From Xiphophorus maculatus (taxonomy: Eukaryota; Chordata; Actinopteri; Cyprinodontiformes; Poeciliidae): a stretch of 64,000 nucleotides of DNA. Under the pieces are notes generated by a model that did no database searches, was not told the origin of the DNA, and saw only the letters and a list, made by a program, of their open reading frames with translations. The position numbers and the translations under genes are program-made. Shown here piece by piece: positions 1 to 64,000 of this stretch; the stretch's first letter is position 1; each line of letters begins with the position of its first letter. The DNA is taken from the NCBI RefSeq assembly GCF_002775205.1, contig NC_036456.1, forward strand, positions 8,769,463-8,833,462. Reading direction: 5' to 3'.

Positions 1-954
1 AAATTTCTCTTCATAAAGGCCCATAATTTAACTTGACTTAATATGAGCCATGATTTAAAATGTTACAAACTTTGGCTCCTTTATTCTTTATGAAATATTT
101 CATCCTATTTGATGATTGCTATGAATATCGCCACGTTCTATAAACAAATGATACAATTTGTCCAGGAGAAAAATGTAGAAAAAAGGGTGATTGTATTATT
201 ATTTTCTCAGTCGGTCATCTTAAGTTCAAGCGCAGAGTTGTAGCCATGGCAACCAGTAAACAACGGCCCCGGGAGCGAAGAGCAAAGATTAGTTCAAGTG
301 CATCAGGAATTAACACTAAAACCCACAAAACTCTTTTCCGCACAAAAAAGGATGTAGAAACATCTAACAGGAAATTCTGTCCGTTGCAGATTTATGTTTC
401 TGAATTTTCATTTTGCATCATTAGGAAGTGATGCCTGAAAATTAGTGGTGGTTGATTAGCTAACTGCATTTCTGATTATCTGTCAGAAAATCTATGTTTG
501 TATTTACTGAAATAAAATACTCCAAACTGCGCAGCAAGAGTACATGTTAAGGTGATAAAAGTTAAGCTAGCATAACTAACCTACTCTCCACTTTCTAATT
601 AAAGTTTTTTACTGACCTGTGAAATGTTTTCCCTTTGGATCTTATTTTCACTAAAGGACTTACAAATGCGACTATTTGAGTTGTTTATTCATATGAGATA
701 TATACAAGAGCAGTCACCAGTCCATCAAAGGGCAACACCAAGGTACAAACGATCACACACACACTTAACCTAACATGCCAGTGTTTGGACTGGGGTAAAA
801 AGCCTGAGTTCCCAGAGAGAACCCACACAGGACAACATGCAAACTCCATTCAGAAATACTCTATTTCTACCTACAGGAAAACAGAGCAGCAAACACAAGG
901 AGCAAATCAAATTGCTGAATGAACGCAGACAGAAAAAAATAAATAAATTCTCAC

Positions 955-2240
955 CTGCAGGAGGTTTGTTGGTGTCTGGATCAGTGACGTCGACAGGCTG
1001 TGTTGTTTGATCTGCAAGCATGATATAAAAGGAAAACCGTGACAGTTTTACATTTTTGTATATAAACACATTGGTGAGCCCAACATATTTCATTACAGAG
1101 TTTATTAATCCATTACTTCAATTTGGCCTATCTTTTCATTTTTTTCTGAAATTCTGCTTTTCAGTTTTGTCTTCATTTGTGTTGCTAAGCCTAGCTCCTA
1201 TGGGCAGCAATGAAATAACTTTTCACAAGATAATGTCACATTATGTTAAACTTCTGTTCCATCTTGTGAATATTTTCTGTAAATTAATGTACAAGTTCTG
1301 CTATATTTGGTGTTCCTTATTTCTCCATTAATTAGCCAGGCTTCATGTTCCTCTATTGACAAAAAATAAATTCTGCCCTATGAAGGTAAATATTTTGTTC
1401 AGATTTAAAACATTTCATTTCCTAACAAAGACACTAAAATCATAACTTAGTGGAAACCAACAGGACTTTTACAGCCTTCTGTACTTCTCTGATAAATCTG
1501 CTTTGTTTTGTCTTTGAAATTATAAATTGACACTCCAGGTCAGTCTTGAGAATCGGCAAATAGACACAAAGAGGAACAAGTTGTTCTGCGCAACCATAGG
1601 TTTCAAAATTAGTTTTCTTCTTTGTTCAGCTTTCGCTCATCTACTGTACATCTTAACATGTCAATATAATATATTCCAGTAATTGTAATTCCAGTAATTA
1701 AAAACAAGATTTGTGCCGATTACTACAGTGTTTGTTCCTATACTTGCAAAATTAGGCTCAATTTCTGTACAAAACAAAGGTAAATGCATTGGAAAAACAC
1801 TATATTTCTTCCTTTAAGTTAAATCCAAAACAACTTACTTACCTTCAGCACGTCCATGAAGCAGAGAACTGAGCACTGCAATAAAGATCAAGGTTTGGTC
1901 AGACATAATCCAGCTGGCTAAGAATAAAAATCACAATGTTATTTTATTCACTTTAGATGAAGATTAAAATAAAAATGACTGTTTAAAAATAATAGACAAA
2001 GACATAAATATCACATTATGTCCAATGTTTGTCAAAACAGAGACCAAAGCTGCTTGAATTGCAATGCTGATTACAAAATGAGGAAAAAGACTCGAGTCTT
2101 CTCTTTTCAACGCGGTCAGATCGTAACAGAGTTACACGGCCACATGTTATCATGAAGAAATATTTTCCATAAACTCTGAGCAGAAAGTCAGTGATGTACT
2201 TACAGAAAAAGCCCAGCATGCAGAGCAGAGCAGGTTTCAT
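955..2240 (-). CDS. Gene A: 5' end of a FCRL/LITR-like Ig receptor (partial, runs off the left edge)
   Basis: Three exons are visible on the minus strand. Exon 1 (2240-2204) encodes MKPALLCMLGFF and ends at GTAAGT in phase 1. Exon 2 (1875-1843) encodes LLSSLLHGRAE and completes a hydrophobic signal peptide. Exon 3 (1011-955) is a 19-codon Thr/Pro/Asp-rich linker (DQTTQPVDVTDPD...). All three are near-identical to the first exons of gene B, where the first Ig exon lies about 1.3 kb further downstream. At that spacing gene A's first Ig exon would fall outside the window, so no Ig domain is seen. By homology the product is a secreted or membrane Ig receptor of leukocytes. The splice sites look intact, so I treat it as a real gene cut by the window edge rather than a pseudogene, but that cannot be proven here. 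Confidence 0.65.
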
Positions 2241-4287
2241 CCTGGCATCCAGAACGGCTGCACAGCTCAACTGAAAGGCTTCTACTTGGTTTGAATTGTG
2301 TTCGTATAAAATGAGAAGTTAAGTCTAAAATATATATGACATCAATAAGTTTCATGCGTCTTCTTCTTAGTATCCCCTCTCTGTGTTTCCTTCCCTTTCA
2401 TACTAACTTCACACCACAGCAGCCACTGAGGCTGCAGCACTTGATGCTGGTTTGTATTTCCTGTCCATTGCAGAGATATTTTAACCTTATGCACAACATT
2501 CTGTTCAGGCTTGCAAAAAAATATACAAATAAACAAAAAACACTAAATTTGAATCCATGTTGCCATACAGAGTTGCTTTATAATAGTTTGCAAAAAAACA
2601 GTTTGCTCATTCTCATTCTTAAGCATTTTCCTGTTTTGATGTGTGAACTTTACACAGAGAGAGAAATATTAAAACAGTAACTTTGACTTTCTGATACTGA
2701 CTGACCATCATCTGCTGAGCACCATCCTGTCTGGTTTTACCCTCTTACCTGTTATAGGCTGCAGGTCACCACCACCAGAACAGAACAGCCTCATAAATAA
2801 CATTTGCTCAATGAACAATAATAGATTGCTGTACAGATACTGTGCATACTTGTGGATATTTTGAGGAAGTTGTGAGAGAAACTAATCATGCAGAAACATT
2901 TCTGGGTAAAACTTAAACTCAGGGCCCTTTTGCTGCCCAGCAACAAATCTAAGAACGACGGGGGAACATGCATCTCACAGAGCATCACCATGGAAACTTA
3001 TCAGCACATTTCTAATCACATTTTGTGTGGGTGTGTGTGTGTGTAGGAACGGAAGTGGACATTAAGTGTTAAAATGGCGGTCATATCAGATAATCAGTTG
3101 TACGTTTCCTGGACCTTGTTTCCTGGAACAAGGTCTGTGAATAAAAGATGGCTTATCTGGTGGATCACATGTAGAACCATGTGTTAAAACGCCATTGGAG
3201 CTTGAAGACATGAGGTGCAATGGATTATGGGATGAGTCGGGCATTTGAATGTCTTTAGGTGTCGTCCTGGGTCAAGAAATAAAGAGCATGCTAATTTGTG
3301 TCACTCATGTTAGAGATTAAACAAAATATCATGCAACACTCTGTGGTTAATGTGTCAGCTAAAGGTAAATGAACATTTTATAAAATATATTGATGTTATA
3401 TTCAGGATGTATCCATCAGTCCATCTATTTTAGTGCTAAAGCTTAGTGACGGTCAGTGTGGAGCTGATGAGGCCTGATTAGTCTGGACAGAGTCAGATGG
3501 TCACAGCTTTGGTTGTTTAATACCTGATTCACTAGTTAACAAGGTGAGATCTATGGTGTGTTTTAGTGCTCATTTTATCAATTATATTCACAAACATTAA
3601 AGAGTTAGAGGGAAATGTAGACGACACAATGAGCCACATTCAGTCAAGAAAAGATTATTCATCATCAGTAGCATTTTTAATGGACCACATTTTTTCTCCT
3701 TAAAAATATATGTTGAAAAAAAATTCAAGTATTCCCACTATAAGACAAAAGTATCACATGATAATAAAGCAGAGGCTGTATATAAAACCCTCTATAGTGG
3801 ACAGTTAGAATGAATTAATTTGTTTTAGGCTGTAAATCCAAACTGCAGTTCATACTATTGACCACAAGATGGCACCAAAGAGGACCGTGTTGAAAAGCTT
3901 TGAGTAATAAAACATTATTTTAAAACCAGTAAGCTTCATTTGACCATCACTAATGATGTCATCCTTCACCTTCCTTAGTTTTTGTTACCAGTCTGACAGA
4001 TTTTCCAGTTGTTACCATGGCAACCTTCTCTGCCCAGTGCATGTCCACACTGGTCTTGTTTATGTTCTAGAAATAATCTAGTCATGTCTGAAGAGTTCAT
4101 CTTTAGTTAAATATGGTCAAAGTTTTAGAACAGTTCATCCATTTTCAGAATCAAAATTTTGTAATTTTGCTATTGATGCCCAACGTGAGTCAAAGAGCAA
4201 ATGAACAAATTATTGCAAGTTCATGTCCCACAAACTCTCCAGTACTACAGCTCCACACAGAGGATAATAGGTTGAACTGCTTTTAAT
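2241..4287. other. Upstream region of gene A, homologous to upstream of gene B
   Basis: No gene seen. Bases 2241-4160 align with 25957-27545, except for about 0.2 kb (near 2700-2885) and about 0.57 kb (near 3070-3640) missing from the B copy. This defines the upstream part of the duplicated unit. Confidence 0.65.
2305..2311. promoter_or_regulatory. Possible TATA-like element of gene A
   Basis: TATAAAA lies on the plus strand (reads TTTTATA toward the gene), 65 bases upstream of the start codon. Its orientation is reversed relative to a standard TATA box, so this is weak; the equal 65-base spacing in A, B and C partly reflects shared ancestry. Confidence 0.25.
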
Positions 4288-4994
4288 AACCTGTCCCTGG
4301 GCTGCCACCTTATCGTGGTGGAAGGGGTTTGAGTGTCCCAATGATCCTAGGAGCTATGCTGTCTGGGGCTTCATGACCCTGGTAGGGTCACCCAAGGCAG
4401 ACAGGTCCTAGGTGAGGGACCAGACAAAGTGCAGCCCGAAGACCCCAATGATGAACGGCACCATTGGACTTGGCGTTCCCTCGCCCGGACGCGGGTCACC
4501 GGGGCCCCACTCTGGAGCCAGACCTGGAGGGGGGGCACGATGGCGAGCGCCTGGTGGCTGGGCTTTTACCCATGGAGCCCGGCCGGGCTCAGCCCGAAGA
4601 GGAAACATGGGGCCCCTCTCCCATGGGCCCACCACCCGTGAGAGGGGCCAAAAGGGTTGGGTGCATTGTGTGATGGGTGGCAGCCAAGGGAGGGGACCCT
4701 GGCGGTCCGATCCTCGGTTGCAGAAGCTGGCTCTTGGGACGTGGAATGTCACCTCTCTGGTGGGGAAGGAGCTGGAGCTAGTGTGTGAGGTCGAGAGGCT
4801 CCGGCTAGAAATAGTCGGTCTCACCTAGACGCATGGCTCTGGTTCTGGAACCAGTCTCCTTGAGAGGGGCTGGACATACGTCCACTCTGGAGTTGCCCAA
4901 GGTGAGAGGCGTCGGGCAGGAGTGGGCATACTTGTTGCTCCCCATCTCGGCGCCTGTACGTTGGGGTTTACCCCAGTGAAAGAGAGGGTAGCCT
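4288..4994 (+). mobile_element. Non-LTR retrotransposon fragment (RTE-like), 5' part with start of the endonuclease
   Basis: GC-rich segment that reads like the 5' region of a common fish LINE. The frame around 4729-4828 gives ALGTWNVTSLVGKE, typical of the start of an APE-type endonuclease, and an in-frame TAG at 4828 interrupts it. The sequence stops abruptly at about 4994, so the 3' part is missing. The clade is assigned from memory of motif style and is uncertain. Confidence 0.6.
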
Positions 4995-6575
4995 AAATCT
5001 CTCACTTTGCATTTTAAATTGTATCCTATATGACAGTGGTAGTAAAAGCAACAAAATGTAGTATGTATTGGATTTAAGAGGGAATTATTAAAAAAGAGGG
5101 TCATTTAATGCTAGCTTTGGATAAAACGTTTGACTCCTTCTTCCTCTTTAATTTTTCCCGGGATCCTCGGCGAGCGGCGTTCTCCGTGAGCGACCTGCAG
5201 CGACGGCGTGCTTCTAAAACGAAACAACAACAAAGCGTGTTGACGTCACAGATCACAGAGTTTAATCCCACACAAAGCAACGCATGAATCAATTAACAAA
5301 GCTGCAGAGGTACAGAGATATGTATTTTCTCATAAAAATAAAACACACAAGGGGAAAACAGACAAACATAAAACACAGACAAAAAAAGCAAAAAATAGCG
5401 GCCGCTGTCTCTCTCTCTCTGGTTTTTTCCTTAACACGGAATCTTAAAGTAAAGAGGTGTTTCCCTATTTAATATATGCAGTCAAGGCGTTCCGTTCTTT
5501 GACCAATTAGAAACTCCCTCAGGGACTCAGAAAAACTTGGAAACTCCCCTCATTATGGCAAAGGTGTCTGGTTTTTGTCTAAGTAAAAGGGCGGACCACT
5601 TCGTGTTCATCTCTGTCTGGTACGGGGAGAGGCGCCAAAAAGTCTCTTCCCCCCTATTGGAATGTAAATTTATTGCTCTGTCTTCAGCGGGGAAGGAAAA
5701 AGGCCCTGCTTGTTTGAATGTCAGCTATTTTCAGCTCCCACATGCTCAACAGAAAACTGTTCCAAATAAGAGTGTTGGCTATACCTTTACACATGTCGTA
5801 AGATTAACTGTATTAAGCATTAAAATTAATCACTTTTTCTTAACAGAATACATACGCAGATAGTCATGAAGTACTAATAATACCAATAGCTAGATATTAA
5901 ATTTATACGAGGTGAGTTTTTCTCGGCTGTGAATGTGGATCAGTACTGGGCTGATTCTGTGCCTTCAAATAATTTTTAGAGCTCCTGGAGAAGTTTCACA
6001 TAACTTAAGAAGATGATGTAAAAATAATGTTTGTTTTAGCCACATAAAATATCATGTGCAGCAGCAAACAATACATCACCAACTACAGCTAAGATTAGCT
6101 CATTGATAGATCAATGCAGTAGCCATGTAGTCTGATGTAAAAGCATTTTGCTAGACAAAGTCAAACATTGGGAAGTTTTAATAATTGTTATCAAATGTTA
6201 AACACATGTTTATAAGCCAACAAAACCCCCCCAAAAGACTCAGAAATATATAAGGCCAACAACGACAATAAACTCATTTAAAGTTGATGCTCAGTTTCAC
6301 ACAAATACAAAGATGCTAGCATAAATGTTTGGCTGTTGAACTGGAACATTCGAGGTCGTTTTAAGATAATTTTCCATTATTGGCTCCACTAATATTTTTG
6401 ATAAACATTACATTACCAAGACACATACAAACATACCTTTATCTCGACTTTTTTCTACTCTTCCTCTTTCTTTTCTTTGTCACTGAAAGCTAAGTCCTTT
6501 TTGCGCCATTGTTATGCTAACTTATCTTCCACTGGTTCACTGCACATTACAGGCAGCTCATATTACCGGTGAAGC
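4995..6575. other. Intergenic segment, no gene recognised
   Basis: Contains a CpG-rich patch at about 5155-5240 and AT-rich sequence on both sides. It has no counterpart upstream of B or C, so it is probably inserted or retained repeat DNA. Open frames here are short and unrelated to known proteins. Confidence 0.4.
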
Positions 6576-6860
6576 TTGACCCACTGTGGCCAGTAGGGGG
6601 AACCGAAGAGCAATTTATTATTATTATTATGACTGTAGATTATTATTATTATTATTATTGAAGTTGCTGTTGCTGTTATCAAATATGTAATTGTATAAAA
6701 AAATCACAACTTTATAAGGAAATTGTGCGTTTTTGTTAATGTAATCACATAGAAATCATTAATAAAAAAAATTAATCACTTCCACTTACAGGGCCCCCTA
6801 ACAGCCCCGGGCCCTAAGCAGACAATCAGCTTGCCTTGCCTTTGCCTTGGACCAGCCCTG
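6576..6860. repeat. ATT microsatellite and degenerate repeat DNA
   Basis: An (ATT)n tract at about 6615-6660 is followed by a GGGCCC-rich, GCCTTG-repeated segment resembling the end of an interspersed repeat. It overlaps the vestigial last exon of gene B. Confidence 0.5.
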
Positions 6861-6890
6861 CTGGAGAACGAACCATCACATTCCTCTTTC
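6826..6890 (-). pseudogene. Vestigial last exon of gene B
   Basis: After a good acceptor (TTGACAG) the sequence reads GKRNVMVRSP before running into low-complexity GCCTTG repeats with a stop at 6828-6826. It matches the start of the terminal exons of C (30565) and D (42766). Gene B already stops one exon earlier, and the rest of this exon has been overwritten by repeat DNA, so it is probably dead or untranslated. Confidence 0.5.
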
Positions 6891-7244
6891 CTGTCAATTG
6901 AGAAATAATTTGAGTCACATATTAATCAGCATCAAAAATTATATAAAAGAATCTGACAGTTGAACATGTTCAAAGATAAAATCATATGTTTGATTCTAAT
7001 TCAGTGATTTACTTTAAATCTCCTGTAAAATAACATATCAGGTCAATAAACTGATACAATTAAAATCATCATTAAAAGAATCTAAAATTAATATTTTGAA
7101 TAATAAAATATTAAGTTGAATGCAGAATTGAACCACCTTTTATAGCAATTTCCTTTGTTCAGGTTACTAAATTTAGTTAATACTTTATGTCTATTATGTA
7201 GATGTTAATCATCTGAACCACATGTTGAGCTGCAGTTACCTGGG

Positions 7245-8248
7245 TTAGCAATTAGCATATATAGACTCTTCTGCTGGATGATGAATATTCTCTGCTGAGA
7301 CTGAAGAAAATTAATGTTGAGAAAAATCTTTAAATCATCTTACATTTAGTATTTCATATTTTGTTATAGGTATTTACATTCTATATTTGTATATTTAATG
7401 TGTTTCAATTGATCTTCATCAGAGATATTTCAGTATTTTTATCATCTTTCTGTCATCAGTGTCTTTAGCTGCTATAAAACATTTACTTTACCGTTTCCTG
7501 AGGCTCTGCTGAGTTGGATTGTCTCATAGAGGGAAGTGTCACCTAAAGACAATAAAACAAGGTTAAAGTTCAAATGAGTGAAAATTAATAAAATTATCAC
7601 ATCAATTTAAAACAAAGTAGATGTTCTAATAGCTTGTTTTTATCTGTTTGTTTAGTATAATATTTTCCTAACAATATGTTGATATTTGTTTCCAGTGTGA
7701 ATTTTCTTCATTTCATGATTATGTTTTAGCTTTATATGATGATAGACTGTTGAAGAAAACTAACTATTGATCAATACTATTATTTTATTTTAGCCAAACA
7801 ACATTAATGTAGAAATGTGATTCACTCTGTGTTTATTTGTTTTCTTTGTTCATAAAATCATTATTAGAAAAAGTAAAATCATCTCAACTATCATGGGGCA
7901 GAAAGTATTTTTGCAGTTCCCATTTCCCACCGCTTGGTGGCAGCAAAGAATGTATTTTAATCACAAAAGTCATGTGTTTTCAGTTCACATATCTGGAAAC
8001 TATAAAGTGATTAAACTTTCCAGTTAATCATAAAGATGTTTAATGTGAGACGAACCATGAAGCAGAGAACTGTAAACAGAACCGTCATTCTGGGTCACTT
8101 CATGATTTGTAGCTGAGGCTGGATTGATGCTCTCTGGTTGATTCAATCTGAAAATAATAGAGACATAAATGCATTAATGGAAGTAATTATTTGATGCATG
8201 ATTAGAAAGAGAGAACAAATGTTTTTACTGACCTGTTACTGCTTAAAT
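7245..8248 (-). CDS. Gene B cytoplasmic exons
   Basis: Four exons: 8248-8233 (16 nt, phase 1 to 2), 8147-8056 (92 nt, ends SVYSSLLH), 7542-7492 (TSLYETIQLSRASGN) and 7294-7245 (AENIHHPAEESIYANC-stop). SVYSSL and SLYETI are ITIMs. The final exon's stop arises where gene C reads through to another splice donor. Confidence 0.75.
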
Positions 8249-11200
8249 CTGCAGGAAAAAAGATATTTAATGATTCATGTTAAAACATTAGAATAAACTT
8301 GAAACATTTTAACAAAAAAGTGTTTGACTGAATATGATCTAATGTGATCATAAAACTTCTCACCTTTGGATCGTCTGCGGCGCCACAACAAGAGAAGAAC
8401 AATAATGAGAATAATGAGAACGATTCCAACAACTGGTCCAATGATCAACATGACAGGAAATGAAGAACTGACTGGACTGGATACAGTTACTGGAAATAAG
8501 AAACATTAAAAATGAATAAATATTAAATAGCATCAGATTTCATGTCAATATCGTTCGGTTTGTAAAAATGAGATTTTAAACTTGAATGCAGATAAAAATC
8601 TTCAGCACATATTCATAAACTTTCTTGGTCTTGATCTTGTTCCTAAATTAAAGTTTAATTATATTAATGAATAAAAATAATCACATATTTTAATCCTCCT
8701 CACCTCTAACAGACATCCAGCTCCTTGGTGACTCTTTTCCTGAATGTTGACATTTGTAGAAACCTTCATCTGACTTTGACACTGCAGAGATATTCAGCTC
8801 CTCTCTGCTGTCATTATTGATGAGTTTATTATTATGATAGAAAAACACATTGGAGAGAAGATTTTGTTCTTTATCTCTGCAGCTCAGAGTAACAGGATCT
8901 CCTTCAGTCACAGGATGAACAGGGCTCACCAGGATAATAACATCATGATCATCATCTGTAAAACAATCAGAGAATATTCAGGTGAATAACATCCATTTAA
9001 GCTGCTTTATGCTTTCAATTGATTTATGATTCAGAAATTAAATGTTTGATTCTTCAGTCAAAAATGCATTTGTAGTCACGTTTCATCATTTCTCCTTTTT
9101 AGTCGACATGAAGACAAGTTTGTTCACAGAAAAAATGTAATGAACTAAAATAATAGTTATTTTACTGTAGATGTTTGGAAAAATTGTTTTGGAGTCGTCC
9201 AACCAGAGTCTCAATTTGAATCTGATGGAGAATCTGAGAAAAATGCTGAGCTCATCACCAAAGATAAATCATCAAATCACAAGTGGAAACAAACAAAAAG
9301 CTGGTCAGCAATTAAAAAAAAAAAGGTCTCGTAGCTTTATTCCAAAAAATATTATAATTTTTTATCATGTCATCTATTATCTAAATAATAACATATGAAT
9401 AATTATCTTACAACTTTATCTTACTTTTACATTGTTTTGTTTTCTATTTAGAGATGCTGGTCTTAGTTGAGTTAAACTAATTTAAAATCAAAGTCTGCCA
9501 GTGGTATGAATGATTTTGGGCTAAATTGTAAATTGGTTTCATGTCTGTTTCCATGGATCAAGTAAAATATGATCCAAAACTAAAAGAGGTTATAACTGAG
9601 TTGTTGTACTACAATGAACTCTAAAAATATTTCCTCTATTGCTTGATGAAACTACCTTCATAAATTGGTCAATGAGTTAGAAATTATGTACAAATGGAGT
9701 CGTTTCTTCACTTTTACTCTAAATGATCATCCATCATCTTCTGATCTCTGATAAATCAGTTATCAGTGGAATCTTCCTCATCATCATCCTCAGGTATTTG
9801 TTCTCAGTTTGAAAGGTAAACCTCTATCAGGTCTTTGCTTCTCTAAGTCCAGGGAATGGTTTAGAAGTTAATTGGACCATGCTGTCCACTTCACAGACTG
9901 TTAAATAAATTATTTGAAAAGGTTATGATGGTTGAATAAGGTTGAAATCTCATTAAATCAGTTTAAAGGGAATTTTAGAGAAATAATTTGTTGTTTCTTC
10001 AAGAAGTCTAATGTTATCGTTTATCTACCTTTATGTGGGAGATAAAATCAAGTATGTAATAACCCATGTAAAGCTAAAAAATGACATTGCTGATGAAATA
10101 AATTCCATCAAACTATTTTGCAAATTTATACAATATCAGTGATTTTGTACAGGGAGTCAGAGTAGATCTGAGGAGAATAAAGTAAAGTTAGTAAAAATGT
10201 TGTGATGTGGCACATTTTTAAAGATAAATGTCAAAGTGCTTCACAGGAAGTGCAATCTAACTGAACAGCAATGTAAAATACAAAAAATAAAACACAATAT
10301 AATACTGAATGCTTATGATAAATGCTCATGTCTAACTAAAGGTTTTCCTGAATTAAACTTAAATGTTCTTACTGAATAAAATGCATTAAATATGTTCATC
10401 CTCCTCACCTCTAACAGACATCCAGCTCCTTAGTGACTCTTTTCCTGAATGTTGACATTTGTAGAAACCTTCATCTGACTTTGACACTGCAGAGATATTC
10501 AGCTCCTCTCTGCTGTCATTATTGATGAGTTTATTATTATGATAGAAAAACACATTGGAGAGAAGATTTTGTTTTTTATCTCTGCAGCTCAGAGTAACAG
10601 GATCTCCCTCAGTCACAGGATGAACAGGGCTCACCAGGATAACACCATCATAATAATCAGCTGTAAAACAATCAGAGAATATTCAGTTCAAGAACATTTC
10701 TTTAAGCTGCTTTATGCTTTGCAGTGACATTGTGGAATTCAGAAATAAATGTTTGGTTCTTCAAACAAAAATGCATTTGTAGTCACGTTTCATCATTTGT
10801 CCTTTTTAGTCGACATATAGACAAGTTTGTTCACATAAAATAATGTAATAGAATAATCTAATAGTTGTTTTACTGTAGATGTTTGGAAAAAAATGTGTTG
10901 GAGTCGTCTAACCAGAGTCTCAGTTTGAATCTGATAGAGAATCTGAGAAAAATGCTGAGCTCATCACCAAAGATAAATCATCAAATCACAAGTGGAAACT
11001 TACAAAATGTCTGACAACTACAGTGCCTTGTGAAAGCATTCGGTCCCCTTGAACCTGTCAACCTTTTGCCGTTTTTCAGGCTTCAAACATAAAGATCTAA
11101 AATTTGCATTATTTTGTGAAGAATCAACAACAAGTAGGACACAGTCGTGAAGTGACTTTGCTGCACTGAAAGTAAAGGGCATTTTATTTCTTATAAAAGT

Positions 11201-14200
11201 TTAAAATATCCAATATATTTCGTTCTACCTCACAATTGTGCTCCACCTGTTGTTCATTCTTCACAAAATAATACAAATTTTAGATCTTCATGTTTGAAGC
11301 TTGAAGAGCAGCAAAAGACTGAAAAGTTCAAGGGGGTCGGACACTTTGGCATGGCACTGTATATTGCCAAAAAAAATAGAATGTTTAACATGTCATCTAT
11401 TATCTAAATAAGAATACATGAATTATTATCTTGCAACTTTTTCTTACGTCTACATTGTTTTGTTTTCTATTTAGAGGTGCTGGTCTCATTATTTGAATTA
11501 AACTAATTTAAAATCTAAGTCTGCCAGTGGTATGAATAATTTTGGGCTAAATTGGTTTCATGTCTGTTTCCATGGATCAAGTAAAATATGATCCAAAACT
11601 AAAAGAGGTTATAACTGAGTTGTTGTACTACAATGAACTCTAAAAATATTTCCCCAAATGCTTGACGAAACTACCGTCATAAATTGGTCAATGGGTTAGA
11701 AATACGTAATCACCCATGTAAAGCTAGAAAATGACATTGCTGATGAAATAAAACTCATCAAACCATTTTTTCAAGTTTGTTCAATATCTGTTGTATTGTA
11801 CAATGAATCAGAGTTGATCTGAGGAGAATAAAGCAAAGATAGTAAAAATTAATGTGGCACATTTTTAAAGACAAATGTCAAAGTGCTTCACAGTGTAACC
11901 TAACTAACTGCACAACAAAGTACAATACAACAAATAAAACACAATACAATCCTAACTGCATATAATAAATGCTCAAGTCTAACTAAAAGTTTCCTAGAAT
12001 AAAAGTGTCTTTTGAATGTGTTATACTCCAAAATATAATCTGATGTTATTCTTTTTTCCTAAGAAAAGAAGATTTCAGCTTTGTATGAGCAGCAGAACAA
12101 TTGATTGGAAACAATTTACGTCAAGAATAACAAAATCAATATTTCAATCTGAATGTTTACTTTTAAACCTCTGGAAAAGTTTTTGTTATTTAGTTTTTAC
12201 CTCTTTTAAATAGAGACCAAGAAACCTCTTGATACCACCCAATGAACTTTAAAAGATTAACTGTAGTTATAATGGAATAGAAGATAAAAATGAATCTAGG
12301 CAAAAACTTTTTTTTGCAGAATTAATTATTTTTGTGACTTAACCTTGGACTAAACATATTATTGCAATAATAGATATATTCATGATTTTTAAATGCAAAA
12401 AGAGGTTAAAAAAAACAACATAATAAACCAGATCTTACCTTGAGCAGTGATGTTGACAGCATTGCTAAACTCTCTAGATTTTGACTCACACCAGTACACT
12501 CCATCCATATAATAGTACGGATTAATCGTGCATGTAGATCCAGTCATGGTCCCCCAGGAAGAGCAGGCAAAGTACAACAGTCGATCTGTTTCTATAATCC
12601 TCCTCACTCTCCACTCAGTAGAGTTTCCCTCACAGCTCAGAGACACAGAGTCAGATCTGAAGTGTTGAACTCTGTCAGGATTCACTGAGAGAGAAGCTGC
12701 TGGACGAGGATCTGAAAACAAGACAGGATTTCATCTGAGAACAGAAACATCTTTAAAATGTTTCATTACAAATGGTTTGTTTCTATAGTAATAAAGATTA
12801 CAGCAAACATTTCAGCAAGTCGAATAAATAAACTACCAAAGAGGAAATAATTATTTCGTCTTTTACAAATACAATTTGGATTTTATCTGTGAATGTTTAA
12901 CAGCCTCCAATGATCAATGTTTTAATTCATCTCTAAACCTGATGGCTGATTTTATTTCCAATCCTCTGACTGCCTGCTGACTTCTTTAGTTTTCTATAAT
13001 CAGTTGTGTTGATTTGTCAAAAATCTTCACTAAATGACTTTTTACCTCATATTTCTGTCATGTTGCACATGAAACAAGAATAAATGTTTCAGTAAGAATC
13101 CAGGATAAATCATGTTTGTTATCCAATAATATGGATGATTCATTAGTTTACTATGTTGTAAATATATTTTTCTTCCTAATGTTTTGTCAAAAGTTAACAT
13201 AATGCACAATTGTTAAATTAATATGAAAGGCACCGTTAAAATAAAAATAAATGTTGGATCAAGTTTCAAACCTCTAAAACTTAATTTTATTGAGAGCAAA
13301 TAAATAAACTGACCTGCAGACCAGACAAAATTTAGTTCACTGTAATAAGTGTAAAACTTTGGTTCTCCTCTTCCTGCTCTGCACTTGTATCCTGCTGTGT
13401 GAGTCGGTCCACTAATGATGAAGGAGTTCTGCTCAGTCCCATTGGTGCTGCCAGGAAGCAGCTCATAAGTGTAGTGCAGCTGGTACCACTTGGATGGATC
13501 AGGAACAACTTTATACCAGAAGAACCTCCATCCTGCTGATTGAAGCTCCAAACCCTCACAGCTCAGAGTCACTGAGGCTCCAGGATTCGGCCATGATGGA
13601 GACACAGAGAGGACAGGCTTAGGGGGAAACGCTGGAGAGAGATTTGAAACTGGGTCAAACTTTTAACCACAACCTCTCTCTTTTCTCTTCATTTTATTTC
13701 CCTTAAAGAGTTAATATAGTAATATATTGAAATTGAAGTAATAACCATAGTAATAATAATAACATATGCTCCCTCTGGTTTAACCTTAACTTTGACATTT
13801 TACTTCCTTTTTCAGTAACATTATATTCTTACACTATTTTATTCTTATAATGTGAACTTTATTTCATTCAACACTTTCATTTTTCTCTTATATAAATCAG
13901 GGACTAGAAACACTGATCAATACAATCTATTGAATCTTTATTTCTTGTATCACTGAACTCTAAGAGGACGTTGTTGGTTTTGATGTATTTGATGAAACTC
14001 TTTCAGACTGTCAGGATCTATGTTTTCCTGTGTGTTGATGTACAGTAGTTCAGTTAGTTTTTCTGTGTCCCTAAGTCTCCGTGTTGTCCTGTCTTACCCT
14101 TTGATTGCTACCTGGTGTGTCTCGTTTCCTTGACTACCCTCTGTGTATTTAACTCCACCTGTGTTCCTTGTTCCTCGTTGGGTCCTTGTCAATTCAGTGT

Positions 14201-17200
14201 CGTATGTGTGAGCTGTTGTATTGTCGTCCTTCGTTTCACCAGTTGCTACCGGCACTGAGCCCTGGATTCCGCTCAGCCGTGCTGCCTGGGATTTTGGACT
14301 TTGTATTCCTGGTTTCGTCATTAAAATCATCATTTTCGCGCACCTACCTGGATCTATAGCGTCTGCCTCACCACCATCCACCACACCTCATGACAGAAGG
14401 ACCTGACTAGACCGATCAGTGCGGCTAGCTTCATTATGGATCCAGCCGGCTTAAAAAGAACCATAAAGGACTACGTGGTGGAGTTGATTAAGCCTTATTC
14501 CGCCCGTCAGCATCTGGGCATTGCCACACGCATGGTCCTTATGCTGGACTACTGCATCCCGTGACTTCCGCACTTGGGACTGGCGAAGTTGCAGCAGGAG
14601 GCAGAGTGGGAGCGCCTGACGGCGGTTGCCTTTCTGAAAGGCAACACTATGCCTCCCAAGCCGCACAGTCACTCCGCCAGCCCAGACCCAGCGTCTTCGG
14701 AACCAGCACCTCCAGAGCCGGCAGCAGCCCCTCCGCGACCAGAGCCGGCAGCAGTTCCCCGCTGCAGTCCCCACTGCCTGTGTCCCTTCATCACCCCCTT
14801 GTATTCCCCCTGAGCTCCCTAGTGCTCCTTCTGAGCTTCCTAGTGTCCTCTCTGAGTCATTTAGCCCCCTTCTGAGCGCCTCCGGTGTTTCCTCCGAGTT
14901 CCCTAGTGTTTCCAATGTTTCCTCGTTGCCTCCTAGCATCCCCTCTGAGCTTCCTAGCGTCTCCTCTGAGCTTCCTAGCGTCCCCTCTGAGCTCCCTAGT
15001 CCCTCCTCCGAGATCCCTAGTGTTCCCAATGTTTCTTCGTTCCCCTCTAGTGTTCCCTCGTCGCTTCCTAGTGGTCCCAGTGTTCCTCTGTTGCCCCCTA
15101 GCGCTCCGTCTGAGTCTCCGCCCCCTAGTGCCTCTCCTGAGTCTCCCATCCCTAGTGTTCCCTCCGAGCTCCCTAGAATTCCCAATGTTTCCTCGTCACC
15201 TCATAGTGTTTCCTTGTCGCCCCCTACTGCTCCTCCCGAGAACCAGCCTCGTAGTGCTCCTCCAGATTCTCCCAGAGACTCCTTGTCGCCGCCTCCTGCG
15301 GCCTGGCCCCCGCGCCGACGTCACCCACTGGACCCACCTTCAGCGCAGCGGGTGGACCTCCTGTTTCCCATCCCCAGTGCCCCGAACGTCCTCCAGACCT
15401 TCCCCGTGGTTCCCGCCTTCAGCGCTGCAGACTGCCGCCAGACCTCCTCCATAGTTCCCACCTTCAGCGCCACGGATGGCCGCCGGACCTCCTCCGTGGT
15501 TCCCGCCTTCACTGCCGCGGACATCCGTCGGACTTTCCCTGTGGGTTCCGTCTCCTGAGTCTCCGCCCACCCTGATGGGTTGTTTTCTGTTGTTTTTGGA
15601 CTCTTGGCTCCCCATCCTACGCCCCTCCACCCACCCTTGTTGTGTTTTGGTTTTCAGACTTGTTTTGGGCGTCTAGTAGCCGCCCTTGAGGGGGGAGGGT
15701 ACTGTCGGAATTTGAGTTTTTTGTGTGTTTATTTTGAGTTCTCTGTGTTCTGAGTCTCTGTGCTGTCCTGTCCTCCCCTTGATTGTTCCCTGGTGTGTCT
15801 TGTTTCCTTGATTACCCTGTGTATTTAACTCCACCTGTGTTTCTTGTTCCTTGTCGGGTCCTCGTCTCATTTGGTGTCATCGTGCTGTCTCTGTCTTTAC
15901 GTCCATTCGTTCTGTGTTAAGCCCTGGTTTCCGCTTAGCAGTGCTGCCTGGGTTTTGAACTGCTTGTTTAATTTGGGTATTCATTATTAAACCACCATTA
16001 TTCATCTTACCTGGGTCTCCAAGTGTCTGCCTCACCACCACCTCACATCACATCGTGACACAGACATTTTCTTTGGACTTTGGATTCTTCAATATATATA
16101 AAAGTCTCATTCAAAGATGTTCAGAAAATTTTAATTTATTGTAATAAAATATAAAGAAATTAAAGGTTGGCTTAAAGCTGAGATGCAGCTAACAACATTT
16201 TTCAGATGCATGTAATGTAAGCCTATAGGCGTAAATTCAAGCTGGGAGACTCTCCTCAGCCTACCGGCAGCATCAATCACCACCATGCCTCCGCCAACCA
16301 GCACCAGACTGTCGCTCCGCTCCAGCCAATCACCACGCAAGAGCTCCTTCTAAAGGCCAAACAACCACGGGTCCATCTGCTTCAGCAGCACTTCAGAGCT
16401 TACTTGTGCACTTTTTACCTCTCCGACATTCAATCAGCTAGTTTCAGCTGCCTCCTCTCCGTCAGCAATCCCGGTCCTTCCGACCCTAATCCAGCCCGCA
16501 GAACCACCCTCCGATCGTCCTTTCCTTCTTTCATGGCCCAAATCCAGAGAATATCCCTCAGCTGCGCTCTTGTTGGCTTTCAGCTACTCTTCACAGATCT
16601 AACTGCCCTCATCACGCCTCCCTTCGGCCACCATCGGCGACAGCAAAGCTGGAAATCTTCCGTCTTTCCCTCATTCTTGTCGCGGGCATCTTCTGTCATC
16701 CGCCTGGTTCCCCGCTCCGGCTCACCATCATTTGGCTGCTGCGGCTCACTGTCACTGTCCCCTGCAGCCAAGCGCTGGTCGTCTCCACGATCCGCCATGG
16801 CTCCACCGACGCTCATCGGCTCTTTCTGCTCTCATCTCATCGTGGACTCCCTCCGTTGCCCGGATCATCTCTCCCAGTTCACCTCAGGGAGAACGCCGTC
16901 ATCAGACCGCTACGCTCACTTCCACCTCGGCTCGCAGCTGGCTCTTCAGCCTCATCAACCGGCAACCTCACTGTGCCCATCGGGGGTGTCATCTAGGTAA
17001 GACGTACCCGCTCCTGACTCGTTCATCTTCGGTTCGCATCATGTCACCGTCATCGCACCAGTACCTTGTACTGACTTATATGTAATTTTTTTTGGAACAA
17101 CTTCCTCTTTTCTACAGGAGAAAAAACGATTAATTCAATGGATCAGGTGTCCTTGTCCAGTTTCAAATTCCTTTTAACAGGGTCAGAGGAGGCATGCCTT

Positions 17201-20200
17201 GCCCACTCAACAACCTGCCCCATCTGCAACAGATCCAGTCAAGCAGCCCAATCAAACGAATAGACAGCAGAGCGTCCAAGTGCTGCAGTTCCAAAATGAT
17301 GCAGTCAATCAAGTGTCTGAAAGAGAAAATGCCTTAACTGTGGATCCAGCAGGTAGATTACCCAGGAGCAGAGACACAGCCTACCAAGGCTGTGTCTCTG
17401 CATCTGCTGACGGTGCGGATCAGCAGATGAGAACCAGATGGAAGCTGCACGCCGCAACAACCTTCAGTCACAGCCGGTAACACCAGCAGAGCAACAGCAC
17501 CACAAAACGCACGGCAGGTACAGCACTCAAAACCAAACGCAATCCCAGCCACTTAATGCAAGATGGTTTGACAATCTCAGATGAGCAGATCAGGAACACA
17601 AGTCACTCAGGCAGCCAACATGCAGCGGGAGAAACAAACACACACACACAAACCTTAGCAGCGGCCTGCCCATCAATCAGCGGTGCGCTTATGGCTGCAC
17701 CTGGTACACAAAGTGGGAGGACAGTACCCAGCCCACCACGGTTGGGTCAATGTTACACCTTTCTCAGAACACGCCCCAGAAGGCGCCGGCGTTTTGGGGC
17801 AGAGTAGTTCTGATCATCATCAGAAGCCGTTCGCTGGCTCTCTAATTTCACCGCCTCATTGCAGCTAGCAGACCGTCCCTCGTCCGCATATTTTCCAGTC
17901 TCCCGTGTCAACCTCCACCCTGTTGACAGTCAGCTTTCACCTGCACAGCGATCCAAACTTCACGAACGCCCTTTTAGAGGTCATTCATAGTTCGCAACAC
18001 CGCTCGCCCTGACAACTTCCTTTCCTTGTCATCTGTTGGTTTGGTCCCGATTCCTATTAAGGTGGCATATACGCAGTAAGTGCACAGACATGCGCATTAA
18101 GGAGGTCCACGTCATCTACACAAGCTGTCAGTTTGGCACACGCAACAAGATAAAATCAGCCAACTCTTTCACTGATAAATGATTGGTCATTCATGCTTGT
18201 CGCAGTTTCTATGCGGAATTACTGCCAGAGCTAGTTGCAATCAACTACAAAGCACACTCGTATAAAACAAGCCTCCTGTTCCCTGATAGTCCGACTGCTT
18301 GCCGCCAAGTCAGACCGTCGCTGGCAATAAGGCTTACGAAGATCTAACTTCTCCGTCATGTGGCTGATTACCTAAAGTGTTCTCGGTAATCCCTTACTGT
18401 CAGTTGCAACCATCCGTTTGTACCGGGCGTATGATGATCAGTCATTCAACGTCCCAACAGCACACCAGCCCCCGATGTTGACTCACAGTCTCGCGTACTG
18501 TGCTTTAGTTTTCCGCTTCAGCAAGAATCCTGACTTATTCTACCCCTCTTTGCACGTTTTCCAAATAATCATTTTTTGGGGGGGTTTACAGGACAGGTGA
18601 AGGTCTCTATTATCTAGGTCAGTGGTCTCAAACTCCAGTCTTCGAGGGCCAGTGTCCTACAGTTTTTAGATGTGCCACAGGTACAAAACGCTGGAATGAA
18701 AAGCCTTAATTACCTCCTCCTTGTGTAGATCAGTTCTCCGAGCCTTGCTAGTGACCTAATTATTCTATTCAGGTGTGGTGCAGCAGAGGCACATCTAAAA
18801 GTTGCAGGACTGCGGCCCTCCAGGACTGGAGTTTGAGACCGATGATAGGTGCTCTGCATTCAATGAAGTCATGCTCATCTCCTAGCGATCCAAACTTCGT
18901 CTCATCGGCCTCAGTACAAAATGAAAACACTTCAGGATCTCGAGAAACTTAACCACGCATTCATCTGTAGCCACATTAATTACCGCAGCATCTTAATTAA
19001 AACCAGGGAGGTCCTGCATCTATGACTTTCACGCCATGCTCTTAAGTCAGCGAGCTTGGCTCTCAATGCCTACGTTCCTCTCTCCTGAAGTCTCCACGGC
19101 TCTGCCTGATCCTTAAATTTCTTGGATCTTAGAAATCCAAGATGTATGTGCATTCCCTTTGGCCATTTCCAGGCCTCATATCTAGCTCACAGGGAGCCTG
19201 AACTGACCCTCAAGGTTCAGTCATAACTCCCTCTCATCAACCCAGCCGCTGGTTGTCAGAAGCATTCTCCTCTGGTATTCTCCTTTCTCAGACCCGAAGG
19301 CCCCATTCTCACCGCTCTCAGGCGATGGGTAAGCATCCATAACAAATGACTGGTGGTGGAGTGTTTCAGCAACTCTAACTCCTTTCTGTCCAGATGGACA
19401 GCTGTGCCGGCCCCGTCAGCCAGCCAGCCATCAGCCTCACAGGCCCCATCGGCCTGCAGGCCTCATCCAACAGCCGCACCTAACGAGGCTCGATGAGCCT
19501 GCATGCCCTGGCTAATGCAGCTGCGGGTAACAAGGCTCCATTAGACTGCAGGTCCCAGTCAGGCCTTGGCCCGGCACCCTCTTTTGGGGGGAAGACTACC
19601 CTGAGCTTCGCCCCAAGCCGATCATCCAAGCTCACAGCGATTCTCAGCACACACGTCTTTTGACGGTGTCCAAATGCCAAAGAGCTTTGGGTCAATACAA
19701 CTTTCTAACTGCTGCTTTTCTCTGTGTGAGTCTCTACAGAAATATTTAATAGGGAATAAACATGAACAACTATCAGCCTACTGAAATAATTAGACAAGTG
19801 TGACTGATTATAGAAAAAATAAAAATAGTTATAGTCTTAGATTGTGTGCCTTAGAAAAAGCTGTGTTTTTGTTATTTTATTTCAAATTAAAAAAAACTTA
19901 TATACCAAGTGGGACATACTGTCATTAAAAATGATCACCTGTCAGTAATAAATAATCAACTTACATACAGTTATATTAACAACATTACTCCATGGTGTCA
20001 AGAAAAACCCTTGTCTTTTTCCTCTACAGCTGTATTCTCCACTGTGGTAATGAGTAGCTGATATGATCCTGTATTCACTGGATGATGGAAAGTTTCCATT
20101 GGTTGGTCTCCATTCATACGTCCACTCAGTTCCTCCCTGGATCTCACATCTCAGAGTGACTTTCTCTCCTATGTAGATCTGAGACCAGTTGGATTGTAGA

Positions 20201-23200
20201 ATCAAACTGGATTTATTGGGAGCTAAAGAAATAAATATCTGGTTAGCAGTTTACCACAACAGTCCAGAGTAAAATTTAAGTGTTAATTTAACACTTTCCC
20301 TGAGAGAAACTACTTTCTAAAATCACTTAAAAAGTATAAATGCTTCTTCCAAACTGTCCAGCAGCTCCTTTAAGATTAGTTTTTTTTAATTAATAAGAAC
20401 CTTTCAAAATAAAATGACATCAGCTTAACTTGTAGCAAAGCAGAAAGAAATTAAGAGTTTCAAACACTTACACAGCAAACATATTCATCCATAAAATGTT
20501 ATATTAATTGAATAACTTAATAAACTAAATGTGTTAAACTGCAGCAGCTGCTTTTATGTTCATTTGTTTAAGCTATTTTAATGTTGCTTGCTTGATTATT
20601 GTAGGTCAAAAGTTAATAACTTACAGATAGTTAATGTGATGACATCACTCCACTGTGTTAACAAATAGTCACTTGTTCCTTTGCAGCTATAATTTCCACT
20701 GTCAGCTGTGATGATCCTGGATGTTGGATTATAATTGAAATTGTTTTTTCTCCATTCATACGTCCACAGAGCTTCTTCCTGGATTTCACACTCCAGATGG
20801 ACATTATCTTCTTCGTTCAGAGACGAGCTGGGATTCAGGATCACATTCGCCTTAGAAACTGTTCACATAAAGAAATATCGAGTTAGGAAATTAAAAGAAA
20901 CAAAATGAACCTGAACATATAAAATGATATAAAGAAGCAGATATTTACTCTGTGCAAGTGTCAAAATATTTATAGTAAAGTAAATAATTTGTTAAACTGT
21001 GTAAATCAGAAACTTAACTGAAAATGTTAACAGTTTAAATACATCAAAACAAAACTGAAGATATATTTAACATAAAAATAGAAAAAACTTTCTATAGTTT
21101 GATGAACATATTTTACAACAGGATGTTGTTAATTCTTAATATCTGAGATCAGATTAAATTCTTTATAACATCTGATTACTTTGGTGGTTTCAGTGGAAAT
21201 ATAAAAGTCAAATCTTGAAACTAAATATTTCTCTGTCCTGTAATCACTTTATTATTATATTTTAATAATTTCGTTTTCTGAAAAACTAGGAAACAAATGT
21301 GAGTTTCAAAGATTAAGTGTTGTCATGGTGATGACCTGATAACTAAACTCACCAGTTTTCTGAATGGTGACCTCTTCACTGGTTTCTGATTCAAAAGATG
21401 AGTCTCCTCTTCTTCCTCTGCAGCTGTATTCTTCTCCCTCTGAGACTCTGATGGTTCCATCTGGTTCTGTGTTTCTGGAGGATCCAACTACAGGATAATA
21501 TTGTCCATTTTCGAACCAATCAAACTTCCAGCCAGTAGATCCGTCCACAGAGCAGGTCAGTGTAACACTGCCCCCTGCTGGTATGATTCTCATCTCTGCG
21601 GTCAGGGTGGCTCTGGGTTTATCAGCTGTTGAGTTTGAAAATCATAACAATATTTTAAAAAATTATAATATTAATTATTGCTGGAATCATTTTGTTGTAA
21701 TAGAAAAAACTACATCTTTATACCAAAATTTAACATTTAATTTTTCAAACAGAGAAATATAAACTCTGCAGGAGCCTAAAAAACTAGATTTTCCATCATG
21801 TTTCTTATCAACAAGAGCTGGAGGAAAATTAATTATTACATTGATCATTTTGGTGAAATTCCACATCTGACCTGACAATTCAAACTCAAGTCCAGTTAGA
21901 TTATTTCAGCAGCAGATCAAACTACAACAATGACAAACAGACTAACCTGTAATTTAACAACAGACACAGCTTAATTGTAACTTATTTAAAACAGTTCATA
22001 CAAAAAGTCAGAGTCCAAGATGTTCTTTACTAACATGAAACAATCAATCAATGTATTGTGCTTTGTATGTCAGTATGAGCTCCATGTAAATGACTGTTCA
22101 CACACTAAAAACCTCCATATTTAAATGATCCACAGCTCTAAGACAGAACATTAAAATCTTTACATTAGTAATTATTTTCATACAATATTTTATTCCAAAA
22201 CATTTTGCATGTGCACAGTCACTAAACCTCTAATCTCTCTCTGAAATAATCCAGTTCTTCTTTATTCTTCCTGGTTATGATTCTTTATGGATGGAAAATA
22301 ATTTTTCTTCATTTAAATCTCACAAAAGTCACAGTTTAGCCTGCAGTCAGTTCTTTCTGTTCTCCCACAGAGTAAATTCAGTTATTAATGAGCTTTTTGT
22401 TTCCTGTTCTGTTTATTTTATAAACTAAAGACACTTTCAGGATGAATGGAGGTCAGTCTGACTCACATGACACTGTCAGTCTGATGGCTTCACTCCATCC
22501 TGTAAACTCGTAGCCTCTTCTACCCTTACAGCTGTATTCTCCGCTGTCAGCATCAGTAGCTGAGATGATCATATATTCACTGGATGATGAAAAGTTTCTA
22601 TTGGTTGGTTTCCATTCATATGTCCACTCAGTTCCTCCATCATCCTGGATCTCACATCTCAGAGTGACTTTCTCTCCTCTGTATATCAGAGACCAGTTTG
22701 GTTGTGAAGTGACTGAAACTCTGTTGGAAACTACAGCAAGAAACATGATTAGAAAAACAAAGAGTCTGAAAACTAAACAATTAATTATACCGTGTAGCAT
22801 CTGTAATAATAATGTCAATCTAAGAATTTTTTATCTGATGTGTCATTTAACATATATTTTATGTCATAAATTTCATTAAAATGTATCAATATAATGTCAT
22901 TAAAATGTCTTGGAAGAATGTAGATCTCAATGTTCACCACAACATCTCACAAAAACATAAATAAATGTAAACACATAGAGTTAATTTACTTTTTTCCTCA
23001 TATTTCTGCACATTGTTTAAGCAAAAACTTTAACAAAATGATTCAATTCAGCTGAATGAATATTAATAATTGAACAAATTATGAATCTTAACTCATATTT
23101 ACATTTAGAACAAGATATTATCTCTTTAAATGTGACAGAGTAACAAACTTCCTTTAGTGATCATTTCAAAATGGATTTTTCATCAGAAAGTTTACAATGT

Positions 23201-25956
23201 TTTCTTCCCAGATAAATTTATAAACTCACCTCTCTTATTAATGGTGACATCATCACTCATAGTTGTCATAAAGTTTGTCTCTGTCATGGATCCTCTGCAG
23301 GTGTAAATTCCTCCTTCTGTGATCCTGAAAACTCCATCTGATCGAGGAGAAACTCTGGTCTGATAGGTGGATGAAGATCCTCTGAAGAGCTCAAATGTTA
23401 AACCAGCAGGTTTGTCCACAGAACAGGTTAATGTCACACTGCCCCCTGGTGGTATGGTTGTTTTGTCTGCTTTCAAAGTTGCCTTTATTTCTGCAATAAT
23501 ATTAATCATAATTAATAAGGTTTTTAGCAATTTGAAACAACATGAATAAATTCTCATCAGACCAAAACTGAGACTTTATCATGTCAGACAGAATCAGCAC
23601 AACACACAGTCTTCTACTCCACATGCAGTCATGTTCTAATGGTGCTTTAAGCAGCATTGTATCATGTGCAACAGTGAGGTCAGGAGAGATCCAGATAAAA
23701 TACAAACTTCTTACAAGCATTCTCCATAAACACAACAAATAAAATGGGCCGAAAAGGAAACAGAAACTAAAATAATTGTTTCTGATTTAACCAGTTCTAT
23801 CAACCCAATACCGTTCTGCAGTCTATCTGCAGAAAGGTTTCTATCTTGTGGCACAAAATAATTTAACTTCAATTCAATTCAAAAATATCTTATTGATCCC
23901 AAAGAAAAAGTAAATCTTGTTGTATTTCCATTTGGCATCTATAAGATTATTCAAAGGATTATTGTTGATGGTGATGGTTTAGGCAGGAACGATTAGTACT
24001 GTATTAGTCTGTATTACAGCAAAAAAGAGTCTGAAAACTAAACAATTAATTAGACAGTGTAACACCTAACACCTGGAAATAATAATGTCAATCTAAGAAT
24101 TTTTCCTGTGATGTGTCATCAAACATACATCATATATCATAAATGTCATTAAAATGTCTTGGAAGAACGTAAATCTCAAAGTACACCATAACATATCACA
24201 AAAACATTAAACGTAAGGATATAGAGTTAATTTGTTTTTTTCTCATATTTCGAACATAGATGCAGGTACATAAAGAAAAAAAGGTGCAGCATATATTGGT
24301 GGGGACTGTCCCCGTCATGCCAGAGTGGGTGAGGACATGTCCACACCAGTCCTTCAGGAAGTTATGCTTATGGCTGTAACTAATGCTTGTTAATTATTAG
24401 TTTTGGGTCTGCAGTGGATTCTCTACAGGTTCTATGAACCTGACCAGATAGAGAAAAATAAAAGTCAAATAAAGCAATTCTCTTTTCACTTATAAATGCA
24501 ACTATTTGAGTTGCTTATTCATATCACACATATACAAGAGCAGTCACCAGTCCATCAAAGGGCAACACCAAGGTACAAACGATCACACACACACTTAACC
24601 TAACATGCCAGTGTTTGGACTGGGGTAAAAAGCCTGAGTTCCCAGAGAGATCCCACACAGGACAACATGCAAACTCCATTCAGAAAGACTCTATTTCTAC
24701 CTACAGGAAAACAGAGCAGCAAACACAAGGAGCAAATCAAATTGCTGAATGAACGCAGACAGAAAAAAATAAATAAATTCTCACCTGCATGAAGTTTGTT
24801 GGTGTCTGGATCAGTGACGTCGACAGGCTGTATTGTTTGATTGATAGGATCTGCTAGCATGATATAAAAGGAAAACCGTGACAGTTTTACATTTTTGTAC
24901 ATAAACACATTGGTGGGCCCAACATATCTCATTACAGAGTTTATTAATCCATTACTTCAATTTGGACTATCTTTTCATTTTTTTCTGAAATTTCATGCTT
25001 TTCAGTTTTTTCTTCATTTGTGTTGCTAAGCCTGGCTCCTATGGGCAGCAATGAAAAAACTTTACACAAGGTTATACATTATACCCCACAGTACTATACA
25101 TGGTAATGTCACATTATATTAAATTCTTCTGTTCCAACTCATAAATATTATTTTCTTAAAATTAATATACAAGTTCTGCTATATTTGGTGTTCCTTATTT
25201 ATCCATCAATTAGCCAGGCTTCATGCTCTTCTATTGACAAAAAATAAATTCTGTCCTTATGGAGGTAAATATTTTGTTCAGATTTAAAACAACATTTCAT
25301 TTCCTAACAAAGATTCTAAAATCATAACTTAGTGGAAACCAACAGGACTTTTACAGCCTTCTGTACTTCTCTGATAAATCTACCTTGTTTTGTCTTTGAA
25401 ATTATAAATTGACACTCCAGGTCAGTCTTCAGAGTCGGCAAATAGACACAAAGAGGAACAAGTTGTTCTGCGCAACTATAGGTACCAAAATTAGATTTCT
25501 TTTTTGTTCAGCTTCCTCTCATCTACTGTACATCATAACATGTCAATATAATATATTCCAGTAATGCAAGAGAAGATGGTCCCTCAAATAGGGACCATTT
25601 GCTCTAAAACCAAGAATTGTGATACTTAAATACAGATTACTACAGTGTTTGTTCCTATACTTGCAAAATTAGGCTCAATTTCTGCACAAAACAAAGGTAA
25701 ATGCATTGGAAAAACACCATATTTCTTCCTTTAAGTTAAATCCAAAACAACTTACTTACCATCAGCACGTCCATGAAGCAAAGAACTGAGCACTGCAATA
25801 AAGATCAAGGTTTGGTCAGACATTATCCAGCTGGTTAAGAATAAAAATCACAATGTGATTTTATTCACTTTAGATGAAGATTAAAATAAAAATGACTGTT
25901 TAGTCAGTGATGTACTTACAGAAAAAGCCCAGCATGCAGAGCAGAGCAGGTTTCAT
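7245..25956 (-). CDS. Gene B: nine-Ig-domain FCRL/LITR-like receptor with two ITIMs
   Basis: Seventeen coding exons on the minus strand: signal 25956-25920 and 25792-25760; linker 24850-24785; Ig 23490-23230, 22730-22467, 21625-21353, 20858-20625, 20222-19965, 13631-13314, 12711-12439, 10660-10409, 8955-8704; TM 8489-8364; tail 8248-8233, 8147-8056, 7542-7492, 7294-7245. They sum to 2,856 nt (951 codons plus stop) with consistent phases. The predicted type I receptor has a hydrophobic segment of about 23 residues followed by WRRRRSK as stop-transfer. The tail carries SVYSSL and SLYETI, both canonical ITIMs (S/I/V/LxYxxL/V/I) expected to recruit SHP/SHIP phosphatases. The last exon ends SIYANC-stop, where gene C reads TDYANI. 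A 6-kb block of transposons lies between the fifth and sixth Ig exons. Family assignment rests on domain layout and motif resemblance; ligand unknown. Confidence 0.78.
8364..8489 (-). CDS. Gene B transmembrane exon
   Basis: A 42-codon exon: juxtamembrane VTVSSPVSSSFP, a hydrophobic run from VMLIIGPVVG through LIILIIVLLLW, then the basic stop-transfer RRRRSK. There are no charged residues inside the membrane segment, as expected for a self-contained ITIM receptor. Confidence 0.85.
8704..8955 (-). CDS. Gene B Ig exon 9 (duplicated membrane-proximal domain, proximal copy)
   Basis: An 84-codon phase 1-1 exon starting DDDHDVIILVSPVHPV, with TLSCRDKEQ, FFYHNN and YKCQHSG. It directly precedes the TM exon. 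The core Trp is replaced by Phe, as in all copies of this domain. It could be spliced together with, or instead of, the copy at 10660-10409. Confidence 0.82.
10409..10660 (-). CDS. Gene B Ig exon 8 (duplicated membrane-proximal domain, distal copy)
   Basis: An 84-codon phase 1-1 exon with VSPVHPVTEGDPVTLSC, VFFYHNN and GFYKCQHSG. It is almost identical to the next exon (8955-8704), and the intron sequence around both is also duplicated. Gene C has only one copy. Confidence 0.8.
11021..11359. mobile_element. Tc1/mariner-type MITE with long terminal inverted repeats
   Basis: Flanked by TA on both sides and bounded by CAGTGCC and GGCACTG. The inverted repeats extend about 115 bp with mismatches. 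The paralogous intron sites (near 9300 and 33010) lack it, so it inserted after duplication of the exon 8/9 block. Confidence 0.75.
12439..12711 (-). CDS. Gene B Ig exon 7 (membrane-proximal trio, second)
   Basis: A 91-codon phase 1-1 exon starting DPRPAASLSVNPDRVQHF, with SLSCEG, TEWRV and VYWCES. The extra cysteine-containing stretch between the core cysteines (LYFACSSWG, STCTINPY) suggests an additional disulfide. Copies: 34994-34728 and 45743-45477. Confidence 0.82.
13314..13631 (-). CDS. Gene B Ig exon 6 (membrane-proximal trio, first)
   Basis: A 106-codon phase 1-1 exon starting AFPPKPVLSVSPSWPNPG, with TLSCEG, GWRFFWYK and GYKCRAGRG. It corresponds to exons 36422-36102 in gene C and 46709-46401 in gene D. 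This domain resembles the FcR-type domains of fish FCRL-like proteins. Confidence 0.82.
14004..16065 (+). mobile_element. Non-autonomous LTR retrotransposon with 5-bp target duplication
   Basis: Target duplication CAGAC at 14004-14008 and 16061-16065. 5' LTR 14009-14395 begins TGTC and ends GACA; 3' LTR 15703-16060 begins TGTC and ends GACA. A purine tract (15688-15699) precedes the 3' LTR. The interior is about 1.3 kb and has no recognisable protease, reverse transcriptase or integrase. The uninterrupted target is present in gene C at 36801-36805. The two LTRs differ in length (387 and 358 bp) and at many positions. Confidence 0.85.
14436..15558 (+). pseudogene. Broken gag-like and proline/serine-rich frames inside the LTR element
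   Basis: A frame opens at 14436 just after the 5' LTR and stops at 14562-14564. Further open stretches continue in other frames, the longest (14926-15558) made of imperfect Pro-Ser-rich repeats. I read this as a decayed structural-protein region, not a host gene; no enzymatic motif is visible. Confidence 0.5.
16172..19720. mobile_element. Unclassified GC-richer insert in a gene B intron
   Basis: About 3.5 kb of higher-GC sequence without matching DNA in gene C. It holds short open frames only, a candidate donor near 16996 and acceptor near 17117, and repetitive CAGCC/GGCCTC stretches near 19400-19600. It looks like a degenerate retroelement, possibly tyrosine-recombinase type, but I see no diagnostic enzyme motif. 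The right boundary is approximate. Confidence 0.45.
18620..18844. mobile_element. hAT-like MITE nested in the unclassified insert
   Basis: Starts CAGTGGTCTCAAACTCC and ends GGAGTTTGAGACCGATG, an inverted repeat pair. It is the same family as 36915-37097 in the opposite internal orientation. I could not define a clean target duplication. Confidence 0.65.
19965..20222 (-). CDS. Gene B Ig exon 5
   Basis: An 86-codon phase 1-1 exon starting APNKSSLILQSNWSQIYIG, with TLRCEI, WTYEWR and GEYSCRGKR. Gene D has a close copy at 47629-47372, while gene C has none. It is the last Ig exon before the transposon-filled intron. Confidence 0.8.
20625..20858 (-). CDS. Gene B Ig exon 4 (short Ig domain)
   Basis: A 78-codon phase 1-1 exon starting VSKANVILNPSSSL, with LECEI, WTYEWRK and NYSCKG. 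It is about ten codons shorter than its siblings, the loss falling between the Trp and the second Cys. It has no counterpart in gene C. All splice sites are canonical, so it is probably used. Confidence 0.75.
21353..21625 (-). CDS. Gene B Ig exon 3
   Basis: A 91-codon phase 1-1 exon starting ADKPRATLTAEMRIIPAGG. It has LTCSV, GWKFDWF and EYSCRGRRG. It belongs to the same Ig type as the 'DKPRA' exons of genes D and E and contains a CTCF-consensus-like stretch in its PAGGS codons. Confidence 0.82.
22467..22730 (-). CDS. Gene B Ig exon 2
   Basis: An 88-codon phase 1-1 exon, starting VSNRVSVTSQPNWSLIYRG. It shows TLRCEI, WTYEWK and GEYSCKGRRG, the three hallmarks of an Ig fold. The acceptor ends TGTAG and the donor is GTGAGT. 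The gene C copy is at 38409-38146. Confidence 0.82.
23230..23490 (-). CDS. Gene B Ig exon 1
   Basis: An 87-codon phase 1-1 exon beginning EIKATLKADKTTIPPGGSV, with Cys in LTCSV and IYTCRG. The core Trp expected after the first Cys is Leu (GLTFELF against GWKYRWF in related domains), so the fold is noncanonical. It is near-identical to the gene C exon at 39153-38893. Confidence 0.8.
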
Positions 25957-26020
25957 CCTGGCATCCAGAACGGCTGTATAGCTCAACTGAAAGGCTTCTA
26001 CTTGGTTTGAATTGTGTTCG

Positions 26021-26027
26021 TATAAAA
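26021..26027. promoter_or_regulatory. Possible TATA-like element of gene B
   Basis: Same element and same 65-base distance to the ATG as in genes A and C. Confidence 0.25.
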
Positions 26028-26687
26028 GGAGAAGTTAAGTCTAAAATATATATGACATCAGTAAGTTTCATCCTTCTACTTATTACAATCCCCTCTCTGT
26101 GTTTCCTTCCCTTTCACACTAACTTCACACCACAGCAGCCACTGAGGCTGCAGCACTTGATGCTGGTTTGTATTTCCTGTCCGTTGCAGAGATATTTTTA
26201 CCTTATGCACAATGTTTTTTGCAGGCACTCACGGAAAAACCACTAAATTTGAATGCATGTTGCTATACAGAGTTGCTATATATTTGTTTGCAAATAAACA
26301 GTTTGCTCATTCTCATTTTTAAACATTTTCCTGTTTTGATGTGTGAACTTTACACAGAGAGAGAAATGCTAAAACAGTAACTTTGACCTTCTGGTTCTGT
26401 AGTGAGAAACTACATCATACAGAAACATTTCTGGGTAAAACTTAAACTCAGGGCCCTTTTGCTGCCCAGCAACAAATCTAAGAATGATGGGGGAACATGC
26501 ATCTCACAGAGCATCACCATGGAAACTTATCAGCACATTTCTAAACACATTGTGTGTGGGCGTGTGCGTGTGTAGGAACAGAAGTGGACGTAAGTGTTAA
26601 AATGGCGGTTTAGCCAAGGAAAGATTATTCATCATCACTAGCATTTTTAATGAACCACATTTTTTTCTTCTTAAAAATATATGTTGA

Positions 26688-26892
26688 GGGGCGTGCTGTG
26701 GTGGCGCAGGGGGTTAGCACACCCCACGTTTGGAGGCCTTAGTCCTCGACGCGGACATCGCGGGTTCGACTCCCGGTCCCGACAACGCAACCTTTACCGC
26801 ATGTCTTCCCCCCTCTCCTCACCCTCCTTCCTACTGTTGAAAAAATACGAGCCACTAGCGCCGCAAAAACTCTTCGGAGAAAAAAAAAAATA
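26688..26892 (+). mobile_element. tRNA-derived SINE
   Basis: The head resembles a tRNA, with an A-box-like TGGCGCAGGGGGTTAGC near 26702 and a B box GGTTCGACTCC at about 26763; it ends in an A-rich tail. It is flanked by copies of ATATATGTTGA. The homologous site upstream of gene A (about 3705-3715) is empty. Confidence 0.8.
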
Positions 26893-27289
26893 TATATATA
26901 TGTTGAAAGAAATTTAAGAATTCCCACTATAAGACAAAAATATCACATGATAATAAAGCAGAGGCTGTATATAAAACCCTCTATAGTGGACAGTTAGAAT
27001 GAAGTAATTTGTTTTAGGCTGTAAATCCAAACTGCAGTTCACACTATTGACCACAAGATGGCACCAAAGAGGACTGTGTTGAAAAGCTTTGAGTAATAAA
27101 ACATTATTTTAAAACCAGTAAGCTTCATTTGTCCATCACTACTGATGTCATCCTTTGCCTCAGTTAATTTTTGTCACTAGACTGACAGTTCTTCCACTTG
27201 TTATCATGGCAACCTTCTCTGTCCAGTGCATGTCCACACTGGTCTTGTTTGTGTTTATAATTTAGAAATAATCTGGTCATGTCTTAAGC

Positions 27290-27492
27290 CAGGGGTGACA
27301 ACAGTCGGTCCTCGAGGGCCGGCATCCTGCACGTTTTAGTTCTCTCCCTAGTGGTAGTAACAACCTCCTCAGCATGTCAATGTTCTTCTGAGGCCTCTAA
27401 TGAGACATCATTTGATGCAAGTATGCTAAAGCAGGGAGTGAACTAAAACATGCAGGACGCCGGCCCTCGAGGACCGACTTTGGGCACCCCTG
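27290..27492. mobile_element. hAT-like MITE
   Basis: Bounded by CAGGGGTG and CACCCCTG with long inverted ends; flanked by 8-bp duplications TCTTAAGC and TCTTAAGT. The site upstream of gene A (near 4087) is empty. Confidence 0.78.
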
Positions 27493-27545
27493 TCTTAAGT
27501 GTTCATCTTTAGTTAAATATGGCTCAAAGTTTAAGAACATCCATC

Positions 27546-27968
27546 CATTTTCTTCCGCTTATCCGGAGCCGTGGGGCTGACAGCTTCAGAAGGGAGGCCC
27601 AGACTTTCCTCTAAGCAGCCACTTGTTCCAGCTATTCCGAGGGAATCCCAAGGCATTCCCAGGCTAGCCATGAAACATAGTCCCTCCAGCGTGTCCTGGG
27701 TCTTCCCTGGGGCCTCCTCCCGGTGGGACGTGCCCGGAACACCTCACCAGGGAGGCGTCCAGGAGGCATCCTGACCAGATGCCCGAGCCACCTCAACTGG
27801 CTCCTCTCGACGTGAAGGAGCAGCGGCTCTACTCTGATTCCCTCCCGGATGACCATGCTTCTCACCCTATCTCTAAGGGAGAGCCCAGACACCCTATGGA
27901 GAAAACCCATTTCGACCGCTTGTATCCGTGATCTCATTCTTTCGGTCTGGGTTTGTCGATTGCCAGGG
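27546..27968 (-). mobile_element. LINE 3' end, inserted upstream of gene B
   Basis: On the minus strand a frame (28018-27632) includes RTRWRDYVSWLAWE, the style of a fish LINE C-terminus, followed by a tail ending in GGATGGATG (plus strand CATCCATCC at its left end). It is 5'-truncated and interrupted on the right by the foldback element. Confidence 0.65.
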
Positions 27969-28030
27969 GAACGGTACGGTGGCCGACAGGTGCAAATGCG
28001 CAGCAAAAGAGAAAACATGCAAACAAAAAA

Positions 28031-28229
28031 GAAGACACCCCCGAATGAAATGCAGCAAATAAAAAGAGAGACGCAAACACCCCCGAATGAAATGCAGCAA
28101 ATAAAAAGAGAGACGCAAACACCCCCGAATGAAATGCAGCAAATAAAAAGAGAGACGCAAACACCCCCGAATGAAATGCAGCAAATAAAAAGAGAGACGC
28201 AAACACCCCCGAATGAAATGCAGCAAACA
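28031..28229 (+). repeat. 42-bp tandem repeat, left arm
   Basis: Five near-identical 42-bp units, each encoding TPPNEMQQIKRETQ in one frame; the coding appearance is incidental to the repeat length being a multiple of three. Confidence 0.85.
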
Positions 28230-28316
28230 AAAAGTGTTGAAAACGGAAGTGCTCCAGACCACTAGGGGGAGTCAAAGAAAATAGTATTCATTTCTATGGG
28301 ACCAGATGCAAGATTC

Positions 28317-28780
28317 TTCTTCTTCTTCTTCTTCTTGGTATTTATTGGCGGTTGGCAACAAACTTACAGTAGCATTACCGCCACTTACCAGTATGGAGTG
28401 TGGTTCGAGATGGTCTATAAACTTTCACTTTCTACCTTTTCCCTCCATTAACTCCTGATTAAACATACCCCCACACATACACACCTGCTTATATTATCCA
28501 ACTTGCTTATAGCTTCATATACCCCTCTTTGATATTCTTTACACATTCACACCCAACTTGCTCTACTCATATCCTATGAAATAGCTTTGTTTTTTTAAGA
28601 TACCGAATAATTATTTGAATATGTCTACTCCCGAAATCTCTCCTCAAAAATTCTATTAAATTAAACCTTTCTTTAATACCTACACACTCTCTCAGCATGC
28701 ATCTTCTCTCTTCTTCATACTTACAACACTCTAAAATAACATGCTCTATTGTTTCAGACTTCTCACAATAATCACACTTT
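28317..28780 (-). mobile_element. 5'-truncated LINE inside the foldback loop
   Basis: Flanked by 15-bp direct repeats CCAGATGCAAGATTC (28302-28316 and 28781-28795). The minus strand encodes CDYCEKSETIEHVILECC, a Cys/His knuckle typical of a LINE C-terminus, and ends in a (GAA)n tail. Both the target duplication and the tail support target-primed insertion. Confidence 0.8.
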
Positions 28781-28919
28781 CCAGATGCAAGATTCAGAGA
28801 GATACCTTTACTTTCTTTCAAATTTCTTTCTCTGAATCTTGCATCTGGTCCCATAGAAATGAATACTATTTTCTTTGACTCCCCCTAGTGGTCTGGAGCA
28901 CTTCCGTTTTCAACACTTT

Positions 28920-29117
28920 TTGTTTGCTGCATTTCATTCGGGGGTGTTTGCGTCTCTCTTTTTATTTGCTGCATTTCATTCGGGGGTGTTTGCGTCTCTC
29001 TTTTTGTTTGCTGCATTTCATTCGGGGGTGTTTGCGTCTCTCTTTTTATTTGCTGCATTTCATTCGGGGGTGTTTGCGTCTCTCTTTTTGTTTGCTGCAT
29101 TTCATTCGGGGGTGTCT
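28920..29117 (-). repeat. 42-bp tandem repeat, right arm
   Basis: Five units inverted relative to the left arm, alternating between AAATAAA and AAACAAA variants. Confidence 0.85.
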
Positions 29118-29182
29118 TTTTTGTTTGCATGTTTTCTCTTTTGCTGCGCATTTGCACCTGTCGGCCACCGTAGAACGGAACT

Positions 29183-29455
29183 TGTCTGACTGCATTGTGC
29201 CAAGTGTACTGTTTAGCGGAGGGAAGACTATGGCGTGGGCTTGTTTTTCAGGAGCTGAGCTTTGCCTTTAGTTCCAGTGAAATTAACTCTGAATGCTTTC
29301 AGCATACCAAGACATTTTAAACATGCTCCCAATTTTGTAGGAACAGTTTGGAGCTGGCCCCTTCCTCTTCCAACATGACTGTGCACCAGAGCACAAAGCA
29401 AGGTCCATAAAGACATGGAGTCTGGTGTGGATGAACTTGACTGGCAACACACTCT
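29183..29455 (+). mobile_element. Tc1-like transposase fragment
   Basis: The segment from CTGCATTGTGCCAAGTGTA through GAACTTGACTGGC matches the well-known central/C-terminal region of fish Tc1-like elements as I recall it. It is broken by indels and lacks terminal repeats here. Confidence 0.7.
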
Positions 29456-29992
29456 TGGCAATATAATGGATGTGAACTGAAACATGACTTCTGTGATTGA
29501 AAATATTTGCTGCCCCCAAGTGGTGCAAAGTAGAAATTGCAACACATCTATTACCCCTTCACTAAGCAGTGGCGTTCTGATCAGTAATAGTTTCTTTACT
29601 TGTAGTAGAAAGATATTGTTGGAAGGAAAATGAGTTTTCGATGTGGTTGGAGCAAACAGGTAGCCAGACATACTCCATTTGTCCTGGGAGATTTTAGCAA
29701 TTTAATATGCTAAATTTATAAATACCCCTTAAAATACTGATTATAATAATGTTCACCTTCTCATTGAGAGTGTCTTTGTCTGTGCACCAAAAAACAACAC
29801 TATAGACACATATTTAGCCTAAAGTGACCGCAGAGTATCTAAAGTTTACATTTTATGAAGAGTTTTCTATCAGCGGCCAATAATGCAAGAGAAAGGCAGC
29901 AGTTTAAAAATACTGACAAAATCAGATCATATGTATTATTATAAAGCTGAAACAGTTCCATTCATTATGACAAATAATGTACATGATTTGTT

Positions 29993-30312
29993 GGTAATAC
30001 CTTATTTGAAGGGGTGTGCTGTGCATAAGACTGACATAATACTGTCATAAACATCATATAACACCTGTTATGAACATGCAGGAGTCACCATGAATGGTTA
30101 TAACTGTTGTCGTGAAGTGTGATTAGGTAAATGACACTTTTAATGCAAAGTTGACCCTTTTAATGCAAACTTGCATTATTTACCGAATGACACTTTCAGA
30201 CAGCAGTCATAAACACTCATGAAGACTCCTTCATTTTCACAACAGGTGCTATGTTATGTTTATTACAGTGTCATGTCAGTCTTAAGCAAACCCGTCCAAA
30301 TAAAGTGTTACT
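29993..30312. mobile_element. MITE with GGTAATACCTTATTTG inverted termini
   Basis: The left end GGTAATACCTTATTTGAAGGGG pairs with a right end that reads GTAACACTTTATTTGGACGGG on the opposite strand; the similarity extends about 60 bp inward. It lies about 0.2 kb past the gene C stop codon. Confidence 0.65.
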
Positions 30313-30527
30313 GACTTGTTTTTATTATATTGCACTAATCTAATAGAGAAAATAAATAGTACATGTAGAAGACATCTTACTAAAACTAAAAGGAGGTATG
30401 TCTGATATTTGGAATCAATATTTATTCGCAGAATTGTAATGAAATCATGCAAATATATGGGACTATACAAGATAACAGCCTTTATCACATGCAGTATGCT
30501 GGAGATTGAACCATGACAGCATTCAGT

Positions 30528-31946
30528 CTATACTGCTGCTTCTGTTGCTGCAGGATTCCTCCTTCCTGTCAATGGAGAGATAATTTGGGTCAGATATTCA
30601 TCAGCATGAAAAATTAGTTGAAGAAATGTAAGACTTGAACACATTCAAAGATAAAATCAAATATTATGATTCAGTAATTTATTTCAAACCTTCTGTAACA
30701 AAACATGTCAGGGCAATAAATGGATACAATTAAAATTATAATTAAATTAATCTAAAATAAACATTTTGAATAATAAATCAATAAGATGAATGGAGAATCA
30801 AACCATCTTTTTATTATTCTTTCATTTGTTTTAATTACTAATTTTACTATTATGAAGTATTGAGTGATTTTAGTCAATACTTTATGTCTGTTATGTAGAT
30901 GTTAACCATCTGAACCACATGTTGAGCTGCAGTTACCTGGGTTAATGTTAGCATAGTCAGTATCTTCTGCTGGATGATGAATCTTCTCTGCTGAGATTGA
31001 AGAAAATTAATGTTGAGAAAAATCTTTAAATCATTTTACTTTTTTGTATTTATATGTTGTTATAGGTATTTATGTTCTATATTGGTATATTTAATGTGTT
31101 TCAATTTATCTTCATCAGAGATATTTCAGTATTTTTATCATCTTTCTGTCATCAGTGTCTTTAGCTGCTATAAAACATTTACTTTACCGTTTCCTGAGGC
31201 TCTGCTCAGTTGGATTGTCTCATAGAGGGAAGTGTCACCTAAAGACAATAAAACAAGGTTAAAGTTCAAATGAGTGAAAATTAATAAAATTATCACATCA
31301 ATTTAAAACAAAGTAGATATTCTAATAGTTTATGTTTTTATCTGTTTGATCAGTTTAATATCTTTCCTAACAATATGTTGATATTTGTTTCCAGTGTGAA
31401 TTTTCTTCATTTCATGATTTTGTTTTAACTTTATTTAATGATAGACTGTTGAAAAATACTAACTATTGATCAATACTATTAATTTTTTTTAGCCAAACAA
31501 CATTAATGTAGAAATATGATTCACTCTGTGTTTATTTGTTTTCTTTGTTTATAAAATCATTATTAGAAAAAGTAAAATTATCTCAACTATCATGTGGCAG
31601 AAAGTATTTTGCAGTTCCCATTTCCCACCGCTTGGTGGCAGCAAAGAATGTATTTTAATCACAAAAGTCATGTGTTTTCAGTTCACATATCTGGAAACTA
31701 TAAAGTGATTAAACATTCCAGTTAATCATAAAGATGTTTAATGTGAGACGAACCATGAAGCAGAGAACTGTAAACAGAACCGTCATTCTGGGTCACTTCA
31801 TGATTTGTAGCTGAGGCTGGATTGATGCTCTCTGGTTGATTCAATCTGAAAATAATAGAGACATAAATGCATTAATGGAAGTAATTATTTGATGCATGAT
31901 TAGAAAGAGAGAACAAATATTCTTACTGACCTGTTACTGCTTAAAT
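30528..31946 (-). CDS. Gene C cytoplasmic exons
   Basis: Exons 31946-31931, 31845-31754 (SVYSSLLH), 31238-31188 (SLYETIQL), 30990-30937 (HHPAEDTDYANINP) and 30565-30528 (GRRNPAATEAAV-stop). The motifs are ITIM, ITIM and an ITSM-like TDYANI. Phases are continuous. Confidence 0.78.
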
Positions 31947-34900
31947 CTGCAGGGAAAAAGATATTTAATGATTCATGTTAAAACATTAGAATAAACTTGA
32001 AACATTTTAACAAATAAAGTGTTTGACTGAATATGATCTAATGTGATCATAAAAAGTTTCACCTTTGGATCGTCTGCAGCTCCACAACAAGAGAAGGACA
32101 ATAATGAGAATAATGAGAACGACTCCAACAACTGGTCCAATGATCAACATGACAGGAAATGAAGAACTGACAGGACTGGATACAGTTACTGGAAATAAGA
32201 AACATTAAAAATGAATAAATATTAAATAGCATCAGATTTCATGTCAGTATTATTTGTTTTGTAAAAATGTGATTTCAAACTTGAACGCAGATAAAAATCT
32301 TCAGCACATATTCATAAACTTTCTTGGTCTTCATCTTGTTCCTAAATTAAACTTAAATGTTCTTATTGAATAAAATGAATCAAATATTTTAATCCTCCTC
32401 ACCTCTAACAGACATCCAGCTCCTTGGTGACTCTTTTCCTGAATGTTGACATTTGTAGAAACCTTCATCTGACTTTGACACTGCAGAGATATTCAGCTCC
32501 TCTCTGCTGTCATTATTGATGAGTTTATTATTATGATAGAAAAACACATTGGAGAGAAGATTTTGTTTTATATATCTGCAGCTCAGAGTAACAGGATCTC
32601 CTTCAGTCACAGGATGAACAGGGCTCACCAGGATAACATCATCATGATAATCATCTGTAAAACAATCAGAGGATATTTTGTTGAATAACATCCATTTAAG
32701 CTGCTTTATGCTTTCAATTGCAGCGATATTGTGGAATTCAGTGATCATGGAAGATTTATACTTCATGATACTTCAAACAAAAATGCATTTGTAGTTACGT
32801 TTTATCATTTCTCCTTTTTAGTCGACATGAAGACAAGTTTATTCACAGAAAATAATGTAATGAACTAATATAATAGTTGTTTTACTGTAGATGTTTGCAA
32901 AAACTGTGTTGGAGTCGTCCAACCAGAGTCTCAATTTGAATCTGAAAAATGCTGAGCTCATCACCAAAGATAAATCATCAAATCACAAGTGGAAACGTAC
33001 AAAAGCTGGTCAGCAATGAAAAAAACAGTCTGGTAGCTTTACTGTCAAAATGATTATCATTTTTAACATCTCATCTATTATCTAAATAAGAACACATTAA
33101 TAATTATTTTGCCTCTTTATTATACTTTTACATTGTTTCTTTTTCTATGTAGAGATGCTGGTCTCATTTCCTACTAAAACCAACATATTTGGTTGAAATA
33201 ACTAATTTAAAATCTAAATCTGCCAGTGGTATAAATAATTTTGGGCTAAATTGTTTGTGTAAGTTCGTTTTCTGTCTGTTTCCATGGATCAAGGCCCCAT
33301 TTTGATTTATGCATTCACGATGCAAAGTAAAATATTATCCAACACTAAAACAAGTAATAACTGCGTTGTTGTACTTCAATGAACTCTCTGCAAATATTTC
33401 CTCCAATGCATTGGTTCCGAAAGTGGGGGCAAAAGTGTTTCACTGTAAAAATGGTTTGTAGTTTGTTTTGTTGCAACCTGAAGTGTGAAATAAACTTCAG
33501 TGGAGTTTGAAAACAAAATATGTGAACGGGTTTTTGTCTGGTTGAACAATGTGTGTGCCCAGTTGATTTTTTTTCTATTTTGGGGGGGATTTTATTGTAA
33601 TCCATAGGGGGGTCCAGAAAATCTTTGAGAACCACTGGTCTAATGCTTGATGAATTCATAAATTGGTCAACGAGTTAGAAATTATGTACAAATGGAGTCA
33701 TTTCTTCACTTTTACTCCAAATGATCATCCATCATCTTCTGATCTCTGATAAATCAGTTATCAGTGGGATCTTCCTCCTCATCATCCTCAGGTATTTGTT
33801 CTCAGTTTGAAAGGTAAACCTCTATCAGGTCTTTGCTTCTCTAAGTCCAGGGAATGGGTTAAAAGTTAATTGGACCATGCTGTCCACTTCACAGACTGTT
33901 AAATAAATTATTTGAAAAGGTTATGATGGTTGAATAAGGTTGAAATCTCATTAAATCAGTTTAAGGGAAATTAAGAGGAATAATTCGTTGTTTCTTCAAG
34001 AAATTTAATATTATCCTTTTCCTACCTTTATGTTGGAAAGAAAATCAAATAAGTAATCACCCATGTAAAGATAGAAAATGTATTTGCTGATGAAATAAAA
34101 CTCATCAAACCATTTTTTCAAGTTTGTACAATATCTGTTATATTTTACAACGAATCAGAGTTGATCTGAGGAGAATAAAGCAAAGATAGTAAAAATTAAT
34201 GTGGCACATTTTTAAAGACAAATGTCAAAGTGCTTCACAGTGTAACCTAACTAACTGCACAACAAAGTACAATACAAAAAGTAAAACACAATACAATCCT
34301 AAATGCATATAATAAATGCTCAAGTCTAACTAAACGTTTCCTGGAATAAAAGTGTTCAAAGATTTTAGCTTTGTATGAGCAGCAGAACAATTGATTAGAA
34401 ATAATTTACATCAAGAATAACAAAATCAATATTTTAATCTGAATGTTTAGTTTTAAACATCAGGAATAGTATTTTTCTCTTTTTTCCACCTTTTTTAAAT
34501 ACCAAAAATATCCTGATACCACCCAACTACCGTTAGAACATTAACTGTAGTTATAATGGAATAGAAGATAAAAATGAATCTAGGCAAAAACCTTTTTTTT
34601 TGCTAAATTAATTATTCTTGTGATTTAACCTTGGACTAAACATATTATTGCAATAATAGATATATTCATGATTTTTAAATGCAAAAATATGGTTAAAGAA
34701 TAAAAACCATAATAAACCAGATCTTACCCTGTAGAGTGATGTTGACAGCGTTGCTAAACTCTCCAGATTTTGACTCACACCAGAACACTCCATCCATATA
34801 ATAGTACGGGTTAATGGTACATGTAGATCCAGTCATTTTTCCCCAGTAGGAGCAGTCTGACAGTCCGTCTCTTTCTGTAAACATCATCACTCTCCACTCA

Positions 34901-37900
34901 GCAGAGTTTCCCTCACAGCTCAGAGACACAGAGTCAGATCTGAAGTGTTGAACTCTGTCAGGATTCACTGAGAGAGAAGCTGCTGGACGAGGATCTGAAA
35001 ACAAGACAGGATTTCATCTGAGAACAGAAACATCTTTAAAATGTTTCATTACAAATGGTTTGTTTCTATAGTAATAAAGATTACAGCAAACATTTCAGCA
35101 AGTCGAATAAATAAACTACCATAGAGGAAATAATCTTGAGGCTGTTCAGGTTCAGCTGTGACAGAACACCTTCCTGATTGGCTGCAGGAGAGATGAGACC
35201 CCATTGGACCAGCAGAGAATTGCAAGCCAATCAGATGTTGATGAGCCCCACCCGCTCCCTATAAAAGGCTCCTGAAATCATTCCTCCAGTGGGGCAGCTA
35301 GTAGGAAAAGGTTTTGTTAAGCTGTCCCCCACCTTTGGTGTTTACAACTTCTTTGGGCCGTTTTGAACTATTTTGTTCTGCTAAGTAGTTTGATTGACTT
35401 TATACAAGCTAGAAGCTCGTGTTTGGGAGGTTTGGTGCTCCTTTTGTCCTTTCTTTTGGGTTGTTTTGAGTTTACTTTAGACTGACTTGTTTGAACATTT
35501 TGTAATTTAATTTGCACTTAACAATTCTTGAATTTGTTAGTCCTTTTCTTTTGTTTTAATTGGGTTAAATTGTATTGTGTTCTGATTTTGTGAAAACATC
35601 TTTTGTAATAAAAGCTTTTAAATTCCACTTTTTGTCTGGACACATCTTTATGTTACTGCCCCTGAACTCCTAGACCTTGGGGAGTAACAAGCCTCTAATG
35701 ATCAATGTTTTAATTCATCTCTAAACCTGATGGCTGATTTTATTTCCAATCCTCTGACTGCCTGCTGACTTCTTTAGTTTTCTATAATCAGTTGTGTTGA
35801 TTTGTCAAAAATCTTCACTAAATGACTTTTTACCTCATATTTCTGTCATGTTGCACATGAAACAAGAACAAATGTTACAGTAAGAATCCAGGATAAATCA
35901 TGTTTGTTATCCAATAATATGGATGATTCATTAGTTTACTATGTTGAAAATATATTTTTCTTCCTAATGTTTTGTCAAAAGTTAACATAATGCACAATTG
36001 TTAAATTAATAAGAAAGGCACAGTTAAAATAAAAATAAATGTTGGATCAAGTTACAAACCTCTAAAACTTAGTTTTATTGAGAGCAAATAAATAAACTGA
36101 CCTGCAGACCAGACAAACTTTCGTTTACTGTAATCAGTGTAAAACTTTGGTTTTCCTCTTTCTGCTCTGCACTTATATCCTGCTGTGTGAGTCGGTCCAC
36201 TAATGATGAAGGAGTTCTGCTCAGTACCATTGGTGCTACCAGGCAACAGCTCATAGCTGTAGGATGGTCGATAGTTTTGCTTGGATGGATCAGGAACAGC
36301 TTTATACCAGAAGAACCTCCATCCTTCTGATTGAAGCTCCAAACCCTCACAGCTCAGAGTCACTGAGGCTCCAGGATTCGGCCATGATGGAGACACAGAG
36401 AGGACAGGCTGAGGTTTGGGTGCTGGAGAGAGATTTGAAACTGGGTCAAACTTTTAACCATAACCTCTCTCTTTTATCTTCGTTTTATGTCCCTTAAAGG
36501 GTTAATATAGTAATATATTGAAATTGAAGTAATAACCATAGTAATAATAATAACAGATGTTCCCTCTGGTTTAATCTTAACTTTGATATTTTACTTCTTT
36601 TTTCAGTAACATTATATTTTTACACTATTGTATTGTTAAAATGTGAATTTTATTTCATTCAACACTTTCATTTTTCTCTTATCACATAAATCAGGGACTA
36701 GAAACACTGATCAATATAATCTATTGAATCTTTATTCCTTGTATCACTGAACTCTAAGGTGACTTTGATCGATGTCTCTAAAAACTTTCTGAAACTCTTT
36801 CAGACATTTTCTTTGGATTTGGCTTCTTTAATATATAAAAATTTCATTCAAAGATGTTCAGAAAATTTTAATCTATTGTAATAAAATATAAAGAAATTAA
36901 AGGTTGGTCTAAACCAGGGGTGTCAAACTCCAGTCCTCGAGGGCCACAGTTCTGCAACTTTTAGATGTGCCTCTGCTGTACCACACCTGAACAGAATAAT
37001 TAGGTCATTAAGTCATTCCATTCCAGTGTTTTGTACCTGTGGCACATCTAAAAACTGCAGGACTGTGGCCCTCGAGGACTGGAGTTTGAGACCCCTGGTC
37101 TAAACCAAACTGAAGATTTCTTTAACATAAAATGAGAAAAAGCTTTTAATAGTTTGATGAACATGTTTTACAGCAGGATATTATTAATTTTAAATATTTG
37201 AGATCAGATTAAATTCTTTATAACATCTGATTACTTTGGTTGTTTCAGTGGAAATAAAAAAAAAAGTCAAATCTTGAAACTGTAAATATTTCTCTGTCCT
37301 GTTGATTAATCATTATTCTATTTTAATAATTACATTTTCTGAAAAACTAGGAAACAAATTTGAGTTTCAAAGATCAAGTGTTGTTATGGTGATGACCTGA
37401 TAACTAAACTCACCAGTTTTCTGAATGGTGACCTCTTCACTGGTTTCTGATTCAAAAGATGAGTCTCCTCTTCTTCCTCTGCAGCTGTACTTTCCTCCCT
37501 CTGAGACTCTGATGGTTCCATCTAGTTCTGTGTATGTGGAGGATACAACTACAGGATAATATTGTCCATTTATGTACCAGTAAAACTTCCAGCCAGTAGA
37601 TCCGTCAACAGAGCAGGTCAGTGTAACACTGCCCCCTGCTGGTATGATTCTTGTCTCTGCCTTCAGGGTGGCTCTGGGTTTATCAGCTGTTGAGTTTGAA
37701 AATCAGAACAATATTTAAAAAAATAGAATATGAATTATTAATTACTTCTGGATCATTTTGTTCTAATAAAAATATCTACACCAAATTTAACATTTACTTT
37801 TTCAAACTGAGAAATATAAACTCTACAGGAGCCTAAAAAACTAGATTTTCCATCATGTTTCTTATCAACAAGAGCTGGAGGAAATTTATTTGTTCCAAAA

Positions 37901-40276
37901 ATCATTTTGGTGAAATTTCACATCTGACCTGACAATTCAAACTCAAGTCCAGTTAGATTATTTCAGCAACATCACACACAGATTGGTTGTAGCTTATTTA
38001 ACACAGTTTATACAAAAAGTCTGAGTCAGTTTAGCCTGCAGTCAGTTCTTTCTGTGAAATGGAGATATTATTGAGTTCTGTTCATTTTATAGAGATCAGG
38101 GAACTAAAGACACTTTCAGGATGAATGGAGGTCAGTCTGACTCACATGACACTGTCAGTCTGATGGCTTCACTCCATCCTGTAAACTCGTAGCCTCTTCT
38201 ACCCATACAGCTGTATTCTCCACTGTCAGCCTCAGTAGCTGTGATGATCATATATTCACTGGATGATGGAGAGTTTCTATTGGTTGTTTTCCATTCATAT
38301 GTCCACTCAGTTCCTCCATCATCCTGGATCTCACATCTCAGAGTGACTTTCTCTCCTCTGTATATCAGAGACCAGTTTGGTTGTGAAGTGACTGAAACTC
38401 TGTTGGAAACTACAGGAAGAAACATGATTAGAAAAACAAAGAGTCTGAAAACTAAACAATTAATTATACCGTGTAGCATCTGTAATAATAATGTCAATCT
38501 AAGATTTTTTCCTCTGATGTGTCATTTAACATACCATAAATTTCATGTATCAATAAAATGTCATTAAAATGTCTTGGAAGAATGTAAATCTCAATGTGCA
38601 CCACAACATCTCACAAAAACATAAATAAATGTAAACACATAGAGTTCATTTGCTTTTCTCTCATATTTCTGCACATTTTTTCAGCAAAAACTTTAACAAA
38701 ATGATTCAATTCAGCTGAATGAATATTAATAATTGAACAAATTATGAATCTTAACTCATATTTATATCTAGAACAAGATATTATCTCTCTAAATGTGACA
38801 GAGTAACAAACTTCCTTTAGTGATCATTTCAAAATGGATTTCTCATCAGAAAGTTTACAATGTTTTCTTCCCAGATAAATTTATAAACTCACCTCTCTTA
38901 TAAATGGTGACTTCATCACTCATAGTTGTCATAAAGTTTGTTTCTGTCATGAATCCTCTGCAGGTGTAAATTCCTCCTTCTGTGATGATGAAAACTCCAT
39001 CTGATCGAGGAGAAACTCTGGTCTGATAGGTGGATGAAGATTCTCTGAAGAGCTCAAATGTTAAACCAGCAGGTTTGTCCACAGAACAGGTTAATGTCAC
39101 ACTGCCCCCTGGTGGTATGGTTGTTTTGTGTGGAGCCAGAGTTGCCTTGATTTCTGCAGGTTAGAAAGCAACAAAGATTGTTGCATAGATTAGGAGTCAT
39201 TTGCAACAATGCGAATCCTTTCTTATCAAATCATAACTGAATAACTGAGAGGTTCTTAATGAATTAAGACTCCAACATGTTAGGTTATTAGTGTAATTGT
39301 GGGCAACAATGAAATTACTCTAGACAAGGTTGTACATTATACCCTACAGTACTATACATGGTAATGTCACATTATATTAAACTTCTGTTCCAACACATGA
39401 ATATTATTTTCTTTAAATTAATGTATAAGTTCTGCTACATTTAATTTAGTCTTTATTCTCCATCAATTAGCCATGCTTCATGATCTTCTACTGACAAAAA
39501 AATAAATAAAGTTTGTTCCTATGAAGGTAAATATTTTGTTCAGATTTAAAACAACATTTCATTTCCTAACAAAGATTCTAAAATCATAACTTAGTGGAAA
39601 CCAACAGGACTTTTATAGCCTTCTGTACTTCTCTGATAAATCTGCTTTGTTTTATCTTCGAAATTATAAATTGACACTCCAGGTCAGTCTTGAGAGTCGG
39701 CAAAAAGACACAAAGAGGAACAAGTTGTTCTGCGCAACCATAGGTTTCAAATTTAGTTTTCTTTATTGTTCAGCTTCCTCTCATCTACTGTGTATTATAA
39801 CATGTCAATATAATGTATTCCAGAAATACAAGAGAATATTGTTGCAGAAAGAAATGCTATAATCTAAATACAATTTACTTACCATCAGCACGTCCATGAA
39901 GCAAAGAACTGAGCACTGCAATAAAGATCAAGGTTTGGTCAGACATTATCCAGCTAGTTAAGAATAAAAATCACAATGTGATTTTATTCACTTTAGATGA
40001 AGATTAAAATAAAAATGACTGTTTAAAAATAATAAAGACATAAATATCACATTATGTCCAATATTTGTCAAAACAGAGACCAAAGCTGCTTGAATTGCAA
40101 TGCTGATTACAAAATGAGGAAAAAGACTCGAGTCTTCTCTTTTCAACACTATTAGATCGTAACAGATATACACGGCCACATGTTATCATGAAGAAATATT
40201 TTCCTTAAACTCTGAGCAGAAAGTCAGTGATGTACTTACAGAAAAAGCCCAGCATGCAGAGCAGAGCAGGTTTCAT
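30528..40276 (-). CDS. Gene C: six-Ig-domain FCRL/LITR-like receptor with two ITIMs and an ITSM-like motif
   Basis: Fourteen coding exons: signal 40276-40240, 39915-39883; Ig 39153-38893, 38409-38146, 37686-37414, 36422-36102, 34994-34728, 32654-32403; TM 32188-32063; tail 31946-31931, 31845-31754, 31238-31188, 30990-30937, 30565-30528. Total 2,085 nt (694 codons plus stop), in frame. It is the closest paralogue of gene B but lacks the Thr/Pro linker, B's fourth and fifth Ig exons and one copy of the membrane-proximal Ig exon. The tail carries SVYSSL and SLYETI (ITIMs) and TDYANI (fits the ITSM pattern TxYxxV/I). The terminal exon stops after GRRNPAATEAAV, whereas gene D's equivalent continues into VYSEI. 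An AATAAA on the minus strand near 30319-30326 is a possible polyadenylation signal. Predicted inhibitory or switch-type leukocyte receptor. Confidence 0.8.
32063..32188 (-). CDS. Gene C transmembrane exon
   Basis: A 42-codon exon almost identical to gene B: VTVSSPVSSSFP, hydrophobic core through IIGPVVG and LLLW, then SCRRSK. The donor is GTGAAA, slightly weaker than GTGAGA in gene B. Confidence 0.85.
32403..32654 (-). CDS. Gene C Ig exon 6 (membrane-proximal trio, third)
   Basis: An 84-codon phase 1-1 exon starting DDYHDDVILVSPVHPV. It has TLSCRYIKQ where the other copies have SCRDK, then FFYHNN and YKCQHSG. Single copy, unlike gene B. Confidence 0.82.
33409..33637. mobile_element. hAT-like MITE in a gene C intron
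   Basis: Starts CATTGGTTCC and ends GAACCACTG, flanked by the imperfect 8-bp repeat CTCCAATG / GTCTAATG. Gene B's homologous introns (near 9635 and 11655) are empty. Confidence 0.65.
34728..34994 (-). CDS. Gene C Ig exon 5 (membrane-proximal trio, second)
   Basis: An 89-codon phase 1-1 exon starting DPRPAASLSVNPDRVQHF, with SLSCEG, AEWRV, SDCSYWG, STCTINPY and VFWCES. The two extra cysteines of gene B's copy are conserved. Confidence 0.82.
35136..35697 (+). mobile_element. Probable solo LTR or promoter-bearing insert in a gene C intron
   Basis: Replaces about 50 bp present in genes B and D. It contains CTATAAAAGG at 35259-35268 and AATAAA at 35607-35612, a promoter-to-polyadenylation layout typical of an LTR. 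The boundaries are unclear; ends near TGTGACAG and GTAACA fit TG...CA, but no target duplication is evident. Confidence 0.5.
36102..36422 (-). CDS. Gene C Ig exon 4 (membrane-proximal trio, first)
   Basis: A 107-codon phase 1-1 exon starting APKPQPVLSVSPSWPNPG, with TLSCEG, GWRFFWYK and GYKCRAERG. It follows Ig exon 3 directly because the two extra domains of gene B are absent. Confidence 0.82.
36915..37097. mobile_element. hAT-like MITE with perfect 8-bp target duplication
   Basis: Flanked by GTCTAAAC at 36907-36914 and 37098-37105; ends CAGGGGTGTC and ACCCCTG. It sits at the point where gene C lacks the two Ig exons present in gene B. Confidence 0.85.
37414..37686 (-). CDS. Gene C Ig exon 3
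   Basis: A 91-codon phase 1-1 exon without an internal Met, found by alignment to gene B. It starts ADKPRATLKAETRIIPAGG and has LTCSV, GWKFYWY and KYSCRGRRG. The frame is open throughout and both splice sites match. Confidence 0.8.
38146..38409 (-). CDS. Gene C Ig exon 2
   Basis: An 88-codon phase 1-1 exon, near-identical to gene B 22730-22467, with TLRCEI, WTYEWK and GEYSCMGRRG. Splice sites are canonical. Confidence 0.82.
38893..39153 (-). CDS. Gene C Ig exon 1
   Basis: An 87-codon phase 1-1 exon starting EIKATLAPHKTTIPPGG, with LTCSV and IYTCRG and Leu at the core Trp position, as in gene B. It follows the signal exons directly because the linker exon is missing in this gene. Confidence 0.8.
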
Positions 40277-40340
40277 CCTGGCATCCAGAACGGCTGCACA
40301 GCTCAACTGAAAGGCTTCTACTTGGTTTGAATTGTGTTCA

Positions 40341-40347
40341 TATAAAA
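40341..40347. promoter_or_regulatory. Possible TATA-like element of gene C
   Basis: Same element and distance as in A and B. Only about 300 bp of homologous upstream DNA remains before the recombination junction at about 40578, so any promoter shared with A and B should lie within it. Confidence 0.25.
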
Positions 40348-40618
40348 GGAGAAATTAAGTCTAAAATATATATGACATCAATAAGTTTCATGCTTCTACT
40401 TCTTAGTATCACCTCTCTGTGTTTCCTTCCCTTTCATACTAACTTCACACCACAACAGCCACTGAGGCTGCAGCACTTGATGCTGGTTTGTATTTCCTGT
40501 CCGTTGCAGAGATATTTTAACCTTATGCACAAAATGTTTTTTGCAGGCTCGCACAGAAACATCCAAATAAACAAATAACATTCCAGTTAATCATAAAGAT
40601 GTTTAATGTGAGACGAAC

Positions 40619-40811
40619 CATGAAGCAGAGAACTGTAAACAGAACCGTCATTCTGGGTCACTTCATGATTTGTAGCTGAGGCTGGATTGATGCTCTCTGG
40701 TTGATTCAATCTGAAAATAATAGAGACATAAATGCATTAATGGAAGTAATTATTTGATGCATGATTAGAAAGAGAGAACAAATATTCTTACTGACCTGTT
40801 ACTGCTTAAAT
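40619..40811 (-). pseudogene. Orphan cytoplasmic exons between genes C and D
   Basis: Exact-looking copies of the 16-nt exon (40811-40796) and the 92-nt ITIM exon (40710-40619, SVYSSLLH) of gene C lie here without TM or terminal exons. The copied block (40580-40905) abuts the upstream region of gene C. They lie downstream of gene D's last exon, in the same orientation, so use as alternative 3' exons of D is conceivable but unsupported. Confidence 0.75.
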
Positions 40812-40905
40812 CTGCAGGGGAAAAAGATATTTAATGATTCATGTTAACACATTAGAATAAACTTGAACAAATAAAGTGTTTGACTGAAAATGATCTAATG
40901 TGATC

Positions 40906-42686
40906 ATAAAAAACCCAGAGGTGTGAAAAAACAGAGGAGAGTTTAGAAACACTGTGGTGGAGGTGAAACAGGAAAGACCAAGTTCTTAAGCTCTAAAAAT
41001 ATGCAGCAAGTAAAGAACATGGTCATGTTGAAATAAACATTTAATCTTCACCTCACATTTATTAAAAATGTATTATAGAGATTCAAGTCAACAACGGCAT
41101 ATCTAAATAATAAATTTTTTGGTTATCAAAACGGTCAACATGCTGCCTTAATGTGAGTTTTTCCATTTGACTCTTATTGTGCATGTTAGCACTGAGCTAA
41201 TGTGGCTTAGTGCCACACCAACAGGGGGAGCCAGTGAGTCAGAACCCAGGGAGGCAGAGACCAGCTGCCTCCCTGGGTTTGAATAGAAAATTGTAATCCC
41301 AGTGGGAGCACCAGAGTACTATCATTGTGTGAATTTGAGCATATTTTAAATTAGTGAAAGTAATTTCATGCGAGTGAGTCTTTTCTAAAGCTGCAGAGGT
41401 AGTGAGTCAGAAGAGGAGCAGACTGAAGACACATTAATCTTTTTTTTTTTTTTTTAATAAAAATCTTTGAATGTTATTCATTCAAAGATTCAATAGATGT
41501 TACTATTTAGCTCCATACACTATTTCAGAGTGTTTCGAGCGCTTGGAAGCAACAGGCCATTTTCAGATCAACTGCCTCAAAGCGGTTCAGTGTTACAGGA
41601 AGCCTCAGTTTCACCATCAATACCAGAAACCATGGAGGAAACAAGCAGCACAGAGACACATCTACAGACCACCAGCAGTAACTGAAGGCTCTGCAGCTGC
41701 TTAGATTCTCAGCACCTTGATGAGGATGATGGAAAACACCTGGGCAGGTGGCCCAGCGGTATCAAACAAAGATCCTTAGACAAGGATGACACTCTTGGAA
41801 GAAAAAAAAACCCCATCAGAATCCTAATAAAGACTGATACTAGAAAAAGGTGCATCTCATTGGGATTTTCTGAATGTCCATCAAAAAGCAACTAACTGTT
41901 AGAAGGTGGAAAATAAAACGTAACTTTAACATTTTCTCACAAATAAAATTATTGCATTCATGTCAGGCCCCTTCACTATGACGATTATGCTCTATTAGAG
42001 GTGACAAGTGTAGAAATAAAGTCTTCAGCGTGGGGGGTCGCGACCCCTGCGCACGAGATTTCTGATTAACTAGTAGACATTAAATATTTTGGTATTTTTT
42101 TTATTCATTATTATGTCTTTGAATACACGTTAACATGAATCCAACATGTAAGAAATTGATTGAAAAAGAGGCATAAAATGATGTTGACCAGTCATAAATG
42201 AACACATTCAGCAATCAAAAATCTGTACATTGTGGTAAAAGTTCAGCATTTCTGATTTGGTTTGAATAAACGCACGGTGACTAATCAATCAGCGACCGAA
42301 TATTTTAGAAATGCAACATAAAAACACATCAAATAACTAAAACAAAAATATATGAATTATAATTATATGGTTAAAAAAATACTAGGAGTGGGAGATACTG
42401 TAAAACATATTATGCATTTGTAAAATAAACCATAAAAAATATACAAAAATATTTAATGTATTCAAACTTCACCATAGCCTCTGTGAACGACTAATAATTT
42501 CTGGAGTTTAAAAAAAAAAAAATTATCAGCATAACTGAGTGTTTTTCAGAAAATGTGGGTGTCTAACACAGTTCTGTACAGACTTTTAAAAACACATGAA
42601 AAATGTAAGAAAATAAAGCATTTAAGAATGTTGTTGTGAGATTACCTCGTGTAATAAATCCCGTAATAAGCCAGTAAAATGTGAAG
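40906..42686. other. Intergenic segment between genes C and D
   Basis: AT-rich DNA with a poly-T tract near 41438 and a MITE-like GGGGGGTCGCGACCCC end near 42032. No gene is recognised; it should include the 3' UTR of gene D. Confidence 0.5.
41243..41279. repeat. 15-bp perfect hairpin
   Basis: AACCCAGGGAGGCAG and CTGCCTCCCTGGGTT separated by seven bases, in the intergenic DNA between C and D. No associated gene or terminator function is evident. Confidence 0.6.
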
Positions 42687-43272
42687 CTACATGATATCGT
42701 TACCCACAGTTGCTCTTGTTCTGATTTCAGAATAAACTTCATCTGCTGCTGCAGGACTTCGCTTTCCTGTGAATGAAGAGGCCATTATTAATTCTTATAT
42801 ACTCAACCAAAGAGACTGCGTGTCAAACACAAGACATATTAGCAAAAAGAAGGATAAATGCAGGCTATATCTTTACCTTTCTGCTTTTTCTGATAGTTCA
42901 TGTTAGCATAAATTGGAGTTGAGTCTGAAACAGAAAACGTCAGAGTAATGATACAGTGATGTCAGATTTATCAGTTTCTGGTGTTGTCTAGAGTTAGTAT
43001 GTAGTTAGTCAGGACAGCTGATAATCTGACCTGAAATCATCTGCAGCGTAAAGACATGAGGACATATTTCACTACCAAGAACTCACAGTTTTCCCTGAAG
43101 TTTCTCAGTTCAATCTGGGAGTATGCAGGAGGTCTGGGTTTGTCTGCTACTGAAACATATCATGTTTATAGATTAGTTAGTGATTCTCTCAAATTAAATA
43201 GCACAGAAATGACATGTTGAGCCTTACCATTTCCTGCTAATGTGGAAATATTCACTGAGTCGTAGAGATGAA
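42687..43272 (-). CDS. Gene D cytoplasmic exons
   Basis: Exons 43272-43228 (VHLYDSVNISTLAGN), 43149-43087 (VADKPRPPAYSQIELR...), 42924-42877 (DSTPIYANMNYQKKQK) and 42766-42687 (GKRSPAAADEVYSEIRTR..., TAG at 42689-42687). There are four YxxI/V/M motifs, spaced too widely for an ITAM. All splice sites are canonical and the phases agree. Confidence 0.76.
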
Positions 43273-44428
43273 CTGACAGAAAAGAAAACAGAGTCAGAAG
43301 CTTTTAAAAATTGAAATAGGTGAAATAATTACAATTCTAGAAAATAAAAATGGACTTTTTCTTTTCATCTTGTTTTTTCAGTCACTTGTTTGAATCTCAT
43401 TTAAATTAAGGTTTTATTTTTATTACATGGCATAGAGGAGAAGTTCTGACTTCTAAAATATTACACATATACTGAATGTAGTAGAAAACTGCCAGTAATT
43501 TATGATAGAAAGAAAAAGAAAGACTAATTTAACAAAGCACAATAAAAATGATAAAGAAAAATGCTTTTGCATTATTTAACTTAAGCCTGGATTTTGTGCT
43601 ATAGCATCACAGTACATCTAGAATAAAGATTTTTTTTTTAAATGAACAATCAGATCTAGTATGAACAGAAAAATGTCTCACCGTTGTTCCGTCTGCAGGA
43701 CAAGAACAAGAGCAGGAGGAGAACCAGAAGGATTTTAACAACTGGTTCGATGATCAACAGCACAAGAAATAAAGAGCTGGCAGGACTGGACCCAGTTACT
43801 GAAAACAAGAAACATCAACAAGGAAGAAATATTTTTGATCTGCAGATTGTGTGACATTTTCTGCTTGAAGAAAAAGTGACTTTATGCTAAATACTAAAAA
43901 TCTGCTAGAACATGCTAAGAAAACAGGATGCTAAAAACATCCTCAGTGTTCACCTTGCTCTTCTACAACATTTCAAGTTTCAATGAATAAAATGAACCAA
44001 ATATTTTCATCCTCCTCACCTCTAACAGACATCCAGCTCCTTGGTGACTCTTTTCCTGAATGTTGACATTTGTAGAAACCTTCATCTGACTTTGACACTG
44101 CAGAGATCTTCAGCTCCTCTCTGCCGTCATTATTGATGAGTTTATTATTATGATAGAAAAACACATTGGAGAGAAGATTTTGTTTCTTATCTCTGCAGCT
44201 CAGAGTAACAGGATCTCCTTCAGTCACAGGATGAACAGGGCTCACCAGGATAACACCATCATGATCATCATCTGTAAAACAATCAGAGAATATTCAGTTC
44301 AGGAACATTTCTTTAACCTGTGTCAATAATTTAAAGTGTAATGTTATTTTTTTGCAGACAGCAAAGTCTGTGTGATCAGATAAAATAAGGTGAAGCTAAT
44401 GGTTCCCACAGTATCCTAATGACCATAA

Positions 44429-44459
<31 letters not shown>

Positions 44460-47400
44460 CTGTTGTTCCTGGGGCTACAACAGATCCCAGGAACAACATT
44501 AGACATCTCAGTCCAGAAATGTGCAGTCCTTGGCACAGCCAAGATACTGCGCAGAACCCTCAAGCTCCCAGGCCTCCGGTAGAGGACCCGAGCTCAGAGG
44601 ATAAGAACCACCCGCGGTGGGTGAGAAGGGAATTTTTAAATTTTATATATCACTTATCAGACACACACGTATATACAGTATATGTGTCCGTAGTTCTCTA
44701 GATACAGGTGATCAGCTGCACATGCAGGCTGCAAAGTGAGATACATGTTTTCGGTTTTGGTGGTCAGCAACAAGAGACAGTGACCAGCGATCACCGATCA
44801 TACACTTTGTCACAGAAATCGGCCGATTGTCATTGGTGCCGATCGATCGGTACACCTCTAATATTTAGTCATTGCTTTATTTTTTACTAGAAAAGGTCGT
44901 CCATCTTTTCCTGAATTCTGATAAAATAGTTGATCTTTGTGGTCTTCTTCCACTTTATCTCCTCATATCCTCTAGTCTTTGTTAACCTCAGCTTGAAAGG
45001 TAAACAGATCTGTGCTTTTTCAGGAAATGACTTAATTTGGATAAAGCCTCAAAAAAAAAAAAAAACAGTTTAAGGACATTTTTGAAAACAGTTTAGACAA
45101 TAGAGAAAAAAAAACAACATAACCATAAAAGCAAATGTTTCCTGGAATTATGTCTTTAGGCCAAAAAGGGACACAGTCTTTAAAATGACATAATCTGATT
45201 ATTTGAGTTTACCTTTGTATAAGCTATACAGCAATCCATTGGAAACCATTTACATGATGGGTGATCAATTTTACATTTTAATCTGAATGAATTTTAAACA
45301 GTGAGCAAAACAAAAAAAATAAACTATCTGATACCATAATGGAAGAAAAATGGCACAAAAATCCTACACAATAGATTATTTTGTGATTTAACCTCAGTCT
45401 ATACTATGATATTTACAATATTTAATATATTTTCAATGTTTAAAGAAAGAAAAACAAATAATAAGCCAGATCTTACCGTGTTCAGTGATGTTTACTGCGT
45501 TGCTAAACTCTCCAGATTTTGACTCACACCAGAACACTCCATCCCTATAATAGTACGGGTTAATGGTACATGTAGATCCAGTCATTGTCCCCCAGTAGGA
45601 GCAGTCTGACAGTCCATCTCTTTCTATAAACCTCATCACTCTCCACTCAGTAGAGTTTCCCTCACAGCTCAGAGACACAGAGTCAGATCTGAAGTGTTGA
45701 ACTCTGTCAGGATTCACTGAGAGAGAAGCTGCTGGACGAGGATCTGAAAACAAGACAGGATTTCATCTGAGAACAGAAACATCTTTAAAATGTTTCATTA
45801 AAATGGTTTGTTTCTATAGTAATAAAGATTACAGGAAACATTTATTTCTCCTTTAAAACTTTTCAAATATTTCATCAAAGTACAAAATATTTGCAAATAT
45901 TTGATGTATTTTAATGAAAGTACAAAACAATAACAGATTCCCTCTGGTTTACACATTTCTTTAAGATACAGTATTTTGCTTGTTTTCTTATTGTTTTATT
46001 TTAAATGAAATAAACTATCAAAGCAGAAATAATGATTTCATTTTTTACAAACTCACATTGGATTTTAACTGTGAATGTTTATCAGCATTTCCTGATCAAT
46101 GTTTTTATCTTCAAACTTTAACATTTATTGTCTGGATTTGTCAAAAGTCTTCACAAAGTGAATTTTTTACCACATATTTCATTCAAGTTACACATAAAAC
46201 AAATACAAACATTACAGTAAGAATCCAGGGTAATTCATGCTTATTATCCTACATTATGAATGATCCATCAATTTATATTTTTATTTCTAATGTCATGTTA
46301 ATTTCCAACATCTTAAAAAAAATCTAAATAAAATAAATATTGGATCAGGATAAAAACCTCAAGTTATTTTTATTGAGGTGAAAGACAGAAATAAACTGAC
46401 CTGCAGACCAGATAAACTTTGGTTCACTGTAATAAGTGTAAAACTTTGGTTCTCCTCTTTCTGCTCTGCACACAAATCCTGCTGTGTGAGTCGATCCATT
46501 AATGATGAAGGAGTTCTGCTCAGTCCCATTGGTGCTGCCAGGAAGCATCTCATAGCTGTAGTATCTGCGGGGTGGATCAGGAACAGCTTTATACCAGAAG
46601 AACCTCCATCCTGCTGATTGAAGCTTCAAACCCTCACAGCTCAGAGTCACTGAGGCTCCAGGATTCGGCCATGATGGAGACACAGAGAGGACAGGCTGAG
46701 GGGGAAACGCTGGAGAGAGATTTGAAACTGGGTCAAACATTTGTCCTGAACATCTCTCATCTTTTCCTTTTAATTCTTTTTAAGGGTTATTTTTCTATCA
46801 GATATATTTAAATCAAAGATTTACATTTTTTCTTTTACATACTGTATTTCATTTGTTTTTTTATTACTATTTTAAACTTCATCTAAATTCACATTGCATT
46901 TTTAAATGTTGAGTTTCAATTCAACTCCCCAGTTACACTTATTGATATAAGCTGTTAACTTTTTTTTAAAACTTTGATCAAGGTTTCTCTGGACTTTCTG
47001 AGGGGCATCAATATCAACTATAAATACACTATTAAAAATACACATGGTAGCAAATTTAATCCAGTTTTGGATTAAAAAAAGAAGAAATATTTTGTTTTTT
47101 TTCCGAAGAGTTTTTGCGGCGCTAGTGGCTCGTATTTTTTCGACAGTAGGCAGACAGGAAGGAGGGTGAGGAGAGGGGGAAGACATGCGGCAAAGGTCAT
47201 CGGGACCGGGAGTCGAACCCACGACGAGGACTAAGGCCTCCAAACGTGGGGCGTGCTAACTCCCTGCACCACCACAGCACGCCTCTATTTTCTGTTGTTT
47301 AATTTAGTTCCTGCAAAAAGGGAAATAAATACAAAGCATTTTCAGGTTGAGTTGAGGTCAGTCTGACTCACATATCACAGTCAGTCTGACAGCATCACTC

Positions 47401-50400
47401 CACTCTGTTAGCTCAAAGTTTCTGTTTCCTCTGCAGCTGTAATCTCCACTGTGGGACTCAGTAATGTAGTTGATGCTGTATTCACTGGATGATGGAAAGT
47501 TTCCATTGGTTGATCTCCATTCATACGTCCACTCAGTTCCTCCCTGGATCTCACATCTCAGAGTGACTTTCTCTCCTATGTAGATCTGAGACCAGTTGGA
47601 TTGCAGAATCAAACTGGGTTTATTGGGAGCTAAAGAAATAAATATCTGGTTAGCAGTTTACCACAACAATCCAGAGTAAAATTTAAGTGTTAATTTAACA
47701 CTTTCCCTGAGAGAAGCTACTTTCTAAAATCATTTAAAAAGTATCAATGTTTCTTCCAAACTGTCCAGCAGCTCCTTTAAGATTAGTTTTTATTTTATTT
47801 AATAAGAACCTTTCAAAATAAAATGACATCAGCTTAACTTGTAGCAAAGCAGAAAGAAATTAAGAGTGGGTTTCAGATTTTTAAATGCTGCTTGGTTGTT
47901 TATGTTTTTAATATTAGTTATTAATAACTAACTAGTATTAGTTAGTTAACCTGTGTTAAACATGTATTTTATAACATAACAAAAATATGCTTCACCTATA
48001 CCAATATGAAAAAATGATTCAATCAGGAAAAAAAACTACAAGCATCAATGGCTGCAGATCAGTGTTATGCCATCATTATGGGCTAACACAGCAAAATGGC
48101 CGCTAGCAACAATTTCTGATTCCTTTTGTGGGTCTCTATCAGCTACGACCTAAACAGAGCCTAGTGTGTCACTTCCTTTGACCTTAGCTCTGCGCATCTG
48201 TGCACTATGTGTGTGTGTGTGTCTGTTTCTGTCTGTATACAAGCATGCAGGCAGCTAAAAGAAATAGAGAAAAACAGAGAATTATTTATTCCCAACAAGT
48301 TTCATAAAGTAGACAGTGTTAGTGTGGATGGAGAGCGGCCATTGGTTTGTTTATCAAACATAAACATAAAATCAGAGAAAAAAAAAAGGATTTTGTAGAT
48401 TTGGTTTCGGACACTTTTCAAGAAGGAACTCACAGGTTGTTTTAATGGTAACGTCTTGGCTTACAAGGCTGATGATAGCAGGATTTCCTCTCACTCCTGC
48501 ACACCTGTAGATTCCTCCTTGTGTCACAGTGATTTCTCTGTTTTCTTCATTATTTGTTGTGATTTCAGCTTCAGGAGTGTCTGAGGTCCGTCTGAACCAT
48601 CTATACTTCCATCCAGCAGAGGGCTCCACTGAGCAGCTCAGTGTCACACTGCCCCCTACTGGTATGGTTGATGAACCTGCTGTCAATGTGGCCGTGGGTC
48701 TGTCTGCTGTTAATAGAAACAAAAATAAGTACATCTTACAACAAAAGACATGAAATAATGTATTTTTCTAAGTCTTAAAGTAAATATATGTTCATAGTAT
48801 AATATGACTGGTTATATTTATTTACTCAGAAAATATAATAAAATATCAATCAATGTTATTTTTACATCATTAAGTTAACGAGGTAATTAAAACAACAACT
48901 TTGTTTTTGTCCACAGAAAAATCCAGTGGTTGGTTCTCAAGTTAAACATTTTTTAAATTAGTTTTGTTGTGTTTTATGATTTGTGACTGACTTCATTTTG
49001 CATAAAAAAACTCACAAAGGCAGTAATACTGCCAGTAAGATGATCAGATTATCCTTGTGTATACAAACAAATAAATAAATAAATAAACAAAATATCTGAA
49101 ATGAAGTAGAGTAAAAATATGGATATACTTTGTCAAGGTTATCCTTCATTGGTTAGGGTTAATATGTGATTTAAAATACTTCAGGTTTATCTAACACAGT
49201 GACAATATTACTGCAGTTTGTTTGATTTGAGCTCCTCCTACGACCACAGCACTGATATTCACCACTATGAAGAAATAACGTGCTGCTTTTATGTGGTATG
49301 TAGGACAGATATGATTTATTATTCCTGTTCAGCTTGTATTCCCAGTCAGAATCTTCTCCTTCATTCATGTCACATCTAAAGGTAACAAACTCTCCAGAAT
49401 AAAAAGTCGACCAGTTGGGCTCAATAGTCAGCACAGCATCTAAAGCAGAACCAACATTTAGTTAATTTCTTTTCTAGTTAACAATCACTGACAAAACACA
49501 AAAAGAGTGAAAATACAAAAACACAGTAAGATGTGAAATACAGGAGTAAAGATGAGCAGGGCCGTGCAGAAACTTTTGGAGGGCCCCAAGGCCCCAAAGT
49601 TAAAAAGGGGCACATTGAACAAGATCTTAAAACATCCTACAACAACATAGCAACAGTAAATATTAATCAACATTAAATATTAACCAAAAATCTAATATTT
49701 ATTCGATCATACTGTTTGCAGAATCAAACAGGGTTAATTGGGATCTATTTTGTGTTTGTTTAAAAAATTACAATGAAGTCAGACTTTGTTAGCAAATTAG
49801 AACATAATTAAAAGTTGGTTTCAAATTCTTGGGCAATAAAATAGATCATAAATACCAGGTTATATTTAAAATTATATTAGCATTTTGATCAAATTGAGAT
49901 ATATAGAAATGATCAGGGAAAATATGAATTTAATTCGGAAATTAATTGACAGCATAAAACAGCAGCAGCTGCGTGATTGTTGTTGGAGCTTTTTAAATGC
50001 TGCTTGGTTGTTTATGGTTTTTAATAATAGTTATTAATAACTAACTAGTTAGACAACACAGCTTAACTAACTGTGTTAGTTACTAACACATAGTTCATAA
50101 CATAACACAAATATGTTTCACCTATACCAATATGAAAAAATGATCCACTCAGGAAAACATTACAAGCATCAATGGCTGCAGATCAGTGTTATGACATCAT
50201 TATGGGCTAACACAACAAAATAGCCGCTAGCAACAATTTCTGATTCCTTTTGTGGGTTGTGTGTGTGTGTGTCTGTTTCTGTTTGTATACGAGCATGCAG
50301 GCAGCTAAAAGAGATATAGAAAAACAGAGAATTATTTATTCCCAACAAGTTTCATAAAGTAGACAGTGTTAGTGTGGATGGAGAGCGGCCATTGGTTTGT

Positions 50401-53400
50401 TTATCAAACATAAACATAAAATCAGAGAAAAAAAAAAGGATTTTGTAGATTTGGTTTCGGACACTTTTCAAGAAGGAACTCACAGGTTGTTTTAATGGTA
50501 ACGTCTTGGCTTACAAGGCTGATGATAGCAGGATTTCCTCTCTCTCCTGCACACCTGTAGATTCCTCCTTGTGTCACAGTGATTTCTCTGTTTTCTTCAT
50601 TATTTGTTGTGATTTCAGCTTCAGGAGTGTCTGAGGTCCGTCTGAACCATCTATACTTCCATCCAGCAGAGGGCTCCACTGAGCAGCTCAGTGTCACACT
50701 GCCCCCTACTGGTATGGTTGATGAACCTGCTGTCAATGTGGCCGTGGGTCTGTCTGCTGTTAATAGAAACAAAAATAAGTACATCTTACAACAAAAGACA
50801 TGAAATAATGTATTTTTCTAAGTCTTAAAGTAAATATATGTTCATAGTATAATATGACTGGTTATATTTATTTACTCAGAAAATATAATAAAATATCAAT
50901 CAATGTTATTTTTACATCATTAAGTTAACGAGGTAATTAAAACAACAAGTTTGTTTTTGTCCACAGAAAAATCCAGTGGTTGGTTCTCAAGTTAAACATT
51001 TTTTAATTAGTTTTGTTATGTTTTATGATTTGTGACTGACTTCATTTTGCATAAAAAAACTCACAAAGGCAGTAATACTGCCAGTAAGATGATCAGATTA
51101 TTCTTGTGTATACAAACAAATAAATAAATAAATAAAATATCTGAAATGAAGTAGAGTAAAAATATGGATATACTTTGCAAGGTTTGCCATTGGTTAAGGT
51201 TAAAATGTGATTTAAAATACTTCAGGTTTACCTAAAACAGTGACAATATTACTGCATTTTGTTTGATCTGAGCTCTTCCTACAACCACAGCACTGATATT
51301 CACCACTATGAAGTAATAACGTGCTGCTTTTATGTGGTATGTAGGACAGATGTGATTTATTATTAATGTTCAGCTTGTATTCCCAGTCAGAATCTTCTCC
51401 TTCATTCATGTCACATCTAAAGGTAACAAACTCTCCAGAATAAAAAGTCGACCAGTTGGGCTCAAAAGTCAGCACAGCATCTAAAGCAGAACCAACATTT
51501 AGTTCATTTCTTTTCTAGTTAACAATCACTGACAAAACACAAAAAGAGTGAAAATACAAAAACACAGTAAGATGTGAAATACAGGAGTAAAGATGAGCAG
51601 GGCCATGCAGAAACTTTTGGAGGGCCCCAAGGCCCCAAAGTTAAAAAGGGGCACATTGAACAAGATCTTAAAACATCCTACAACAACATAGCAACAGTAA
51701 ATATTAATCAACATTAAATATTAACCAAAAATCTAATATTTATTTGATCATACTGTTTGTAGAATCAAACTGGGTTAATTGGGATCTATTTTGTGTTTGT
51801 TTAAAAAATCACAATGAAGTCAAACTTTGTTAGCAAATTAGAACATAATTAAAAGCTGGTTTAAAACTCTTGGGCAATAAAATAGATCATAAATACCAGG
51901 TTATATTTAAAATTATATTAGTATTTTGATCAAATTGAGATATATAGAAATGATCAGGGAAAATATGAATTTAATTCAGAAATTAATTGACAGCATAAAA
52001 CAGCAGCAGCTGCGTGATTGTTGTTGGAGCTTTTTAAATGCTGCTTGGTTGTTTATGGTTTTTAATAATAGTTATTAATAACTAACTAGTTAGACAACAC
52101 AGCTTAACTAACTGTGTTAGTTACTAACACATAGTTCATAACATAACAAAAATATGTTTCACCTATACCAATATGAAAAAATGATCCAGTCAGGAAAAAA
52201 TTACAAGCATCAATGGCTGCAGATCAGTGTTATGCCATCATTATGGGCTAACACAGCAAAATGGCTGCTAGCAACAATTTCTGATTCCTTTTGTGGGTCT
52301 CTATCAGCTACGCCCTAAACAGAGCCTAGTGTGTCACTTCCTTTGACCTTAGCTCTGCGCGTCTGTGCACTATGTGTGTGTGTGAGGGTGTGTGTGTGTG
52401 AGTGTGTGTGTGTATGTGTATACAAGCATGCAGGCAGCTAAAAGAGATAAAGGAAAACAAACAAGTTTCATAAATTAGACAGTGTTTGTGTGGATGGAGG
52501 GCGGCCACACACAGTTTATCAGTCTCAGTCTGTGGACTTTCCTGCTCTCTGTATTAAAACTGACGGCTTACTTAGATGGACTAAATCGGCCACATATTCC
52601 TATTAAAACAAATTCTATTTAAAGATCAAGCAAACCTAAATTTCCAGATATTATATCTGAAATCCTCATTATCTGAATCTATATTAGATGCATGAAATCA
52701 TATGAATTTAATTGGAATATTCTAGATGGATATTTTAGAAAATCTATATTATATGTCTTTTAATTGTGCTTCATTAATAAAGTTTTCAATTTTGTCACTT
52801 ATAACATCTTTATCTAAATATCTAGACTATACTGCCAGAGAGTCCTATCTGCTCCTGGTAGAGCAGCAGAAAGCAGAGATTCTGTTCAGTTTGCTGCAGA
52901 CCAACTCAAAACAAATCACAACGTGTTAAAGAAAACTAGTCATCTCTGTTTCTACACTGACACATGTAGTCTTCACTGCTGGAATCAGAAACTCAGACAG
53001 TCCAGTCTTTACTGTCTGTCCTGTGTATTATTGACCCAGATCTCCTCCAGTCACACGTCCACTCAGTGGTTTCTCCTCCTGGACCTCACATGTCAGAGTG
53101 ATCGAATCACCACTGAACATCTGAGGCCAGTTTGGTTACAACAAGTTACAACAACCTTGTTGGAAACTGTTTATCAAATGTGAGCAGAAACATAAAATCA
53201 GAGAAAGAGAAAAAAAAGGATTTAATTTCAGACACTTTTCAAGAAGGAACTCACAGGCCGTTTCAATGGTAACGTCATGGCTTAGAAGGCTGATGATAGC
53301 AGGATTTTCTCTCACTCCATCACACCTGTAGATTCCTCCTTGTGTCACAGTGATTTCTCTGTTGTCTTCTTTATTTGTTCTGACTTGATCTTGACGTGTG

Positions 53401-55030
53401 TCTGAGGTCCGTCTGAACCATCTGTACTTCCATCCAGCAGAGGGCTCCACTGAGCAGCTCAGTGTCACACTGCCCCCTACTGGTATGGTTGTTGAACCTG
53501 CTGTCAATGTGGCCCTGGGTCTGTCTGCTGTTAATAGAAACAAAAATAAGTACATCTTACAACAAAAGACATGAAATAATGTCTTTTTCTAGTCTGAAAG
53601 TAAATATATGTTCATAGTATAATATGACTGGATATATTTATTTACTCAGAAAATATAATAAAACATCAATCAATGTTATTTTTACATCAGGCAAATAACT
53701 CTCCAGAATAAAAAGTCAACCAGTTGGGCTCAATAGTCAGCACAGCATCTAAAGCAGAACCAACATTTCTTTTCTAGTTAACAATCACTGACAAAACACA
53801 AAAAGAGTAAAAAGAAAAAAAAACACAGTAAGATGTGAAATACAGGAGTAAAGACGAGCAGGGCCGTGAAGAGACTTTTGGAGGCCCAAAGTTAAAAACG
53901 GACCCATTGAACAAGATCTTAAAACATCCTACAACAACATAGCAACAGTAAATATTAATCAACATTAAATATTAACCAAAAATCAAATATTTATTCGATT
54001 ATACTGTCTTATTGTCATCATGTGGGGACAAAGCAAAACAAATGTAGTCCATGTTTCCCTGATAGGTATAATGTTGCTGTTTCAGCGTTATTATTTGACC
54101 GAGGGCAGCCAGACTCATTTATTTTACTAAATTGTTATTTTTAACTTAATGTTATTGTTAAGGAGCACAAGAAGGTCACCTGATGCAGTAAAAAAAAATA
54201 TGTAAAAAAAAACGAAACTCAAAAAGAGGCACTTGCACTCACTCCCCCTCACCCCACACCTCCACATCGCCCCCTGTGCCAAGGTTTTTATTGAGAGAAT
54301 AAATCTTTAAAATAAATATTAAAAATTAACGTTACCGTGAGTTTGTCCACAGCAGAACAGTGAGTTCAGAACTGAAATAAAGGTTGAAATCTTGTTAGTA
54401 TTATAAATATTTAACAACATAAAATGAAGCAGCAGAATTTTGTCTCACACTCACATTTAGCACCAACTTAACAAATTTATTTTTTTGTTAAAATGCATAT
54501 TATTCAGGATTTTTTTGTTTTGAATAAAACAACATAAATGGTTGCAGCTATCATTATCATAAATATTTTTTTCTGTCTGATGAGATTGAACTGCACTTCA
54601 GAAACTTGACACACTGACAACAAAATATTCTCAGATTTACATCATATTCAGCCAAATTCAGTCGACTTTTAAGTTAAAATAAAAGGTTGAATTGTGAGTT
54701 ACAGGCCACGCCTTCTGGTTCACATTACAGTTTTCATTATACTTTATATTTCCACGTTTTTTACAATCGGCAGAGATAGATTTGCTAATCTCTGTCATCA
54801 GTGAATGTTCCTAATTTATTGGATTATTTATAATGGCTAGATTGTCAAATACTTACAGCATAAAGAAACAATGACAGCAGGATAAAAAAAGCACAAGACA
54901 CATTTCTAAAGCTCCTGTTTTGAACAATAATAATATTTTCCTTGATTTGCACTATTGAAACACAGAAAGCGATTTACTTACACAATAATCCCAGCATAGG
55001 CTCCAAGGTTTTCCCCATCTTGGCTTCCAT
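42687..55030 (-). CDS. Gene D: FCRL/LITR-like receptor with eight or nine Ig domains, charged TM and non-ITIM tyrosine tail
   Basis: Coding exons: signal 55030-54982 (MEAKMGKTLEPMLGLL) and 54371-54336; Ig 53527-53255, 51480-51232, 50756-50484, 49439-49191, 48706-48434, 47629-47372, 46709-46401, 45743-45477, 44271-44020; TM 43798-43682; tail 43272-43228, 43149-43087, 42924-42877, 42766-42687. Total 2,841 nt (946 codons plus stop). Exon 49439-49191 has AT instead of GT at its donor and may be skipped, giving 863 codons in the same frame. The TM contains IIEPVVK where B and C have IIGPVVG. Tail tyrosines are HLYDSV, PAYSQI, PIYANM and EVYSEI; none has the ITIM -2 residue. YANM satisfies both YxxM and YxN. 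The 16-nt and 92-nt tail exons of B and C are absent. The ectodomain grew by a recent two-domain duplication. Confidence 0.76.
43682..43798 (-). CDS. Gene D transmembrane exon with Glu and Lys
   Basis: A 39-codon exon: VTGSSPASS, then LFLVLLIIEPVVKILLVLL and LLLFLSCRRNN. The Glu and Lys replace two glycines of the B and C segments. A basic residue within a TM segment is typical of receptors that pair with ITAM adaptors, but here an acidic residue lies four positions away, so the meaning is uncertain. Confidence 0.8.
44020..44271 (-). CDS. Gene D Ig exon 9 (membrane-proximal trio, third)
   Basis: An 84-codon phase 1-1 exon starting DDDHDGVILVSPVHPV, with TLSCRDKKQ, FFYHNN and YKCQHSG. It is nearly identical to the gene B copies although the surrounding introns of D are more diverged, which suggests gene conversion or selection. 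Confidence 0.82.
44430..44640. mobile_element. (TA)n tract and interspersed-repeat fragment
   Basis: A (TA)n microsatellite (44430-44459) precedes a GC-rich stretch (CAGTCCAGAAATGTGCAGTCC..., CCCGAGCTCAGAGG) that resembles a common fish retroelement 3' region. Orientation and family are not established. Confidence 0.45.
44790..44862. mobile_element. Short transposon-end fragment
   Basis: Ends GCCGATCGATCGGTACACCTCTAA, the style of a hAT-type MITE terminus. Only one end is visible. Confidence 0.35.
45477..45743 (-). CDS. Gene D Ig exon 8 (membrane-proximal trio, second)
   Basis: An 89-codon phase 1-1 exon starting DPRPAASLSVNPDRVQHF, with SLSCEG, TEWRV, SDCSYWG, STCTINPY and VFWCES. Confidence 0.82.
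46401..46709 (-). CDS. Gene D Ig exon 7 (membrane-proximal trio, first)
   Basis: A 103-codon phase 1-1 exon starting AFPPQPVLSVSPSWPNPG, with TLSCEG, GWRFFWYK and GFVCRAERG. It is slightly shorter than the B and C copies around the PPRRYYSYE loop. Confidence 0.82.
47093..47285 (-). mobile_element. tRNA-derived SINE, same family as at 26.7 kb
   Basis: Reverse-complement copy in the gene D intron between exons 47629-47372 and 46709-46401, with poly-T at the left end and the tRNA-like head at the right. Small differences (for example CAACCCACG region) separate it from the copy at 26688. Confidence 0.78.
47372..47629 (-). CDS. Gene D Ig exon 6
   Basis: An 86-codon phase 1-1 exon starting APNKPSLILQSNWSQIYIG, with TLRCEI, WTYEWR and GDYSCRGNR. 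It is homologous to gene B Ig exon 5 and supports that exon as ancestral and lost from gene C. Confidence 0.82.
48434..48706 (-). CDS. Gene D Ig exon 5
   Basis: A 91-codon phase 1-1 exon, the newest duplicate of 50756-50484, with LSCSV, GWKYRWFRR and IYRCAGV. Acceptor TTAACAG and donor GTGAGT are intact. Confidence 0.83.
49191..49439 (-). CDS. Gene D Ig exon 4 (donor site mutated, possibly skipped)
   Basis: An 83-codon exon starting DAVLTIEPNWSTFYSGEF with an open frame. The sequence at the expected donor reads TTAG|ATAAAC, whereas its duplicate at 51232 reads TTAG|GTAAAC. The exon may be skipped, which would keep the frame because both flanking phases are 1. If unspliced, a stop follows downstream in the intron. 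Confidence 0.55.
50484..50756 (-). CDS. Gene D Ig exon 3
   Basis: A 91-codon phase 1-1 exon starting ADRPTATLTAGSSTIPVGG. It differs from the exon at 48706-48434 by a single predicted residue (CAGERG against CAGVRG), which shows a very recent duplication. Confidence 0.83.
51232..51480 (-). CDS. Gene D Ig exon 2
   Basis: An 83-codon phase 1-1 exon starting DAVLTFEPNWSTFYSGEF, with FRCDM, DWEYK and YQCCGCR. Adjacent cysteines at the second core position are unusual. The donor GTAAAC is intact, unlike the copy at 49439-49191. Confidence 0.78.
52373..52430 (+). repeat. TG microsatellite
   Basis: Interrupted (TG)n run inside copy 3 of the gene D duplication; copies 1 and 2 have a shorter run at the equivalent place (near 48208 and 50257). 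Confidence 0.8.
52945..53165 (-). pseudogene. Dead type-b Ig exon in a gene D intron
   Basis: The minus strand resembles gene E's type-b exon (61960-61685) from the SNKV start through the WTC region. It carries a one-base deletion in the VQGGE codons and in-frame stops near the end, and it loses the donor. It shows that gene D once shared the alternating a/b architecture of gene E. Confidence 0.7.
53255..53527 (-). CDS. Gene D Ig exon 1
   Basis: A 91-codon phase 1-1 exon starting ADRPRATLTAGSTTIPVGG, with LSCSV, GWKYRWFRR and IYRCDGV. It is the diverged third copy of the cassette that is duplicated at 50.5 and 48.4 kb. Donor GTGAGT. Confidence 0.82.
53697..53756 (-). pseudogene. Truncated 5' piece of an Ig exon in gene D
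   Basis: Sixty bases match the first part of exons 51480 and 49439 (DAVLTIEPNW...YSGE). A deletion of about 500 bp has joined its middle to the intron, so there is no second half and no donor. Confidence 0.7.
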
Positions 55031-57209
55031 GCAGCTGTTCTGCTTAAGTCAAACGTTTCTTCAGTGAAGTGACAAGATGCAAACGCAGCGTCTGTAGATA
55101 AAGAGAAGAGCAAGAAGCAGAGTCTATTTTTCACCTCAGACTGAGATCACACTAACACTGACATCACTGTGAAGTTTGTTTCTGCTACGAACTGCTGGGA
55201 CTTTTCCTGTCCATTGACGAGAAGTCGGACTAAAATAAGTCGAGTTCACAACAAGCTCAGTGTGATGTTGTGCACAAACTAACAAAACAGCATTTGAAAG
55301 GAAATTCCTGTTTTCAAATGCTAGGTGTTTTTGCAGTTATTCAAGTGAAAATTATGAAAAATGAAATGCAACAATAACGGATTCAAAAGTAGCATTGAGA
55401 TGAGGTGGGAGCCTTTTTGTGTGAAAACAGCATTTGGTTTCGAGTGCGTGACAACCAACTGGTCGGCTATTTTTAAGAGTTTCTCTTTGTGTCTCAAAAG
55501 AAGTGAGAGAATGATCTCACCTGTCACATTAAAATAAGGCCTTAGGTGGGTGGAGCCAGATAACAGCAGAAAATTCACAATTGTATTATGTGAAGTAGTT
55601 CTAAGTTTAAAAAGGGCTAAAAAGCAGCTAAAAAAATGTTAGTTTGAAAAGCATAGCATTGAAAATATAGATGTTTTTTTAGTCTGGGAGTGGGAACATT
55701 ACATTTTTACTGCTAAAATCAATCTTCAAAAATACAATATGATTATTTTTGTAATTGACAGGGCCCCGATTTTTATTTTTAATTCCTATGAACAAAAAAT
55801 AAATAAATAAATTGTGGAGGGCCCCCTGTCGTTCAGGGGCCCTTGGAATTGTCATAACTTTCCTCCCCTATACTGCGGCCCTGGTGGTAGTAAACCGTCT
55901 GGCGTCTTGTCTCTGGGAATCCACTCCTCTAAGCACTGATCCTTGATGAGGGAAATGCATTTCACCTGGAAGCGGCAGCTACCTGTCACATCCTGAAGAG
56001 GAGGAAGAGGAGAGAGCAGACATCCACCGGTCTGTGGATTTGACAATATGTGACAGTCGTTGTCATATTTTACTTCATCGGTTACAAATATACAAATGGA
56101 AAAACAAGAAAGCTGATGTATAAAATTATCTCACTTCATGTTAGTTAGTAGTTTATAAGTGTTCAAAATTGCTCATAAGAACCGATCGACAGATTCCTGC
56201 ACTAAAACTCACTAGTGTAATATTTAAAATGTTCTTTGCTACCACCTGGTGGACATTACCAGGAACTGCAACTGATTTACTGTTTAAAAGCCTCATTGTC
56301 ATGTTACTGAGCTGCAAGACATTCATCCAGATTTAAAGGAGTAAAACAAACCAAAATGTAACTTATTTTTAAATAAAAAATAAATTATTTTTTATTTTAA
56401 AAAAATAATTTTTTTTATTTATTTATTCTTTTTCATTTTGTTTCATTTTGAGTCTTGAAGATATGCACTGATCTCCAACATCAAGTTGCTCTGGTGCTCC
56501 GAAACACCGAAGTTGTCATGGAGATTATTTTCAAAGTCTAACTACTCATACTTATTATAATTGCATGTCTAACAATTTTGAAATATTTAGCTTCCCTCTC
56601 TTCATGTTTTGGTTTCTGTTTAGTTTTGAGCTGCTACAAAACATTTTGAGCTTCACTAATATTCATAATGAAAGACTAAACAAAAATATTTAGTAATGTG
56701 TTTAAACCTAAGGGGCTGGGATTTTCCTTGTAAGTAATAATAAAGAAGACAGTAAAATACGGATTAACATTTCAAAATGCTCCAGAGGCTTTATTCTCAT
56801 ATTATTCACAAAAGGAACAATAAAAGCACCACAATATTCAAACTGTACAAATATTGTTTTTTTACTGCTTGCAGAGGAAAAGCGGAAAAGCTACAAATGC
56901 TGAGTAAGAATGATGACAGCAATTTTCTTATTTCATTTTATGAATCTTGGTAAGAAATGACTATTGCACCTGGATTAAATCAACTCATATTTGAGTTACT
57001 AGATTAGATTACAGTGCAGAATAAACCAGCACAGCATGCAGCCTACAAGGCAGATCACAGGACACTTTTTTCAAAAATACAGCAATGTGATTGTCAGTAA
57101 ACTTTGTTAGAGAATGAAGACAGCTGGGATACGGTAGTAAATTCATAACAAAAATCAGAACTGTAAGTAGAACTTTTAAATGCAGTAGGAATATTTCCTC
57201 ATATGACCT
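55031..57209. other. Intergenic segment between genes D and E
   Basis: Holds the gene D upstream region, a GGGCCC-rich repeat fragment at about 55755-55885, and AT-rich DNA. A minus-strand AATAAA near 56790 may end gene E. No further gene is recognised. Confidence 0.5.
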
Positions 57210-58269
57210 TCAGGCTGAGCTGTTATTTCCTGGTCTCACATTGACATAAGCAGAACTTTCCTCTGGATGATGAGGTCTCTCTGTTAAAATTATAACAAGA
57301 ATATGGAAAAAGAAAATAATTAATATTTAGAAATATTCTCATTTTTTCTTCTTCAACTCTTTTTCACTTATTTACCTCTTCTCTTTGTGTATGTCACAGC
57401 TTCATCTGTAATGGAAATATTTCAGAATTTGACATTATATATCCTCTAATCACTTGGTTGTTCCAGCTCTGTAGTAAAATATATACATTACCATTTCCAG
57501 CGGCTCCACGCGGACGGATAATGTGATAGATAGAAGAGGTGCCTATGGTACATAACAAATGTAAAAAAAAATTAATTAATTCATAAAAAGTTCTGATTTC
57601 TGATTATTATTGTATGCAGTTATATAAAATTTCAAGATTTATTTAATTCTCTTTTATATTTTCCTTATTTAGCTGCATCTGAAGAGGAAAGCTGTCAGTT
57701 GCTGTTTACTGACAAACAATAACTTTAATTGCTGAGTTGAAACAATTGTTTCTTGAACTGTTTCAGTTCGTGAAGCAGTTCAGTTTGTTTCATGAATTGT
57801 TTTCATGAAAGCAACTCATGGTAATGATATAGCTGCATTTTGCTAAATTAAGAAACAGAGATATAATCATAGTGGATATTAATGCTGACGTAACGATGAC
57901 GTTTAGCACCAACACATCCCAGGAGTTTAACCCTGTTGTTTCGCGTTTGTCAGACAGAATTAGCTCTATTGTGATATTTTCCTTTGTTATGAAGATGCAT
58001 CACAGCAAAGAAATGACAAAACATTAATTATGAATAATTAAGTTAAGAAAATGCAGTTTTTTTTACTCTGTGACTAACCATGCAGCAGAGAGTTGTAATC
58101 ATTTTCAGTCTTGTTCACTCCATGATTAGTGGTCGGCCTCTGGCTGCTGCTTTCAGACTGAAATGACCTAAAAATATGAAAGTGGATTAAATTCAGTAAT
58201 GACAGAAATGATTAATAGTTCATGATTAAGATGAAATGCCAGATGTTACTAACCTGAGACAGGACAAAT
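57210..58269 (-). CDS. Gene E cytoplasmic exons
   Basis: Exons 58269-58254 (16 nt), 58167-58079 (89 nt, NDYNSLLH), 57542-57492 (SSIYHIIRPRG), 57405-57376 (DEAVTYTKRR) and 57280-57210 (HHPEESSAYVNVRPGN..., TGA). SIYHII and SAYVNV fit the ITIM pattern. The phases are continuous. Confidence 0.78.
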
Positions 58270-61200
58270 CTGGGAAAGATACAAAATACATAATTATTAC
58301 AACTTATGTTCTGTATTTCAAAGCTAAAATACTAATAGCGTTTGATTAATTAACAACGTTAAGAACCAATTTGTTCCGGTATCAGAAGAAAAACATCTCA
58401 CCCTTTGACAGTCGGTAACGCCACAACAAGAGGAGGAGAATGATGAGAATGATTCCAACAAATGGTCCAATAATAGACATCATAGGAAATGAAGAGCTGG
58501 TGGGACTGGACACAGTTACTGGAAATAAGAAACATAAAAAAAAAGCAAATTAGCTGCAGATTTTTACCAAGTCATTCTCTCTATTCCAGAAAAGTGTTAC
58601 TTTAAATTTGAACACACCAGTGCAGTAAGTTATTACCTTGCTCCTTTCTAAATGCTTTAAATAATAAAGAAGATATTAAAATATCAACATTTCAAACGCT
58701 TGCTGCAAGTGGAAATTGTGAAAGGATTTGATCTATGAAAGTTTAAATCTATGTTCATTTGATGCTGATTGTGATACTCCATCACTAGTGACAACACAAC
58801 AACATTAATTACTTCTTGATTTTTTTTTTGTATCAGAAACGAGTCACGTTAAGCTCACCATTCTTAGTGATGCTGATTCTGTCACTGTAGTCTGTGTAGT
58901 AAACTGGTCGTCCTCGTCCTCCTCTGCACCAGTACAGTCCCTCCTCTGAGACACTCATTTGTCCATTTGAAGGGAAAACAGCTTCTTCTCTGGTCAGAGG
59001 CTCTGAGGAGTCTCGCTCTTTGTACCAGAAATATTTCCAACCAGATGACGATGAGTCCACTATACAGGTCAGCGTCACTCTGCCTCCTGCTGGTATCTCT
59101 CTGCTATTACTATTCAACTGGGCCTTTGGTTTACCTGTTAGTGAGTTCACCATACAGAAAATGACAAAAGCATCATTCACTAAACATCAAACTTTGGTTA
59201 AAAGTTCTGAGACTTGCTGTTCCTGGTCTATTTGTCAGAAAACAATATCAATTGTATCTACAGAGAAATAACCTGTAGGGTTTTTTTTCTTTTATCCAAC
59301 AGATATAGGAGAGCAATTTCCCACAGATTAGACAAAACATTGATGATTCACCTGATACAGACAGTCTGATGGTTTCACTCCACTGTGTTGAAGAATACCA
59401 GTCATCTCTGCTTCTACACTGACACATGTAGTTTTCTCTGCTGGACTCAGAGACAATGAAAGTCCAGTCTTTACTGTTTGTCCTGTATATAGCTGTCCAA
59501 GGTGTCCTCCAGTCACACGTCCACTGAGTGGTTTCTCCTCCCTGAACCTCACATGTCAGAGTGATCGACTCACCAATGAAGACAAGAGGCCGGTTTGGTC
59601 GTCGAGTCACAAAGACCTTGTTGGAAACTGTTTCCATATGGACAGTTGTCATTGAAACATGTAACGTTAACTGTTTTTGTACATGTGCAAGCAGTGTTCA
59701 AGAAAACCATTGTTACAATGTAAACAAAATGATTGAACTTACAAATTATCTGGATATTGACCTCATCGCTTGAATCACTGTTGAAATCTTGTTTTTCTCT
59801 AATTCCCATACATCTGTAGATTCCTCCTTGTGTCACAGTGATTTCTCTGTTCTCTTTATTATTTGTTCTGACTTGAACTTCAGGAGTGTCTGAGGTCCGT
59901 CTGAACCATTTGTATTTCCATCCAGCAGAGGGCTCCACTGAGCATCTCAGTGTCACACTGCCCCCTACTGGTATGGTTGTTGAACCTGCTGCCAGTTTGG
60001 CTCTGGGTTTATCTGGTGTTATTGAAAATATATATAGGTACATGTCACAATTTGTTTTTCAACTTATCAAAACAGTTTTTACTGTCATTTTATTATGAAA
60101 TTAATTTTACATGTACAGTCTAAACCAGTGGTGCCCAAAGTTGGTCCTCATCCTGCATGTTTTCGTTCTCTCCCTGGTGGTAGTAACAACCTTTTCAGCA
60201 GGTCAATGTTCTTCTTAGGCCTCTAATGAGCCACCATTTGATCCAGGTGTGTTAAACCAGGGAGAGAACTAAAACATGCAGGATGCAGGTCCTGGAGGAC
60301 CAACTTTGGGCACCACTGGCCTAAATGGTTGAAATATCATAAAACAATGTTATGTTTTTGTCACTCATTTCAGGAAGTGAAGGTGATATATTATATAGAT
60401 TAGTTATATGTATAGAAAATATTTAGAGCATTTGTTTCTTATAATTTGTTTCTAATTTGTTTCTTATAATTTTGACAAATATGACTTATGGATAACAACA
60501 ATCTAAACCCAAATGAAAAGATACTTCACTTTGTTCTGAGAAGAAGACTTTGTATCGCCAGTTCTTTTACTTCCTGTAGCCCAGGTGAGACGCTTCAGGT
60601 GTTGTTTCTGGTTCAGGAGTTTCTTGACAAAAGGACTTTAGACCTTTGTAGCCCACAGGCTTCATCTTCCTATAGTCATGCACTAAGTATTCAGTTCTCT
60701 GCTATAAGTTTGAACTTTTCAGAATTGATTTGGCTCTGATTAGAGTTAAATTGAGTTAAACAGTAAACTTGATTGTGCATCTCTATGGAGATTCATAACA
60801 GTTCCAGTGTTGCTTTTCCAAGTGTTGCTTCTAATTAATATGTAATAGTGCAAAATGACAAGCTACAGTAGTCTGACAGAAGGGAGGCTACAGTTTTGCA
60901 CCATAAGCCCAACATGGTGAAGTGTCTCACCCAGAGACACAAATGAAGAGGGCGGGCAGACCAGGAATCAAACCAACGATCCATCAACTGCAGAGAGAAC
61001 TAATACCTCCATCATCACCATTGTCCACTGAATAGCGTGCTATTTCTGGCTAAATTTATTTCTGTAAAATAATTTAATAAATTAATAAAATGTGCAGGAT
61101 GTATTTTATCAAATATTTTATCTTAAATATTTTATGGTAAATTTATCTGTATGTCTGAGAAATATTTATAGTAAATATTTTAAGTAATTGTTGATTTTAA

Positions 61201-64000
61201 TAAGTGTATATGTTAAAAAGGTTTATAGTAAAATAGTACATAATTACATTATATTTATTACACTCGGTTTGGAGAATTTTCAGTAACACTGGCTTACAGT
61301 GTTTAGTAGCTCAAAAAGAGTGTATTTCCTTTAACGCTTGAGAAGTAACAGTGTAATGAGTAAATTCTAAAAAACCTATTTCAACTCTGAATATTTACAC
61401 CAACACTTCACATCATAGGGAGATATTTTACACTTGATGTTGTTGAATTAACTTTTGCAATGTTCACGTTCTCTGTCACTGCTTATTTGACATTTGGGTT
61501 TTTGTTGTGTATCTGCTTAAATGTTATTCTGAATTTATATTTTTAATCTGAAATGAAGCCTGATTGTTATTGAATATGACTGTATTGTTGGATCTGTGTA
61601 AGTTCAGGAGGTCTCCCTGCTCATTTGCTGTTTTGTTTACTTTTGCTTCAACCCGACTCTCAATAAACAATAAACATAGCTCACCTGATACAGACAGTCT
61701 GATGGTTTCACTCCACTGTGTTGTAGAATACCAGTCATCTCTGCTTCTACACTGACACATGTAGTCTCCACTGCTGGACCTAGAGACTCTGAAAGTCCAG
61801 TCTTTACTGTTTGTCCTGTGTATTATTGACCCATCTCTCCTCCATTCACACGTCCACCCAGTAGTTTCTCCTCCCTGGACCTCACATGTCAGAGTGATCG
61901 ACTCACCACTGAACATCTGAGGCCGGTTTGGTTGTTGAGTCACAACAACCTTGTTGGAAACTGTTTACATCAGACATGAAAAGAAACATTAATAAAAACA
62001 ACATTTAATGTTTTAACACAAATGTAAGCATCCATCCAACACCTATCACCTAGAAGTGCTCTCACACATTGAAATTAGGTGATAGTTAAGAGTAATTTAA
62101 CCAATGTCAAGTCAAGTTTAATTGAATAGCATATTTCAGAAACAAGGAAGTTCAAAGTGATTTACACAAACATCATTCAGTAAACAGCAACAAACATTAA
62201 ATTTCATCAGATGTCATCATCAAAAATATGCATCAATTATATTGATCAATGTTCCACTTATTTTGAGTAAAAGGCAACTTTATACAGGTGGGTTTTTAGC
62301 CTTGATTTAAATCTTTGCAGTTTTCCAGAAGTTTGTTAAAGATTATTGGAGCGTAGAAACTGAATGTTATTTCTCTAACCTAACAGTCAAGTTTTTGGAC
62401 TGTGAGAGGAAACCAGAGTACCTGGAAAGATGCACACATGGACGTAGCAACATGTAAACTCTACATGCAAAGGTCTCAGGCTGGGATTCAAATCCACAAC
62501 CTGATTGTGTCAAGTGCTAACAACGGCCCCACCAAGCATCATAAACCAAACAGTGTTTAAGCTATTGAGCAATGCTAAAGCTCAATGAGATAATAAGATA
62601 ATGAAACTTACAGCTTATCCGGATAGTGACGTCATCACTTGGTTCAGTGTAGAATTCAGGATTTCCTCTCACTCCATAACACCTGTAGATTCCTCCTTGT
62701 GTCACAGTGATTTCTCTGTTTTCTTCATTATTTGTTCTGAGTTCAACAAAAGAAGTGTCTGAGATCCGTCTTAACCATCTGTATTTCCATCCAGCAGAGG
62801 GCTCCACTGAGCAGCTCAGTGTCACACTGCCCCCTCCTGGTATGGTTGTTGAACTTGCTGTCAGTTTGGCTCTGGGTTTGTCTGTAGATGATAGAAAGGA
62901 AAATGGGTAAACTTTATAATCAACCATTGTTGTTAAATTATGTTTCTATCAGACTAAGTTTATATGTACAAAACCGCTAACAGAGTAAAAGCTGAGAATT
63001 TTCTTGTGCAGCTCTTCAACCATTGGGTCAAGATGAGCAACTGCCTGGGCTTTTTGTGAGACTTTGTTAAAAGCTATTTAAAAAAGCAAGAAAAAGATAT
63101 TTTGGTAAAGGCAGTTCACAACCCAAAACATAATGTGACTTAACTTTGGCAAAGTAAATGATGTAATTATGAAGAGTTAGTGACTAAAAATGTCACTATT
63201 TGACAAAAAAGAAAATTCTAAAAACCTCAAAAAGTACAGAAAAAAAGCAGTTTTTGGGAGGGTGAGATGGAAACACATGTGACTGTTTTATGTAGATAGA
63301 GAGTAGGTGTCAGACATGACACAGAGCTGAAACTACATGTTTTTTCCATTCGTAGATAGTTAAAATCCCCTAAGCAACTTCTCATGAATATTTCAGATGG
63401 ATAAGATAGAGAAAATCTACATCTGATTGCTTTTATCTTTCTTTTAAACAAGCTTTTTGTTTTTATTTTTCTCAGTCTAATGACATCTTTATAGTAGGCT
63501 ACACTGTATAATATATAAAGTCCCTTTCATTTGTTTATTAATACATCTGTATTCAGCAACAGTCTAAACTCTCCTGGAGCCCCCTGCTGGTAGGGCAGCA
63601 GTAAGCAGTGGTTTAGATTTGCTTCAGACCAACTCAGAGCATAAAAAAATAGCTCTCATGATACAGTGCAGGAGGTTCCCTGCTCATCTGTTGTTTAGCT
63701 TACTTTTGCTTCAACCCAACTCTCAAAAAACAACAAAAAACATAACTCACCTGATACAAACAGTGTGATGGTTTCACTCCACTTCGTTGACGAATACCAG
63801 TCATCTCTTCTCCTACAACGACACATGTAGTCTAAACTACTGGAGTCAGGGAGTCTGAAAGTCCAGTCTTTACCATATACTCTTTGAGTGGCCAACCCAG
63901 ATCTCCTCCATTCACACGTCCACTCAGTGGTTTCTCCTCCCTGGACCTCACATGTCAGAGTGATCGACTCACCACTGAACATCTGAGGCCAGTTTGGTTG
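57210..64000 (-). CDS. Gene E: FCRL/LITR-like receptor with at least six Ig domains and two ITIMs (5' end outside window)
   Basis: Visible exons: Ig 64000-63751 (about 26 nt missing at the edge), 62881-62612, 61960-61685, 60012-59743, 59627-59352, 59134-58859; TM 58518-58402; tail 58269-58254, 58167-58079, 57542-57492, 57405-57376, 57280-57210 (TGA at 57212-57210). The ectodomain alternates two Ig types: a 'DKPRAKL...GWKYRWFRR' type and a 'VSNKVVVT...WTCEWRR' type. The membrane-proximal trio shared by B, C and D is missing; a single GKPKAQL-type domain precedes the TM. Tail motifs are NDYNSL (not canonical), SIYHII (ITIM) and SAYVNV (ITIM). A minus-strand AATAAA near 56790, about 0.4 kb past the stop, is a plausible polyadenylation signal. 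Predicted inhibitory leukocyte receptor. Confidence 0.78.
58402..58518 (-). CDS. Gene E transmembrane exon
   Basis: A 39-codon exon: VTVSSPTSSSFP, hydrophobic core MMSIIGPFVGIILIILLLLL, then WRYRLSK. There is no intramembrane charge. Confidence 0.83.
58859..59134 (-). CDS. Gene E membrane-proximal Ig exon
   Basis: A 92-codon phase 1-1 exon starting GKPKAQLNSNSREIPAGG, with LTCIV, GWKYFWYKE and LYWCRGGRG. It resembles type a but is diverged; it directly precedes the TM exon, a position held by a different domain in B, C and D. Confidence 0.82.
59352..59627 (-). CDS. Gene E Ig exon, type b
   Basis: A 92-codon phase 1-1 exon starting VSNKVFVTRRPNRPLVFIG, with LTCEV, WTCDWRTPW and NYMCQCRSR. 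The donor is GTGAAT. The intron to the preceding exon is only 115 nt. Confidence 0.8.
59743..60012 (-). CDS. Gene E Ig exon, type a
   Basis: A 90-codon phase 1-1 exon starting DKPRAKLAAGSTTIPVGG, with LRCSV, GWKYKWFRR and IYRCMGI. The acceptor (AACACCAG) has a weak pyrimidine tract, so inclusion may be inefficient. Confidence 0.76.
60126..60318. mobile_element. hAT-like MITE in a gene E intron
   Basis: Same family as 27290-27492. It starts CAGTGGTGCCCAAAG and ends CTTTGGGCACCACTG, flanked by GTCTAAAC and GCCTAAAT (two mismatches in 8 bp). Confidence 0.75.
61685..61960 (-). CDS. Gene E Ig exon, type b
   Basis: A 92-codon phase 1-1 exon starting VSNKVVVTQQPNRPQMFSG, with LTCEV, WTCEWRRDG and DYMCQCRSR; donor GTGAGC. 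It is the parent type of the dead exon at 52945-53165 in gene D. Confidence 0.82.
62612..62881 (-). CDS. Gene E Ig exon, type a
   Basis: A 90-codon phase 1-1 exon starting DKPRAKLTASSTTIPGGG, with LSCSV, GWKYRWLRR and IYRCYGV; donor GTAAGT. Confidence 0.82.
63751..64000 (-). CDS. Gene E Ig exon, type b (cut by window edge)
   Basis: Starts in frame at QPNWPQMFSGESITLTCEV and has WTCEWRRSG, DYMCRCRRR and the donor GTGAGT. Its siblings are 276 nt, so about 26 nt lie outside. The core includes extra cysteines (WTC and CRC) typical of this type. Confidence 0.78.

Follow-up and report, generated by a model that had tools for sequence, protein, structure and literature searches.

The window, a stretch of 64,000 nucleotides of Xiphophorus maculatus, belongs to contig C14 of a genome of 704 Mb and carries members of a tandem receptor family, here called genes B, C, D and E. 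Gene D is a minus-strand gene whose start codon lies at 55030 and whose stop codon lies at 42687. In the splice model its 15 exons, bounded by AG/GT sites and joined in phase 1, remain open over 863 amino acids and give, in order, a signal peptide, eight immunoglobulin (Ig) exons, a transmembrane (TM) segment and a cytoplasmic tail (Table 1). The signal peptide and the TM segment were called by eye and by hydrophobicity. The acceptors of tail exons T2 and T4 score 4.5 and 5.2, respectively, the weakest of the 25 training acceptors scoring 5.7. Two other features of the window lie away from gene D. Short repeats with the unit ACACCCCCGAATGAAATGCAGCAAA occur at positions 28000-29200, those on one side being oriented opposite to those on the other, and resemble by eye a large inverted repeat; positions 14001-18000 show a strong GC skew and a G+C content of 0.51-0.55, above that of all other 2-kb bins.

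Table 1. Exons of gene D and the features compared with it, in window coordinates.
Feature	Position	Strand	Basis or remark
Gene D exon 1, start codon and signal peptide	54982..55030	-	ATG, GTAAGT donor, in frame with later exons
Gene D exon 2, end of signal peptide	54336..54371	-	phase 1 splice sites
Gene D ectodomain, 8 Ig exons	44020..53527	-	all open, phase 1; Ig domains by Pfam
Gene D Ig exons, first four	53255-53527, 51232-51480, 50484-50756, 48434-48706	-	splice model
Gene D Ig exons, last four	47372-47629, 46401-46709, 45477-45743, 44020-44271	-	splice model
Gene D TM exon, IIEPVVK	43682..43798	-	AG/GT sites, phase 1
Gene D tail exon T1, HLYDSV (Nck YDxV type)	43228..43272	-	splice model; motif from literature
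Gene D tail exon T2, PAYSQI (Csk-type consensus)	43087..43149	-	splice model
Gene D tail exon T3, PIYANM (YxN and YxxM)	42877..42924	-	first codon split with T2, giving Tyr
Gene D tail exon T4, EVYSEI, stop codon	42687..42766	-	splice model
Orphan mini exon (40796-40811) and ITIM exon (40619-40710)	40577..40912	-	outside gene D in the favoured model
Gene C TM and tail (SVYSSL, SLYETI, TDYANI)	30528..32188	-	comparison
Gene B TM and tail, ending YANC-stop	7245..8489	-	comparison
Gene E TM and tail, I1+T1 = ENDYNSL-x7-YHII	57213..58519	-	comparison

Multiple FcR/FcRL-related Ig domains, a signal peptide and a single TM segment are the marks of an FcR/FcRL-like receptor, and all of them are found in gene D. 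Among its solved relatives, which include FCRL, FcgammaR, LILR and KIR proteins, FCRL5 ranks first (E 8.4e-36) and FcgammaRI second. Mammalian FCRL5 and FcgammaRI are thus the closest solved counterparts of the ectodomain, but gene D differs from them in belonging to a tandem family in this fish. Teleost LITRs, as described in PMC4810170, combine FcR/LRC-related Ig domains with a multigene family that has tyrosine-bearing or charged-TM members, and gene D shows these features too. As judged from its sequence, gene D is an FcR/FcRL/LITR-like receptor. Two further Ig-like exons were excluded from the model: the one near 52950-53170 has a broken reading frame with stops, and the other, at 49.4 kb, has ATAAAC in place of the GTAAAC donor of its sister. 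Both look dead. Positions 48434-51480 hold two near-identical pairs of Ig exons about 2 kb apart, the 49.4-kb copy being the one without a splice donor, and the repetition suggests a tandem duplication.

The TM exon and the four tail exons join in phase 1, and the protein ends in NDIM-stop. The initial annotation had listed four tail tyrosines, in HLYDSV, PAYSQI, PIYANM and EVYSEI, and had stated that all of them lack S, I, V or L at position -2. The motifs are correct and the residue is indeed absent from all four, but the count is not right. The T2/T3 join reads RENYSTPIYANM, where the tyrosine of ENYSTP arises from a codon split at the junction; therefore, with MNYQKK, the tail holds six tyrosines. 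None of the six matches the canonical ITIM, [SIVL]xYxx[ILV], and a search of the tail for the ITAM consensus YxxL/I-x(6-12)-YxxL/I gave no match. The order of the sites is HLYDSV (Nck YDxV type), YSQI (Csk type), YANM (Grb2 and p85 types) and YSEI. YANM fits YxxM as well as YxN, in agreement with the first reading, and it also fits the loose Csk pattern.

The weight of these motifs was assessed in 200000 shuffled tails in which the composition and the tyrosine positions of the gene D tail were kept. An ITIM is absent from 78% of them, so that a missing ITIM is, taken alone, weak evidence. YxNM occurs in 1.9% of the shuffled tails, and the succession of YDxV, a Csk-type site and YxN in 0.018%, a set picked post hoc. 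Among the other 16 tail loci read, S, I, V or L stands at -2 in 25 of 53 motifs. Against this background, the probability of drawing none in four is 0.07 (0.066 over distinct motifs, 0.049 over motifs with I, L, V or M at +3), and the -2 residues of gene D are not a strong departure from those of its paralogues.

The comparison with the paralogues was made after a flank of 280 kb had been added to the window, 18 TM-plus-tail loci being taken from the hits in 344 kb. Many further TM exons were returned by a genome-wide search, at 8.4-9.2 Mb and about 6.1-6.2 Mb of C14 and on contigs C66 and C77. The tails of the cluster are assembled from common exons, here named I1, T1, T2, X, T3 and T4. The tail of gene D consists of T1, T2, T3 and T4, without the I1 and X exons of its neighbours, whereas that of gene C runs through I1 (SVYSSL), T1 (SLYETI), X (TDYANI) and a last exon. 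The latter is 82% identical to T4 of gene D over 39 nt and has a stop at the tyrosine position (compare AAVY in L009). The tail of gene B ends at 7245-7294 in YANC-stop, and genes B and C differ in their last tyrosine site.

It had been proposed that the two ITIM exons shared by genes B and C are absent or altered in gene D. The SVYSSL-type exon is absent: no tblastn match to this exon of gene C was found between the TM exon and T1 of gene D. The SLYETI-type exon is apparently altered, in that the HLYDSV exon looks like its counterpart by position and by weak similarity (38% of amino acids, E about 0.2). Homology between the YANM exon of gene D and the YANI exon of gene C was considered and rejected, the partners of the former being PVYADI and PTYAEI exons. 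These are the motifs of the four assigned T3 exons outside gene D and its second copy, D2; proline at -2 is common to all six assigned T3 exons, and the N and M of YANM are specific to D among the T3 exons read. At the DNA level, T3 of gene D is 82% identical to that of L006 over 51 nt, and T2 is 78% identical to that of L007 and L024 over 91 nt. T2 reads VTYSLI, VTYAQI, ATYSLI or VTYTKR in the other paralogues, from which gene D differs in its proline at -2. Histidine at -2 in T1 (HxY) is found in gene D and also in L007, L024 and L029. YDxV and YxxM are confined to D and D2 among the 18 loci.

Gene D is not the sole ITIM-free member of the cluster, an idea that was rejected when a canonical ITIM was found missing from seven of the 18 tail loci (D, D2, L007, L024, L005, L023 and L028). 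The tail motifs were assigned by hand, and this count covers 18 of the 21 tail loci read; it omits L029-L031, the ENYSTP and MNYQKK sites of gene D, the X exon of L024 (DYRLE) and weak exon matches such as SQEYAEV near L023. An ITSM-like TVYSGI is present in three of the seven (L005, L023 and L028), and some of the seven may be pseudogenes. A switch away from ITIM signalling that is particular to gene D, as first proposed, finds no support in these observations, given seven ITIM-free loci, an HxY-type T1 and a T3 proline at -2 shared with paralogues. Two pairs of paralogous tails encode near-identical peptides, L007 and L024 at a distance of 62.9 kb and L020 and L026 at 62.6 kb, and this recurrence suggests a recent large tandem duplication.

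The initial annotation had also placed gene D in a cluster of inhibitory receptors. When I1 is joined to T1, the pattern YxxL/I-x7-YxxL/I appears in seven of the eight loci tested, L002 giving no match. Four of the eight (E, L004, L020 and L026) show the full ITAM consensus across I1 and T1 with an acidic residue at -3, whereas B, C and L022 have the ITAM spacing without the acidic residue. The ITAM consensus of the former four overlaps ITIM-like motifs. With half of the loci tested matching the ITAM consensus, a purely inhibitory setting for gene D appears doubtful.

Downstream of gene D lies an orphan stretch that contains a mini exon and I1 only. It is 96.5% identical to positions 31712-32055 of gene C, while D and C are about 80% identical around the TM exon. 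The view of the orphan ITIM as a relic of gene D was rejected as unlikely, since it is a 96.5% copy of gene C; a recent insert fits better, or it may be an old exon that has undergone recent gene conversion. The I1 donor of the orphan, GTTCGT, has a low score, like that of gene C, although the scores of the two acceptors and of the mini-exon donor are good. The same weak donor is seen on the ITIM exons of gene C (31748-31753), gene B, L022, L002 and the orphan. Read-through of the orphan ITIM exon would yield a single ITIM and shortly afterwards meet a stop (SVYSSLLHGSSHIKHLYD-stop). An AATAAA lies at 42105, between the stop codon of gene D and the orphan. Splicing of gene D to the orphan exons at 40619-40811, which had been named as an outcome that would count against an ITIM-free tail, is unlikely, given the 96.5% identity of these exons to gene C, the weak I1 donor and a position past the AATAAA, but it keeps some probability, the acceptor scores being good.

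The second copy, D2 (L027, C14:8955465-8957043), lies 143 kb from gene D. The two share an identical TM segment and the same four tail exons with one amino-acid change in the tail, and they are 96.3% identical over a 3.2-kb stretch. No match to I1 was found between the tail of D2 and the next gene; the similarity of D and D2 ends at 41246, short of the orphan, and D2 therefore shows only that an orphan-free D tail exists. The segment of gene D at about 45204-52081 is missing from D2, and the ectodomain lengths differ. Among the matches listed by a genome search with the gene D tail, in which large families are counted as lower bounds, only two TM matches reach 93% identity, the others being at or below 63%.

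The differences between the two copies are unevenly distributed: 2 of 353 nt in the TM segment and tail, 69 of 2592 in noncoding sequence and 12 of 252 in the adjacent Ig exon. By the Fisher test, the TM segment and tail differ from noncoding sequence (p 0.014) and from the Ig exon (p 0.0013); the tail alone against noncoding sequence (p 0.12) and the Ig exon against noncoding sequence (p 0.07) are not significant. NG86 estimates for the TM segment and tail are dN 0.0037 and dS 0.0121, the latter representing one change. This pattern favours constraint on the TM segment and tail, although gene conversion could give the same low divergence, and a near-identical copy suggests that the gene D tail is in use. 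It bears as well on the view that gene D is decaying or chimeric and its tail without use. The frame-broken Ig exon and the donor lost after the 49.4-kb exon do indicate decay in the ectodomain, but with all 15 exons of the model open and with only 2 nt changed between the copies in the TM segment and tail, this explanation is quite improbable.

The TM segment reads IIEPVVK in gene D where genes B and C have IIGPVVG, as originally noted, so that Glu and Lys are spaced i, i+4. At the same place as this Glu, L031 (C14:9224491-9224610) has an Arg (IVRPVVG). The membrane-insertion score of the gene D segment is poorer than those of B and C, this score being a crude home-made position-weighted sum that serves as a hint only. 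A receptor that pairs with an ITAM adaptor is expected to have a positive TM charge and a short tail. Catfish IpLITR 2.6b, which has a TM lysine and co-immunoprecipitates with FcR-gamma (PMC4810170), provides a precedent, and pairing of gene D with FcR-gamma or DAP12 through its own Lys has been considered on this basis. However, a Glu four residues ahead can neutralise the Lys, and for this reason pairing is disfavoured; moreover, the tail of gene D is long and has six tyrosines, whereas that of IpLITR 2.6b is short and without motifs. Such pairing is improbable. The Glu-Lys pair would most likely be self-neutralising in the membrane or aid self-association.

The closest match to the order of the tail sites is found in another catfish receptor. 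IpLITR 1.1b carries, in order, HIYDEV (predicted Nck), AVYAQV (Csk) and a YxN site (predicted Grb2), followed by two ITIMs and an ITSM (PMC4810170). The published Csk consensus is Y[TAS][KRQN][MIVR] (PMC4810170), and YDxV is a Nck motif in nephrin (PMC12203975). Recruitment of Nck to the proximal consensus motif of IpLITR 1.1b is stated in PMC6032007 with reference to earlier work. Co-precipitation of Nck, Grb2 and p85 with the tail is described as unpublished in PMC4810170. Csk recruitment needs tyrosine 453, as reported from imaging and co-immunoprecipitation (PMC7404264). Gene D resembles IpLITR 1.1b in the order HxYDxV, Csk type, YxN, matched by motif and order only, in an FcR/FcRL-related Ig ectodomain and in the adaptor-based signalling that is proposed. 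It differs in lacking the two ITIMs and the ITSM and in having YxNM, YSEI and charged TM residues, and the spacing of the three tyrosines is 21 and 17 in gene D, against 20 and 10 in IpLITR 1.1b. Among the titles and abstracts listed in the literature searches, no description of a teleost LITR with such an ITIM-free tail was found.

These likenesses allow a mechanism to be outlined, modelled on the proposal for the proximal tail of IpLITR 1.1b. The tail tyrosines of gene D would be phosphorylated, presumably by Src-family kinases. HLYDSV would then offer a docking site for Nck, YSQI for Csk, YANM for Grb2 and/or PI3K p85 and YSEI for an SH2 protein, and ligand binding could thereby be coupled to actin remodelling (target capture, phagocytosis) with braking mediated by Csk. 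The favoured reading is that D and D2 are FcR/FcRL/LITR-like receptors with a tail that binds adaptors and not SHP phosphatases, signalling to actin and PI3K under the restraint of Csk. It is judged about evenly balanced between right and wrong; confidence is reduced because the Nck and Grb2 sites of the catfish receptor are predictions. More tentatively, D and D2 might be a stand-alone LITR proximal adaptor cassette (Nck, Csk, Grb2/p85), free of ITIMs and with a buried Glu-Lys TM pair, which needs no ITAM adaptor to drive PI3K signalling and the capture of targets by actin.

Inhibition could also persist in the absence of ITIMs, by way of Csk bound at YSQI or of non-canonical sites that engage SHIP or SHP-2. 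The Csk-type motif of gene D fits the published consensus, and IpLITR 1.1b is reported to block NK killing through Csk without ITIMs (PMC4810170, PMC7404264). Nevertheless, in the phagocytosis assay of the same receptor Csk without SHP-2 did not start inhibition (PMC7404264), and YDxV and YxNM are also present in the tail of gene D. An inhibitory role of this kind is unlikely.

A different outcome had been suggested from YANM, namely co-stimulation as in CD28, and this motif is indeed present. According to this explanation, YANM recruits p85 and Grb2, dominates the other sites and gives a positive signal; YxxM is found in none of the 16 other tails read and is kept in both copies of D, and, as stated above, YxNM is rare in shuffled tails. 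CD28 has the tail motif YMNM, and its family is marked by a YxxM/YxN tail motif and an ectodomain of a single V-type Ig domain. Gene D shares the YxNM pattern, but it has at least eight FcRL-type Ig exons, more tail tyrosine sites and no CD28 ectodomain. Moreover, a Csk-type site, which would inhibit, shares the tail with YANM, and the other sites are left unexplained. The suggestion hinges on a single motif, whereas the sites taken together in their order are closer to IpLITR 1.1b, and CD28-like co-stimulation is rather unlikely. By analogy with the catfish receptor, the ITIM-free tail of gene D has probably retained docking sites for actin and kinase adaptors that are already known from fish, and has not turned into that of a CD28-like co-stimulator.

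In IpLITR 1.1b, adaptor sites and ITIMs occur on the same tail, and mutagenesis was therefore used to separate their roles (PMC7404264). If the adaptor-docking reading is true, D and D2 would be natural receptors with the adaptor part only and would offer a direct test of ITAM-independent phagocytic signalling. More broadly, the tail exons of the cluster seem to behave as modules, retained in some of its many paralogues, lost from others and variously combined, and the tandem ITIM-like sites at ITAM spacing in the neighbours make an "inhibitory" label based on motifs only unsafe.
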